Both the position numbers and the translations under genes were made by a program. Of a stretch of DNA of 64,000 nt, positions 1-64,000 are shown in pieces. The notes below the pieces were generated by a model. The model was not told where the DNA came from and did no database searches. It saw nothing but the letters and a program-made list of their open reading frames with translations. The first letter of the stretch is position 1. Every line of letters starts with the position of its first letter. This DNA comes from Vicia villosa (Eukaryota > Streptophyta > Magnoliopsida > Fabales > Fabaceae): NCBI RefSeq assembly GCF_029867415.1, contig NC_081185.1, positions 110,044,913-110,108,912 on the forward strand, written 5' to 3'.

Positions 1-2940
1 GTCGACTACAGAGATTTGAACAAAGCTAGCCCTAAGGATGATTTTCCTTTACCACATATTGATATGTTGGTAGACAGTACAGCAAAATCCAAAGTTTTCT
101 CATTCATGGACGGATTTTCAGGATACAACCAAATCAAAATGGCACCTGAAGACATGGAAAAAACAGCTTTCATCACCCCCTGGGGCACGTTCTGCTACCG
201 TGTTATGCCTTTTGGACTAAAGAACGCAGGGGCAACTTATCAAAGGGCCATGACTACGCTTTTCCACGACATGATGCATAAGGAAGTGGAAGTCTGTGTG
301 GACGACATGATTGCCAAATCAGAAAATGAAGAAGATCACATACAGAATCTGACAAAGTTATTTCAACGCTTACGGAAGTTTCAGCTTCGCCTGAACCCCA
401 ACAAGTGTACCTTTGGTGTCTACTCAGGAAAACTCCTTGGTTTCATTGTCAGCAAACGAGGAATTGAAGTAGATCCAGACAAAGTCAAGGCGATTCAAGA
501 AATGCCTTCACCCAGAACCGAGAAACAAGTTAGAGGATTTCTTGGACGTCTGAATTACATCTCGAGATTCATATATCTCATGACTGCAACTTGTGCTCCT
601 ATTTTCAAACTTCTACGGAAAAATCAAAGTTGCGTCTGGACAGACGATTGTCAGAAAGCGTTCGACAGCATTAAGGAATATCTGCTCGAACCACCCATCT
701 TATCTCCTCCAGTGGAAGGAAGACCTTTGATAATGTACTTAACCGTCTTAGAAGACTCCATGGGTTGTGTCCTTGGACAGCAAGACGAGACAAAGAGAAA
801 AGAGCATGCCATTTACTACCTAAGCAAGAAATTCACTGACTGTGAATCCCGTTACTCCATGCTCGAGAAGACGTGTTGTGCTTTGGCCTGGGCTGCCAAG
901 CGTCTCCGCCAGTACATGATTCGACATACTACTTGTTTGATCTCTCATATGGATCCAATCAAGTACATCTTTGAGAAGCCTGCTTTAACCGGGAGAATTG
1001 CCCGTTGGCAGATGTTGTTATCAGAATACGACATTGAGTATCACGCACAGAAAGCCGTGAAAGGAAGCATTCTAGCTGAGCACCTGGCTCACCACCCACT
1101 CAATGGTCATGAATCAACCAGTTTCGATTTTCCGGACGAGGACGTCATGTACCTCAAGATGAAAGATTACGACGAGCCACTACCAGACGAAGGACCTGAG
1201 ATAGGATCCCAATGGGGCTTAATCTTTGACGGAGCTGTCAATGCTTATGGACGAGGAATTGGGGCAATCATTGTTACACCTCAGGGTACCCATATTCCAT
1301 TTACTGCCAGATTAACTTTCAAATGCACAAACAATGAGGCCGAATATGAAGCTTGCATCATGGGTCTCGAAGAAGCCATGGATCTAAGAATCAAACACTT
1401 GGATGTATACGGAGATTCTGCTTTGGTCATCAATCAAATCAAAGGAGAATGGGAAACACGCCAACCAGGGCTAATTCCTTACAAAGACTACGCGAGAAGA
1501 TTGTTACCATTCTTCGACAGGGTAGATTTTCATCACATTCCTCGTGAAGAAAACAACTTGGCTGATGCATTAGCCACACTCTCTTCCATGATTAGGATAA
1601 ATCATTGGAATGACATTCCTCGGATCGATGTTATGCGCCTGGATAGGCCCGCTCATGTGTTCACAGTAGAAGCAATCATCGACGACAAACCGTGGTACTA
1701 CGACATCAAGAACTTTCTTCAAAAGCAAGAGTACCCTCTTGGGGCGTCAAAGAAAGATAGAAAGACTTTGAGAAAGTTAGCTTGTAGATTCTTCCTGAAT
1801 GAAGATGTTCTGTACAAGAGAAACTTCGACATGGTTCTGCTCAGATGCGTTGACAGAAAAGAAGCAGAAATACTCATGAGAGAAATACATGAAGGTTCCT
1901 TTGGTACTCACACCAATGGACACACCATGACAAGGAAAATACTGAGAGCAGGATATTATTGGCTGACGATGGAGTCAGATTGCTACCAGTACGCAAAGAA
2001 GTGTCACAAATGCCAGATCTACGCCGATAGAATTCATGTGCCACCATCTCTTCTCAACATACTCTCTTCCCCTTGGCCTTTCTCCATGTGGGGAATCGAC
2101 ATGATTGGAATGATCGAACCAAAAGCGTCCAACGGACATCGCTTCATCTTGGTAGCCATAGACTATTTCACCAAATGGGTTGAAGCAGCTTCATATGCAA
2201 ACGTTACAAGACAAGTTGTCGTCAGGTTTATCAAGAATCACATCATCTGTCGCTACGGCATTCCTAGCAAGATAATCACTGACAATGGGTCAAATTTGAA
2301 TAACAAAATGATGAAGGAGCTTTGTGAAGAATTCAAGATCGAACATCACAACTCATCTCCTTACAGGCCAAAGATGAATGGAGCTGTAGAAGCAGCTAAC
2401 AAAAACATCAAGAAAATCATTCAGAAGATGGTCATCACTTACAAAGATTGGCATGAAATGCTCCCGTATGCTCTTCACGGTTACCGTACATCAGTACGTA
2501 CTTCGACTGGAGCAACTCCTTTCTCCCTTGTATATGGCATGGAGGCAGTCCTACCTATAGAGGTTGAGATTCCATCAATGAGAGTTTTGATGGAGGCAAA
2601 ATTAACAGAAGCCGAGTGGTGTCAAAGCAGATTCGATGAATTGAACTTAATCGAAGAAAAGCGCATGACAGCTTTATGCCACGGACAGCTATATCAACAA
2701 AGAATGAAGAAAGCTTTCGACAAAAAGGTTCGACCTCGCACAATCAAAGAAGGCGACCTTGTACTCAAAAAGATTCAATCTTTTCTCACAGATTCGAGAG
2801 GGAAATGGACTCCCAATTATGACGGCCCCTACGTGGTCAAGAGAGCTTTCTCAGGAGGAGCCTTAATACTCACGACTATGGATGGAGAAGAATTCACCCG
2901 TCCTGTGAACGTCGACGCAGTCAAGAAATACTTCGCCTAA
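1..2940 (+). CDS. Ogre/Tat-type Ty3/gypsy pol, 3' part (RT, two RNase H domains, integrase); 5' end outside the window
   Basis: The frame is open from base 1, so the true start lies upstream. About 979 residues are visible. In order: the rest of reverse transcriptase (MPFGLKNAGATYQRAM; active-site box near residue 99), a first RNase H (about 215-365) ending in AEHLAHH, a second archaeal-type RNase H (about 405-530: FDGAVN, NEAEYEA, YGDSALV, ENNLADALA), an integrase zinc finger (H-H-C-C, about 635-675), the integrase core (GIDMIG, ITDNGSN, NGAVEAANK) and a GPY/F-like tail. Two tandem RNase H domains are a known mark of the Tat/Ogre lineage. It resembles the second element's pol (15730-19278) closely throughout. 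Oddity: the YVDD box reads CVDD (codon TGT at 295-297), which probably inactivates RT. Otherwise the frame is intact. Confidence 0.95.
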   Translation, partial: VDYRDLNKASPKDDFPLPHIDMLVDSTAKSKVFSFMDGFSGYNQIKMAPEDMEKTAFITPWGTFCYRVMPFGLKNAGATYQRAMTTLFHDMMHKEVEVCVDDMIAKSENEEDHIQNLTKLFQRLRKFQLRLNPNKCTFGVYSGKLLGFIVSKRGIEVDPDKVKAIQEMPSPRTEKQVRGFLGRLNYISRFIYLMTATCAPIFKLLRKNQSCVWTDDCQKAFDSIKEYLLEPPILSPPVEGRPLIMYLTVLEDSMGCVLGQQDETKRKEHAIYYLSKKFTDCESRYSMLEKTCCALAWAAKRLRQYMIRHTTCLISHMDPIKYIFEKPALTGRIARWQMLLSEYDIEYHAQKAVKGSILAEHLAHHPLNGHESTSFDFPDEDVMYLKMKDYDEPLPDEGPEIGSQWGLIFDGAVNAYGRGIGAIIVTPQGTHIPFTARLTFKCTNNEAEYEACIMGLEEAMDLRIKHLDVYGDSALVINQIKGEWETRQPGLIPYKDYARRLLPFFDRVDFHHIPREENNLADALATLSSMIRINHWNDIPRIDVMRLDRPAHVFTVEAIIDDKPWYYDIKNFLQKQEYPLGASKKDRKTLRKLACRFFLNEDVLYKRNFDMVLLRCVDRKEAEILMREIHEGSFGTHTNGHTMTRKILRAGYYWLTMESDCYQYAKKCHKCQIYADRIHVPPSLLNILSSPWPFSMWGIDMIGMIEPKASNGHRFILVAIDYFTKWVEAASYANVTRQVVVRFIKNHIICRYGIPSKIITDNGSNLNNKMMKELCEEFKIEHHNSSPYRPKMNGAVEAANKNIKKIIQKMVITYKDWHEMLPYALHGYRTSVRTSTGATPFSLVYGMEAVLPIEVEIPSMRVLMEAKLTEAEWCQSRFDELNLIEEKRMTALCHGQLYQQRMKKAFDKKVRPRTIKEGDLVLKKIQSFLTDSRGKWTPNYDGPYVVKRAFSGGALILTTMDGEEFTRPVNVDAVKKYFA

Positions 2941-2954
2941 ATAATTAAAAAACA

Positions 2955-3124
2955 GCTCGCTAAGTTGAAAACTCGCAAAGAGCGGCTTAGGCAAAAAAGA
3001 GCGTCTCGATGAATCGAAAACCCGAAAGGGCGATTCAGGCAAAAGTTAGAGACATAAAAAAATAAATAATCAATCCCGGTAGACTTAAAACCCGAAAGGG
3101 GTAGTTTACGCAAAAGTTAGGGAT
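2955..3124 (+). other. Trio of nested hairpins at the start of the Ogre 3' UTR (candidate structured RNA)
   Basis: Fifteen bases after the pol stop, three consecutive modules share one plan: an outer stem, an inner stem, AAAA, then a small hairpin with a GNRA-like loop. Module 1: outer GCTC/GAGC, inner CTAAGTTG (2960-2967) with CGGCTTAG (2983-2990), apical CTC..GAG. Module 2: outer GTCTC/GAGAC, inner GAATCG/CGATTC (3011-3036), apical CCCGAAAGGG. Module 3: outer ATCCC/GGGAT, inner GTAGACT/AGTTTAC (3079-3109), apical CCCGAAAGGG. Each inner stem is followed by a GCAAAA-type spacer. The same trio occurs after the pol of the second element (15556-15716). Function is unknown; packaging, export or translation roles are only guesses. 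Confidence 0.6.
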
Positions 3125-4257
3125 ATATGGCAAGTAACTGTGTTCAGGACAAACTTGATCATTCAAAATCCATAACGGAGTATTCATCAGCAGCAGGTCA
3201 TCTTCTACAAAGCACGAATACAGCGCAACTCGGAGTGGAAGGGAGAGATAACGGTCGTCACGTTTCATCGTAGCCCTTTTCCCGAAAATTACCAATTTCC
3301 AACTTTGTAAATACTCCATGGAATCAAGCATTTGGCTGATTACCATTCCATATATAATAATTTGAGCCTTGTGCTTTTCCTTTGCAATCTAGTCTTATTC
3401 AGTTTCTTGAAATGCATTTTAAGTTTAAACAGTCATTTTCTTGAAACAAATGTTTTCATAAAATAAAAATGAATTTACTTGCAAAAATAAAGGTGAAATT
3501 TCTTTCTAAGGTTTACAAACAATAGGAAGAATGCAAACAGTTGCTCCAAGAACGGTTGAGACTCCGGGAACCAATATTTCCCCATGAGGTCGCTTTGCGA
3601 ACATCTCCCGATGACGGATCTTCACTTCAATTCATATTACTTACTTCGGACAGCGGACAACTGGTAACCAGATATTCCCAACAGAGTTCGAACTCCAAGA
3701 AGAGGACATCTTCTGATCAACAAGAATTCAAGTCGTATCCTTAGGATTTTACATCCGCGACAATTCTATTCACATTCACTTTACATTTTATAATTGTCAT
3801 AATATTCATGCATACATTACATTACAACTGCATAGTCGAATTAGGCTTTTAATCATGAGAATGCCCGAGTCACGGAGGCATGAACTCAAGTTTCCCCTGC
3901 AAGTCCTGGAGAAACTTTTTCCTTCGAGACAACGATCCATGTAGAGAGAATTCCCCAAGCAAGTCAATAGATGGTGGTCTCCCTCAAAGAGATAGTTTGT
4001 TCACTTTTGGAATTCCTCAGCCGAGAATCTCCTGCAGAGCGACATTCGACAGTCTTCTTCAGATAAGATAGTCTGCTTCACATTCCGGAACTCCCTACAG
4101 GTTTGGTATTTCCCCAGCAGGGTCAAGAGGTGCCACTTCTTGGTCAGAATCTCCCAGCAGATCGACAAATGATTCCCCAGCACTTCTTGTCAAGGGAAAA
4201 TTCAGAATCTCCCAGCAGTCTCTTTCATCGACAAATGATTCCCCAGCAGGAGTCAGC
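3125..4257 (+). other. Ogre element 1 3' untranslated region, no gene seen
   Basis: Non-coding sequence between the hairpin trio and the tandem repeats. Short frames exist on both strands, but none resembles a protein and the matching region of element 2 shows none in common. From about 4090 on, degenerate copies of a motif resembling AATCTCCCAGCAG and CGACAAATGATTCCCCAGCA appear, the decayed forerunner of the tandem array that follows. Confidence 0.6.
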
Positions 4258-4540
4258 AAATGGCAGTCTCTTTCAGCAGAAGACAGTTTGCTCACTTTCT
4301 ATCACAACAAAGTCAGCAAATGGCAGTCTCTTTCAGCAGAAGACAGTTTGCTCACTTTCTATCACAACAAAGTCAGCAAATGGCAGTCTCTTTCAGCAGA
4401 AGACAGTTTGCTCACTTTCTATCACAACAAAGTCAGCAAATGGCAGTCTCTCCCAGTAGAAGACAGTTTGCTCCCCTAGCAATTGGCAAATGGCAGTCTT
4501 TTCCCAAGAAAAGACAGTTTGTCTGTTAAATACTCAAGAG
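4258..4540 (+). repeat. 60-bp tandem repeat in the Ogre 3' UTR (three exact copies plus degenerate flanks)
   Basis: Units 4261-4320, 4321-4380 and 4381-4440 are identical base for base; each begins TGGCAGTCTCTTTCAGCAGA. A fourth copy from 4441 is diverged and shortened, and looser relatives (CAAATGGCAGT... ACAGTTTG) continue to about 4700. Exact identity means recent amplification by slippage or unequal exchange. Tat/Ogre 3' UTRs are known to be hypervariable and to seed satellite repeats. Open frames across it arise only because 60 is divisible by three. Confidence 0.9.
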
Positions 4541-4790
4541 ATCGACAAATGGCAGTTTCTTCAAACAGTTTGTCTGTTTCTGGGATGCTTAACTCCCCAC
4601 AGAGTCGATGAATGGCAGTTTTCCTCTTAGGAAAATAGTTCGTTGATTCCCCAGGCATCAGTTGACGAATGGCAGTCTTCACCCCGAAAACAGTTCGTCC
4701 GCCTTCAAACAAAGTCATTAGCCCCTCAAAAGATCATGAGGCCATATGACATTCTTTCAAAGACGTCAAGTCAAAAGGAAAGATGGTGAA
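4541..4790 (+). other. Degenerate repeat-derived 3' UTR of Ogre element 1
   Basis: Loose relatives of the preceding array (CGACAAATGGCAGTTT, CGATGAATGGCAGTTTT, GACGAATGGCAGTCTT) spaced 50-70 bases apart. No coding potential is apparent. Confidence 0.55.
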
Positions 4791-5100
4791 GTTTCTTTAT
4801 TACCGTCAAATGGCATCTTATCTCCAAGCGCTGATAAGAAGTTAGATGAGGAAACAAACCTTTGAAGTTTCTTTACAGCCGTCAAATGGCATCTTATCTC
4901 CAAACGCTGATAAGAAGTTAGACGAGGAAACAAACCTTTGAAGTTTCTTTACAGCCGTCAAATGGCATCTTATCTCCAAACGCTGATAAGAAGTTTGACG
5001 AGGAAACAAACCTTTGAAGTTTCTTTATTTACCATCAAATGGCGTCTCGTCTCCAAGTGCTGATGAGAAGTTTGATGAGGAAACAAACCTTTGGAGATTT
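4791..5100 (+). repeat. 76-bp tandem repeat in the Ogre 3' UTR (four copies)
   Basis: The phrase GTTTCTTTA recurs at 4791, 4867, 4943 and 5019, giving a period of exactly 76. Each unit holds a CAAATGGC[AG]TCT core and a GAGGAAACAAACCTTTG end. Copies 2 and 3 are nearly identical; 1 and 4 carry several substitutions, including AAGTTAGA versus AAGTTTGA. It is independent of the 60-bp array, although both share a CAAATGGC core, which suggests a common older monomer. Confidence 0.85.
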
Positions 5101-5464
5101 TCTCTTTATCTGAGATATCGTCCAAACGCAACTGAGACCAGTTTCGAGATATGGACATCCGAAACGAGGAGAGGTTGTTTACCTTTTTCTAAGTATCAGC
5201 ACTTAGTTAAAGAAGATGGATTTCGCATCTTACATTGCCATCCATTCACCAGAATCCACATCAAGTATTTCTGCAGGAGTTTGTCTCCTCATCCCCCGCC
5301 AAGTGCGACAACGGGATCAAGTCATGCAAAGATTTTATCAATTACAACATCTCAGGAGCGCCCAAAATTCGGGCATTCTTTGATATTTAAGTCTCTTTTA
5401 CGCAGGAGAGATCGAGATCTCAATCTCTCTCCCTCCGGATAAAAGAAACTTAAATAGGGGCATC
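5101..5464 (+). other. End of Ogre element 1 3' UTR with polypurine tract
   Basis: Unique sequence leading to the purine stretch AAATAGGGG (5452-5460) four bases before the LTR, the expected plus-strand primer (PPT). The second element has the equivalent AATAGGGG next to its LTR, read on the minus strand. No gene is seen. Confidence 0.7.
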
Positions 5465-7761
5465 TGTCATACCCTAATTTTTGACCCCCCTGAGATGGCA
5501 TATCTTCAGGATTTTTCATCAGGTCAAGACAAGTTCCCAGAGCAGTCATTTCTCCATCTGGTACCTAATCGAGGATGCTCAAAGACAAGAAAGCTCAGGC
5601 AAAGGATCAATCAATACAAAGACTAGTCTCTAATACAATCATGGGGCTCAAAAACTTCACTTTTCTCCTCTATGATTGATTAGACATCCAGTCATCTGAG
5701 TACAGGTTTACTCAAGTCACCAGACTAGGGTTTTGAGCCTATCAAGGACTGAAATCAGGGATCACATTTGGGAAACCCTAAAAAGCCCCAGGGAACCATT
5801 CAAAGACATCAATCATCTTCAAATAACTCATATGACAAGATCCACTGGACATTACACCTCAATTCAAAGTCTACAGTCATTATTTTCACATGGTCGACAA
5901 ATTAGGGTTTTGACCTAATTCACCAAGATGGTTGACTTTTAATCAGGGCATGAATCCAAAACTCAAGACATGATTCAAGGATCTCTACTACCTCAATATA
6001 ATCCATTTATATCATCCATTTGGGGAGAAGATCTTATTTCTACACAAAAGCCCAAAAATTCACTTTGTCAGGAAAAAGTCAACTGTGAAGGATCATCATT
6101 GACTTTTAAGGTTTTTGGTCAAAAAAATGACTTTCAAAGATCAATATCATCAATATATGGATGTCAAAGTCATTTGGCCAAAGAAATTCAAAGAAATTCA
6201 TCAAAGAGCGAAAAGTCGGGAATTAGGGTTTTTGAAGGCATGGTGAGAACTCAAAATTTCACCTACACAACTCAAAAAACTTCCAACATGAAAGTTGTAG
6301 ATCTTGCAAAATAAAACAACATCTTACAAAGGAACTTTTTTCAAAAGATCAACCATTTATGAAGTTTTGGAAATTTTGAAGTTTAGGTCATAAACACTTA
6401 GAAATTTTTCTAAGTGTTTTAACCTAGTTTTCATCCAACTTTGGGCTCATTTTTCACAAATTTCCCAAATGATTCTGAAGAAGACCTAAACTAATGATTT
6501 AAAGTAGATGTTTAGGGCTTTCCAAATTGTGTTCAACCTTCTCCAAATTCAATTTGAGCTAGGAGTTATGCTTGTTCAAAGTTGGCCTCATGAAGTGAAA
6601 TTATAGGTCATGGACACTTTTGGACTTTGCAAATTTTGTGCAAATAACCTCTCTTATGGATGCTACACAACCCATAACACATCTGAAAACATGCCATGCA
6701 TTCATTTTCACCATGCCATAAGAATTGAAGAAGATTCTAAAAACAAGAACATGTGATTATGTAATGATTACATTTGTGAATTTATGGCAAATTGATGAAT
6801 CACCCAAGGAATCTTCTCACCAACCAATTAGAGCTCATTTCTGGCTCAGAATTGTCCCCTAAGATCAAGCAAAATCGAGGGCTAGGGGATTGATCAAATG
6901 GAATCAAAATTCCCATCATTGCATAAGAGATATTTGCAAACTTCCTTCATGGCTAAGAAACCAAATCAACCTCACTAAGGAAGCTCACTCCTCTGCAGCT
7001 ATACTGATCCATTTGCCTATAAATACAGATGCATTCCTCATTCAAAAACACACCAAAGCAACCATATTACTTGCTTTCTCTTTCTCTTCTCTTGTTCATT
7101 GTTTTTCAAAGTTCTTTGGCAAGAAGAATCGATTTCTTCAAACCAGAGCTTATCTTTGGGAAGTGAGCATTCTAACATCTCAAGGGAGGTCATTTGAGGT
7201 GATCCAAGCACCTGGATCACTTCTGTAGGTGGAGGAACACCATTGTTGCTCTCACTTTGGAGCATCTGCAGTTGGAGGTCCATGGAGTGATTCAGAAGGT
7301 TTCAAGGCAAGCCAATCATCCAGACACACTCCTCAGGTCATAGTGAAGCTAACCAGATGGCTGCAGCTCATCTGTAACTCGAGAATCAACACCCTCCATG
7401 TTCACTTGAAGCTCAAATCGAGGGAGGTCCATAGAACAATTCAGAAGGATTCAGGCTACAATAAGCATCCAGTTAGCATCATTGAGTCTCAGGGAAGCTA
7501 TTGAGATCATTCATTCAAGCCCAGGTGCCCTCAATCATCCTCACGACCTCCATTTTCAGAGTTACATATTTAGAATCGTGAGTGAATTTAGAGCAAGTTT
7601 CATGTTTACATCATGGCAAATGGTTGAGAAACGAGTGAGTTCAGAAATTCAAATTCATGGAGCTTGAGGTTGAAGACGAAGATGGTGGTGGCGCGCAATT
7701 TTCAAACTCAGGTCTAAGTTTATTTTATTTTGATTGATACCTGTTTCATTAACGACTAAAA

Positions 7762-7841
7762 CGTGATAGCCCAGTGGTAGAGAGTGTTTGTGTGTTGCGC
7801 GTGCCCAAGGTCTGGGGTTCGAATCCCCCTCGCCCCAGACC
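7762..7841 (+). other. tRNA-like module 1 in the Ogre LTR (A- and B-box-like)
   Basis: ATAGCCCAGTGGTAGAG resembles an A box. About 35 bases on, GGGGTTCGAATCCCC is a perfect B box/T-arm with a 7-base loop and a 4-bp stem. No convincing acceptor stem pairs across the ends and the anticodon region does not fold cleanly, so it is tRNA-derived or tRNA-like, not a functional tRNA. Confidence 0.6.
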
Positions 7842-7922
7842 TTTTGATTTTATTTCTTTTTTTTACTTCTATGCATTTGAGTAATATATGAATTGCAATG
7901 GAACCATGCATATGACACCAAG

Positions 7923-7992
7923 CGCGCGTTGGCTCAGTGGTGTTGTTTTGGGCTGGTAATACAAAGGGCGTGGGTTCAAACCTGGTTGGTGA
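7923..7992 (+). other. tRNA-like module 2 in the Ogre LTR (A- and B-box-like)
   Basis: GTTGGCTCAGTGGT resembles an A box and GTGGGTTCAAACCTGG a B box, about 50 bases apart as in tRNA genes. It lies about 80 bp downstream of module 1 in the same direction. The body does not give a full cloverleaf by eye. Pol III promoter activity is possible but untested. Confidence 0.55.
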
Positions 7993-8269
7993 CAAAACCA
8001 TATTTTTTACCACTTTTCCCATTTAACTCCTTCACAACTTTAACGAATTATTTAACCTATCAAAATAAATCATTTTCACTTCATTTTTCACACACTTGTC
8101 ATTTAATATATCTATTTTATGAATAATCAAAAAAATCATAAAAATATTATTTATTTCATATATTTTTATTAGGTTTAAAATAGTATGATTTAAGTGTTAT
8201 ATTAAAATGTTTTAAAACTGTATTTTCAAAATCTTCTTTCTGTTTTCAAAACATTCTTCTGGTATTTGA

Positions 8270-9882
8270 AGGGCATTATTCCCGGTGAAACTCTTCAGAT
8301 ACCTATGTGACCTTTGTCCATCTTCACTTCTTCTGTTTTAAAAAACCATTAACTGTTTATCATATATATATTCAACTGTTATCAACAAAACAACAAAAAT
8401 ACTGTTGAGGCTCTGTACATACTTCTTCAATGGCCTCCACTCCATCCAGGTTAGGCTTTACAAGCTTTCAATTTACAGTCTTTATTTAAATTACTGTCAA
8501 ATATAAACTGTGCATATATTAGTTTAGAACTGCGTTTGAGTATAAACCTTAGGACAGTTAAACTATATATATATATTAGGAATATGGCCTAGGATTGAGA
8601 ATGTCTTCCCGGTGAAGGCTCTTTCCTAATTAGAGATCTGTAGTTCAAACCCCCAAGATGAATTATTCCCGGTGAAACATCTTGGTAAAAACCTTAGAAT
8701 CCAAATAATAGGACACATCCACCCAAAGAGGAATTATTCCCGGTGAAACCTCTTACCCATTTGCTTAGAGCCAAAATAAGTTCAAAACTACATAGCTTTC
8801 TCTTGTGCTATAACAAGGACCCTCGATTAGCCTCCTCTTGGGCTTTGTACAAGGACCCACAGGCTTCTTAAAAGCATTTCCAGCTTCCTCTTGAGCTTGT
8901 ATACAAGGACCCATCAGGTTTCTTATAAACATAGGAACAGGTCTTTAGTCACCTTTTTAGCCTACCCTGGTGAGTTTCTTCCAATTTAAAAAAACCAGAC
9001 TTCAAACAAGCTAAGTTTGTCTCAATTTCACATTGAGTACATTTTTGGAATGAGAGACATGGACAGTCTCTGTCACCCTTATCTTCATCAATCTTCCTTA
9101 GCAGAGTCTAGGATCCATGTTTGGTCATCCTCAGCATTGAGTCAGCCTTCATCTTGGGCTTTAAACAAGAAGTCTCACTAGATAATCTTTCTGCCAATCC
9201 TTTCATCCCTTAATAATGGAGTGCTACCCAAATCAATCACTTTATAAAAACCCCTGGAAAGGGTTAGCCTCCAACATCTGTCTAAACTGTCAAAATCCCT
9301 GGAAAGGGTTAGCTTCCACACATTCCTTCATTTCAATAAAAACCCCTGGAAAGGGTTAGCCTCCAAAGTCAATTAATAAAAAAAAATGTCAAATAATAAA
9401 GATTCATTTCTCTTAGGAGATAATTTCCCCAAAAGAGTCAAAACCCCTGGAAAGGGTCAGCCTCCAAAAAACATGATAAAGTCAGTCTTTTAACAGAAAA
9501 ATTCACCAGCTGAGTCAAAATCCCTGGAAAGGGTTAGCTTCCAAAGAAAAAACAGTCTTTCAATAAATAAAACCTCCTCAGTAGAGTCAAAACCAACAAA
9601 AACAGTTAGCCTCAACCTTGGGCTTCATACAAGGCCCCCAAACAATAAAACTCCCCTGTCAACAGTCAGCCTCAACCTCGGGCATTGTACAAGGCAGATA
9701 ATAGAGTCTCCCCAGTGAGTCCTTCATCACTCAGTAGCCACAACCTTGGGCTTTGTACAAGGCAGATAAACCATATCTTTCATGTGTCAAAGATTCCTAA
9801 CACTTGGGATCTTTCCCCATATAGTCATCCATACTTAATTCATTTAAGAGTCCGCCACAACCTTGGGCTTTGTACAAGGCAG
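8270..9882 (+). repeat. Arrays of three short hairpin motifs inside the element 1 LTR
   Basis: Three motifs recur irregularly. (a) ATTCCCGGTGAAAC, four copies near 8278, 8604, 8665 and 8734. (b) AAACCCCTGGAAAGGGTTAGC, six to seven copies between 9245 and 9545; AACCC pairs with GGGTT. (c) CCTTGGGCTTTGTACAAGG, about eight copies between 8830 and 9882; CCTTG pairs with CAAGG. Spacers differ in length and sequence, so this is not a simple tandem repeat. Element 2 is inserted inside the last copy of motif (c). Role unknown. Confidence 0.7.
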
Positions 9883-9883
9883 G

Positions 9884-12800
9884 TGTGGACCGTCCTTTCG
9901 GGCCATACCCCTCCCGTGGGTGGGATACGTGAACTGACTCTTTTTTGTCGATCGGACGCTTTCGCGTCGCTTTTGAAAAAAAGTTTACAGAGTCGCCACC
10001 GACCTTTTATTTTATCCAATGAAGGAAAGGTTTATAAAAGAAACAGAAAAAAGACCTTTGAGAGATTCTGGGTAAGGGGGTAGGTTATACAAAGGGAAGG
10101 TGTTAGCACCCTTTGTATCCATGGTTATCCATGGGCTCTTTAGTTTGCTTAGCTCATTTGCTTTACTTTTCAATTGATTCGGAATGCTTTACCTGTGTTT
10201 TTGAAATACCTTTGCAAATAGAATTTGTAATGATCCTTGTGCGGATATATACAAATGCTTGTTTATCTTTCGAAAGATGTTTTGAAAAGATCGTTAATTT
10301 TGTAATGATCCGTGTTTGGATGTATACAAAATATTGTCTTTTGGAAAATTCGTTTTAAAAAACAACAGTGTATGAGAATTTTGTTTGTTTTGATTTTGAG
10401 CAAGCAAACTAGGAGGTCTACCCTGAGTTAGGAGGTCTTTATCCTTGTTCCCTTTAAAAATCTATCCATTCGTCGGATATAAACAAAAGGTTCGATTTTG
10501 TACTCGAAACAGTAGAAATGTAACTTTGATTTTGAAAAGAGTGAAAAGGGGTTACCCTAGGAGGTGCAAATGTGATTGTGATTGAATTCAGATATTTATC
10601 TTTGAAGTTAGTGATCTGACGGTTCAGTTTTATCTTTGACATACACGCAGTTTATATGGGTGCTGGAAATTAAAATGCGGAAATGTAAAGTGCAGAAAGT
10701 AAATCTACGCTATTACATCGATTGTGCGGGAAATGTAAACTAGCCTATTTACATGAATTTGACATCCTATACATTTATCTAGGAATTTTAAATTGCAAGA
10801 AATAAAAGGCATATTTTTGTATTTTTGTGATTTATTTTAAATATAATTAATGCATTATTAATTAATTTAAAATAAAGAAAAGATGGAAATATGATTAAAC
10901 CTAGCAAATAAGTTTAAAAATATGTACAAAATGTTTGTTAATTGATTTTAGAACAAAACTGATTTTTTTGTAATTTTTGCAATTGTTTTTGGATTTTTTT
11001 TTAAGTTAATTAAAACATAATTATATAAATAATTACACAAATAATTAATGCTTAAAGAGAAAATTATCCTAAATATGTACAAAATTAGTTTATGATATAT
11101 AAACAATATTTGATATGAAGAACAATTTTTTTTATGATTTTTTGACTAATTAAAATAATTAATAAGCAAATATATAAATACATACTAATTAATTATGAAA
11201 AATATTGAAATTTTGAAGAAAAATAAAATATTTTTATTTCAGAAAATAATATATATTTTTAGAAGTCTAAAATATTTTTTGTGGGATTTTTTGAATTTTA
11301 AAAAGATTTTTAATTAATTTAACAAAGAAATTAAAATAAAATAGAAAATAAAATAGAAATAAAAGGATACTAATCCTGTGTGGTTTGATTGAGGGGCCAT
11401 AGCATGGAACTGCGTGTCTGGAGCGTTGGATGGTGGATCAATGAGATCAGATGGTGTTCAAATTGAGACACATGGCACAAGCGTGAGCTGCAAAGCATTG
11501 GATCAGAAATTTTTTAAAATAAAAACACGCGCGCGCCCTGGCCAATAGGAAGGAGCCACGCATCATCTTCTTCACCAGACCCAGTCTTTTACACCTTGCG
11601 TTTGCAGGTGGTGTAAAAGCTTCCATCTATTACACCTGCAAAAAATAGCGAATGCAAGTAAAACGAAGCATTAATCTGGCGCGATACCATGGTTAAGTTC
11701 GTCTGGTTCATACGAATTCAATGGAACCTATTTGAACCTATAATTTGGCCTATTTCAGGAAACCCTAATTTTGAGCTATGAAACCCTAAAATGGCAGATG
11801 CATCAAACAGTCATGGAAATCCAATTGAAGCTCCAGAAACGACCAGAGCTTCAAACCAAACATAAATATGCAATTACATCGTGCTAGATTTACGTGTATG
11901 ATCAGATATGAGTCAATCTTAGTTTGCACCAACCGTGGCTTGTATAGCTCGATTCAGTGGGTTTTAAGACTTGGAAATGATTTGAATAGTTTCAGTGAAT
12001 CTTAGAGATGATGTTTAAGTGTTTAGTTTGAACTGAAACCAGCTGGAAATTAAAATTCGAATTTTAAATTTCCTTGAAAAAGAACAAGTGAGTACAAGTA
12101 TGTTATACACTATTCTTTTGTTCTGAACTTGTCTCCCTCTGTTATTGAAGTATGCTAAGCTATATATAAGCATTTGAATGCTTATAATTGAAGCTAAGTT
12201 GCCTTGTTGCCTTTGTTGAAAGTTTGGTTTTTAAATATTAAAAACCTTGAATTTTTGACCAAGTCTTGACTTGCCTTCAATGCACTTGCCTTGCTCTCCA
12301 ATCTTCTGCAAAAATCAGAGATTCTTTGTGGTGAGTCATGCTTGGAGACCAAGCAACCATTATCCATGCATTTTCTTTTTAATTTTAATCTTAAAGTAAG
12401 ATAAAATTATGCAAAAAATGGCCAATAAAGATATGGGCTTAATCTTGGTCGTGGGAGGCCCATAGTAACATGGCAAAGATGTTTGGACCATAAAAACTTG
12501 GCATCTTTTGGAAAAAAAACATTTTTGAGCAATGTTGATTTCATGCATTTTCCCAAAATTTAGCCAACTTCAACAAGGTGTAAATCCTTCAATTTTTGTC
12601 ATATGAAGGAGATCTTGCACTTTTTGGAAACCTCAAAGAGTCCTCTAACCAATGTCTTTGGTCTCATATCAAAATGATTTTTGGTTCTCCTTGTGTGTCC
12701 ATTTGAAAAAAGTGTCTTTTTGTTGACTTTGAAAATGACCTGTAATGTCTTTGGCCATATTTTTCAAATGGTGAATGCTATGACCATGGGATCAATTGCA

Positions 12801-13861
12801 TTTGAAAGATAATTGAATTTCCTTCAAAATGAGCTTTGGTTGACATTTTTTGGATGAAGGATGAGAGAGTTATGATCAGTCAAAGTTGAGTTGACTTTTC
12901 AGGCAAAAACCCTAATTTTGAATCTTAGGGTTTTGTTGATTTTTGATCTTTCCTTGATGAATTGTGATCATCCAATGATCAAATGTTGAATCCTTTGACA
13001 AAATATGGACTTTGACAAAAAATTTCATTTTTGACTGTCAGTTGACTTTTTTGGTCAAACGGGTCGTCTGTTGACTGTTTGAGCTGCTGACGGTGCGTCT
13101 GAGTGAATTGAAGTTTGAAAATTTGTATGATGGTACTTTGAGATGTATGGATGTATATGAAATCCATTTGAGCTCTCAAAACTTGTTGCTCCTGTTAAAA
13201 CAAGAAAAACCCTGATTAGGGACTGTCTGTATAGGAGGCAGTTAAGCGTACCTGATTTTTGTGCAGTGTTGAGTTTCTGCTAATCATGTGATATTCAGAA
13301 GACTTCTAACACAAAAATCTTGGAAATTTGAATTGTGAATGATTGATTTGATTGATTGTACAAATCACTGTGAATTGTACTGTCTGCAGCTTGTCTGTCA
13401 ACTGACTGTCCAGGTATTGATGCAGCAGTTAGAGTGAAAAATCAACAGTCAAAGTTAATTTTCTTTTTTTGTTGTTTTTGTTTTATGTTTGAAAAATTAA
13501 AGTTATTTACATGACTTGTTAAAAACACAGACATAATAAATAACTAATATATACTGTTACCAGTACAGTCTGAGTTTCCTGATTCTGCGCCTGCAAAAAA
13601 ATTTAACTCTGTACCAATTGTGTCAGTACTATTTATCTGTAAATAAATAAATAGCATGTGTGAAGTAATGAACAGCATTTGGCGTTTGCGTAAGAATAAA
13701 TTCCACTGTTAGCCAAGTTACTGTGTAAGAGAAATTCTAAAAACTAAGTATTTCATATGTCAGGATATTTGTTGAAATAAAAATCCATGATTATATGAGA
13801 CCCTTAATTTTCAGATTGGAGTTTTCTTGAAAAATAGGTGGGCAAATTTTGGGGTATAACA
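9884..13861 (-). repeat. 3' LTR of Ogre element 2 (3978 bp)
   Basis: In element orientation it begins TGTTATACCCC at 13861, next to the polypurine tract, and ends ...GGTCCACA at 9884. Positions 9884-12336 match the other LTR (25540-27994) at high identity, apart from a divergent stretch at about 10960-11430. A TATATATA box on the minus strand at 12161-12168 sits in a suitable place for the LTR promoter. The first 5 bp outside the left end are GCAGG, the presumed target site; the partner copy is lost in the gap. The 81-codon frame at 10113-10358 is repeated in the other LTR and is not a gene. Confidence 0.9.
12161..12168 (-). promoter_or_regulatory. Putative TATA box of the Ogre LTR
   Basis: TATATATA read on the minus strand, present at the same place in the other LTR (27819-27826) and flanked by an imperfect inverted repeat. 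Position within the LTR fits a U3 promoter. Start of transcription not demonstrated. Confidence 0.35.
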
Positions 13862-14137
13862 GTTGCCCCTATTCAATCTTCTTAAACCTGAAGAGATTGT
13901 CTGAAATCTGAGGGTAGAAGATGATTGAATAAATAGATGCCCTGAAAATTTGCACTTACCTTGATCAGCAGAGATGTTGGAAGTTGCATTTGAATGTTGT
14001 CTGTGAAATGTTGTTGGCAGATTGAAACATTACCTGAGATGGGCTTTCGGATGCCACCTGGACAATGTGTTGATGGTTTGTTCATCAGAATGAATCTGTT
14101 GATTATATCTTGATGAAGGATTTGAAAGTTGATCATT
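13862..14137 (-). other. Polypurine tract and distal 3' UTR of Ogre element 2
   Basis: Minus-strand reading gives GATTGAATAGGGGCAAC directly before the LTR, matching the AAATAGGGG of element 1, so it is the likely plus-strand primer. The remainder is non-coding 3' UTR; the 84-codon minus frame here does not resemble any protein. Confidence 0.6.
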
Positions 14138-14372
14138 GTGGAACCGTTTGAGGTATCACTTTAGATCTGCAATGTTAGATCGTTCTGGAACCGTCTGAGG
14201 CTTCGCCTTAGATCTGCAATGTTAGATCGTTCTGGAACCGTTTGAGGTATCGCCTTAGATCTGTAATGCTAGATCGTTCTGGAACCGTCGGAGGTATCGC
14301 CTTAGATCTGAAATGCTAGATCGTTCTGGAACCGTCTGAGGTATCGCCTTAGACTAGCAATGTTAGATGATA
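14138..14372 (-). repeat. 47-bp tandem repeat in the Ogre element 2 3' UTR (about five copies)
   Basis: On the plus strand TTAGATCTG starts at 14161, 14208, 14255 and 14302, with a diverged TTAGACTAG at 14349, an exact period of 47. The core reads GTTAGATCGTTCTGGAACCG. It is unrelated in sequence to the 60-bp and 76-bp arrays of element 1, which fits the known hypervariability of this part of Tat/Ogre elements. Confidence 0.9.
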
Positions 14373-15555
14373 AATGAGTTGAGAATGAGAGTTCTTCAGA
14401 GTGAATCTTTAGTTTGATTGTATCTGAAAGGACTGCTTGTCTGAATAAGATTCAGGATGAACACTGCATGTGAGTGAGAACATCTTTGCTGAAGACATCT
14501 GTCTACCTGAAAAATCAAGTTAATAATATGCGATGTCTATGATGCATGTATGATATGAGATCCTCGAGCTAGAGGAGAAATATGCAAGTTATGTTGTGTA
14601 TGAATATGCGTATGATGCATGATTGTGAATGTGAATATGAGTGTGAATGTGATGCATGGTTTATGCAGCTTAGAGCGTGTCAAGCTCCTGATTGGGAAAA
14701 TAAATCCCAGCTTAGTCGTCAAGAAATGAAGGCATTGTGATTGGGAAAATAAATCCCTGCTAGCCATTTGGAAGTGAAGGCATCGTGGTTGTTGATGATC
14801 TTCTGTCTCGCTTGAGTACCCTGGGTTGGGGAAATTCTTTGAGAACCAGGATGTTCTATTGAAGGATCTTTGATTACTGCTCGGGGATGAACAGTAGTTT
14901 TGAGAGTTCGGATTGTGACGCCCTTTGGAGTGGGAATGAGGAAGATGCATAATCCTCTGATGCACTATCTGACCAAGTTTGGGTGCGGAGATCACACCTT
15001 CTGAAGACAGTAATCTGGAACAACCCTGCTGGGGAATAAGACTTCTTTCGAAAGAAAAATCTTTTTGAGGGATTTGTTGAGGAATGTGTCTCCATTGGGG
15101 AAACTTCCTTCTGATGCTGGTTTAGGATAATGTCCAAATAATTGGGACATGTCCGGAATGCCGTTCCTGTTTTTCCTGGTAAACATCAATCATATTCAAA
15201 TGCATATGTTCATTCAAAATATCATTGGGATGCTCGCGTATTCAAAACAGAAAAAATGAAAATGTTAGTTATAAGCTGCATTGATTTTTGAAAAGGTGCC
15301 GTGATAGGCGGATTAGTATAAGGAGACAACAATCCTAGAAGTAGGAAATTGTCAGAAAGTTTTGAAAAGTGTTTATGAAAAGAAATAGCTATGTGAGAAC
15401 GATCCAGTCAAGTTTCAATTCTGCTATTGCCAATCTGTCTTCGAGCATCTCATCCCTCACTTGTTGGAAGAAAGTGATTGGACTGATCGGTGTCTTTGAG
15501 GTGTTGAACCTTGTCGGTGAGTAGGCAGCTGAGCGGGACATAGTTGTATGCTTTA
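14373..15555 (-). other. Ogre element 2 3' UTR, no convincing gene
   Basis: A low-complexity stretch of TGTGAATGTGAATATGAG-type sequence lies at 14580-14660. Minus-strand frames of 152, 87 and 65 codons (14537-15189) overlap one another in different frames, are rich in Ser/His/Gln, and look like by-products of composition. Nothing similar is found in element 1. Confidence 0.55.
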
Positions 15556-15716
15556 TTCCCTAATTTTTGCCTAGGCTGCCCTTTCAGGTTTTCAGCCTAC
15601 CGGGATTGTATTTGTTTTGTCTCTAATTTTTGCCTGGATCGCCCTTTCGGGTTTTCAATCCACCGAGACGCTCATTTTTGCCTAAGTTGCCCTTTCAGGT
15701 TTTCAACTTAGCGAGA
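15556..15716 (-). other. Hairpin trio at the start of the Ogre element 2 3' UTR
   Basis: On the minus strand, 14 bases after the pol stop, the same three modules as in element 1 appear. Inner stems: CTAAGTTG/CAACTTAG (15711-15682), GGATTG/CGATCC and TAGGCTG/CAGCCTA (15599-15572). Apical hairpins: CCTGAAAGGG, CCCGAAAGGG, CCTGAAAGGG. Outer stems: CTC/GAG, GTCTC/GAGAC, TCCC/GGGA. Compared with element 1, several stem positions change on both sides and stay paired, for example module 3 (GACT/AGTT versus GGCT/AGCC), so pairing is conserved rather than sequence alone. Confidence 0.65.
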
Positions 15717-15729
15717 TGTATTTTTTTTT

Positions 15730-18700
15730 TTAAGCAAAGTACTTTTTGACTATGTCCGCATTCACAGGGTGTGGGAAATCCTCGCCATCCATGGTGGTAA
15801 GCAACATGGCACCGCCGGAGAATATTTTCTTGATTATGAATGGTCCCTCGTAGGTGGGGGTCCATTTGCCTCTGGGATCACCTTGTGGTAAGATGATGCG
15901 TTTGATAACCAAGCCACCAGTTTGGTATGCTTGACTTTTGACTTTCTTGTTGAATGCTTTGATCATGCGCTTTTGGTATAGCTGGCCATGACAGATAGCT
16001 GCAAGTCTTTTCTCATCGATCAAGTGTATTTGGTCGAATCGAGTTTGAATCCAATCGTCTTCGTCTAGATCGGCTTCTTTCATGATCCTTAAGGAAGGAA
16101 TCTGGATTTCGATTGGGAGAACTGCTTCCATACCGTAGACTAACGAGAATGGAGTTGCCCCTGTTGAAGTACGCGCAGATGTGCGATAACCATGAAGAGC
16201 AAAAGGTAACATCTCATGCCAGTCTTTGTAGGTTACTGTCATCTTTTGTATGATTTTCTTGATGTTTTTGTTGGCGGCTTCGACAGCGCCGTTCATCTTT
16301 GGTCGATATGGAGAAGAATTATGATGTTTGATCTGGAACTGCGTGCAGAGTTCAGTAATCATTTTGTTGTTTAGATTCGTGCCATTGTCAGTGATGATCC
16401 TTTCGGGGATGCCGTACCGACAAATGAGATTGTGCTTGATAAACCTGGCTACCACATTCTTGGTGACAGAAGCATATGAAGCTGCCTCTACCCACTTTGT
16501 GAAGTAGTCAATAGCGACCAGGATAAAGCGATGTCCGTTGGAAGCAGTAGGTTTGATTTCTCCAATCATATCAATACCCCACATTGCGAAAGGCCAAGGA
16601 GCCGTCAGAACGTTTAATGGAACTGGAGGTACATGCACTTTGTCGGCATATATCTGGCATTTGTGACAAGTTTTGGAATGATGATGGCAATCTGTCTCCA
16701 TGGTAGACCAGTAGTAACCTGCTCTCAAGATCTTTTTAGCCATTGTATGTCCGTTGGAATGAGTACCGAAGGTACCATTGTGTATGTCTTCCATGATTTG
16801 TTCTGCTTCCTTCTTGTTTACGCAACGAAGTAAAGTCGAGTCATGGTTGCGCTTGTACAAAGTTCCATTGCTTAGGAAGAATTTGGAGGCAAATCTCCTT
16901 AGAAACTTTCTGTCGTTAATAGATGCCCCTTCAGGGTACTCCTGGGTTTCGAGATACCTTTGTATTTCATGGAACCATGATTTGTCCTCCATTTGTTTGG
17001 TATCGATCTCATTGCAATAGGCTGGTTCGTCTTGCCTGTAAATGGTGATCATAGGAGCTTCGTCGTCCCAATTGACTTTGAACATGGATGACATGGTAGC
17101 TAAGGCATCAGCTAGTTGATTTTCTTCGCGTGGGATGTGTTCGAAAGTGATCTCCTCGAAGTAAGGAATCAAACTCAACACATGTCCTTTGTATGGAATT
17201 AGATTTGGGTGCTTTGTGTCCCATTCCCCTTTGACTTGGTAGATTACCAAGGCCGAGTCTCCGTAGACTTCAAGGAATTTGATTTTTAGATCAATTGCAG
17301 CTTTGAGACCCAGAATGCATGCTTCGTATTCGGCTATATTGTTGGTGCAATTGAAACACAATCTGGCGGTGAAGGGTGTATGACCTCCTGTGGGGGAAAT
17401 GATCACAGCTCCGATGCCATTGCCGAGCGCATTAGAAGCTCCGTCAAAAACCATAGTCCATCGGGATCCTGGTTGTTTGTAGTCATTGACTAGCATAATG
17501 TCTTCGTCTGGGAAGTCAAAGTTCAATGCCTGATAATCATCTACTGCTTGATGAGCTAAATGATCAGCTACCACACTTCCTTTGATTGCTTTTTGCGAAG
17601 TGTATTGAATGTCATATTCTGTTAGGATCATTTGCCATCTTGCAATCCTTCCAGAGAGAGCAGGTTTTTCGAACACGTATTTGATTGGATCCATCTTGGA
17701 GATCAGGAAAGTGGTGTGATTTAGCATATACTGTCTTAGTCGGCGAGCCGCCCATGCTAAGGCACAGCAAGTTTTTTCGAGTAGTGAGTATCTTGTTTCA
17801 CAATCGGTAAACTTTTTGCTAAGATAGTAGATTGCGTGCTCCTTTCGACCGGAATCGTCATGTTGTCCGAGTACACACCCCATTGAATCTTCTAACACAG
17901 TTAGGTACATTATCAGAGGTCTGCCTTCCACAGGAGGTAACAAGATTGGCGGTTTTTGAAGGTATTCTTTGATTTTATCAAAGGCTAACTGGCATTTGTC
18001 ATTCCATCTTTCCACTTGATCTTTCTTCAGTAATTTGAAGATTGGCACACAAGTAGGAGTCATATGGGCAATGAATCTGGCTATGTAGTTTAGACGTCCC
18101 AAGAATCCTCTGACTTGTTTCTCGGTACGGGGTATAGGCATTTCTTGAATGGCTTTGACCTTGGCAGGATCAACCTCAATACCTTTACTGCTGACGATGA
18201 AACCTAAGAGTTTACCGGATCTTACTCCAAAGGTACACTTGTTCGGGTTCAGTCGCAATCTGTATTTCTTGAGTCTGTCAAACAGCTTGTGTAAATGACT
18301 CAAATGTTCTTCTTCGGTGTTGGATTTTGCGATCATGTCATCGACATACACCTCTATTTCCTGATGAATCATATCATGAAATAGTGTTACCATTGCTCGT
18401 TGGTAGGTAGCTCCAGCATTTTTTAGACCAAAGGGCATTACTTTGTAACAAAAGGTTCCCCAGGGAGTTGTGAAGGTTGTTTTTTCCATGTCTTCGGGTG
18501 CCATCTTGATTTGATTGTACCCTGAGAATCCGTCCATAAAGGAGAATACCTTGCATTGTGCGGTATCGTCAACTAGTACATCGATGTGCGGTAAAGGGAA
18601 ATCATCTTTAGGGCTTGCCCGGTTCAGATCTCTGTAGTCTACACACATTCTGACTTTCCCGTCTTTTTTGGGTACAGGCACGATGTTAGCTATCCAAGGA

Positions 18701-19278
18701 GGATAACTTACAACTTTTAGGAATCCGGCATTGAATTGTTTTTCAACCTCGTCTTTGATCTTTTTTGACATATCAGGCTTACTCCTTCGCAGTCTCTGCT
18801 TGACCGGAGTGCTTCCTTCTTTGATTGGCAGGCGATGAACTACAATGTCCGTGTCAAGGCCAGGCATATCTTGATAAGACCAGGCGAATATCTCGGCGTA
18901 GTCTTGCAACAATTGAATCAGTCTTTGCTTGACACTGTTTTCTAAGTCAGCCCCAATTCTGACCTCTTTCTTTTCTTCGTCACTGCCCAAGTTGATGACC
19001 TCAATCGGCTCCTCATGAGGCTGTATGGCTTTTTCTTCTTGTTCTAGAAGTCTTGCAATTTCTCTTGGCACTTCACAATCTTCCTCACTTTCGTCCTCAG
19101 TTTGGTAGATCGGACTTTCAAAGTCATGACGGGCAATAGCAGAGTCGTTATTGACTGGATCCAGCGTGTATGTGAATCTGCATGGTAGATATGTGAGTGT
19201 GTATGAAGAGAAAAACATAGCTATTTGAAAGCGAATAAAGAAAGAAAAAGGATCACAAAATTTTGAACATGCAAGCAT
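15730..19278 (-). CDS. Ogre element 2 pol: RT, RNase H, archaeal-type RNase H, integrase
   Basis: 1182 codons uninterrupted. The biological exon probably begins at 19177, after a splice acceptor, rather than at the first Met. Domains by approximate residue: acidic linker (45-110), RT (150-370; FMDGFSGYNQI, intact YVDD), first RNase H/connection (405-560), archaeal-type RNase H (590-720; FDGAS, AEYEA, YGDSALV, ADALA), integrase zinc finger (H-H-C-C, about 825-865), integrase core (GIDMIG, ITDNGTN, NGAVEAANK; about 890-1010) and a GPF-like tail. All visible catalytic residues are present, so the protein looks competent. It ends KKYFA like element 1. Expected to be made as part of a spliced gag-pro-pol polyprotein. 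Confidence 0.95.
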   Translation of the reverse strand: MLACSKFCDPFSFFIRFQIAMFFSSYTLTYLPCRFTYTLDPVNNDSAIARHDFESPIYQTEDESEEDCEVPREIARLLEQEEKAIQPHEEPIEVINLGSDEEKKEVRIGADLENSVKQRLIQLLQDYAEIFAWSYQDMPGLDTDIVVHRLPIKEGSTPVKQRLRRSKPDMSKKIKDEVEKQFNAGFLKVVSYPPWIANIVPVPKKDGKVRMCVDYRDLNRASPKDDFPLPHIDVLVDDTAQCKVFSFMDGFSGYNQIKMAPEDMEKTTFTTPWGTFCYKVMPFGLKNAGATYQRAMVTLFHDMIHQEIEVYVDDMIAKSNTEEEHLSHLHKLFDRLKKYRLRLNPNKCTFGVRSGKLLGFIVSSKGIEVDPAKVKAIQEMPIPRTEKQVRGFLGRLNYIARFIAHMTPTCVPIFKLLKKDQVERWNDKCQLAFDKIKEYLQKPPILLPPVEGRPLIMYLTVLEDSMGCVLGQHDDSGRKEHAIYYLSKKFTDCETRYSLLEKTCCALAWAARRLRQYMLNHTTFLISKMDPIKYVFEKPALSGRIARWQMILTEYDIQYTSQKAIKGSVVADHLAHQAVDDYQALNFDFPDEDIMLVNDYKQPGSRWTMVFDGASNALGNGIGAVIISPTGGHTPFTARLCFNCTNNIAEYEACILGLKAAIDLKIKFLEVYGDSALVIYQVKGEWDTKHPNLIPYKGHVLSLIPYFEEITFEHIPREENQLADALATMSSMFKVNWDDEAPMITIYRQDEPAYCNEIDTKQMEDKSWFHEIQRYLETQEYPEGASINDRKFLRRFASKFFLSNGTLYKRNHDSTLLRCVNKKEAEQIMEDIHNGTFGTHSNGHTMAKKILRAGYYWSTMETDCHHHSKTCHKCQIYADKVHVPPVPLNVLTAPWPFAMWGIDMIGEIKPTASNGHRFILVAIDYFTKWVEAASYASVTKNVVARFIKHNLICRYGIPERIITDNGTNLNNKMITELCTQFQIKHHNSSPYRPKMNGAVEAANKNIKKIIQKMTVTYKDWHEMLPFALHGYRTSARTSTGATPFSLVYGMEAVLPIEIQIPSLRIMKEADLDEDDWIQTRFDQIHLIDEKRLAAICHGQLYQKRMIKAFNKKVKSQAYQTGGLVIKRIILPQGDPRGKWTPTYEGPFIIKKIFSGGAMLLTTMDGEDFPHPVNADIVKKYFA

Positions 19279-19440
19279 CCCATGATTTTATTGAATGCAC
19301 ATAATCATGATATGACAAACCCTTTTTATAGAAGGACCGTTGTGCCAAGGCACACGGCTTTCAAGCTCATGGTTCGACTGTTCAGGAACCACTTTTATCT
19401 TTGCACAATATACACAAAGAAAACAGGAAATGGCATTTAC
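19178..19440 (-). other. Predicted Ogre intron between protease and pol frames (263 bp)
   Basis: The gag-pro frame ends in GAG TAA. Reading GA|GTAAAT as donor (GT at 19440-19439) and CCATGCAG as acceptor (AG at 19179-19178) removes 263 bases. The codon rebuilt across the junction is GAA and the reading frame runs on into the pol exon without a stop. The intron contains the protease-frame stop codon, so splicing decides between gag-pro and gag-pro-pol. A spliced intron at this place is a known hallmark of Ogre elements; the exact sites here are my reading. Confidence 0.75.
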
Positions 19441-21596
19441 TCCTGATCAAAGGAGATCACATCCTCTGCTTTCCAGTTGTTCAATCCACCGTTGTTAGCA
19501 GGGAGCACCCAGCTGTTCCAGTTGCAGTTGTTCTTTTCGTCTTCCGTAGCATTGATTCCGCTAGTGGGAAAATGCGTAGGTAATTCCTCAGGATAAGTTG
19601 GATGATTTGTTGGATATGAGAATCCAGGTGGAGGTCCCTCTATTGGCTGAGCGAGATGCTCGATAAGGCCGTCCCATGCAGTAGGAATGATGTTTTGAAT
19701 AGAGACTTGTGCATCCTGATAAGGAGTGTACTGTGACAGAAAATAACCTTCGTTGTTTGGCATCTTCCTGGCTTCTTCAAGAGCGAAGTTGTCGTCGTAC
19801 TGTTCGTCCCATCCAGTCGGGACAATGTCTTTGATGGGAGTTGAAAAGCTCGGAGGAGCGGAATATTTCACCATATAGTCGTATTTGCCGCTGGGTTCTC
19901 CTAGCGTGTCCCATACTTCTTTGGGTGGATTTTGATATTGCTGAGTGACGGGACTTGTGATACTTCCGTCATTTTGATTACCCTCTTCTGTTGGAGTAAG
20001 ATCTTCCAGAGCAATGTAAGAATTCTGAGGTGTGATATACTGGTAGTTGTAACCGTCATTTGGTCCTCCCACAGCATCCCACATTCCCATGGTAATGGGT
20101 GGAATTTCGTCTGGATATGGCTGAATGATGTGGTTCAAGTATGTCCCTTTATCATCAATGGCGTTTACTTCTTGGCTGGCGAAGTGTGATATTAACCCTT
20201 CAGAGCGAGGATTTTGATCATTCTTTTGATTTTCACCATTATAGCCCAGACCTAGCTTGTCGGACTTGTAGGGTATATCAGGGAGTTGTCCCCATACTGT
20301 GCGATCACCCTGTTCAATCATGGCTTTGGCATCTTTGAGAGAAGCCATAGTTGTAGCTGGAGTAGCAGGAATATGCTTGGTGGTAGAGATATCTGGAGAT
20401 ACAACCTCAAAAGCTTGATACGGAGTTTCGATGGATTCGCCCTCCATCTCAACATACTTGTCGTTGCTCAAGTGACTGACCATATATTCTTCTTCGCCAT
20501 AGACTGTGACAACCTTTCCTTTTACTGGGTATTTTAACTTCTGATGCAGGGTAGAAGTTACAGCGTTTGCCCCATGTATCCAAGGGCGTCCTAGTAAACA
20601 GGAGTATGTTGGAAGAACGTCTATTACGGAAAAGATAACATCGAAAGTTTGAGAGCCCACTCTGATTGGGAGCTTAACTTCTCCGTACACCGTTCTTGTT
20701 GACCCATCGAAGGCTCTTACAACCACATCACTTGGTTGTAGCACAACTCCTTTGAAGTCAAGTTTTTCCAGTATTACTTTTGGTAACACGTTTAGAGAGG
20801 AACCATTGTCTATTAGCACATGAGACAGAGTGGTGCCGTTGCATTCGATAGAGATGTGCAGGGCCTTGTTGTGATTTCTTCCAGCAGGGGTTAGATCCAC
20901 ATCAGAGAAACCAAGACCATTGGGCACTGTAAGACTGGCGACACAATTCTCAAATTGGTCGATTGGGATTTCTTGAGGCACATGCGCAGCTTGAAGGAAC
21001 TTCATTAGAGCTTTAACATGAGCTTCTGAATATTTTAGCAGAGATAACATTGAGATTTTTGAAGCAGTATGCCCCAGTTGTTCGACAATATTGTAATCAC
21101 TTTTGCAGATGATTTTCAATATTTCGTCCATCTCTTGCTTTGATGGATCCTCAGCAGTGATCTCTACCGGATTTTGAACTGGTTCGATCAGTGGCTCTTT
21201 GCCTCGAGTGTTGATATCTGGAATAGGAATTGGAACCTGGATTGGGCTAGCAGCAATATTTGGAGAAATTTCTGGTGAAAAGATTCTTCCACTTCTCGTG
21301 ATCTTGCTAGTGCCTGCAATGTTACTTACAGCTGAAGTAGTTAGTGTTGCGTCCTCTTTAGTCGAGGGATCCTGCTTAACTCCATGAATGTAAACATTAG
21401 TGTCATATCCCCATGGGACAACTTTGTCTGAGGAGTATGGAAATGGAGTTGGTCTAGCAATGACTACTGATGCCACTTTGAGTGTAGCAGAAAGTTTGAA
21501 TGGAGCCTTGGTAGAGATTTTGAATGGTAAGCTGGAGATCACTGAGACGTCTTCCATTCTTATCCCGTTGGCAAAGACTTTGCCCAACATGTCCAT
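19437..21596 (-). CDS. Ogre element 2 gag-pro, C-terminal part with aspartic protease
   Basis: 719 codons. A retropepsin-like domain lies around residues 250-385: the active site reads LIDNGSSLNV (D-N-G in place of the common D-S/T-G, usual in this lineage), followed by a flap-like region and LLGRPWIHG. The N-terminal 240 residues are a Pro/Ser-rich linker and the C-terminal 330 are low-complexity (GYNYQYITP, PTAWDG-type repeats). It starts 14 bases past the gag stop in a different frame, so gag and protease are separated by a one-base-type frameshift here. The last codons overlap the predicted intron donor. Confidence 0.9.
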   Translation of the reverse strand: MDMLGKVFANGIRMEDVSVISSLPFKISTKAPFKLSATLKVASVVIARPTPFPYSSDKVVPWGYDTNVYIHGVKQDPSTKEDATLTTSAVSNIAGTSKITRSGRIFSPEISPNIAASPIQVPIPIPDINTRGKEPLIEPVQNPVEITAEDPSKQEMDEILKIICKSDYNIVEQLGHTASKISMLSLLKYSEAHVKALMKFLQAAHVPQEIPIDQFENCVASLTVPNGLGFSDVDLTPAGRNHNKALHISIECNGTTLSHVLIDNGSSLNVLPKVILEKLDFKGVVLQPSDVVVRAFDGSTRTVYGEVKLPIRVGSQTFDVIFSVIDVLPTYSCLLGRPWIHGANAVTSTLHQKLKYPVKGKVVTVYGEEEYMVSHLSNDKYVEMEGESIETPYQAFEVVSPDISTTKHIPATPATTMASLKDAKAMIEQGDRTVWGQLPDIPYKSDKLGLGYNGENQKNDQNPRSEGLISHFASQEVNAIDDKGTYLNHIIQPYPDEIPPITMGMWDAVGGPNDGYNYQYITPQNSYIALEDLTPTEEGNQNDGSITSPVTQQYQNPPKEVWDTLGEPSGKYDYMVKYSAPPSFSTPIKDIVPTGWDEQYDDNFALEEARKMPNNEGYFLSQYTPYQDAQVSIQNIIPTAWDGLIEHLAQPIEGPPPGFSYPTNHPTYPEELPTHFPTSGINATEDEKNNCNWNSWVLPANNGGLNNWKAEDVISFDQE

Positions 21597-21609
21597 AGAA
21601 GGGAGCCTC

Positions 21610-23247
21610 TCAAATCATAATGATACGGCGATCCATGTGTTTTTGAATTCCCATCTTTAGATTTTCACAACCATTGGGTTGGCGTGAGCAATAAAAGCAG
21701 TCGGGATCACAACCTGGAAAGTAACCAGCTTGGATGAACTTTCTTTTGACTTCGAGGAGTGGAATTGATACTTCGTTCACATCATAAATGTAAACTGTGT
21801 CTATGATAGCATTAACAGTTTTGTCATGCTTTGGCATAGGTGCTGTGATGACATTTGGAGTTTCTGGAGGATCGAACTCAATTTCTCCAGCATCTATCAT
21901 GTCTTGGATTTTATTTTTCAGGGCCCAGCAGTGATCTGCGTCATGTCCTGGACAGTTTGAATGATAGGCACATGTTGCATCAGGGCGATAATTCAGAGAA
22001 GAAGTATTGACATTCTTCGGAGGACCCCTTAATGTGATCAGATCCGCTTTAAGCAAGTGCTGCAATGCCTGAGAGATTGGCATGTTGATTTTGGTGAAAG
22101 TTCTTCTTGGTGCATCTGGTCGATGCGTATATTTTGGCTGTTGATCTTTTTGAGGTGCAGATGCGGAGATCATAACTGCCCCTACAGATTGATGCTGATC
22201 ACTTTTGTGACTTGTCTGAATTTGCGCTGTATTGACCTCATTTCTGATGGGCCTTTTTGTAGTACCAGAGGAGGATCCTACTTGAATTTTTCCATTTCGA
22301 ATGCCACTTTCGACACGTTCTCCGGTCAGTATTAGGTCAGTGAAACCTGATGATGAACTTCCCAGCAGATGGCTATAGAATGGGCCAGTTAAAGTGCCCA
22401 TGAACATGTCGACTAGTTCGCGATCAGATAAGGGTGGTTGAACCCTTCCAGCCATATCTCTCCACTTTTGTGCATACTCTTTGAAACTTTCTTTTGGTCC
22501 CATAGACATGCCTCGCAATTGAGTACGAGTGGGTGTAAGATCAGCATTGTATTGGTACTGTTTGTAAAAAGCAGCAGCTAATTCTTCCCAAGTATGAACC
22601 TTGGTATTTTCTAGCTGGTAGTACCATTCGAGTTGTGTACCTGACAGACTTTCTTGGAAAAAGTGAATCCACAATTTGTTATCTGTTGTATGAGGTTGTA
22701 TCTTCCTCACATAAGATCTCAAATGTAGTTTTGGACAAGAAACTCCATCATACTTTGCAAAGGTTGGAACTTTGAATTTTGGAGGGATGACAACATCCGA
22801 CACGAGTCCCAGATCATTGAAATCTAAGCCAGGTATTTTTTGTATTTCCATAGCTTTCATACGATCCTCCAACTGTTGGTATTTGTCATCATCCTGTTCG
22901 TCTCCAGAATGATCTTCTTCTTCATTTGAAGAGAGAGAGGGTTTAGCAGAACCCTGGTTGCTTTGATTATCTTCTTGTTCACCATCACCGACTATTTCAG
23001 GGATTGGTGGCTTTTTGATCTTTTTGACAGGGATCTTGATCTTCCTTCTCAGGTGACTCAAGCCTGCAGATTCTTTGGGCTTCTTCTTCTTCTTGAGTAT
23101 CAGGGCTTTCAGCTCTTGTTGCCCCTTTGCCAGTTCCAGAATTGCCACTTGAACTTGGGCATTCTGTACTTCGAGATTCTTGATGCTTGCCTCAGATTCC
23201 ATCTCTTCTGACTGAAATAAACAGCGAAGAGATGAGAAACCCGTCAT
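21610..23247 (-). CDS. Ogre element 2 gag (capsid/nucleocapsid-like)
   Basis: 545 codons. A coiled-coil, Lys-rich N-terminus (LAKGQQELKALILKKKKK) and an acidic stretch are followed by a retrotransposon gag core at about residues 165-320 (LHLRSYVRKIQPHTTDNKLW, LEWYYQLE, FKEYAQKWRDMAGRV). A Cys/His knot (CAYHSNCPGHDADHCW) lies near 425, and a second Cys pair near the end. The likely true start is the Met of MESEASIK about 15 codons in. The frame closes at a stop shortly before the protease frame opens; both frames would be continuous without a single-base shift near 21597-21625. Gag would form the cytoplasmic particle carrying the RNA. Confidence 0.92.
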   Translation of the reverse strand: MTGFSSLRCLFQSEEMESEASIKNLEVQNAQVQVAILELAKGQQELKALILKKKKKPKESAGLSHLRRKIKIPVKKIKKPPIPEIVGDGEQEDNQSNQGSAKPSLSSNEEEDHSGDEQDDDKYQQLEDRMKAMEIQKIPGLDFNDLGLVSDVVIPPKFKVPTFAKYDGVSCPKLHLRSYVRKIQPHTTDNKLWIHFFQESLSGTQLEWYYQLENTKVHTWEELAAAFYKQYQYNADLTPTRTQLRGMSMGPKESFKEYAQKWRDMAGRVQPPLSDRELVDMFMGTLTGPFYSHLLGSSSSGFTDLILTGERVESGIRNGKIQVGSSSGTTKRPIRNEVNTAQIQTSHKSDQHQSVGAVMISASAPQKDQQPKYTHRPDAPRRTFTKINMPISQALQHLLKADLITLRGPPKNVNTSSLNYRPDATCAYHSNCPGHDADHCWALKNKIQDMIDAGEIEFDPPETPNVITAPMPKHDKTVNAIIDTVYIYDVNEVSIPLLEVKRKFIQAGYFPGCDPDCFYCSRQPNGCENLKMGIQKHMDRRIIMI

Positions 23248-23524
23248 GAGAACCTGTTATGAAATGTGTATGACTGGATGCCATGTATGCAATGTGTATG
23301 CAATGTATATGTATATGAATGCAATGTATATGCAAATGCAATGTATGAAATGCAATGTATGAAATGCAATGTGTATGCAATGCATGTGAATGCATGTGTG
23401 CAATGTTTTCAAGGATCATAGAGTCTAGATTTGTTAAAGAAGCAACAAACGTTAGTTAATCAATTTATTCTTTTTTCTTTGCCTCATTTGGGCTTACAAG
23501 ACAGAAAATAAAATAAATGATCTT
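23248..23524 (-). repeat. ORF1-gag spacer with ATGCAATGTAT-type low-complexity repeat
   Basis: Between ORF1 and gag, positions 23270-23405 are built from permutations of TGCAATGTATGA and TGTATATGAATG on the plus strand, a degenerate 10-14 bp satellite-like tract. Short minus frames here are His/Ile repeats caused by it. No gene. Confidence 0.75.
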
Positions 23525-24868
23525 TCAGGTCTCCCGTGGGCGCTTTTTCTTTGTCCCCAGGAATGCGTTGATTCTTTGTTCTTCTTGAAGCTGTCTGGTG
23601 AGCTCGAATAGCCTTCTCTCATAGTCCTGACAGTGTTCTTTGAAGGTGTCTCTTTCCTCTTTGAGTTGAACCCAGGATTTTTGCAACTCTTCCAAGTCAG
23701 TTGGCATATCCGGGTGTAGAATAACTTGAGGTTCGTAACCTTCGACTTCTGATTCGATAGTCACAGGTAGAACAGCGGGATAGGGCATCATGAGTTTTTG
23801 AGCATGAGTACGCACCCATCTGAGGTAAAGTTCCATAGGAATAGAATTCCATTGCCCCAGAGTTTTGCTTTCTATTCTATAGACACTGTCCCAAGCCTGT
23901 ATGAATCTTCGTCGGTGTCTGTGAGAATCATTCTCGTAATCAAACACAATGCCACGGATAATCATGTCATGAGGACCGTTGCTTCTTGCATATCCGAATT
24001 GGCGTAGAGCTAGAGAGGGATTGTAAGTGATACCTCCTTTAATGCCGAGTAGTGGCACGTTAGGGTATTCTCCACAATGATCAATGATAGTAATGTCTCT
24101 TTGAAAGAAGTTGTTCCATCGGATATCTGAATGAGATAAAGACATGATTCTGTAAGACCATTGTGCTCTTTGTTCATTTCTCAGTACTGATCGGGGAAGA
24201 TGACATGTAAACCACCTAGCCAGCAGTGGTATACAGCACATGAGAGTTCCTCGCTTCTTCGTGGTACGAGTGTGTAGAGAGTGTAGGATGTCTCCCAGCA
24301 ATGTTGGTACCGGGTTGCGAATTAGGAAAAGGTTGATGATGTGTACACTTATGAACTGGTCGGAATTAGGGAACAAAACCAACCCATAGATCAAAAGAGC
24401 CATAACTTCTTCAAAAGCTGGATAACTTTTGTTTTCTAGCAGTAGTCGAGCCTTTTCCAGTAAGAATTTGGCAAGCAAACCCTCAACTCCACTCTTTGTT
24501 TCCCAATTGGATTTGATTTCTGACTTTTGCAGATGTAAAGCAGCAGCAATGACTTCAGGTTTTGGTTTTCTTTCTAAACCAGTGAAAGGTAATTGATCTC
24601 GGATTGGTAATCCAATTAATTCAGAGAATTCTTCCAAAGTGGGTACCAACTGGTAATCAGGAAATGTGAAGCAATGATGTTCAGGGTCGAAGAACTGGAA
24701 CAGGACCCGTATCATGTCTTCTTCAAACTTTGAGGTAACCAAATGGAGTAGGTGACCATGCTTTTCAGTGAATTGAGCATTCCTGGGGAATTCTGCTACC
24801 AAGACTTTGAGTTCAGATGGCACCGTTGAGATATTGATTCGGATGTAATCTCTGGTGGCGGGAGCCAT
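23525..24868 (-). CDS. Ogre ORF1 protein of unknown function
   Basis: 447 residues if started at the Met of MAPATRDYIRINIS (24868). The frame extends 74 codons further upstream but that part is leader-like, and TTTTTGCAG just before the ATG looks like a splice acceptor. Features: a Trp/Leu-rich globular domain (about 10-390) with PTLEEFSELIGLPI, LIYGLVLFPN and IPLLARWF, reminiscent of the plant-mobile-domain/DUF7745-like proteins carried by plant retroelements, then a charged coiled coil (LQKSWVQLKEERDTFKEHCQ) and a basic tail. An extra ORF upstream of gag is characteristic of Ogre; its biochemical role is not established. No active-site motif is recognised. Confidence 0.88.
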   Translation of the reverse strand: MAPATRDYIRINISTVPSELKVLVAEFPRNAQFTEKHGHLLHLVTSKFEEDMIRVLFQFFDPEHHCFTFPDYQLVPTLEEFSELIGLPIRDQLPFTGLERKPKPEVIAAALHLQKSEIKSNWETKSGVEGLLAKFLLEKARLLLENKSYPAFEEVMALLIYGLVLFPNSDQFISVHIINLFLIRNPVPTLLGDILHSLHTRTTKKRGTLMCCIPLLARWFTCHLPRSVLRNEQRAQWSYRIMSLSHSDIRWNNFFQRDITIIDHCGEYPNVPLLGIKGGITYNPSLALRQFGYARSNGPHDMIIRGIVFDYENDSHRHRRRFIQAWDSVYRIESKTLGQWNSIPMELYLRWVRTHAQKLMMPYPAVLPVTIESEVEGYEPQVILHPDMPTDLEELQKSWVQLKEERDTFKEHCQDYERRLFELTRQLQEEQRINAFLGTKKKRPRET

Positions 24869-25517
24869 TACCTGCAAAAACAAAAGTAAACTCTTTGATC
24901 CTTGAAATGTGTAGTGAAAAATGATGTGTTTATGATGCAAACATGTGGCACACAAAAACAAATCAAACAATAGCCTTAGGTTTAAAGGCTTGCATGAGGT
25001 TGATAGGTGATACCCTCCCCTCTGAAGTTGAGTTGGTTGAAAACCTGTCCTAGAATAGTATTCGGGTTCTATGATCCTTGGAGACAACATCTCAATACGG
25101 CGCTCGGACGGCCGATCAAGAATATTCCTCGAGGATAACTAGCTTCGATCAATTTCAAAGCTAGCCACTTAATAGGCCACAAGTCAAGTTCAACTAAAAG
25201 GTTCTAAGACAAATTAGTGTTAATGACACTTCGGAAGCCTAATATACTCCTTGATCGCTTTCAAGGGACATCAGTATAAACCAAAGTATCACACTAACGA
25301 TGACTACCAGATCAACCGTATCGGTACATGCCGTACAGTTTCCTTGGTCTATTGTCATATACTTAAGGTATCTCGAGATTCGGGTTAGAATCTTTCACAC
25401 AAGCAAAGTACCCAAGCAAACCTGTGAAAAGTAAAGCAATCAGATCAAACAATTGAAAACATCGAAATGATCTATACTCTAAAGGTAACCCCTTTTGAAA
25501 ACATTTTGAATTTGTAT
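24869..25517 (-). other. Ogre element 2 5' leader
   Basis: Untranslated sequence between PBS and ORF1. It could contain an intron ending at the TTTTTGCAG just upstream of the ORF1 ATG (inference). RNA packaging signals would be expected here but cannot be recognised by eye. Confidence 0.55.
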
Positions 25518-25535
25518 TCCCCAGCAGAGTCGCCA
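25518..25535 (-). other. Primer binding site of Ogre element 2
   Basis: The plus strand reads TCCCCAGCAGAGTCGCCA, an 18-base string ending in CCA as a tRNA 3' end does, four bases from the LTR border at 25540. Read on the element strand this is the primer binding site. Ogre elements are known to use a tRNA-Arg primer; the tRNA identity here is inferred from that. Confidence 0.8.
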
Positions 25536-25539
25536 GTTC

Positions 25540-26986
25540 TGTGGACCGTCCTTTCGGGCCATACCCCTCCGTGGGTGGGATACGTGAACTGACTCCTTTT
25601 TTTGTCGATCGGACGCTTTCGCGTCACTTTTGAAAAAGTTTACAGAGTCGCCACCGACCTTTTATTTTATCCAATGAAGGAAAGGTTTATAAAAGAAACA
25701 GAAAAAAGACCTTTGAGAGATTCTGGGTAAGGGGGTAGGTTATACAAAGGGAAGGTGTTAGCACCCTTTGTATCCATGGTTATCCATGGGCTCTTTAGTT
25801 TGCTTAGCTCATTTGCTTTACTTTTCAATTGATTCGGAATGCTTTACCTGTGTTTTTGAAATACCTTTGCAAATAGAATTTGTAATGATCCTTGTGCGGA
25901 TATATACAAATGCTTGTTTATCTTTCGAAAGATGTTTTGAAAAGATCGTTAATTTTGTAATGATCCGTGTTTGGATGTATACAAAATATTGTCTTTTGGA
26001 AAATTTGTTTTGAAAAACAACAGTGTATGAGAATTTTGTTTGTTTTGATTTTTGAGCAAGCAAACTAGGAGGTCTACCCTGAGTTAGGAGGTCTTTATCC
26101 TTGTTCCCTTTAAAAATCTATCCATTCGTCGGATATAAACAAAAGGTTCGATTTTGTACTCGAAATAGTAGAAATGTAACTTTGATTTTGAAAAGAGTGA
26201 AAAGGGATTACCCTAGGAGGTGCAAATGTGATTGTGATTGAATTCAGATATTTATCTTTGGAGTTAGTGATCTGACGGTTCAGTTTTATCTTTGACATAC
26301 ACGCAGTTTATATGGGTGCTGGAAATTAAAATGCGGAAATGTAAAGTGCAGAAAGTAAATCTACGCTATTACATCGATTGTGCGGGAAATGTAAACTAGC
26401 CTATTTACATGAATTTGACATCCTATACATTTATCTAGGAATTTTAAATTGCAAGAAATAAAAGGCATATTTTTGTATTTTTGTGATTTATTTTAAATAT
26501 AATTAATGCATTATTAATTAATTTAAAATAAAGAAAAGATGGAAATATGATTAAACCTAGCAAATAAGTTTAAAAATATGTACAAAATGTTTGTTAATTG
26601 ATTTTAGAACAAAACTAATTTTTCTGGCATTTTTTGAAATTGTTTTTGGATTTTTTAAGTTAATTAAAACATAATTATATAAGTAATTACACAAATAATT
26701 AAAACTTAATGAGAAAATTATCCTAAATATGTACAAAATTAGTTTATGATATATAAACAATATTTAATATAAAGAACAATTTTTTTTATGATTTTTTGAT
26801 TGGTTAGAATAATTAAAAAGCAAATATATGAATATATACTAATTAATTATGTAAAATATTGAAATTTTGAAGAAAAATAAAATATTTTTGTTTCCTAAAA
26901 TAATATATTATTTTAGAAGTTTAAAATATTTTTTGTGGGATTTTTTTGAATTTTAAAACTATTTTTAATTAATTTAACAAAGAAAC

Positions 26987-27019
<33 letters not shown>

Positions 27020-27994
27020 AAGGATACTGATTCAGTGTGGTGAGGAGCTGAGGCTCCATGGTGGCTGCATGTTGTGATGCGTTGGATGGTGGATCAATGA
27101 GATCAGATGGTGTTCAAATTGAGACACATGGCACAAGCGTGAGCTGCAAAGCATTGGATCAGAAATTTTTTAAAATAAAAACACGCGCGCGCCCTGGCCA
27201 ATAGGAAGGAGCCACGCATCATCTTCTTCACCAGACCCAGTCTTTTACACCTTGCGTTTGCAGGTGGTGTAAAAGCTTCCATCTATTACACCTGCAAAAA
27301 ATAGCGAATGCAAGTAAAACGAAGCATTAATCTGGCGCGATACCATGGTTAAGTTCGTCTGGTTCATACGAATTCAATGGAACCTATTTGAACCTATAAT
27401 TTGGCCTATTTCAGGAAACCCTAATTTTGAGCTATGAAACCCTAAAATGGCAGATGCATCAAACAGTCATGGAAATCCAATTGAAGCTCCAGAAACGACC
27501 AGAGCTTCAAACCAAACATAAATATGCAATTACATCGTGCTAGATTTACGTGTATGATCAGATATGAGTCAATCTTAGTTTGCACCAACCGTGGCTTGTA
27601 TAGCTCGATTCAGTGGGTTTTAAGACTTGGAAATGATTTGAATAGTTTTAGTGAATCTTAGAGATGATGTTTAAGTGTTTAGTTTGAACTGAAACCAGCT
27701 GGAAATTAAAATTCGAATTTTAAATTTCCTTGAAAAAGAACAAGTGAGTACAAGTATGTTATACACTATTCTTTTGTTCTGAACTCGTCTTCTTTTATGT
27801 TATTGAAGTATGCTAAGCTATATATAAGCATTTGAATGCTTATAATTGAAGCTAAGTTGCCTTGTTGCCTTTGTTGAAAGTTTGGTTTTTAAATATTAAA
27901 AACCTTGAATTTTTGACCAAGTCTTGACTTGCCTTCAATGCACTTGCCTTGCTCTCCAATCTTCTGCAAAAATCAGAGATTCTTTGTGGTGAGT
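25540..27994 (-). repeat. 5' LTR of Ogre element 2, truncated by the assembly gap
   Basis: Near-identical to 9884-12336 in the left LTR, beginning TGTGGACCGTCC on the plus strand. It stops at the gap at GTGAGT; the left LTR continues 1525 bp further, so that much is missing. Part of the AT-rich middle (about 26620-27085) is clearly more diverged than either side. The minus-strand TATATATA at 27819-27826 matches the one in the left LTR. Confidence 0.92.
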
Positions 27995-28094
27995 NNNNNN
28001 NNNNNNNNNNNNNNNNNNNNNNNNNNNNNNNNNNNNNNNNNNNNNNNNNNNNNNNNNNNNNNNNNNNNNNNNNNNNNNNNNNNNNNNNNNNNNN
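27995..28094. other. Assembly gap (100 N)
   Basis: Exactly 100 N, a placeholder length. LTR sequence enters on the left and unrelated transposase-related sequence follows on the right, with no LTR end in between. At least about 1.5 kb of LTR, and probably the rest of element 1's LTR, is absent. Confidence 0.95.
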
Positions 28095-28286
28095 CATATG
28101 CTGATTCTCATGCTTTTACATCATTATAACAATTCTTCCTCCAACGATCAGTGACGGGAGGCAGTGGACAATCGGATCTCAACTTTACCTAAACCTAATG
28201 ATTACCGTCGACAAACACGACGACTTGTCGTCAACATGTTCTTCAGTCTCCAATGTTCAGACTCCACCCTAGAAATCATGAACACA

Positions 28287-29590
28287 TTAAATAAACAACT
28301 CACAAATTAACATAAACATATTTCCTTTTAGAAGAATGTGCCTGTTTGTTGTTGTGTTCCCTAAATGAGTGACTCTGTTAGTCCATGCAGAAACAAACCT
28401 CTCTTTATATGGTGTTAACCATGTTTCTTTCACATACTTGAAAAATGATGGAATATCACCACATACACTCTCGAAGTGGTTCAGATGTACATCAAATTCA
28501 TCTTCTATATTTGAACATGTCATGTTGTTCCATTGATCCATGACATGTTTTTGTCTTTCTGATTGCACATACTCTTTACATTTCATGCTAACGTTTTTTG
28601 AAATATGAAACGTACACAGCAAATGAGACGCATTTGGGTACACGTAATCAATGACATTCATTAATGCAAGTTCCCGGTCTGTCACCATGACATTTGGAAG
28701 CAAATTCTCGGAATAAAATAACTCTTTAAGCTTCTGTAGTGCCCATGTGAAGTTCTCCTCCCTTTTATGTTCCAAATATGCAAAAGCAACTGAAAACGTC
28801 AATTTTGTTGATGTAACACCAACAATCTCAAGCAGTGGTAGCCGGTACCTGCACGATTAAAAAACGCATTCAGAAACCAGCTCACTCAACATATTTTTAA
28901 GATGGGTGAAATAAAAATAAAAATTCTTACCTATTTATTTTGTACGTGCAATCAAAAATCAACACCAGAGGAAATATATTCAACAACTTGACAGAGTCAG
29001 GGTGTGTCAAGAGGATATCAGCCACAATATCTGAATTATCCTTATTTATAGACTAACACATGTATTTCTCTTGGTGAATAAGGCTCAATAATAATTGTAT
29101 TTATGTCATTGCACCTCTCTTGCCTAGTCTGTATGTTGCTCTAGCTCGGTATATCTGGGTAATACTCGTGAGATTTTGTGGGTCTTTGACTTTCAAAGCA
29201 GACACGACGTACCTTGGTGCCATATTGTACTTCGTCATGTCATTCACAAACTTTCTTTCATCATCTTTTAGACGGCCCAAGATTTCATGACTTACCAAAT
29301 CCTTATCTAGTCTATGATTATGCATCCCACATGTAACCATCACCTTCCAACCAATACCACTCGGAACAAATCTCAACCTAAATGGGCATCTAACCTTCAT
29401 ATTATAGTTGCCATCAGATCCCATATTTTTCTTTTTATAATTTCCTCCTCTGTCACAGCCCATAGTCAATTTATCCTTCCTCTCTCGCAGTCCATTAGCA
29501 GGATCGGATTGTAACAATAGCAATACCATGAGTCTTTCCAATTGACCGTGCCCATTCTAGAACCTTATCTCGTTATTCAAAAATCTGACA
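28287..29590 (-). pseudogene. FAR1-type / Mutator-like (MULE) transposase pseudogene
   Basis: Minus strand. A FAR1-type DNA-binding region (GCDRGG, CPFRLRF, WKVMVTCGMHNHRL) lies at 29541-29101 and a MULE transposase core (LIFDCTYKINRYRLPLLEIV, VTDRELALMNVI, LLCTFHISKNV) at about 29000-28290. A well-formed 82-bp intron (28930-28849, GTAAG...GTGCAG) joins the two halves of the core in frame. Breaks: in-frame stops at 29573-29575, 29101-29103 and 29053-29055, and a frameshift near 29510. The C-terminal third is missing. It could derive from a domesticated FAR1/FRS family gene or a transposon; termini were not found. Not functional as read. Confidence 0.85.
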
Positions 29591-29693
29591 ATCACAAAAA
29601 CGTATAATTAGATAACTTCATCAATTTATAAAAACAAAAAAAATTGTGTATGAAGTCCAGTAAACATAATGTATCTGTGATGAAGTACTGCGT

Positions 29694-29926
29694 AAGATCA
29701 GTATATGAATCTGTAGAAGCTGAAGATGTCGGTTCAAGACCGCAAATATATAAAACTTCATCTATCATACCTAAAATTTAGGTTCTAAAGAAATTTTCGG
29801 TTCACACCTAAGATCAGTACATGAACTTGTAGAAGAAGATGAAGTTGTCGGTTCAGGACTGCAAAGATATAAAACTTCATCTGCCATACCAAAAATTTAG
29901 GTTCTAAAGAAATTTTCGGTACACAC
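29694..29926. repeat. 116-bp direct duplication
   Basis: AAGATCAGTA starts at 29694 and 29810; the two units share most bases, including ATATAAAACTTCATCT and TTAGGTTCTAAAGAAATTTT. A further AAATTTCCGG-rich stretch follows to about 30110. No coding meaning. Confidence 0.75.
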
Positions 29927-30693
29927 CAGAAATTTGGAATTTTCGGTATTGGTTTTCTACCAGAAATTTGGGAAATTTCCGAGACGGCGTAATGTTTTGT
30001 AAATTGCACCGAAAATTTTGAAATTTCCGGTGAACGGATACCGGAATTTTGTAGAAAAACAAAGAATTTCCGGTATCGGCCAAAAAAGGGGTACCGGAAA
30101 TTTACTTTTTTGATGATTTTTACCACAGTAATTTTTTTTCAAAAAAGGTAAAACTTTTGAATAAATAGTGTCAAGAGCATTTTGGGAATAAGATAAAATA
30201 TAGGGTGGCATGTATAATTTGGGGGTCACATATATAATTCTCGTATATTCAGGCCTAATTGTACTAGGCTATTTATGAGGCCCGTTAGATTTACATTAGC
30301 CTATTTAAATGAAATAATGCATTTAATCTTATTACAAATTTAAAGCGTATTCAAATATAAGTTCTACATATATAATATTACAATGAATAAGTTTTCTTTC
30401 AACTTAACCTCAAGTTATGTGTTTGAATACAAGTTTAAAAATGCAATAACATTAATATATTGTTTTAGGAAGAGTTTTGTATAGTTTATCAAATTCAAGT
30501 GATTTTTATTTGCATATATGTGAAAAATACTTGGTTTATTAATATTGAAATATATCTTTTCTTTTTAGTTTTTTGAAATATATATTTTGTTAACTAGAAT
30601 ATTTCTCAAATATGTTTTCTTTTGATCACACTAATCATTGAAAAATACTAATAGAAATCACACTTACAAATGTTTTTAGTAATTTTTTTCTCA
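29927..30693. other. AT-rich intergenic sequence
   Basis: Frames of up to 113 codons on the minus strand (29785-30229) are made of degenerate CCGGAAATTT-like repeats and are not protein-like. Nothing else is recognised. Confidence 0.5.
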
Positions 30694-30840
30694 AGTAGTT
30701 TAGTGGCTATGATTCATAAATAAGTGAGATGTTGCAGGTTTTAATTCAAGATGTTGCGGGTTCAATTCGCACCCTTACATCTATCTGATTTTGTGCACAG
30801 CTACTAACTGAGTTGATTTAACGGGAATTTTTTTTAATAA
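30694..30840 (+). mobile_element. SINE-like tRNA-derived element, copy A
   Basis: AGTAGTTTAGTGGCTATG resembles a pol III A box and GCGGGTTCAATTCGC a B box 55-60 bases on. GCTACTAACTGAGTTGATTTAACGGG follows in two parts, then a T-rich tail (TTTTTTTT). Copy B (58595-58737) has the same order: TAGCCTAGTGGCT, ATATTCGAACTTG, GCTATCAACTAAGC. Old and diverged; target duplications not clear. Confidence 0.6.
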
Positions 30841-32093
30841 TTTTAATATTGAATGACCATAATGCCAACACCATCCACATCTAGGGACCAACCAAACTAA
30901 TTGTTTATTACTGATATTCCAATTCTAGGCCATTATGGACTGAGAAAAAGCATATACATAGAAAAGAAGAATGCCTTAAATAAGACTCAAAGTACACATG
31001 TTTGAGATATTGCAAGTCACAGTGTAATGATCATAGTATATGCACAGACATAGTCTCAAAATCTCAATGAGTACAAAAAATAAGAAAGTTGGTGGCACCC
31101 ATGCCTTAATGTCTCAAACCGATAGTTCCTTAACAACAACGCGTCTTTCATAGCTGACACATTTAATTTCCTTAGGAAAAATCTCATAAAACATTAGCAA
31201 TAATGTGAACACTATAACTAGCTATAATGCTATATAACATTCACAGTTTAATGTGAACACTAGCAGTGACATTGACAACCATAATAAGAAGAAAATGTGA
31301 ACATTTTTATGACAAAATATCAAAAACTTTTCAATCCACAACTCTTCTAAGTTCTAACCTCATTGGCCCTACATCTATTAGTTTGAAACAAACTTCCACG
31401 TGATTCAACTAACCTGTAATAAATATGCAACACTGTCATGTGAAAGTTCCTTGATCTGTTATGCAAATTAAAATGTCATGAATGAATCTTAAAAAGGGTT
31501 CTAAAAATGGAGTCTTGAAGTAGAAGAAAAGTAAAGTGAAGGTAACAACTATTTTTCTTTAATAGCAATGAGCATATATAGAAAAAGCAGTAACTTTTAG
31601 AGCTTATATAATAAGATTTTATGTTATGAGTTTATCCTAAAAAACATCTTCTCTCTTTGTCTTTTGCTATGTCCAACATAGGTACTATGCACTACTTTAA
31701 AAAAAATATTTGTCTTTCTATCTCATTGTGTTATATAGTTTGTTTTCATAGTTATGCAACTAGTATGTTATACATGTAACAAGAAAAATTAACTTCTTTG
31801 AGTACTTAGTTAGTATTTTAAGATTAGCTACTAACTCGTATCGACAGAAGATTTTCCTTTTAGAATATTTTAGTGTCTGTTATGATCGATTTAGTGACTA
31901 ATTTTTCAAATCATTCGCTAAACTGGTCTCTAATTCGGCGGCTGAATAAGCTTGTGATGGAATTATAAACCGATTTGAAAATTGCTTCTAGAACTTTTTC
32001 CTATTTTAGTTTTCTTGCATTAGAAGATTCTTAATCATTGCATATAGATCCTAATATTGGCCATGAATTGTTCTCCATTTTTTTGTAGGCTTT
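30841..32093. other. Intergenic region upstream of the subtilase gene
   Basis: AT-rich, no protein-like frame. TTTTTTTGTAG ending just 4 bp before the subtilase ATG looks like a splice acceptor, so a 5' UTR intron is possible. No TATA box could be assigned with confidence. Confidence 0.5.
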
Positions 32094-34406
32094 ATGATGT
32101 TTAGGAGAGTCTTTTTATTCATGGCTCTTATGGCGACGAATTCAATCGCGCTCGCGGCGCAACAAACGTATATAGTCCACATGGACAAGACCAAAATTGA
32201 AGGCTCAATTCATTCTCAAGACAGCACAAAAACATGGTCTGAATCAGTCATTGATTTCATTACTCAAGCTTCAATGGAGGGAGAAGAGCTAGAAGATATT
32301 CTATCACCTCAGCTTCTATATGCCTATGAAACTAACATGTTTGGTTTTGCAGCCACACTTTCTGAGAAACAGCTTGAACACTTAAGGCAAATTGATGGTT
32401 TTCTATCAGTCATTCCTGATGAACTATCAACCCTCGATACGACACATACACCAAGTTTTCTTGGCCTAACTAATGGAAAAGGACTTTGGAGTGCTCCGAG
32501 TTTGGCCTCAGATGTGATCATTGGTGTCCTTGATTCGGGAATATGGCCCGAACATGTCAGTTTCAAAGACTCGGGCTTTTCCCCGATCCCCCGTAAATGG
32601 AAAGGTGTTTGTCAACAAGGCACAAAATTCACATCCTTAAATTGTAACAAGAAGCTTATTGGTGCAAGATACTATTACAAAGGGTACGAAAAATTCATCG
32701 GGAAAATCAATGAAACAACCGATTATCTTTCTGCTAGAGACACTCAAGGCCATGGAACTCACACTGCCTCGACCGCAGCCGGTAATGTGGTTCAAAATGC
32801 AAACATTTTTGGACTTGCTAAAGGCTCAGCCACTGGAATGAGGCGTACATCAAGAATCGCGGCTTATAAAGTTTGCTGGCTCTCTGGCTGCGCAAATTCC
32901 GACCTATTAGCAGCCATGGACCAAGCAGTTTCCGACGGTGTTGATGTACTTTCGCTATCTTTAGGAAGTATTCCAAAACCATTTTATAATGATAGCATTG
33001 CTATAGCTTCATTCGGAGCAACGAAAAACGGCGTTTTTGTTTCTTGCTCAGCAGGCAACTCAGGCCCTTTTGCATCAACAGTCGGAAACGGCGCACCGTG
33101 GATCATGACAGTTGCTGCTAGCTACATTGACAGAACTTTTCCAACACAAGTGAAACTTGGCAACTCAAAAACATTTGAAGGCACATCATTGTACCAAACA
33201 AAAAACCAAACCAACCAACAACTCCCACTTGTGCATGGAACAACAGCTGGTAAAAAGAGAGAAGCAATGTTTTGCACAAAAGGTTCACTAGATAAAAAAC
33301 TTGTTTTCGGAAAAATCGTTGTTTGTGAAAGAGGAATCAATGGTAGAACCGAAAAAGGCGAGGTAGTGAAAAAATCAGGCGGATACGGAATTATACTACT
33401 CAACTCAGAGAATCAAGGCGAAGAGCTTCTCTCCGACGCTCACGTCTTACCAGGTACTTCATTAGGCGCTTCAGCAGGTAAAGCCATAAGAATCTACCTC
33501 AACACTACTAAAACTCCAACAGCTTCAATTTCATTCCTAGGAACAAGATATGGTAACATTGCACCAATCATGGCAGCATTTTCTTCTCGAGGACCGAGTA
33601 TCGTAGGACAAGATATCATCAAACCAGACATAACTGCACCTGGTGTTAACATCTTAGCTGCATGGCCATCAAAAACAAGTCCAAGCATGATCAAATCTGA
33701 CAAAAGAAGAGTCCTATTTAACATAGTTTCAGGTACCTCAATGTCTTGTCCTCACGTAAGCGGCATCGCAGCGTTGATTAAATCAGTTCACAAAGACTGG
33801 TCACCTGCAATGATCAAGTCATCTCTTATGACAACAGCCTACACATCAAACAACAAAAATCTCCCGATTTCCGATCTCGCTTCAAATAACAACTCATCTT
33901 CTGCTAACCCTTTTGCATTTGGCTCAGGACATGTTAATCCCGAAAGCGCTTCTGATCCTGGATTAGTCTATGACATTACCACCAATGACTACTTGAACTA
34001 CTTTTGCAGCCTTAATTTCACATCATCAGAGATTGCTATATTAACAAAAACTAACTTCACATGTTCTCAAAAACATGTTGTACAAGTTGGTGACTTGAAC
34101 TATCCTTCATTTTCTGTTTTGTTTAGCAGAACAGTGAAGAATGTGACATATAAAAGAGTTGTTACAAATGTTGGAAAATCAGAAAGTGGTTACTATGAAG
34201 CTAAAGTTGAACAACCTAATGGAGTTGTTGTGAATGTTGAACCAAGGAGATTGAAGTTTGAGAAATTGGGTGAGAAATTAAGCTATAAAGTTACATTTTT
34301 AGCAATTGGAAAAACAAGAGTTGTTGGTAGTTCATCATTTGGATCACTCATTTGGGTTTCTGGCAAATATAGAGTTAGAAGTCCTATTGCAGTAACATGG
34401 CAATAG
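32094..34406 (+). CDS. Subtilisin-like serine protease (plant SBT1 type)
   Basis: A single 770-residue open frame; many plant SBT1 genes lack introns. A signal peptide (about 1-21, FLFMALMATNSIALAA) sends it to the secretory pathway. An inhibitor I9 prodomain (about 25-118, QTYIVHMDK) is followed by peptidase S8 with all catalytic residues: Asp147 (GVLDSGIWPE), His220 (DTQGHGTHTAS), oxyanion Asn322 (SAGNSGP) and Ser549 (GTSMSCPH). A PA domain is inserted at about 350-500 (KIVVCERG), and a fibronectin-III-like domain closes the chain (about 655-770, VTNVG). Length is typical. It most resembles SBT1.1-like enzymes; the member number is a guess. Expected to cleave extracellular proteins or peptide precursors after prodomain removal. 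No defect seen. Confidence 0.95.
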   Translation: MMFRRVFLFMALMATNSIALAAQQTYIVHMDKTKIEGSIHSQDSTKTWSESVIDFITQASMEGEELEDILSPQLLYAYETNMFGFAATLSEKQLEHLRQIDGFLSVIPDELSTLDTTHTPSFLGLTNGKGLWSAPSLASDVIIGVLDSGIWPEHVSFKDSGFSPIPRKWKGVCQQGTKFTSLNCNKKLIGARYYYKGYEKFIGKINETTDYLSARDTQGHGTHTASTAAGNVVQNANIFGLAKGSATGMRRTSRIAAYKVCWLSGCANSDLLAAMDQAVSDGVDVLSLSLGSIPKPFYNDSIAIASFGATKNGVFVSCSAGNSGPFASTVGNGAPWIMTVAASYIDRTFPTQVKLGNSKTFEGTSLYQTKNQTNQQLPLVHGTTAGKKREAMFCTKGSLDKKLVFGKIVVCERGINGRTEKGEVVKKSGGYGIILLNSENQGEELLSDAHVLPGTSLGASAGKAIRIYLNTTKTPTASISFLGTRYGNIAPIMAAFSSRGPSIVGQDIIKPDITAPGVNILAAWPSKTSPSMIKSDKRRVLFNIVSGTSMSCPHVSGIAALIKSVHKDWSPAMIKSSLMTTAYTSNNKNLPISDLASNNNSSSANPFAFGSGHVNPESASDPGLVYDITTNDYLNYFCSLNFTSSEIAILTKTNFTCSQKHVVQVGDLNYPSFSVLFSRTVKNVTYKRVVTNVGKSESGYYEAKVEQPNGVVVNVEPRRLKFEKLGEKLSYKVTFLAIGKTRVVGSSSFGSLIWVSGKYRVRSPIAVTWQ

Positions 34407-35459
34407 TGAAAGAATGGAATTTATTTGATCTTACATTATTACATTATTGTTGAAAATTATGTGCAAGAAGTAAGTAGTATCATAAGGGTAATTTATTGTT
34501 TTCATTGTTGTTTGGATTGGAATGATTCATTTATATTAGAGAGTTTCTATTTATCATTTTATGAATTTTGTTTTTATTCATGAGAGAAATTTATTCTAGA
34601 ATCTTACAATTGAATTTCAATCCATTCATGCTACCAACCGGTATACTATGCCCAACTAAAAAGTTAGTTGAAGAAAATATTAGTATTAGTGGTTCCTTTA
34701 AATTTAGTCAAGTACCTAACTCATAAAACAATGATATTCAATGTTATATTATATTTCAATATTATTTTAATTTTAAATAAATTAAAATTTTAAATTTATT
34801 TAAGCAGTACTCAACTAAAATTTGTAAATATCAAAGAATTTACTTTATTACTTATATTTTTAAAAACTATTTTTAACTATTTGTTTAGAAAAATAAATTT
34901 TGAATTCAAAGAATTTTCACGTTATTGACATGAAAATCTATATCATTAGTTATAAAATCTTCAAAATATTATTTTTTTAATTAAAAAATATTTTATTTTT
35001 ATTAGACAATAATGTAAAACTAATTCACATCTACTTTACATTTCCTTTTCATATAAAATTAAAGAAAGATTTTTCAAGATTAATTAAACCAAAACTACAC
35101 TACATCATATTTTATATATAAAAGAAAAAAGTTTAATGCAGAATTCAAACATGATTACATGTTCTAATCACAACCCCATTCTCCTTAATATGGTTTTTTC
35201 TTCGGAGACGACCGACTACATCCTTTTATGTTTGAGACAGTTTGGATCATTCACCTAAAATACTTCAATATAGTTCAATTTTTTTTTTTTTTTTTGAGAA
35301 ATCCTCGTATGACATTGTAACTTGTCTAAAAAAGGTGCAACACAATTCTATCCTTTTTAATAAGAATTTTTTTTGACAATATCAACAAACGAAAACACAA
35401 CATTGAGAAGAGACTCAGAGTTATATACCACTCTTTTGTAGAGAATAGATTTGGCAATA
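34407..35459. other. AT-rich intergenic region
   Basis: Holds the subtilase 3' UTR and terminator (no clean AATAAA near the stop) and then AT-rich sequence with a T-run at 35279-35295. No gene is recognised. Confidence 0.5.
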
Positions 35460-37920
35460 CTAGTTTATCTCTAACAGGAGCTTCAACAGAAGTATGATAA
35501 GATCCTTGCGCAAGAGAAGATTCATTTGTATCAAAAGGCTAAAGATGATTGGATTAAATTTGGAAATCAAAACACTAAAGTTTTTCATACCAAGACGATA
35601 AGCAGGAGAAAGATAAATAAAGTCCATGACCTTCATTTTCTCAAGGAAGAAGCACTGACTTTTTTTAAAGGTCTATTCTACTATACATCTCCTATACTCC
35701 CCTCAAGTATACCTGACATGTATATGGCGTTGATTCTTACTAAAGAATTTCAACACTCTTTGACTCAACAAATGACGAGAGAAGAAATTACTTATGTATT
35801 AAATCAAATACATCCTTTCATGGTGCCTAACCCTGATGGATTATAGGGTATTTTCTTTAAATGGTTTTGGTATATAGTTGGAGATAACATTGTCTAACTT
35901 ATATCAGATGCTTTTGTGACAGGTAGTTTTCACTCCTCTATTTATGAGATTCTTATTGCATTAATTCTTAAGTTAGGCTGCCCCCAAAATTTTAAGGGAT
36001 TCAGACTCATTAGCTCGTGCAATATTATTTACAAGCTTATTAAGAAGATTATGGTTAACAGATTGCATCCTTATATAAATCGGATAGTTGGATTATTCCA
36101 AAGTCTTTTTTTGTGTGATAAAGGGGCAATTGATAATGTCATTATCCTCCAAGAAGCAATTCAATCTATGCATAAATCTAAAAAGAAAAAACTGACATTG
36201 TGTTTAAAATAGATCTTGAAAAGGCCTATGATCATGTTAATTGAGATTTCTTTGAATTTTGTTTGAAGTGAAGCAAGTTTCCTCCCATTACTAAAAAGTT
36301 GATCATACACTGTGTAACTAGCTCCTATATGTATATTCTTTAGAATGGGAGACAATTACCAAATTTTGCTCTGACTAGAGGATTACGAAAAGGTGGCCTC
36401 ATTTCACCCTATCTCTTCATTGGCTGAAATAAAGTTACTAAGCCCAAAAATCTGGGTGGGCTTGGGATTAAAAAGCAAAAGAGGTCGATACTTCTATGTT
36501 GGGTAAGCTAGTTTAGAGTCTCCATCGGGATTGTGATTCCCTCTGGGCTCAAGTTTTGAAACATAAGTACACCAGTGAGGAAACGTTCCTTAATATGAAA
36601 AATAAAGTGGATCAGTTACTTGAAATGCAATTATGAAAGTTCTTTCTACTCTTAAAGATGAATTTTAATTTAGAATGAGAGATGATAACTTCTCTTTATG
36701 GTTTTCCAATTGGTCAGGGATAGGAAAATTAGCGGAGCAGGTTCTCTATATGGATATCCATAATATAAAAATGTGAGTGAATTGGAACTTCAATTTATTA
36801 TATAATATTTCTTATGTTGCTTGTGACCTCCTGAAAGTGCTTCCCATTTGTTCGAATTCTCTAGTGCCTGGTCGGTTAATCTTGAGAGACAATTTAGAAG
36901 GTATCTATACTGCTTGGGATGGTTATAATTGGCTCAACAAGCTTGAATTTGTTCATAATACAATAGACAATAACTCTTGAAAGGAGGTGTGACATATTCA
37001 TTCTCTTGAGAAGGTGAAATTCTTCCTTTTGACGATTTAACATAAGTCATTTCCTACGAGATCAATGTTGAGTCATCATGGTATTCTCCAGACAAATCTC
37101 TGCCCTATATGCAATCAGGGCAATGAGACAATTCTACACTGCCAAAGAGATTATGAATTTTCTACTCGCTTTAGGAAATCTACTGGCTTCTCGGACCCAC
37201 TATTCTTCCAAGGGGATAGTTTATATGCTTGGATTAGACATGACATCAGTGGTAGATATATCGTTTTGGCTGATTGCTGGTGGTTGTGGCGCACTATAAA
37301 TAAACTGTCTTGCAAATGACGGGGTATTTTCCTATACTTTAAAACTCATCATAGTGAATTATGCTAATTTGTTAGCTAAATGTTTTCTCAAGCATAATCA
37401 GTCTCATCCAACAAGAACGATCATGTGGAATACACACAAATATAGTAATTAAATTTTGAATGTTGATGACAATAGCCTCGGTAATCCCAACGTCTCAGGT
37501 TGTAGTGGAATGATTAGAAATGGCGATGATTCTTAGATTCACGGTTTTGCAGGTAATATAGGTTGTTCTAACATCCTACATGAGTTGATGACGATATATC
37601 ATGGTTTGTGTATGGTCTGAGAACTTGACATCAAAGACCTAATGTGTTATTTTTACTCCAACTCTGCTTGCTATCAATCTTATCTTAGAGTCTCTTAATA
37701 TTTGACATCACTATGTCGCGATTCTTCACAACATTAAAGAAATTCTCTCTAGAGAATAATGAGTTTAAATATTTCATACTATTAAGGAAGGAAATACTTT
37801 ACTGACTATTTAACAAAACATGAAATTGGTAATGATGCGATGTACTGGTCTTTTGCAGAATATTTTGTTGGAATCACCACTCTCGTGTTAGGTAACATTA
37901 GTGAAACTTTAATTTTGAAA
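35460..37920 (+). pseudogene. Decayed L1-type LINE (non-LTR retrotransposon), RT to RNase H remnants
   Basis: Fragments in several plus-strand frames follow LINE order. Pre-RT region (DDWIKFGNQNTKVFHTKT, 35540-35600); RT fingers (FKGFRLISSCNIIYKLIKKI, 35990-36050); RT block with the first catalytic Asp (IDLEKAYDHVN, 36208-36240) followed at once by TGA; GLRKGGLISPYLFI (36382-36420). This jumps straight to KPKNLGGLGIKK, so an internal deletion removed the YADD box. A zinc-binding zf-RVT motif (CPICNQGNETILHC, about 37100-37140) and RNase H-like remains (NVSGCSGMIRNGD) follow. Many stops and frameshifts. AATAAAATTATAATAATG near 38040 may be the old 3' tail. Inactive. Confidence 0.85.
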
Positions 37921-38304
37921 TAATTTTGCTTTTTTATTTTTTTATTTCCACTTGTAAGAAAACACGATTACGCATTACCATTTCTTATATCTTCAGAATT
38001 TTTTTATTTGATTTATTCACTGCATATATCTTTATTGAATCAATAAAATTATAATAATGTTATTTTTTTTAAAGATTTTAAAGTATTTCAGTATTATTTA
38101 TAAGCAATTTTTTTTATCTTAAATCTAAATAAATATATCAACAAATCTAAACACATTTAATATTTTTATTTTAAAACAATTTTTTATTAATTACTTAATA
38201 TTATTAATAATTAACAATTTAATTAAAAATATATTAATAATATATTTTAAAAATATATTAATAATATATTTTTATAAGAAATTAAAAAAACTTAAATATA
38301 TTTA
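37921..38304. other. AT-rich spacer
   Basis: Contains a short duplicated phrase (AATATATTAATAATATATTTT, given in two overlapping parts). No gene; it is the insertion site of the solo LTR. Confidence 0.5.
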
Positions 38305-38309
38305 AATAT

Positions 38310-38961
38310 TGTTCTGGACTGTGCCGACGCTTGGCCCAAACATAGTGCAAGGCCCAAATTCAGTCTAATCAAGAAAAAGACCCAATTGAGCTCCTACTCG
38401 TACAAGCTTGCACCTGGTCGACCACCGACCACGGACCTTACTTGACTAAAACTGCACGAGTCCACCAATGCTTTGGGCAGGCGTGTCGCCCAAGTAAGAG
38501 CACCCACAGGGCTCCGGGCAGGCGTAGTACACGAGTGCGTCCAGTTGTCCGTCCCCTCGGGGACCCTCCTCCTCGTAGGGTTTCTCCACCTTCAACCTTT
38601 CAAATATCACGAAGTTTACGCGCTTCCAAGAAGACCGCGTCTCCCCTGAAACTTTGGAGCGGTTGACCCAGGACAGAGGCCACGTGGTGGTCTCTACTAC
38701 ACACGTAGATCTTGATAGTCTCCATCTTGGATCTAGGCATCCAGCCCAGTATGGAGACCTTGACCCAGCGCTGGGGGCTATAAATGCTCTCTTTCACGAG
38801 AGGGTCGGGTATTCATTTTTCTCACTCTAAACTTTTGTTCTTATACTTGCGCTCCACTTATTCTCTTTCTCACTTTAATATCAGAGTAACTTGCACCCTC
38901 TCGCTCTAATGAGATTCCTTTATTGCATACTAAAATGATCTGTTATGATCAAGTGCGATCA
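38310..38961 (+). mobile_element. Solo LTR A (652 bp) with 5-bp target duplication
   Basis: Begins TGTTCTGGACTG and ends GTGCGATCA, flanked on both sides by AATAT (38305-38309 and 38962-38966). GC-rich against AT-rich surroundings. A core-promoter-like GGGGGCTATAAATGCTCTC lies at 38770-38790. It shares TTCT[GA]GACTG, CCGACGCTTGGCCCAAA, GGACCCTCCTCCTCGTA and GGGGGCTATAA with solo LTR B (58749-59268, opposite strand). No internal region or second LTR, so it is a recombination product. Superfamily not certain; 5-bp duplication and TG..CA ends are those of an LTR retrotransposon. It ends 548 bp before the PLD start codon. Confidence 0.85.
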
Positions 38962-39509
38962 AATATATATTTAAATATATTTTTAATAAATGTTGTCAAT
39001 TTTTTACCTTTAAATCACATCGGAGTCATATTTTTAAACAAATATAATTTTTTTTTTAGATTCTTAATTTAAAGTTTTTTATGAAGTAATATTAAAAAAA
39101 AGGTAAAATAATTAAAGTAACGTGTCATTCGAAGTATTCCATGTTGGACATCGCAGACAACGTCAACTCCAGACACAGCGTGATTTGGAAGACAAACGCT
39201 TCTTCCTCTTTCAATTTCAATCCATCCTCTCAAATTTCTTCATCATCACATAATCATTGGTAAATTTCTCAACTTTACCTCAATTTCAAATTTCCCATTT
39301 ACTCCACCATTTCTATCTAATCAGAGTCAAACACACTTTTTCTACCTTTCTATAATTTATTTTTCTTCAATTCTAATCCAGATTGCATGATTCTTGCTTG
39401 ATTCTTCCAATTTGATGATTTCTTCTATGACCCTTTTCTGTTAAAAGATCTAAATTTCAGTTTTTTATTGCTACATTTTATCATCATTGAGAATTGATTA
39501 TACTGTTTG

Positions 39510-42500
39510 ATGGATAATAATAACTATAGTTCATCTTCTCCATATGGATATCCAAACCCTTATATGTATCCCCCTAATCCCAACCCTAACCCTAACCCTA
39601 ACCCTCATCAACCATATCCACCTCAAGGTTCAATTCCTGATCCATTTGCACATGCTCATCCACCATATCCACCTCAAGCTTCAGTTCCTGATCCATATGC
39701 TCATGCTCATGCTCATCCTTATCCATATCCTTATGGTTCTTCACATTCTTTGAACTATTCACATGCTAGATCGCCGTCTTTATCGTCATCACCATCGTTC
39801 AGTTCTAATGCCCCATACGAGTATCCATACCCTCCTCCTCCTCATCAGTTAGTACCACCACCCTCAGCTCCACCCTCTTATCCTTCTTATCCATACCATG
39901 TTCCTCCAGGGACTCATAACCCTCCTCAACCTGGCCTTTCGCACCATGCTAGCTTATTACAACATGGATCATCGTCGCATCATTATTATTATCCACACAC
40001 TGCTCCTCATGAAGACCGTCCTGATGCCCATTCGCGTCATAATAGCTTCTCTGGTCATTACTGGCATGACACGTCTAGTTCAACAGCCGTTGGTGGTGTT
40101 GGTGTTGGTGGAGGATCGCAAAGTAGTGGTGGTGATAGTTCCAAACCTTCTGCTTATCCACGTTTGGATGAACTAATGAACAATGTTAAGTTGTCTGATG
40201 ACCAATCAACTGCTCCTGCATCGCCTCCTGCTCCTGCTGCACAACCTTTTATGCATTCAATTTCGGTACCGAAGATTCAACAGAAGAAAGAGGATTTTTA
40301 TGGACATTCTAATAATAACTCCTTCTCGGGTTGGGGATCCTCATACCCGAGCCGGGTGAACTCAGGTAGGCTTTCGGATTATTCTGGCTCGTTTAATGAC
40401 TCAATGCATAGTCAGAGCTTGCAGGTTGTTCCGGTGCAGAACAAAGGGTCCTTGAAAGTTTTGCTCCTTCATGGAAATTTAGATATATGGGTTCATGAAG
40501 CCAAAAATCTTCCAAATATGGACATGTTTCACAAAACATTGGGGGATATGTTTGGTAAATTACCTGGTAGTGTGAGCAATAAAATTGAAGGAACGATGAA
40601 TAAGAAGATTACAAGTGATCCTTATGTTTCAATTTCAGTTTCAAATGCCGTAATTGGAAGGACTTTTGTCATTAGCAACAGTGAAAATCCTGTTTGGACT
40701 CAACATTTCTATGTTCCTGTCGCGCATAATGCCGCTGAAGTGCACTTTGTTGTTAAAGACAGTGATGTTGTGGGTTCCCAGCTCATTGGTATTGTGGCGA
40801 TTCCAGTGGAACAAATATACTCAGGGGAACAAGTTGAAGGAACTTACCCTATTCTGAATAGTAATGGGAAGCCTTGTAAGCAAGGTGCCGTATTGAGCCT
40901 ATCCATTCAGTACATCCCAATGGAGCAACTGAGCTTTTATCATAAAGGAGTTGGAGCAGGGCCTGAATATATAGGTGTTCCTGCTACTTATTTTCCTTTG
41001 AGGAAAGGTGGAAATGTTACTCTATATCAAGATGCTCATGTTCCAGATGGTAGTCTCCCGAATGTGTTGCTTGATAGTGGGATGTTTTATGTGCATGGAA
41101 AGTGTTGGCATGACATGTTTGATGCCATAAGTCAAGCTCGCCGCTTGATTTATATTACAGGATGGTCAGTGTGGCACAAAGTTAGGTTGGTAAGAGATGC
41201 CGGTCATGCATCAGATTATACATTGGGTGATCTTCTGAGGACAAAGTCACAGGAAGGAGTAAGAGTGCTTCTCCTTATTTGGGATGATCCTACATCAAGA
41301 AGTATTTTGGGCTATAAAACAGTAAGTAATACAATACTTGTTCCTAGTATGACCACTAAGGTTTACTTTATTCTGTGTAAGATCTATATGATTGAATGCT
41401 TCTATTAATTTTTTATTAACATAAGTATACTATGTATGATTTTCCCTTTTAATTCTAATTATGTGATACTCTTTGGCTATATATTAAGGATGGTGTTATG
41501 GCAACTCATGATGAGGAAACTAGACGATTTTTCAAGCACTCATCAGTGAATGTGCTGCTTTGTCCTCGCAGTGCCGGAAAACGCCATAGCTGGGTCAAGC
41601 AAAAGGTTAGATTTTACAGCTACTTTTCTGATTGATTAGTGCTGTCAAGTAGCAGCTATATTGGCCTATACTGCTATAGGTAGCAGAATTTGGACATACC
41701 GTTATTGTAACGTTGGTTTTTGTTGTTATTCAGTCATTCTCTAAAACCTTGCATTATTGGGATTTAGACGTGTAAATTCTTATTTAAATTTAGCAATTGA
41801 AAATGCTCGTCATGCATTTTGAGTATTATTACTGTGAAAATAATGATATGCTATTACATACTGCTACAGTTTTTTGGTTTCAGAGTTTTACATTGAATTT
41901 GTATGTCTTCTTGTCAGGAAGTTGGAACTATATATACTCATCATCAGAAAACTGTAATTGTGGATGCTGATGCTGGAAATAACAGAAGAAAAATTGTAGC
42001 ATTTGTTGGTGGACTTGATTTATGTGATGGCCGATATGATACTCCTCAACATCCTCTCTTTAAGACACTACAAACAATACATAAGGATGACTATCACAAC
42101 CCAACTTACACGGTAATCTATGATTTCAGACTCCACTTTGTAGCATGATCAAAACTAATTACAGTTATCCATCAATTATATGATAAAAATGGGATTAGTG
42201 GAAGAGCTTTTGTGAAAAAATAGAAACAGAATGAATGAATCTAAGTTTTATTTCATGACAGGGTAACACTGGTGGTTGTCCAAGGGAGCCATGGCATGAT
42301 TTGCATTCTAAAATTGATGGTCCAGCAGCTTATGATGTCTTAACTAACTTTGAGGAACGCTGGTTAAAAGCTTCAAAACCACAAGGGATAAAGAAGTTGA
42401 AAATTTCATATGATGATGCTTTACTTAGACTGGAAAGAATTCCAGACGTTATTGGCATTAACGACACTCCTAGTGGTGACGATGATCCTGAATCATGGCA

Positions 42501-45500
42501 TGTTCAGGTAATTACATTTCTAGAAGTAATTATTTTTTACTATATTTTCTCTTTTTCTCGAAAATGGAATTATTGATTCTATTTACTTTGGAATATAGAT
42601 ATTTCGTTCAATTGATTCAAATTCAGTTAAGGGATTTCCAAAAGACCCAAGAGAGGCAACTGGCAAGGTAAACAAAAGCTTTTTGTTTCGGTTTTTATTT
42701 TTCATGTTTAATTTCAATTCACCAAACATCAATCTGAGTTGTTCCTACAGTCTTTGTTTAAGATGTTGCCAGGCATTAAGTCAGGGGAGCCCTTTTGAGC
42801 ATATAAATTCTTTGGTGACTGAGATACCTGATAAAATGGACGTTTGCATTGATAATGAAAGTTACCCTTCGGATGATAATACCATTTCTAGTGACGATGT
42901 AACTGATACTTCACTGTTATCTGATTGGACTGGTTGTAATGGCACTACCGACAGTGTATCATGTCCTCCTTCAGAGCTAGGTGGTTGTGGTAATACCCAC
43001 CTTGACTTGAGATGTGTTTTTCCTTTAAGTTGGATCGAAGAAATGGAAACGAAGGCAGAAGAAGTAGTTTGCAGCTATGAAGTTCCTGAAATTTTGGATA
43101 AAAATTCAAGTTGTTCACTTTGTAGTGACAAAGATCATAAAACTAACAGGCATAAGCAATCACAAGAAGCGGCTCGAAGAGAAGATTCTAATGATAATTG
43201 CTTATTTTATCCTACAGCTTTCGCCATCAGTTCAGATCATTGCGAACACTTCCAGAAACACTGGGGAAAAGGCCATCCTGTAGTAGTCCGAAATGTGCTC
43301 CGAAGTAGAAAAAACCTCAGTTGGGATCCTTTGGTCATGTTCTGTGATTATCTTGAGGAGAGCATTTCAAGATACGAGAATAATAAGGACTTACTTGAAG
43401 CTTGTTTGGATTGGTGTGAGGTGGAAATTAACATTAAACAGCATTTTACTGGATCTCTTAGATGTCGACCTCAGAAAAATGATTTCCATGAGATGCTGAA
43501 ATTAAATGGATGGTTATCTTCCCAGCTATTCAAAAAACAGTTTCCAGATCATTTTGCTCAAGTAATTGATGCTCTTCCACTTCAAGAATACATGAATCCC
43601 ATGTCCGGTCTTCTGAATTTAGCGGCATATATGCCAGATGGGATTGCAAAACATGACAAAGGCCCATATGTCCATATTTCTTATGGCTGTGCTGACAAGG
43701 AAGCTTGTTCCGTGCTAAATCTCTCTTATGAGCCATATGATGTGGTTGATATCATGGCATATACCACAGATGCTCCTCTCTCACCAGACCATCTTGCTAA
43801 TGTAACTAAGCTATTGAAAAAGCATCAAACTCTGTGTCAAAGGGGGTCGCCAATGAATACTTCCGAACACGTAGAAGACAAGGAACGAAAAGAAACAGAG
43901 AGTATTGCCATGGAAGGAACCGACTTTTACAGGAGAGTCAATAGAACATCTAGCATTAATGAAGTCAAAACAATGCCTAGTCAGAGTTTAGAGGAAAATG
44001 CTTCCATCAATGAAGAATGTGTTTCTGGTTCAGATTCAGATTCAGATTCCGAGAAAACACAAAGCTCTTTACCTCTCCGCAAGACAGTTCAAAGCACTGA
44101 AATGTATTCTGTTGCTCAGTGGGATGTCTTCCGAAGACAGGATGAACCAAAGCTTCTAGAATATCTCAAAAGACATGCTGATGAATTTTCTTGTGCCAGT
44201 GAACATCACGGCAAGAAGATGGTTCAGCCAATTCTAGATCAGAGCATCTTTCTGGACACTACTCACAAAATGAGACTGAAGGAGGAATTCAATATCGAAC
44301 CGTGGACCTTTGAGCAACATGTTGGAGAAGCTGTTATCGTTCCCGCCGGATGTCCATACCAGATTAGGAATTCTAAGTGTTGTGTTCATGTGGTATTGGA
44401 ATTTATGTCTCCTGAGAATGATGGAGAATGTAACAACGACTCTGCAGGGGCTGGTTCTGCAGATGCAACAGCAGAGTGTGCTATTAACTGAATTAAGCAA
44501 ACAGACTGGTAAGACAACACTGGAAGCAGAGACAGTTGTTGGTGATTCATCACAGAGCGAATCACGTCTTGCGGGGAAGAAGGTGAAACTTCCCTTGTTC
44601 GAAGGGGGTGATCCGGTGGCGTGGATCACACGAGCTGAAATTTACTTCGATGTTCAGAATACATCGGATGCGATGCGAGTGAAATTGGCTCGACTGAGCA
44701 TGGAAGGTACAACAATCCATTGGTTCAACTTACTCATGGAAACAGAGGACGATCTGTCCTGGGAGAAATTGAAGAAATCGTTGATCGCGCGTTACGGCGG
44801 TCGCCGATTAGAAAATCCATTTGAGGAGCTATCCACCTTGCGTCAAACTGGCAGCGTGGAAGAATATGTTGAGGCGTTTGAGTTACTGTCATCACAAGTG
44901 GGGAGATTGCCCGAGGAGCAATATTTGGGGTATTTCATGAGTGGGTTGAAACCTCCAATTAGAAGGCGTGTTCGCACTCTGAATCCTGTGACACGGATGC
45001 AGATAATGCGAATTGCTAAAGATGTAGAGAATGAATTGAATGAGGAAGACGAAGACGAAGACGGAGAAAGAAGTTACAGGAAGAAGCAAGGAGTGGACCG
45101 CTTGGGTCGTGGTGAGTGGGCTGGGCCTACAAACAAAAATAGAAGTGGGTATAACCTGTCTAACAAGGATTTAACCAGAGTGTCTCAATCGGGTGGATCC
45201 ACCCCGAATCAAAATACAGGTTCTACTGGGTACAATCAAAGTTACAATTCCTCGATGCTTTCCACAGGACGAAAAGGCGATTCCGACCACCGTCTGAGTT
45301 CTTCGGAGCGATGGAAGGGTGTGAAGAGTCTCCACAATGAAGAGATGGTTGAACGAAGAGCAAAGGGACTTTGTTTTAAGTGTGGAGGTAAATTCCACCC
45401 AACCCTTCACAAGTGCCCTGAGAAGAGTTTAAGAGTATTGATTCTGGGTGAAGGGGAAAGTGTGAACGAAGATGGGGAGATTATATCCATGGAAGTTAAT

Positions 45501-48316
45501 GAAATTGAGGAGGAAGAGGCAGAAGCTGAATGTAAAGTGATGGGAGTTTTAGGGAGCATGGGGGAGTATCACACTATGAAGATTGGCGGTAAGTTAGAAA
45601 GTATTGATGTGGTGGTGTTGGTGGATAGCGGAGCTAGCCACAATTTCATATCCTCCCGAATTACTGCTGCTTTGGGCTTACCTATTACACCCATCGCAGC
45701 TAAACGAATTAAATTGGGAGATGGTCACAATGTGGTTTCACAGGGAGTGTGTGAAGGAGTTAAATTGAAATTGGGTCTTATAGAGGTGGTGGTGGATGCT
45801 TTAGTGTTAGACTTAGGAGGAATGGATGTGATTTTGGGCGTCTCTTGGTTATGTACTTTGGGTAAAGTGATAATGGATTGGAAGGCCTTGTCCATGCAAT
45901 TTCAGCATGAAGGAAAATCTGTTGTATTACAAGGTCAAGGAGAACTTCCTAAAGAACTGGAGGTTGTTGATACTGATGACATCTATCCTGACAAAGTGTT
46001 GGGTACAAGGATCACAGTACAAGCAGGTGTGACTGTTCCGCAGAGTCTTATTAAGTGGAAGAATAAGTCTTTGGATGATGTTACTTGGGAAGATGATGCT
46101 TATCTGAGGGGACAATTTCCTGAATTTAGCCTTGAGGACAAGGCTAGTTTTAAGGAGGGAGGTGTTGATAGAGATATGGATGACGAGGTGGGCTTTAACT
46201 ATGGACCTAAGCCAAAAGTCTGGAGGGTTTATACTAGAAGAAGTGGTAAAGGAATAAAAGAATAGAATAATTATAGGATTCTGTTACTATAATTATGGGA
46301 GTTTTGTTATTATAGGAGTTTGTTATTATTTATAGGAGTCTGTTCCTATAAAATAGGAATAAGCTTAGGGCTATAAAAGAGGGTAGAAATAAGGGATTTA
46401 GGATTCTACTTAGGTTTTGAAAATCACCGTCTTGGTGAGGGGAGCACGGCGTGCTTAGGGGCTGATAGATATTCTCTATCAGTTTGTTATGTTCATCACT
46501 GCTAGTTTTCTATAATTGACATTCTTTTAATTCTTCTATTCATATTTTCATTGTTCATTCCTATATTCAAATAAGAATCCATCAGTATGAGAAGATAAAT
46601 TACTATTGCATATTTACAGAACCTTGTATGTGGGAAGAATGCGCTGATTGACATGAGCATACATACAGCATACGTGAAGGCTATCCGTGCTGCACAGCAT
46701 TACATTTATATCGAGAATCAATATTTCATAGGGTCTTCTTACAATTGGAGTCAACATAAAGACCTTGGTATGATATTCCTCTTTTTGCATAGGTGCTGTA
46801 CTAATATTTTCTAAAAATATGAGTTTTGGCATGGATAAATAATCCAACGCCGGAATCCAGTATGGGTAATTTATGCTAAATTTTGTTTTGGCAGGTGCTA
46901 ATAATTTAATTCCAATGGAAATTGCTCTAAAGATTGCGGAAAAGATTAGAGCAAATGAGAGGTTTGCAGTTTATATAGTTATTCCAATGTGGCCCGAAGG
47001 TGTTCCAACAGGTGCTGCCACACAAAGGATTCTATTCTGGCAGGTATGGTTCAAATTGAAATCCGAATATGAATGTCAAAAACTTGGCAAGGATTATGCA
47101 TATGTTAACCTGGAATGATTTTTAAATTTTTTGCAGAATAAAACAATGCAAATGATGTATGAAACAATTTCTAAGGCTTTAGTTGAGGCCGGGCTTGAAG
47201 CAGCATTCTCTCCACAAGACTATTTGAATTTTTTCTGTCTTGGTAATCGAGAGGCCATAAATATGTATGAAAATGTCAATGTATCAGGAAATCCTCCCCC
47301 AGCAAATAGTCCACAAGTATGTCACTAACGCCTAAGAAAAATATTCCATACACTCTTTATGAAATCATGATTTTGTTTTGACAGTTTCTCAATCCGCCCC
47401 CATATATGCCCAAATATGGAAAAATACAGTCGCGTGGAGCGGACTGATAAACTGTCTTTTGTTTTTAAAGGCATACAATAATCACTATTGAGTGAATCAA
47501 CTCATAATTGTTTTGTATGGTGGTGATTTCTTTCCAGGCAAATTGTCGAAATAGCCGACGATTCATGATTTATGTTCATTCAAAAGGCATGATAGTTGAT
47601 GATGAATATGTGATTGTGGGGTCTGCGAACATTAACCAACGCTCTATGGAAGGAACGAGGGACAGCGAGATTGCAATGGGAGCATACCAACCTCATCATA
47701 CTTGGGCAAGAAAATATTCCTATCCACTTGGACAAGTAAGAATACTTTTTTACATCACTGGCTACTAATATTTGCCATCTTTGCTAAACAACCGATTTCA
47801 TGTTTCACTTGTGTGGCACTCGAGTAGAAAAGATGAAGTTGCAAAACATCATAAAATATTTGTTAGTCATGTAAAAATTATTGGCGTCTCCTGCCATTTA
47901 TGATAACGATTTGGCCTTATAGTTTTCATTGGCGGCTCTTTGATTTTTGTTTTCGTGCACATATGTTTGAATCCATACATGCATTATAATCTGACAAATT
48001 CTTTGGAAACTATACGATACAGATCCATGGATATAGGATGTCACTTTGGGCAGAACATACCGGAACACTTGATGACTGCTTCTTGCAACCTGAGAGCCTT
48101 GAATGCGTACGAAGAGTTAGAGCAATTGGTGAAATGAACTGGAAACAATTTGCAGCAAGTGAAGTATCAGAGATGAGAGGGCATCTTCTAAAATACCCTG
48201 TAGATGTTGATCGAAAGGGGAAAGTCAGATCACTTCCCGGTCATGAAGAGTTTCCTGATGTAGGAGGGAAAATTGTTGGATCTTTTCTTGCCATGAAGGA
48301 GAATCTTACCATTTGA
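39510..48316 (+). CDS. Phospholipase D, beta/gamma type with a long Pro/Tyr-rich N-terminus; ten exons
   Basis: Exons by GT-AG reading: 39510-41321, 41489-41605, 41918-42112, 42262-42507, 42599-42667, 46620-46767, 46895-47043, 47137-47316, 47538-47735, 48023-48316. Phases all agree, giving 1135 residues. Domains: Pro/Tyr/His-rich N-terminus (1-310), C2 calcium/phospholipid-binding domain (about 312-467), first HKD motif (His652-Lys654-Asp659, [10 protein letters not shown]) and second HKD motif (His986-Lys988-Asp993, [11 protein letters not shown]). The long tail and C2 domain point to the PIP2-dependent beta type (PLDbeta1-like), which hydrolyses phospholipids to phosphatidic acid at membranes. 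Start: the ATG at 39510. Oddity: intron 5 is 3952 bp because a chimeric retro-insert sits in it; splice sites on both sides are intact. Confidence 0.93.
42704..44491 (+). CDS. Intronless retrocopy of a KDM3/JMJ25-like JmjC-domain protein, C-terminal half
   Basis: 595 codons from the first ATG, uninterrupted. Homology to plant JMJ25/KDM3-type histone H3K9 demethylases runs from [10 protein letters not shown] (zinc-finger end, about residue 12) through [64 protein letters not shown] and [13 protein letters not shown] to [20 protein letters not shown] and LEFMSPEN (about 570). The last 26 residues are out-of-frame gag. Such genes normally have many introns here; none remain, so this is a cDNA copy lacking the N-terminal half. 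Iron ligands seem lost: the usual H-x-D/E segment reads SYEPYD and the distal GCPHQ reads GCPYQ, so demethylase activity is unlikely. No promoter recognised; it could be exonised in PLD transcripts. Confidence 0.75.
   Translation: MFNFNSPNINLSCSYSLCLRCCQALSQGSPFEHINSLVTEIPDKMDVCIDNESYPSDDNTISSDDVTDTSLLSDWTGCNGTTDSVSCPPSELGGCGNTHLDLRCVFPLSWIEEMETKAEEVVCSYEVPEILDKNSSCSLCSDKDHKTNRHKQSQEAARREDSNDNCLFYPTAFAISSDHCEHFQKHWGKGHPVVVRNVLRSRKNLSWDPLVMFCDYLEESISRYENNKDLLEACLDWCEVEINIKQHFTGSLRCRPQKNDFHEMLKLNGWLSSQLFKKQFPDHFAQVIDALPLQEYMNPMSGLLNLAAYMPDGIAKHDKGPYVHISYGCADKEACSVLNLSYEPYDVVDIMAYTTDAPLSPDHLANVTKLLKKHQTLCQRGSPMNTSEHVEDKERKETESIAMEGTDFYRRVNRTSSINEVKTMPSQSLEENASINEECVSGSDSDSDSEKTQSSLPLRKTVQSTEMYSVAQWDVFRRQDEPKLLEYLKRHADEFSCASEHHGKKMVQPILDQSIFLDTTHKMRLKEEFNIEPWTFEQHVGEAVIVPAGCPYQIRNSKCCVHVVLEFMSPENDGECNNDSAGAGSADATAECAIN
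44418..46265 (+). CDS. Chromovirus gag-protease fused in frame to the chromodomain tail (RT, RNase H, integrase deleted)
   Basis: 615 codons from the first Met within gag. Gag core at about residues 70-210 ([18 protein letters not shown]-type helices, [14 protein letters not shown]), a zinc knuckle ([15 protein letters not shown], about 318-332) and an aspartic protease with DSGASHNF (about 407). [19 protein letters not shown] and QGQGEL follow, where the text switches from post-protease sequence to the pol C-terminus: [19 protein letters not shown], a chromodomain (about 535-570). A chromovirus pol normally has about 1000 residues of RT/RNase H/integrase between these. The junction preserves the frame. 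This would be a non-autonomous element; its 5' LTR is absent, replaced by the JmjC copy. Confidence 0.8.
   Translation: MMENVTTTLQGLVLQMQQQSVLLTELSKQTGKTTLEAETVVGDSSQSESRLAGKKVKLPLFEGGDPVAWITRAEIYFDVQNTSDAMRVKLARLSMEGTTIHWFNLLMETEDDLSWEKLKKSLIARYGGRRLENPFEELSTLRQTGSVEEYVEAFELLSSQVGRLPEEQYLGYFMSGLKPPIRRRVRTLNPVTRMQIMRIAKDVENELNEEDEDEDGERSYRKKQGVDRLGRGEWAGPTNKNRSGYNLSNKDLTRVSQSGGSTPNQNTGSTGYNQSYNSSMLSTGRKGDSDHRLSSSERWKGVKSLHNEEMVERRAKGLCFKCGGKFHPTLHKCPEKSLRVLILGEGESVNEDGEIISMEVNEIEEEEAEAECKVMGVLGSMGEYHTMKIGGKLESIDVVVLVDSGASHNFISSRITAALGLPITPIAAKRIKLGDGHNVVSQGVCEGVKLKLGLIEVVVDALVLDLGGMDVILGVSWLCTLGKVIMDWKALSMQFQHEGKSVVLQGQGELPKELEVVDTDDIYPDKVLGTRITVQAGVTVPQSLIKWKNKSLDDVTWEDDAYLRGQFPEFSLEDKASFKEGGVDRDMDDEVGFNYGPKPKVWRVYTRRSGKGIKE
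46282..46584 (+). repeat. LTR of the deleted chromovirus (303 bp)
   Basis: Starts TGTTACTATAATTATGGG after a purine-rich stretch (GGAATAAAAGAATAGAA, 46251-46267) and ends AATCCATCA. Contains GGGCTATAAAAGAGG as a TATA-like box (46368-46383). Internal TTATAGGAGT repeats. No second LTR exists in the intron, so the ends rest on TG/CA and position only. The intron acceptor follows 35 bp later. Confidence 0.6.
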
Positions 48317-48974
48317 TGTATTGATGTAAATTACAAAATAGAGGATGAAATGTATGTAAGTTACAAATAGAAAATAAACAATTTTGAAAAGCTTTATAGT
48401 TTCAGAAACACATACAGTGTATAGTCCAACACCTTTACAGGTTATTCTTTTTTTAGTTCCCTCGACAAAGTGTTGTTTTTGTGTATATGAGGATATAGTT
48501 GCCTTGCCAACTTGGTAAGGTTATGTTCTGTTACAAGTTTTTGGAGATTGTGTATTTCATTTTTACTATTCTGCCTCCTCTATCCGAAACCGCTTGCTAC
48601 ATCGTCGCAAGAATTGTCGAGAACATAAAACACTATCATGAAATCTGACATTTTATATTCTATTTGACACTTGGAAAAATCTCAACTTGAAATTCAATCA
48701 TTTAAAGACTGAGTACAAATTTACGGGTGTCGATGCTGAGGTGCCTCGATTTTACCTGAACACAATTTTCCAGAGATTGGAGAAAGAGGAGTCAATATAA
48801 GCGGTGCCTCGATGTAGATAAAATTATACACACTCCAGTGGAATATACACACTCCAGTGGAATTCTTTCAGACGAATCCTGTAAAATTATACACACTCCA
48901 GTGGAATTCTTTCAGACGAATCCCGTCCAAAAGACACGGGACACATTGATATAAATGCTTTTAATTTGGTGAAT
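48317..48974. other. PLD 3' flank / intergenic, with a short direct repeat
   Basis: The PLD 3' UTR and poly(A) site should lie in the first 200 bp (AATAAACAATTTTG at 48373 is a candidate signal). At 48820-48930 TATACACACTCCAGTGGAAT occurs three times, twice followed by TCTTTCAGACGAATCC. No gene seen. Confidence 0.5.
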
Positions 48975-49405
48975 ATGTTTCTGGGGCAAGTTTGGCAACT
49001 ACTTTCAACAATGATGCTGACCTAATGAAAGCTTTGGAAAGAGCACATTTGAAGAAGGTTATAAGAAGAAATTCATTTGGTCTAAAGAGACAATTTCAGC
49101 ATTGGACAAAGGCAGCTATTGTCCTTGATGAAGCTACTGCTGCTGTCGATGTTACAACAGATGCTCATGCTCTTATACAGAAAACTATCAGACAAGAATT
49201 TCATTCCTGCACAATGCTCATCATTGCATAGATTGAACACAATTATCAAGTGCAATCAGATTCTATTGTTAGATGCTGGAAAGGTTCTTGAATACAGTTC
49301 ACCCAAGGAACTCTAACAAAATGAAAAAGCTGCATTTTACAAAATAGTCCAAAGTACTGGAAATGTTGAGTATTTATGTAGTAGCTTAGTATTTGAAAAG
49401 ACAGA
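48975..49405 (+). pseudogene. ABCC (MRP-type) transporter fragment, second nucleotide-binding domain
   Basis: Plus-strand remnants of the last ATP-binding domain of an ABCC1/2-like vacuolar transporter: [20 protein letters not shown], then directly [10 protein letters not shown] (Walker B, about 49128-49160), [10 protein letters not shown] and CTMLIIA, a frameshift near 49230, [20 protein letters not shown], and IVQSTGNVEYL. The ABC signature segment between the first two blocks is deleted and Walker A is absent. It lies tail-to-tail with the ataxin-10 gene. Non-functional; origin by duplication or capture is not resolved. Confidence 0.8.
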
Positions 49406-49531
49406 ACACTTCAAATGAATTTAACCAAGATCGGAAAACCGAAGAAAGTTAACCAAAATGATTTTAAGGAAGATTATCCTTAATTTAATGAAAGTTCTTT
49501 GGAATTAAAAAAAAGAAGTTATAGTATTACG

Positions 49532-51517
49532 TCAAGAGACATTTACAAGCTTTGCACGCCGAGTATTCTGATCAACCTCGACTCGAAGACCAAGTGCAGA
49601 AATTTCGGGCATATCAGCAGATCCCTGCAGCTGCAATTCAGAAACTACCTTTTGATTCTCCTCATTGCCCTCCAACATATTCCTGATTGACCATATGCCC
49701 CATTCTCTCAGGAAAGGATTATCTTCATCGGTAACACATTGTTGCAATAGCAATAGAACTCCATTCTTATTCCGCAGTTCGTCTTGTGCATGCTTCCTTT
49801 TATACACGCAATTACCAATAAGTGCAACTATGTCTCTCCTAAAACCCTTGTAAGGGCATGGTTTCGAGGAAGAACTAGCACCATCTTGATTCTCAGATTG
49901 TTTTATTCCTTTTCTGATTATTGCTGGAGGTTCAAGGTCCCCAAGCACAATCAAAAGCAACTCAATGAGACCATTTGACAATAACACATCGACAACGTCG
50001 CTTGCATCCTTTGCTTTACCTCTCGCACTGTCATTAGCACAGATGTCCCTCAATATAGTAAGCGAGTAGCCAAGAACGTCCACTGCAGTAATGCCAGTCG
50101 GAAGACCAGACTTGCCTCTCACTGCATGCTCAAGAACCCTCATAGATTTCTTGAATATTCCATAAACAAACAACGCAACATCCTTCGAAACAGTAACATC
50201 TTCGATTCGCTCATTCAAAATTTCTGATAGGATTTGCAGAAGAAACGCTCGTTCAGATGAAAACTCATCATCTTTTGACTCAGTATCTTCACCCTCGTGA
50301 ATATCCTTAAACTCTAGTTTAGAAAACAATTCAGGCAATTGAGATTCTTCCAGACAAATTCTTGAGAGAATCAACTTTATCCAATCCTCGCCAAAACTAG
50401 CTGGTTTCAACAGAAGTAGAAGTCAGTATTACAGCTTAAAAACCATAAGAAATAAATACAAACTCATGTCATGAATCATGGCAGCATAGCAAATTATGGA
50501 AGTAACTCATAAGTCATGACATCATAGCAAAATATAGAAGCAGTTTGCAACAGCAACAACACTGAAAAAACCACTACACCGATACTAACAAAGGAATCAG
50601 CCAAAACCCACCACAACTCAAAAGCAGGCACACAAAGAACCTGAAATCCTCTGAATTCATCAACACCAACTATCCCGGGCTTCCACCGATAAGCCGGAGT
50701 ACAAGGATAATTAGAGAGGAACCGAATTCAAGACATGACTTTAATTTTTTCCATCATTTTCAAATTATCACATATGTCAATGTATCAGTGTCATGTCTCG
50801 TGTCAGTGATTCATTTATAAGGAAAGCAAATAAACACATACATAAACAAAATCAAAGTGACAACATAAGAATGGTCCTAAACAACAACATAGATGAAACA
50901 AACATATAAAAGCACACAGGAAAAACATAAACTACAAACTCACCCGAAGAAGCAGTTCTCACTAATTCTACCACTACAGGCCAACCACTATCGCTATAAA
51001 GCTCTCGAAACCATTCTGGATTTCCATCACAACAAGTATAAATCACCATACACAATGGATCACAAACCTCCTTAGTTCCAAGTCTCGCAAGCGACACAAA
51101 ACCAAGTGGAAACAGCTCTTCCCAAACAGCCCTCTGATGCTGTTTCCCAGCCAAACAAACATTTGCCAAAACCTGCAAACCCCACCGGACCAACATATGA
51201 TCAGAACCATCCTCCAACCTCAAAATCCTCGAAACAACAATAACAACCCCATCAAACTCAAGAAACAAATTCTGATTCACAAGATCACCAGCACAGAGGT
51301 TTCTGAGGAGCTTGAAACACAAGGATAGAATATTGTAATCTATAAGAAGGGTTTGTGATTGAAGTATAGTGAGAACTGCAGGGAGGATTCTTTTGGAAGC
51401 GAGGTTGGAACGTCCAGAATCAGACTTGGCGGTTTGAATGAGAATATCTAAGGAGTTTTCTAAGGTATCGGAGTTGGAAACATCAAAGAGTAACTTGAGG
51501 GCATCATCATCACCCAT
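49532..51517 (-). CDS. Ataxin-10 homologue (armadillo-like), two exons
   Basis: Exon 1 is 51517-50944 and exon 2 is 50400-49532. The donor GTGAG and acceptor CAG join GCT in phase, giving 480 residues. The C-terminal block (FRRDIVALIGNCVYKRKHAQ, NPFLREWGIWSIRNMLEGNE) is the conserved ataxin-10 domain. The rest is helical ARM-like repeats (LCFKLLRNLCAGD, VRWGLQVLANVCLAG). Plants have one such gene (Arabidopsis homologue known as MEE50, embryo development); molecular function is poorly known, probably protein binding in cytoplasm or at cilia-related scaffolds in animals. Start: ATG with acidic MGDDDALK. The frame runs through the donor for 31 further codons as an intron read-through artefact. 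Its 5' end faces the tRNA-Leu gene 284 bp away. Confidence 0.9.
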
Positions 51518-51800
51518 TGCAATGTTGAAAAAGGTAGGTTTTTTTACATGAAAACTAGGGTTTTGAGGAAAAAGGGAAACAACCTAGATATGACAAAAAA
51601 ATTGAATATCAGTAATTGGAAAATCGAAGGTGGGATGAAGGGTTGGTTTCTCCTAGTATCGCGGTCACTCACGGCATGTTACGGAACCACCTGCGCCGAT
51701 TTTTGTTTAGTTTTGGATGTTGGCATAGGTTTTTCATGAACAGTAAAAAAAACACACATGAAATTGTCTTTAAAGTGTTAAACGCGAAGGTTAACAACAA
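51518..51800. promoter_or_regulatory. Shared upstream interval between ataxin-10 homologue and tRNA-Leu
   Basis: Short divergent spacer holding the ataxin-10 promoter/5' UTR on one side and tRNA upstream sequence on the other. No TATA box is obvious. CAACA and AACAACAAG-like sequence just upstream of the tRNA fits the CAA motif known before plant tRNA genes. Confidence 0.4.
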
Positions 51801-51840
51801 GTTGAGATGGCCGAGTTGGTCTAAGGTGCCAGATTAAGGT

Positions 51841-51873
<33 letters not shown>

Positions 51874-51881
51874 TCTCAACA
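51801..51881 (+). tRNA. tRNA-Leu (anticodon AAG)
   Basis: Acceptor stem GTTGAGA pairs with TCTCAAC (51874-51880), discriminator A at 51881. D arm GGCCGAGTTGGTCTAAGG, anticodon stem CCAGA/TCTGG with loop TTAAGGT (anticodon AAG), a class II variable arm GTCCGAAAGGGC and T arm GTGGGTTCAAATCCCAC. No intron; CCA not encoded, as expected for a nuclear gene. A T-run (from 51895) gives a pol III terminator. All arms fold, so it looks functional. Confidence 0.95.
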
Positions 51882-51893
51882 TAAATATTTTGG

Positions 51894-52170
51894 TTTTTTT
51901 CCTACATGGTTTCATAGCTTCTTGGTTCGGTTTTTTTCCTTCATATTAGTACTTTTTTTTCTACATGGTTTCATAGCTTTTTGGTTCGGTTTTTTTCCTT
52001 CATATTTTTACTTGCTTATTTATGGATTCGCTTTCTTTCATAGCTTTCAGGTTCGGTTTTTTTATGGTTTTTTGCTACATGGTTTCGTAGTTTTTTGCTT
52101 CGGTTTTTTTTTCCTATATTTACTTGCTTATTTATGGATTCGGTTTCATAGCTTTCAGGTTTCGCATTTC
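51894..52170 (+). repeat. T-rich minisatellite with CTACATGGTTTCATAGCTT units
   Basis: CTACATGGTTTCATAGCTT recurs at 51902 and 51961 and, diverged, near 52074; TACTTGCTTATTTATGGATTCG recurs at about 52009 and 52119. Units of about 59 and 110 bp are interleaved. The 101-codon Phe-rich frame through it is an artefact. It starts right behind the tRNA terminator. Confidence 0.7.
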
Positions 52171-53179
52171 ATGAGTCACTGTTTAACGTGGCTTTATTTA
52201 TTTTATAAAGTTTGTGTTACATATTAATTTCATATCATATATATCATATATAATATTTATTTACTTAGCTAAAAAAGTAAATTTAACTTGTTTGTGTTTT
52301 TAGAATAAAATTAATTTGAAATAATAATAATAATAAATAAATAATCTTCACCGTTTTAAAATAAAAATAAAAATTGAAATTTTTTTAAAAAAATATTTAC
52401 ATTTTGTATTTATAAAATGAACATTTATGAATTTAAAAAATATGTAATTTAAAAAACATATATTTAATTAATTCAAATCGTTTCATTCTTTGGGACCCCT
52501 ATATACACCAAACAATAAATAATTAATTTGTTAGTTAAGAGTGATAGATAGATAAGAGATTAGCAAGCGTAAATACAATGAATGAAAGAAAGGTGGACAA
52601 ATCTTTCTCAAATCAACAAAAAATATAGAATCGTTATAGTCTGTCAAGATTCGATTGGACTTGATAATTGAGAAATTTACTTGTGTTTCATGTTCATAGC
52701 ACCACTAATCAAAGATAGCGAGAAACAAGACATCATGCTGTGGGAGCTTTACATAAGAGAAAATACAAACTTTTGCGAAGTTGGAGAATGGCGTCAAACA
52801 AGGGCCGCAAGGTACCCACAATATCGAGAAATTCTATGCACCACCCGCGTAAATAGCCGAGTAAGACTAATTTTTGAACGCCATGTAGTTTTGGCCAATT
52901 GGACTATTTGCATATAAGTATTGAACTTGTAAATTTTATACATTCAATCAATTAAGCTATTTTATGCATTTTTATCATTAAAATTTTCTTTTTTATCTTA
53001 CCTTTTATGCGATCTTTTACTTCACTAGCTCAAACCCCAAAACATTGTACTTAACAATATTTTGAATAGTTAAACAAAATATCATTAAGGAACATAGTTC
53101 CTTCCTTATCATAATCGCTTGAAAAAAAGGCACCAATAACAAGAGCTATTAGCTGATATCTCGACCGACTTTTCAATTA
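52171..53179. other. AT-rich intergenic region
   Basis: No protein-like frame apart from a 78-codon one (52681-52917) that I cannot relate to any family; it is preceded by stops and has no splice-linked neighbours. Nothing else seen. Confidence 0.45.
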
Positions 53180-55080
<1,901 letters not shown>

Positions 55081-56217
55081 ATATTAATTGAATCCATACA
55101 AGGAGTCATACATACATATAGGTAGTATGACATGGTGTCATCATAACCCCAAACAGGAATTGTTACTTGCCTTTAATGAGCAAGCTTGTAAGATGAGAAT
55201 CTATAATAAAATAGAAAACAATTACCTAATGAAAGATAACATCCAAGTCTAATTCTTTTTACCTGAGTGCTTACAAGATCATGCACATATGTTACCTCCA
55301 TTCTAAAACTCTAAGATAAATAAGTTTAAAGAAATATTTTCAACTTTTAGTTCTAATCAATTTTATCTCTTCCTCACTAGTAGGATTTATACTTTGGAGT
55401 TAGCCACACTATCCTTACAATTTTTACTTTCTTTTAATTTATTTTCTTTTTACCACGAGATAATATTCAGGAGATGATACTAACTTTAGAGACTTGACTT
55501 TATTTTTATTTGTATGTATACCCATTAGTTTTATCTATTTATTTTTATCTATTTATTTTTATCTTTCTAATCTATGCCTTTTTATTTTGTCAAAGTCGTT
55601 TTATCTACATTGATTTAAAACTACCACCCCAAACTTTAAATTTTGGTATTCCATGAAAATAACAAACTTAGAACTATTGCTCACTTTAATTTTTTTCTAT
55701 TCACTACCTAACTCGTGATTTTATTTAACCCGCTTTGTAAAGTTATGTTTCATATCTTTTATTTTAAATTATATTTTTGTTGACAAAATGAGCCGTTTCT
55801 TTTATTTTAATTAATGACTATTCATATATTATATAAAATGTGTGAATTTGTGATTTTTAAATTTTTTCCCAGACTTTATAATTTTTCTAGCTCTGCCTGC
55901 ACATAACGTAATCACCAGTTTATATTTTAACATATGAAACACAACATAATTATAATTTGCTAAATACTTTAAAAGACGGTTTTATTTCTCAATAACCTTA
56001 ATGACTAACAAATGTAAGTCATGTAATGTCTCCAAACATGTTCTAATTCAAAATGAACAAAATGTTTAAAAATCTTCCAAAAATCCATATCATTGATTTT
56101 TAAAAACAACACAGCTCAAGCAATCTTCATGTATATCTAATTACTTAATGAACAAGTAACCTTATCTCATCTTCACGCCAAATATCTTTCAAATTTTCAT
56201 ACGATAGTCTTCTTCGA
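55081..56217. other. AT-rich intergenic region
   Basis: Low-complexity T-rich segments (TTTTATCTATTTA repeats at 55540-55565) and a CTACCACCCCAAACTTTAAA phrase as often seen in decayed Ty3/gypsy regions. No gene recognised. Confidence 0.45.
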
Positions 56218-57258
56218 TCATTCCTCCAACCTATTAGTGCACTTAAGACATGAACATTCTTTGCATACTATAAGCTCACACGAGAAATTGACACGTTTTC
56301 GTATATCTTGAATATAATATACTCGAAAACTACCATCTAATAAATCTGTAATGAGACACTGACATAAGTTTACTTCTTCCAAATGTTCCAAACTATTCAA
56401 CACATGACACAAACCTGTCATGCTTACCATAACATGTTGAATACTTAATGTCCTTAGATTCGGAACATATTTAACTATAGCTTCAGCTTGATCTTGTTCA
56501 AAGGAACATATAAACTTTAACCTAACAATGTTCTTGCAATATTTTCCAACTGTCTCAAAAAAGTTAACAATTTTGAACATTTCGGTAATTGTTATGGACT
56601 CTATACTTCCCCATGCCCTCATAGCGGTTTCTACTCCAATTTTTGAGATGTTGCCTGTTATTGGAAGCACCAGCCTTTTGAGATTTGGAGTCCTACACAT
56701 TAAAGCGCACACACTTTAACATACCATACAAAATACGTATTTAATATAGGAAAAAGTTTAATTTTTAGACTCATTGAAGAATTAATGTATTTGGACTACA
56801 TATAGTCCAAATATATTAATTCTGTAATAAACTTAAAACGTAAATTTCATCTTATATTAAGGATCAGAGGGAGTAAGTAGTAAGTCAAAGATAAGTTTAA
56901 GATGTTACCTTTCTGCAATCGAGATTAAGTGCACATCTGTCAAGTAGACGTAATAATTAAATATTAAGCAACTTATATTTTCCCCACTCAAACTTGAAGC
57001 ATACTTCAAGATTTGAGTCATTTTCTTGCTTGAATATTCACCAAACCAAGCATATGGTCTCAATGGCACATTGATGCCTAGTTTATTTAGATCAAGTGTT
57101 TTCCAAAGTTCAGGAGCACGACTAGCTAGTTTCCATGATTTGCAAACCATGGAGACTTTAGCAAGGTCTGCAACATGAAGAGTTGTGAAGATTCTGACCA
57201 GGATCTCATAGAACAAGTGATCATTCGAGTAGTTGTTATTCGACTTATTATTATTCAT
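56218..57258 (-). CDS. F-box/LRR-like protein, two exons
   Basis: Exon 1 is 57258-56909 and exon 2 is 56692-56218. GT donor and TGTAG acceptor restore an Arg codon, giving 274 residues. The N-terminal F-box (about 15-60: LFYEILVRIFTTLHVADLAK, VCKSWKLASRAPELWKTLDL) would bind SKP1 in an SCF ubiquitin ligase. Behind it come leucine-rich-repeat-like segments (CPNLKRL-type, here TPNLKRLVLP; VGKYCKNIVRLKF; VPNLRTLSIQ; LEHLEEVNL) for target binding. Closest in style to the At3g48880 / SKIP19-like F-box group. The C-terminus ends in CKECSCLKCTNRLEE, an unusual Cys-rich tail. Short for the group, but the frame is intact. Confidence 0.85.
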
Positions 57259-57690
57259 AATTTAATGTTTCCTGCATGAATTATTATGTAATCTTAATTT
57301 TTTTATGGTATCATATTTTTATAAGGACACAATCTTTTTATTAAATTAAGCAATCTAATGCTGGATATATCATGAATGTTGGTTTTTATCAAGAATTTGT
57401 TTCATTTTTTTTCTTCTCTTTTTGGACATTCAAAATCTCGAGGATAAAATCTAATAAACAAGTAGAAAAATGGAGTATAAAAGAAAATCAAAGCATGTAT
57501 TGAGTATAAAAAAAATTAGAACATACCTCTTATTTTTAATCTTTTTGATCTTAGTGAAAGAGTTCAGACACTCTCATATAGTGTTGATCAAAGACTGGAA
57601 TGAAATTAAAATTTTGAAAAGTATATATAGAGAAGCTGATATCTTAAATGATAGTTTTGAGTCAAACTAAAAGAATAAACAACACACACA
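57259..57690. other. F-box gene upstream region
   Basis: AT-rich promoter and 5' flank. A 66-codon plus-strand frame (57470-57670) is Lys/Ile-rich and unrecognised; probably chance. Confidence 0.45.
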
Positions 57691-57950
57691 AATATATGGC
57701 ATATCATATGAGAATGTCTTTTTTATATGCGTATGTGAAAATGCATTTGAACCATTAAATTTTAAAATAAATGGTGGAGATTATATGTGAATATTTTTTT
57801 ATCTCTCCTACATAATTTATTTTAATAATGGAGGAGAGAGAAAAAAAGATTCACACATAATCTCCACCATTTATTTTAAAATCTAATAATTCATATTCAT
57901 TCTTAAATTCTCATTTAAAAATTTTATTCTCATATGATATGTCATATATT
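57691..57950. mobile_element. MITE-like inverted-repeat element 1 (260 bp)
   Basis: Left end AATATATGGCATATCATATG, right end reads AATATATGACATATCATATG on the opposite strand. A second paired block inside, AAATAAATGGTGGAGATTAT versus ATAATCTCCACCATTTATTT, extends the palindrome over most of the length. Non-coding foldback element. Confidence 0.8.
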
Positions 57951-58146
57951 TACTCCAGGAGTAAGTTATTATAATTTACTTCACATCTCGACCATTAATT
58001 CTTTTCAATCCAATGGTTAAAAATAATAAGTAATAGTTTTCTCTCTCCATATTTAATTACTTATTATTTTTAACCATTAGATTGAAAAGAATAAATGGTC
58101 AAGATGTGGAGTAAGTTATAATAACTTACTCTTGGAGTAAATATAT
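57946..58146. mobile_element. MITE-like inverted-repeat element 2 (about 200 bp)
   Basis: Ends ATATATTTACTCC at both termini (opposite strands); arms of about 90 bp pair nearly perfectly (TTCTTTTCAATCCAATGGTT with AACCATTAGATTGAAAAGAA; GTAAGTTATTATAA with TTATAATAACTTAC). It directly abuts, or slightly overlaps, the previous element. Confidence 0.8.
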
Positions 58147-58151
58147 CCCTC

Positions 58152-58154
<3 letters not shown>

Positions 58155-58229
<75 letters not shown>
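58155..58229. repeat. (AT)n microsatellite, about 75 bp
   Basis: Uninterrupted AT run immediately after the MITE pair. Confidence 0.97.
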
Positions 58230-58234
<5 letters not shown>

Positions 58235-58594
58235 ATGCAAATAATTTTTAAATATCATCAATTATATTTTATTATAATTTATCATTGTAATAAATGATCA
58301 TTATGATACAATAAAATATGATTGTTAATTTATGTTAAAGTTAATTATATTACCTATACTTATATGTTAAGTTTCATAAAATATATTTTATGTGTTTTAT
58401 AATGAATAAATTGATTGTTACTTTTATATAAATAAAAATTAATTTAGTTGGCTATATATTTAAAAAATATATGATTTTTTAATGATTTATTTCAAAGAAA
58501 TATTGCTTTTTTCACTATATTTATAATAGGCAAATGCATCTCATAGTCTTAATATTTGATATTTTTTTTCTTCTTTTTAAATAGCTTTTTTTAC
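58230..58594. other. AT-rich spacer
   Basis: No gene or clear element recognised. Confidence 0.5.
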
Positions 58595-58737
58595 TAGTAG
58601 CCTAGTGGCTGAAATTCTACCACTTAAAAAGGTGAATAAGTAAGATGTTTCATATTCGAACTTGTGTTTTTATAGTCGGATGTCCTTGTAAAGCTATCAA
58701 CTAAGCAGCCGTAATGTGACTTACAATAGTTTTTTTA
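58595..58737 (+). mobile_element. SINE-like tRNA-derived element, copy B
   Basis: TAGTAGCCTAGTGGCTGAAA is A-box-like and CATATTCGAACTTG B-box-like; it continues with GCTATCAACTAAGC and a T-rich tail (AGTTTTTTTAG). Same order and spacing as copy A (30694-30840). The solo LTR B begins 12 bp beyond. Confidence 0.6.
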
Positions 58738-58748
58738 GTCATCAAATA

Positions 58749-59268
58749 TGATCGTACCTCATCAGATGGATCTTCGTGGCCTGCAACGAACTAGACTCCT
58801 GTTGAACTGGGGGGTGTACCTGCAAGGTATTCCAACCAAGGTAAGAAGAGAGAGCAATCAGAGTGCAAGTCCATGGTAAGAGTGAGAATGAGCGAAGTTA
58901 CCTGAATCTCTAATGAAAGAGGGTATTATAGCCCCCAACGCTGAGCCAAAATCTCGCTATTGAACTCCGTATTATTCGAAAGGTTGAAAGGGAAGGAACC
59001 TTACGAGGAGGAGGGTCCTCGGACAGAAGGTGCAGGCGGAGGTGCTCGTAGGGAGCATCTGACCGACTATCTGCCTGTAGTCCTGCTCGGCATGTAATCC
59101 TGTCCGGGGAAGTCGAGGGCCAGCCAGGCCGAATCTCAGAGTGGCACGTGCCTGACGTACGGGCAGGTTAACACTGGTGACGAGGAGATAAATTAGGCCT
59201 TTATCTTGGATTGCGCGAAATTGGTCCTCTCGTTGTATTTGGGCCAAGCGTCGGCCCAGTCTAGAACA
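58749..59268 (-). mobile_element. Solo LTR B (520 bp) with 5-bp target duplication
   Basis: Same family as solo LTR A but on the other strand: minus-strand start TGTTCTAGACTGG at 59268, end CGATCA at 58749. Flanked by AAATA on both sides (58744-58748 and 59269-59273). Contains the family's GGACCCTCCTCCTCGTAAGG and GGGGGCTATAATACC core promoter. It is 132 bp shorter than copy A, with divergence in the middle. Confidence 0.85.
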
Positions 59269-59273
59269 AAATA

Positions 59274-60530
59274 TTTACAACTTTAACCAAAAACTTAAAC
59301 TCGGTTATAAAAAAGATGATGTGTTCTTTTTCAATTCCAACACATTATTTTTTTAAAATATGCAGATGAGTCATCGTCTTCTCTTTATAACAACAATTTC
59401 ACACAATTTTTCAATTCCTAGGAAATCCCTAATTTAGAAGCAAACGTTGCATTTGCTATTTTTGTGCATTCCATTGAATCTAAGTGTATAAATTCTTTAC
59501 AACATCTACATATTCCATAATTCTCTAGGTCGGATGCCCAGATCGAATGTGTCGAGCAATACTAAAAAGTAGTAGCAGTCGAGCTGCTGCTAAAGCATCT
59601 AGAGGCCGAAAGTCTGAATGATAGTCCGAAGCTATCATGACCAGCTCGGAAATAGAGGAATCAATAGTCATAAGACATTACAAGCCATTAATGGAATCAG
59701 TTACGCATGGTTAATGAAGACGTTACAAGAACTTATGGACGGTTGCAAGCATTACGAAGCTACTTAATGGTCATTAGACCAATGATTTCACTATGAATTG
59801 GGGCTCCCACTTGAACGATAAGCAAGTCATTCTTCTTAAGTGCACATATTCCCTAATCGTGCCACCCGAATTTCCCAATCCATTTAATATCTTCTTCAGA
59901 GGCCTACAACGAAGAGGACAGTACCCTAAACAGTTGCGATCTCACCGAATTCACTTCTAAGAGATATACCAAATATATTTTGTCGGAATATTTGACGTCT
60001 ACTGTGGGCCTCGGCAAAACTGACCTTGGCCCTCAATTACAATATACCGGTGACACCATAGAGAGGGGATGACAATAGGTTACTCCACACAAACAAATTA
60101 ATACCCATTATAGTATGGAAAACATCCTCACTGATTACTTTCCTATTCTTGCGATCGTTTTAAGCGGTGCATGAAATCGCCGTTTCTAAGACTCGGTTTC
60201 CTCAAGAGTGATGGATCTACCGCCAGCACCTGCCATTAATTTATTACTCTCGGATATCTCTGTGGCAAAAAAGAGTTGGGCAGTACCGATGGCGGGAAGA
60301 AATACTTTCCGGCGTGATTGAGTCATTTGGCAAGTGCCACAAATTCGCTGATGGCACGATGGAATTTGTGGGTCTGAAAACACTTTTATCAGTGGTGACT
60401 CCGATTTCACCACCTCTCTGGCAAATACAACATTTTGATCCGTCTTTCGTGTCAATCCAGCAATATAATATGAGAAAGCTTTGGATTAGATAAGTTTCAC
60501 ATGACATTCATTTTGATTAATTCTACATTT
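59274..60530. mobile_element. Unresolved retroelement debris with a possible LTR end and PBS
   Basis: TTTGACGTCTACTGTGGGCC at about 59988-60007 looks like the start of a Ty3/gypsy internal region (TGGCGTCTACTGTGGG-type PBS). The preceding about 450 bp (ACGTTACAAGAACTTATGGA, GGCCTACAACGAAGAGGACA) could be its LTR, and 60010-60500 its leader. Overlapping minus frames (60186-60507) are not protein-like. Low confidence; borders not found. Confidence 0.35.
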
Positions 60531-62035
60531 TGCCTCTCAAGAGAGGACTTAATCCACTATAACCAAACTTGATTACACCTGCACGATCAACCGTCGTGAC
60601 TAACAACCTGCACAACCAACTGATGTGACTAACCCTGCACAAGCGACTCGCGAGTGACTAAACCCTAGATGACTTAATCATTCAGTGATCTCAGCGAGAT
60701 ATAACGTTCATCAATCTAGTAAGTCTGCACAAGCCAACTGCTCGTGACTAACTGCAATGGACTGTTTAGTGATCTGATCCACAGATATAACCTCCACTGA
60801 CTCCTGGGACCTTCACTTGGTCTCTGAGAGAATTTCCACAATGACCACCATCATTGTCTTCTCAAGCTTCTGACCTTTACTTGGTCGCTCAAGGCATTAT
60901 CACAAAATTAAATTAGTTTCAATACAGTGCTTCTTAATAAGCAGATATTCTAAGTACAAACTATATGATGCAATAACAAGTAATCACTTTTAAGTGAATA
61001 ATCGTTAGAGTCTTCTTGTCTGCATCTTCTGATGAGATCCTTTCTTCGTAGGAGTAAGCAGAGTAGGAACATTAGCTTCACTTGTTGAGAGCTTCTTCAA
61101 GTTGATCTTCATCTTTAATCCTTCTTTAAAGGCAGATTATGAACATAGTATCTATTCGGAGTTGCTTTTTGTTATGATTCTTCTATTCTTCTTTTCAAGC
61201 AGATTAAGAACAACAGTTCTTATTCGGAGTTGCTTCTTGTTTTGATCTTCTATTCTTCTTTTCAAGCAGATTAAGAACAACAGTTCTTATTCAGATTTGC
61301 TTCTTGTTTTGATCTTCTATTCTTCTTTTCAAGCAGATTAAGAACACTGTTTGACAGTTTCTAAAAAGAAGGTGTTTCAGATTACTTTTGTTTAAGCTTT
61401 AACCACTTAGTGATTTTTGCAGTTTTGAGCACTACATCTTTTCGAACCACACTTTCCATGATGAATCTTTCTCCTATTTGTACTCTTTAGATTGTATTCG
61501 TTATCTTGATCTTTGGAGAGCACATTAAATGCTTGCGTGTTGCTTTTTACTTTTGTTTTCTCCAATAAACTGCATGTGGGTAGCTTCTTCGATCAACCTC
61601 AGGAGTTGTTCCATTGAAGTGTTGTAGTTGTTTGGCTAATGATTATGTTTTTAACGACTTTTTCTTTTGATTTTGAACTTTTGCACTTTGTAGGCTGAAA
61701 TTGTATTTTCTTTTCTTGTCCACGTGTGCCTTTGTTGTTGTAGCTTTTTGTATGTCACTGCGTTACTCTATCAGAACTTCTGATCTTCTATTCATGTGAT
61801 TTTCTTGTTGTAACGGATATTCATGTATATTGATATTTCTGTTTAAATCCTTGAAGCTTGTCTTATTGAATTCTTGCTCTTTGTTCAGAACTTTTGATGC
61901 TGTCATATAAGGTTTTATAGCATAATATATGCACACTCAAAGAAATCATTAGTAATAAAATTGTTACTCACAAAATATATACTTGTTATCATCAAAACCA
62001 GATTCTGAACATAGATTCTCAATCTTGTTCTAACA
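60531..62035 (-). mobile_element. Ty1/copia (SIRE/Maximus-like) LTR, left border uncertain
   Basis: Minus-strand reading from 62035 begins TGTTAGAACAAGATTGAG, followed by CAGAATCTGGTTTTGATGAT, as in legume SIRE-type LTRs. The sequence is non-coding to about 60531 and includes a 67-bp tandem repeat. I found no second LTR, PBS or matching target duplication (right flank AAAAG), so it is a partial or old solo LTR. Confidence 0.55.
61134..61401. repeat. 67-bp tandem repeat (four copies) inside the copia-like LTR
   Basis: AGATTA starts at 61134, 61201, 61268 and 61335, an exact period of 67. The unit contains TTCGGAGTTGCTTCTTGTTT and TTCTATTCTTCTTTTCAAGC. Copies 2 and 3 are almost identical. Confidence 0.9.
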
Positions 62036-62439
62036 AAAAGCTAATATATTTGAAGAGCCAATACTTTCACATGAAGAATGTGTTGTATTGAAGAAATGAC
62101 AGTTGTGAGGTAGGGGATGATGTGCAAAAGGACATATTTGAAAAAAGAACCATTAAATTGGATAAAGTGAATAATGAGGTAAAAGACATATTGGATGAAC
62201 TAAATAATTCATAAAAAGACAAGTTAGATGGAATCATTAAAACATTATAACACTTTATTGAAGGAGGGACCACTATAATAAAAGTTGCTGAAGAAAATTT
62301 TATTGTTGATGGGACCACTGAGTTGAACCAGGGAGTGGATTGGGGACTTGAATCCAACCAGCAAGAACATGAGGGAATTGATTGTAACCAGGAAAAATAT
62401 TATTGAATTATAAAGCTGTGTAAGTTATGTAATCTTTCA
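62036..62439. other. Spacer, possibly N-terminal MULE remnant
   Basis: In one plus frame it reads an acidic, stop-interrupted stretch (VGDDVQKDIFEKRTIKLDKV, DWGLESNQQEHEGIDCNQEK) that could be the N-terminal part of the MULE below. Similarity is too weak to assign. Confidence 0.35.
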
Positions 62440-63895
62440 CAATTGGATTGTAAGGTAATTTGTGATTTCAACATGTATTACAAGCATGCAGGTGGATGTG
62501 ACTATGAGGTTAGGCATATATCATACAATGGAGAACAATACAATGCTAATATGTCAAGAAATGAATGTTCTTACAGAAGAAGGATGATGCAGTGTTTTAA
62601 AAACCGGACCGGTCATCGAACCGGTGAGGGTACTGGGTCACTGGTTTATCGGTCGAACCACTGGGTCACTGGTCGAACCGCACGACCAAACCGGATTAAA
62701 TCGGATTAAACCGGATAACTCGGTTGAATAGACCTGTCATTATATAGGTATAAAACCGGTCGAACCGGATGATTCAGTCTCTAAAAAAATATAACTACCT
62801 TTTAAGTTTTTTAAAAATATCATATCATAAATTCACAATTTCATAACTTAAATTCAAATTTTAAACAAAGGTATCACACATAACAAAATAGTAAAAAATT
62901 ACAAAGTCTAATTGCAAACAAAGTCTAATTACAACATAATCTAAACAAAGTATAATTACAACATAATCTAATTGAATAGTTTATAACAAAATAACTCCAA
63001 TGTATATTAAATTTAATTCAAAATAGGATCTTCCTAAAAAGAAAATCAAATAAAATTCAATATGTTTATGCTATTTAAGAAAATTTATTAGCAAAGATAA
63101 CAAATAGACAATAAAGTTTTTAATTTGTCACTAACGAAAAAAATTATGTGAGAATGCTATTTAAGTAATACACTACTAAATACATTAAAAAAAAGTTTAA
63201 AAGAAATGTTAAAAAAAAGTTTAAAAAAAAATTTAAATTTTTTTAAAAAAAAAAGCAATTAAACCACCAGTTTTTTCGGTTTTTTCGGTTTTCACCGGTT
63301 CCCACCGATTTGATGGCATATCCGATCCAACTATTGAACCAGACCGGTTACCTGGCCGGTTCTCGGTTCGACCGGTCCGACCGGCCGGTCCGGTTTTTAA
63401 AACACTGGGATGATGACATGGCTGCCATGCTGTCATGCAATTTCATGCATGAAGGATCAACACTTAGAAATTGATGATTTTGTGATTGATTGTTATAAAA
63501 AGGAACGCTATGAGGATTGCTATGCACCAGTGCTTTATCTAATCAATGAGGAAACTTTATGGACAAAAAAAGAGTTTATTGATATCCAACAACCACCCAT
63601 AAAAAGACAACCTAGTAGACCCAAAATTAAAAGGAACATAGAGGTTGGAGAAATGGTGAAAGATGAGTCACAACTGAAGAGAGAAAAATTTGGAATCAAA
63701 TGTAGTAGTGCCATATAGATGTCACAACAAGACTATATGAAAACCGCCAATGCTACTTACACAAGAAATAACTCATGCAACGCAGAGTGACTCTATACCT
63801 TTAATTCAGGCAGCACCAATATCCCTAAATCAAGCAGCACCAAGTGACTATGCACCCCAAAGTCATCCTTTTCCAAAGAAGAAAAAGAGATTTTA
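62440..63895 (+). pseudogene. MuDR-type MULE transposase C-terminal remnant, split by a hAT insertion
   Basis: Left part (62443-62589): CDYEVRHISYNGEQYNANMS then NECSYRRRMM. Right part (63408-63720): MMTWLPCCHAISCMKDQHLE, DDFVIDCYKKERYEDCYAPV, PPIKRQPSRPKIKRN, LKREKFGIKCS. Together they form the SWIM zinc-finger (C..C..H) end of MuDR-type transposases; reading on one side resumes exactly where the other stops when the 818-bp insert and one target copy are ignored. A frameshift near 63710 moves the Cys-His knuckle to another frame, which runs on (Pro/Gln/Ser-rich, PFPKKKKRF) to 63895. The catalytic core is absent. Inactive. Confidence 0.85.
62590..63407. mobile_element. Non-autonomous hAT-type transposon (818 bp)
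   Basis: Terminal inverted repeats begin CAGTGTTTTAAAAACCGG and match over the first 23 bases, continuing as CCGG-rich imperfect repeat. It is flanked by an exact 8-bp duplication GGATGATG (62582-62589 and 63408-63415), the size typical of hAT transposases. The interior is AT-rich and carries no transposase. Ends are packed with ACCGG/CCGGT motifs, the sort of subterminal repeats a hAT transposase binds. Confidence 0.93.
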
Positions 63896-64000
63896 AAAAC
63901 ACTAATACAAATATTAGATTTAATGACAACATTTTCACCTCACGTAACAAAACACCGAGGTATAATACCTCAACCCACCATGTTTTTATTTTTCGTTTTA

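Follow-up and report, generated by a model that had tools for sequence, protein, structure and literature searches.

The question raised by this locus is how part of a JmjC gene and part of a Ty3 retrotransposon came to lie base to base within one intron of a PLD gene, in a 64,000-nucleotide stretch of Vicia villosa DNA (the whole stretch that was analysed, hereafter the window). The chimeric JmjC-Ty3 insert is confirmed as real, far above chance expectation, and the borders given for it in an earlier note on this DNA need correcting. Chimeric retrocopies are often too old for reading; here close parental alleles, sibling elements, an empty site and all three joins are readable at the level of single bases, so that the order of events can be argued instead of guessed.

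A PLD gene with a chimeric insert in one intron

The host gene (39510..48316, plus strand) is of the PLD-beta type, with an open spliced frame of 10 exons, GT-AG introns and a product of 1135 aa. The protein has what we take to be both HKD motifs; a Pfam scan of four pieces returned C2 and PLD_C in two of them and no family in the other two, the PDB match is to plant PLD alpha 1, and the best homologue with full cover is 98% identical over residues 640-900. The insert-bearing intron spans 42668..46619 (plus strand) and measures ~110 nt when empty, as judged from the exon ends of the spliced frame and from the empty intron in L018 and L025. Both halves of the chimera have the same orientation, sense to PLD; the open spliced PLD frame and the intron borders bear out the earlier description of a sense insert within a single PLD intron.

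The exact 30-nt junction between JmjC and element sequence, for which a genome-wide search had been proposed as a check, occurs once in the 2.03-Gb assembly (1888 contigs), and no second copy of the chimera was found in that assembly. The JmjC frame has 54 matches in the genome, of which the window alone covers the whole frame in one piece. Elsewhere in the window, two direct repeats of 2.46 kb (9884-12336 and 25540-27994) are 97% identical and enclose long minus-strand frames; they are probably the two LTRs of a large element.

The JmjC half is a copy of spliced mRNA

Window positions 42733..44420 (plus strand) align to six exon blocks of KDM3/JMJ28-like genes on C53 and C466, at 94.7-100% identity (98-100% except for the 57-bp last block, which extends 12 bp beyond the junction). 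The blocks are joined directly, the five introns between them (211, 679, 80, 95 and 250 nt in C53) having been precisely removed, from which it follows that the source was a spliced mRNA. This upholds the earlier claim of an intronless JmjC copy fused to a Ty3 chromodomain element; the condition named as fatal to it, that the introns might be absent from the parent as well, was checked, and the genes on C53 and C466 have all five. One of these introns is of the GC-AG type in both JMJ28-like copies (intron 3 of L009, between 7605 and 7686, and its counterpart in L010), and its exact absence from the retrocopy shows that the GC donor was used in the mRNA.

The best protein match of the frame is the Vicia villosa JMJ28-like protein P0003, with 99% identity over 97% of the frame; unlike P0003, the window frame has neither the WRC domain (PF08879, listed for P0003) nor the C-terminal tail. 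Both ends of the copy are cut within coding sequence: it begins inside the coding region and ends at ...TCTCCTGAGAATG inside a later exon. The start, previously placed at 42704, moves to 42733, and its first two bases (TC, 42733..42734, plus strand) are common to the target intron and the JMJ28-like mRNA when the window is compared with the parents and the empty site. The 595 codons formerly assigned to JmjC shrink to ~562; the other codons cover intron sequence before the copy and gag, out of frame, after it.

C53 and C466 are 94-97% identical to one another. Of the 10 substitutions that separate them, the window has the C466 base at 6 and the C53 base at 4, and it also sides with C53 at a 6-nt indel. 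Because agreement is divided in this way, the source was probably an unsampled JMJ28-like allele, with neither C53 nor C466 matching it exactly. A third candidate parent, C789, which contains the parental junction region with one mismatch, was rejected: its match to the captured stretch is confined to 50 bp, at 88% identity.

The element half belongs to a deleted Ty3 subfamily

The remainder of the insert (44421..46584, plus strand), delimited by alignment to complete elements, matches six fetched loci. Those on C384, C2, C638 and C179 are 98.6-98.7% identical over the whole of 44420-46584; a copy at C6:14.4 Mb has ~285 additional bases at the point of an internal deletion; and the C1315 copy, apart from its 5' LTR, matches only up to 45940, where its frame continues into a reverse transcriptase domain. 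L015, a relative with 96.8% identity, retains a reverse transcriptase domain. L014 and L015 represent other stages, one with ~285 extra bases at the deletion point and one with reverse transcriptase, and in the family member that keeps reverse transcriptase, frames resembling another element come next.

The element ORF has its own ATG and runs over 44421..46262 (plus strand), with gag, protease and chromodomain joined by the reverse transcriptase/integrase deletion of the subfamily at ~45940. Pfam recognises Retrotrans_gag, Ty3_capsid and RVP_2; the Chromo match (E 0.0011, 19.3 bits) lies under the Pfam cut-off of 25.1 bits; a chromovirus would have its chromodomain behind the integrase, which is deleted in this subfamily. 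The sole LTR (46166..46584, plus strand; TGATAGAG...CCATCA) is 419 bp long, complete at both ends, and aligns to the LTRs of the complete copies. An end of the insert in an LTR had been proposed before and stands, with 46584 as the exact last base; what is refined is that the LTR itself begins at 46166 and that the gag-pro-chromodomain ORF stops inside it.

Five siblings with two LTRs are complete elements of 2661-2951 bp, all five of which, when tested, have exact 5-bp target duplications. The LTR pairs of the four siblings with the same deletion are 99.3-100% identical, which indicates that the family moved recently. The deletion itself is present at five genome loci including the window, each with 0 mismatches (2 allowed). 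Its identical form in four other complete copies dates it before the chimera, and the earlier view of it as part of the chimeric event is therefore not supported. Non-autonomous LTR elements with gag only are known as TR-GAG. The carrier subfamily resembles them in having two LTRs, gag and protease without reverse transcriptase or integrase, and differs in keeping a chromodomain-like stretch in frame behind the protease, with an ORF that ends within the LTR.

The join between the two halves

Following ...GAGAATG, C53 reads TTGCAGAATGTA where the element reads ATGGAGAATGTA (44421..44432, plus strand), so that, in the product's register, the two share 10 of 12 bases, 8 of them consecutive. Such a match arose in 9.5e-5 of 200,000 random position pairs (range 5e-5 to 1e-4), and in ~6e-4 of 40,000 trials when nearby registers were allowed. 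For C466, whose TTGCGGAATGTA agrees with the element at 9/12 in register with a run of 7, the corresponding chances are ~7e-4 exactly and ~6e-3 with nearby registers; a null model for run length gives ~5e-4 for the exact run of 8 (C53) and ~1.5e-3 for the run of 7 (C466). The 12 bases are identical in 4/4 sibling elements tested, and upstream of the switch the element's own GGAGAAACAG differs from the parent, with 5/12 matching. The homology falls short of perfect: the breakpoint base itself does not match. It is important to note that at 44405, the nearest distinguishing site, the window agrees with C466, so that the weaker figure, 9/12, is perhaps the one that applies.

At the join, element and mRNA therefore share an in-register microsimilarity of 10/12 (C53) or 9/12 (C466), and template switching, as the earlier note had read it, is the most likely account of it. 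The pair of GAGAATG motifs (44414 and 44424) on which that reading had rested is another matter: one lies in JmjC sequence and one in the element, 10 nt out of register, and the product retains the two of them, unlike the product of a switch at the repeat, so they are not the junction homology.

The insertion site

An empty-site PLD-beta copy on the same scaffold, 705 kb away at C6:109.38 Mb, reads ...ACCAAACATCAATC AAATTGT GTATGAGAAG... across the contiguous intron. In the window the left flank ends in CAATC and is followed by the JmjC part; after the final CA of the LTR comes GTATGAG. Compared with the empty site, the insert has replaced 7 bp (AAATTGT), and on the right it meets the target exactly where the LTR ends. 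The first five bases of the right flank (GTATG, 46585..46589, plus strand) were not found in the left flank or the left part of the intron, so that in place of the 5-bp target duplication of a canonical integrase insertion there is a 7-bp deletion. The left end of the insert joins the intron directly, without an LTR, and for this insert neither a second LTR nor long repeats were found, within it (42500-46800) or elsewhere in the window; nor is there a polyA tract at 46584 (46560-46600 examined). CATCAAT at the left junction was considered as a remnant of an LTR and dismissed, the empty site showing it to be intron sequence. The 5' LTRs of the siblings continue CATCA-ATTGG ahead of what is presumably the primer site; the two further bases expected in linear cDNA are missing from the window, which would fit trimming by integrase.

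The empty-site copy could be a duplicate, or else represent the other haplotype. It diverges from the insert-bearing PLD copy by 3.73% across 2868 bases on the right-hand side of the insert, with the adjacent 204 bp 99.0% identical. On the left, the alignment gives a difference of 37% over 3632 bases and BLAST blocks are 96.6-98.4% identical; we discount the 37% figure, as the other copy is rearranged in that stretch. There (L025, C6:109377500-109387400, at 919-4486) an upstream intron is interrupted by ~3.6 kb with a reversed 757-codon frame, which starts like the window frame 32067-34403, presumably subtilase-like; the interruption would be either a rearrangement or a misassembly.

Divergence and age

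Private change is similarly low in the two halves. The retrocopy differs from both parental copies at 5/1687 bases (0.30%; 2 silent and 3 replacement substitutions), and the element half has 7 substitutions in 2164 bases (0.32%) and one 6-nt unit (45045-45050) not shared with five siblings, the sixth copy having been excluded from this count as it lacks the 3' half. With plant rates lying between 6.5e-9 and 1.3e-8 per site per year, the insert would be, very roughly, 0.2-0.5 million years old, an upper bound because reverse-transcription errors and unsampled alleles also enter the count. The insert looks younger than the split of the two PLD copies, since the PLD divergence is ~6x its private divergence per lineage. 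Constraint, which had been suggested from the clean frame, is unsupported: in a random simulation, five changes kept the JmjC frame open in 77% of 4000 trials, so that an open frame is no sign of it.

How the insert probably formed

We consider the best explanation to be LTR-mediated retroposition involving a single template switch and a one-ended insertion, to which we give a probability of about 0.75. RNA of the non-autonomous gag-pro-chromodomain element and a JMJ28-like mRNA would have been packaged together, with reverse transcriptase acting in trans. The order 5'-mRNA-element-LTR-3' implies that a minus-strand reverse transcriptase copied the element first and the mRNA second; to judge from that order, the cDNA would have covered the 3' LTR first, then chromodomain, protease and gag. 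Close to the start codon of gag, the enzyme would have jumped to the JMJ28-like mRNA at the imperfect 12-nt match, copied toward the 5' end of the mRNA and halted within the coding region. The LTR end would have been joined by integrase or a cellular ligase, and the LTR-less end by microhomology end joining. What the sequence shows directly is a product that has a single complete LTR end and carries spliced mRNA at the opposite one, without polyA and without a target duplication, 7 bp of the target having been deleted. The similar low private divergence of the two halves speaks for this account, as does the sufficiency of a single insertion with 7 bp lost when the window is set against the empty site. 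Against it stand the absence of a 5' LTR and of a target duplication, each of which an LTR retrotransposon should have if its cDNA had been completed normally, the imperfect switch match (weaker against C466), and the fact that the exact source allele is neither C53 nor C466.

The same two absences could be explained if a two-LTR chimera had inserted normally with a GTATG duplication, and a later deletion had removed the left duplication together with the 5' LTR and the 5' portion of the captured sequence. We regard this as unlikely: the five other complete copies tested do have two LTRs and 5-bp duplications, and the 2-nt microhomology at the left junction suits a deletion equally with an insertion, but the deletion would need an endpoint at most 12 bp from the original insertion point, the left flank being otherwise present by comparison with the empty site. 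An artefact of assembly or of the joining of haplotypes is the least probable account of all. Unmerged haplotypes could exist (C53 and C466 are so similar), and the second PLD copy on C6 is interrupted by the reversed subtilase gene; the joins, however, are located where the mechanism predicts them, and the PLD gene is otherwise intact with normal splice sites.

Two other routes would each be very surprising. Truncated elements and JMJ28-like retrocopies belong to sequence classes that are common in plant genomes, and one of each might have inserted independently, side by side; yet there are zero intron bases between the halves, the match at the join is in register, the halves have similarly low divergence, and one 7-bp deletion accounts for the whole insert. 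LINE-type retroposition, for its part, commonly leaves 5'-truncated ends, and could have acted on a read-through chimeric mRNA from a JMJ28-like gene holding an element insertion. LINE-like retroposition of mRNA is known in dicots, as outlined in PMC4838847, but for this locus it is largely refuted. Neither the polyA tract nor the target duplication of a LINE-type retrocopy is present at 46584, and U5 is complete to the terminal CA, whereas a LINE copy made from RNA would stop around R/U5 and carry polyA. Moreover, the parental exon continues past the junction point at both C53 and C466, and the junction is without the element's 5' LTR and leader.

LTR-mediated retroposition has precedents. 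Switching guided by microsimilarity between LTR-element RNA and a packaged mRNA is the model of Tan et al. (PMC5408686), and the insert agrees with that model, as outlined there, in combining spliced cellular mRNA and an LTR element through microsimilarity, in the same orientation and with a complete LTR end in place of polyA at the 3' end; it departs from the outline in having one LTR, no target duplication, a 7-bp deletion and an LTR-less end with 2-nt microhomology. Maize Bs1 and the rice, Arabidopsis and Thlaspi retrogenes flanked by LTR elements, as summarised in PMC8764390 and PMC4838847, are likewise plant LTR elements with host-gene sequence. Unlike these, going by the same summaries, the window has LTR-element sequence on one side only and the assembly no further copy of the chimera; the LTRs on both sides that define an LTR-flanked retrogene (type A1 as summarised in PMC8764390) are not found here. 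Abnormal template switching is among the capture mechanisms listed by a 2026 review (PMC13317346). Judged by title, no papers on JmjC capture by retrotransposons were found.

Coding potential and implications

Gag begins at 44421, in a frame other than that of JmjC, which runs on to 44491, so that no JmjC-chromodomain protein is encoded; adjacency of the two domains on DNA does not make them one protein. In the window copy and 9 proteins chosen among the 120 hits listed (an alignment to KDM3B was also made), we examined HxD...H, which we take to be the metal-ligand positions of KDM3. The first His is S or C in 10/10 aligned rows and the distal His is Y in all 8 rows that reach the site; the Asp is kept in 6/10, with E in the window copy and P0003. 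The ligand set of an active KDM3 is thus not intact, and catalytic loss in JMJ28-like proteins is a prediction from these alignments. By the same comparison, the loss of the histidines is older than the retrocopy, because the JMJ28-like parent already lacks them. The functional link once suggested between the JmjC fold and the chromodomain is therefore not supported, on both counts, the discordant frames and the missing histidines of parent and aligned relatives.

The insert is best described as recent and pseudogene-like, and should be spliced out along with the PLD intron. It may nonetheless affect PLD, through the polyadenylation or promoter region of the sense LTR or through a frame exposed by intron retention. 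From PLD the reading frame crosses the 5' part of the intron and enters JmjC without a stop (window 42599-44488, 630 codons), and retention of the intron could yield a predicted PLD-JmjC fusion. We attach no meaning to this continuity as such: one frame in three, open over 65 AT-rich bases, is put down to chance.

The insert is clearly a legible case of a known mechanism, in which the one-ended insertion is the unusual part. It is possible, and we offer this only tentatively, that single-LTR cDNAs produced by switching onto cellular mRNA still enter genomes through one-ended strand transfer and end joining, and that a PLD-JmjC fusion can be made here. If so, single-LTR chimeras without target duplications would come to resemble 'free' retrogenes once the LTR part decays, and the share of LTR elements in making plant retrogenes would be underestimated.
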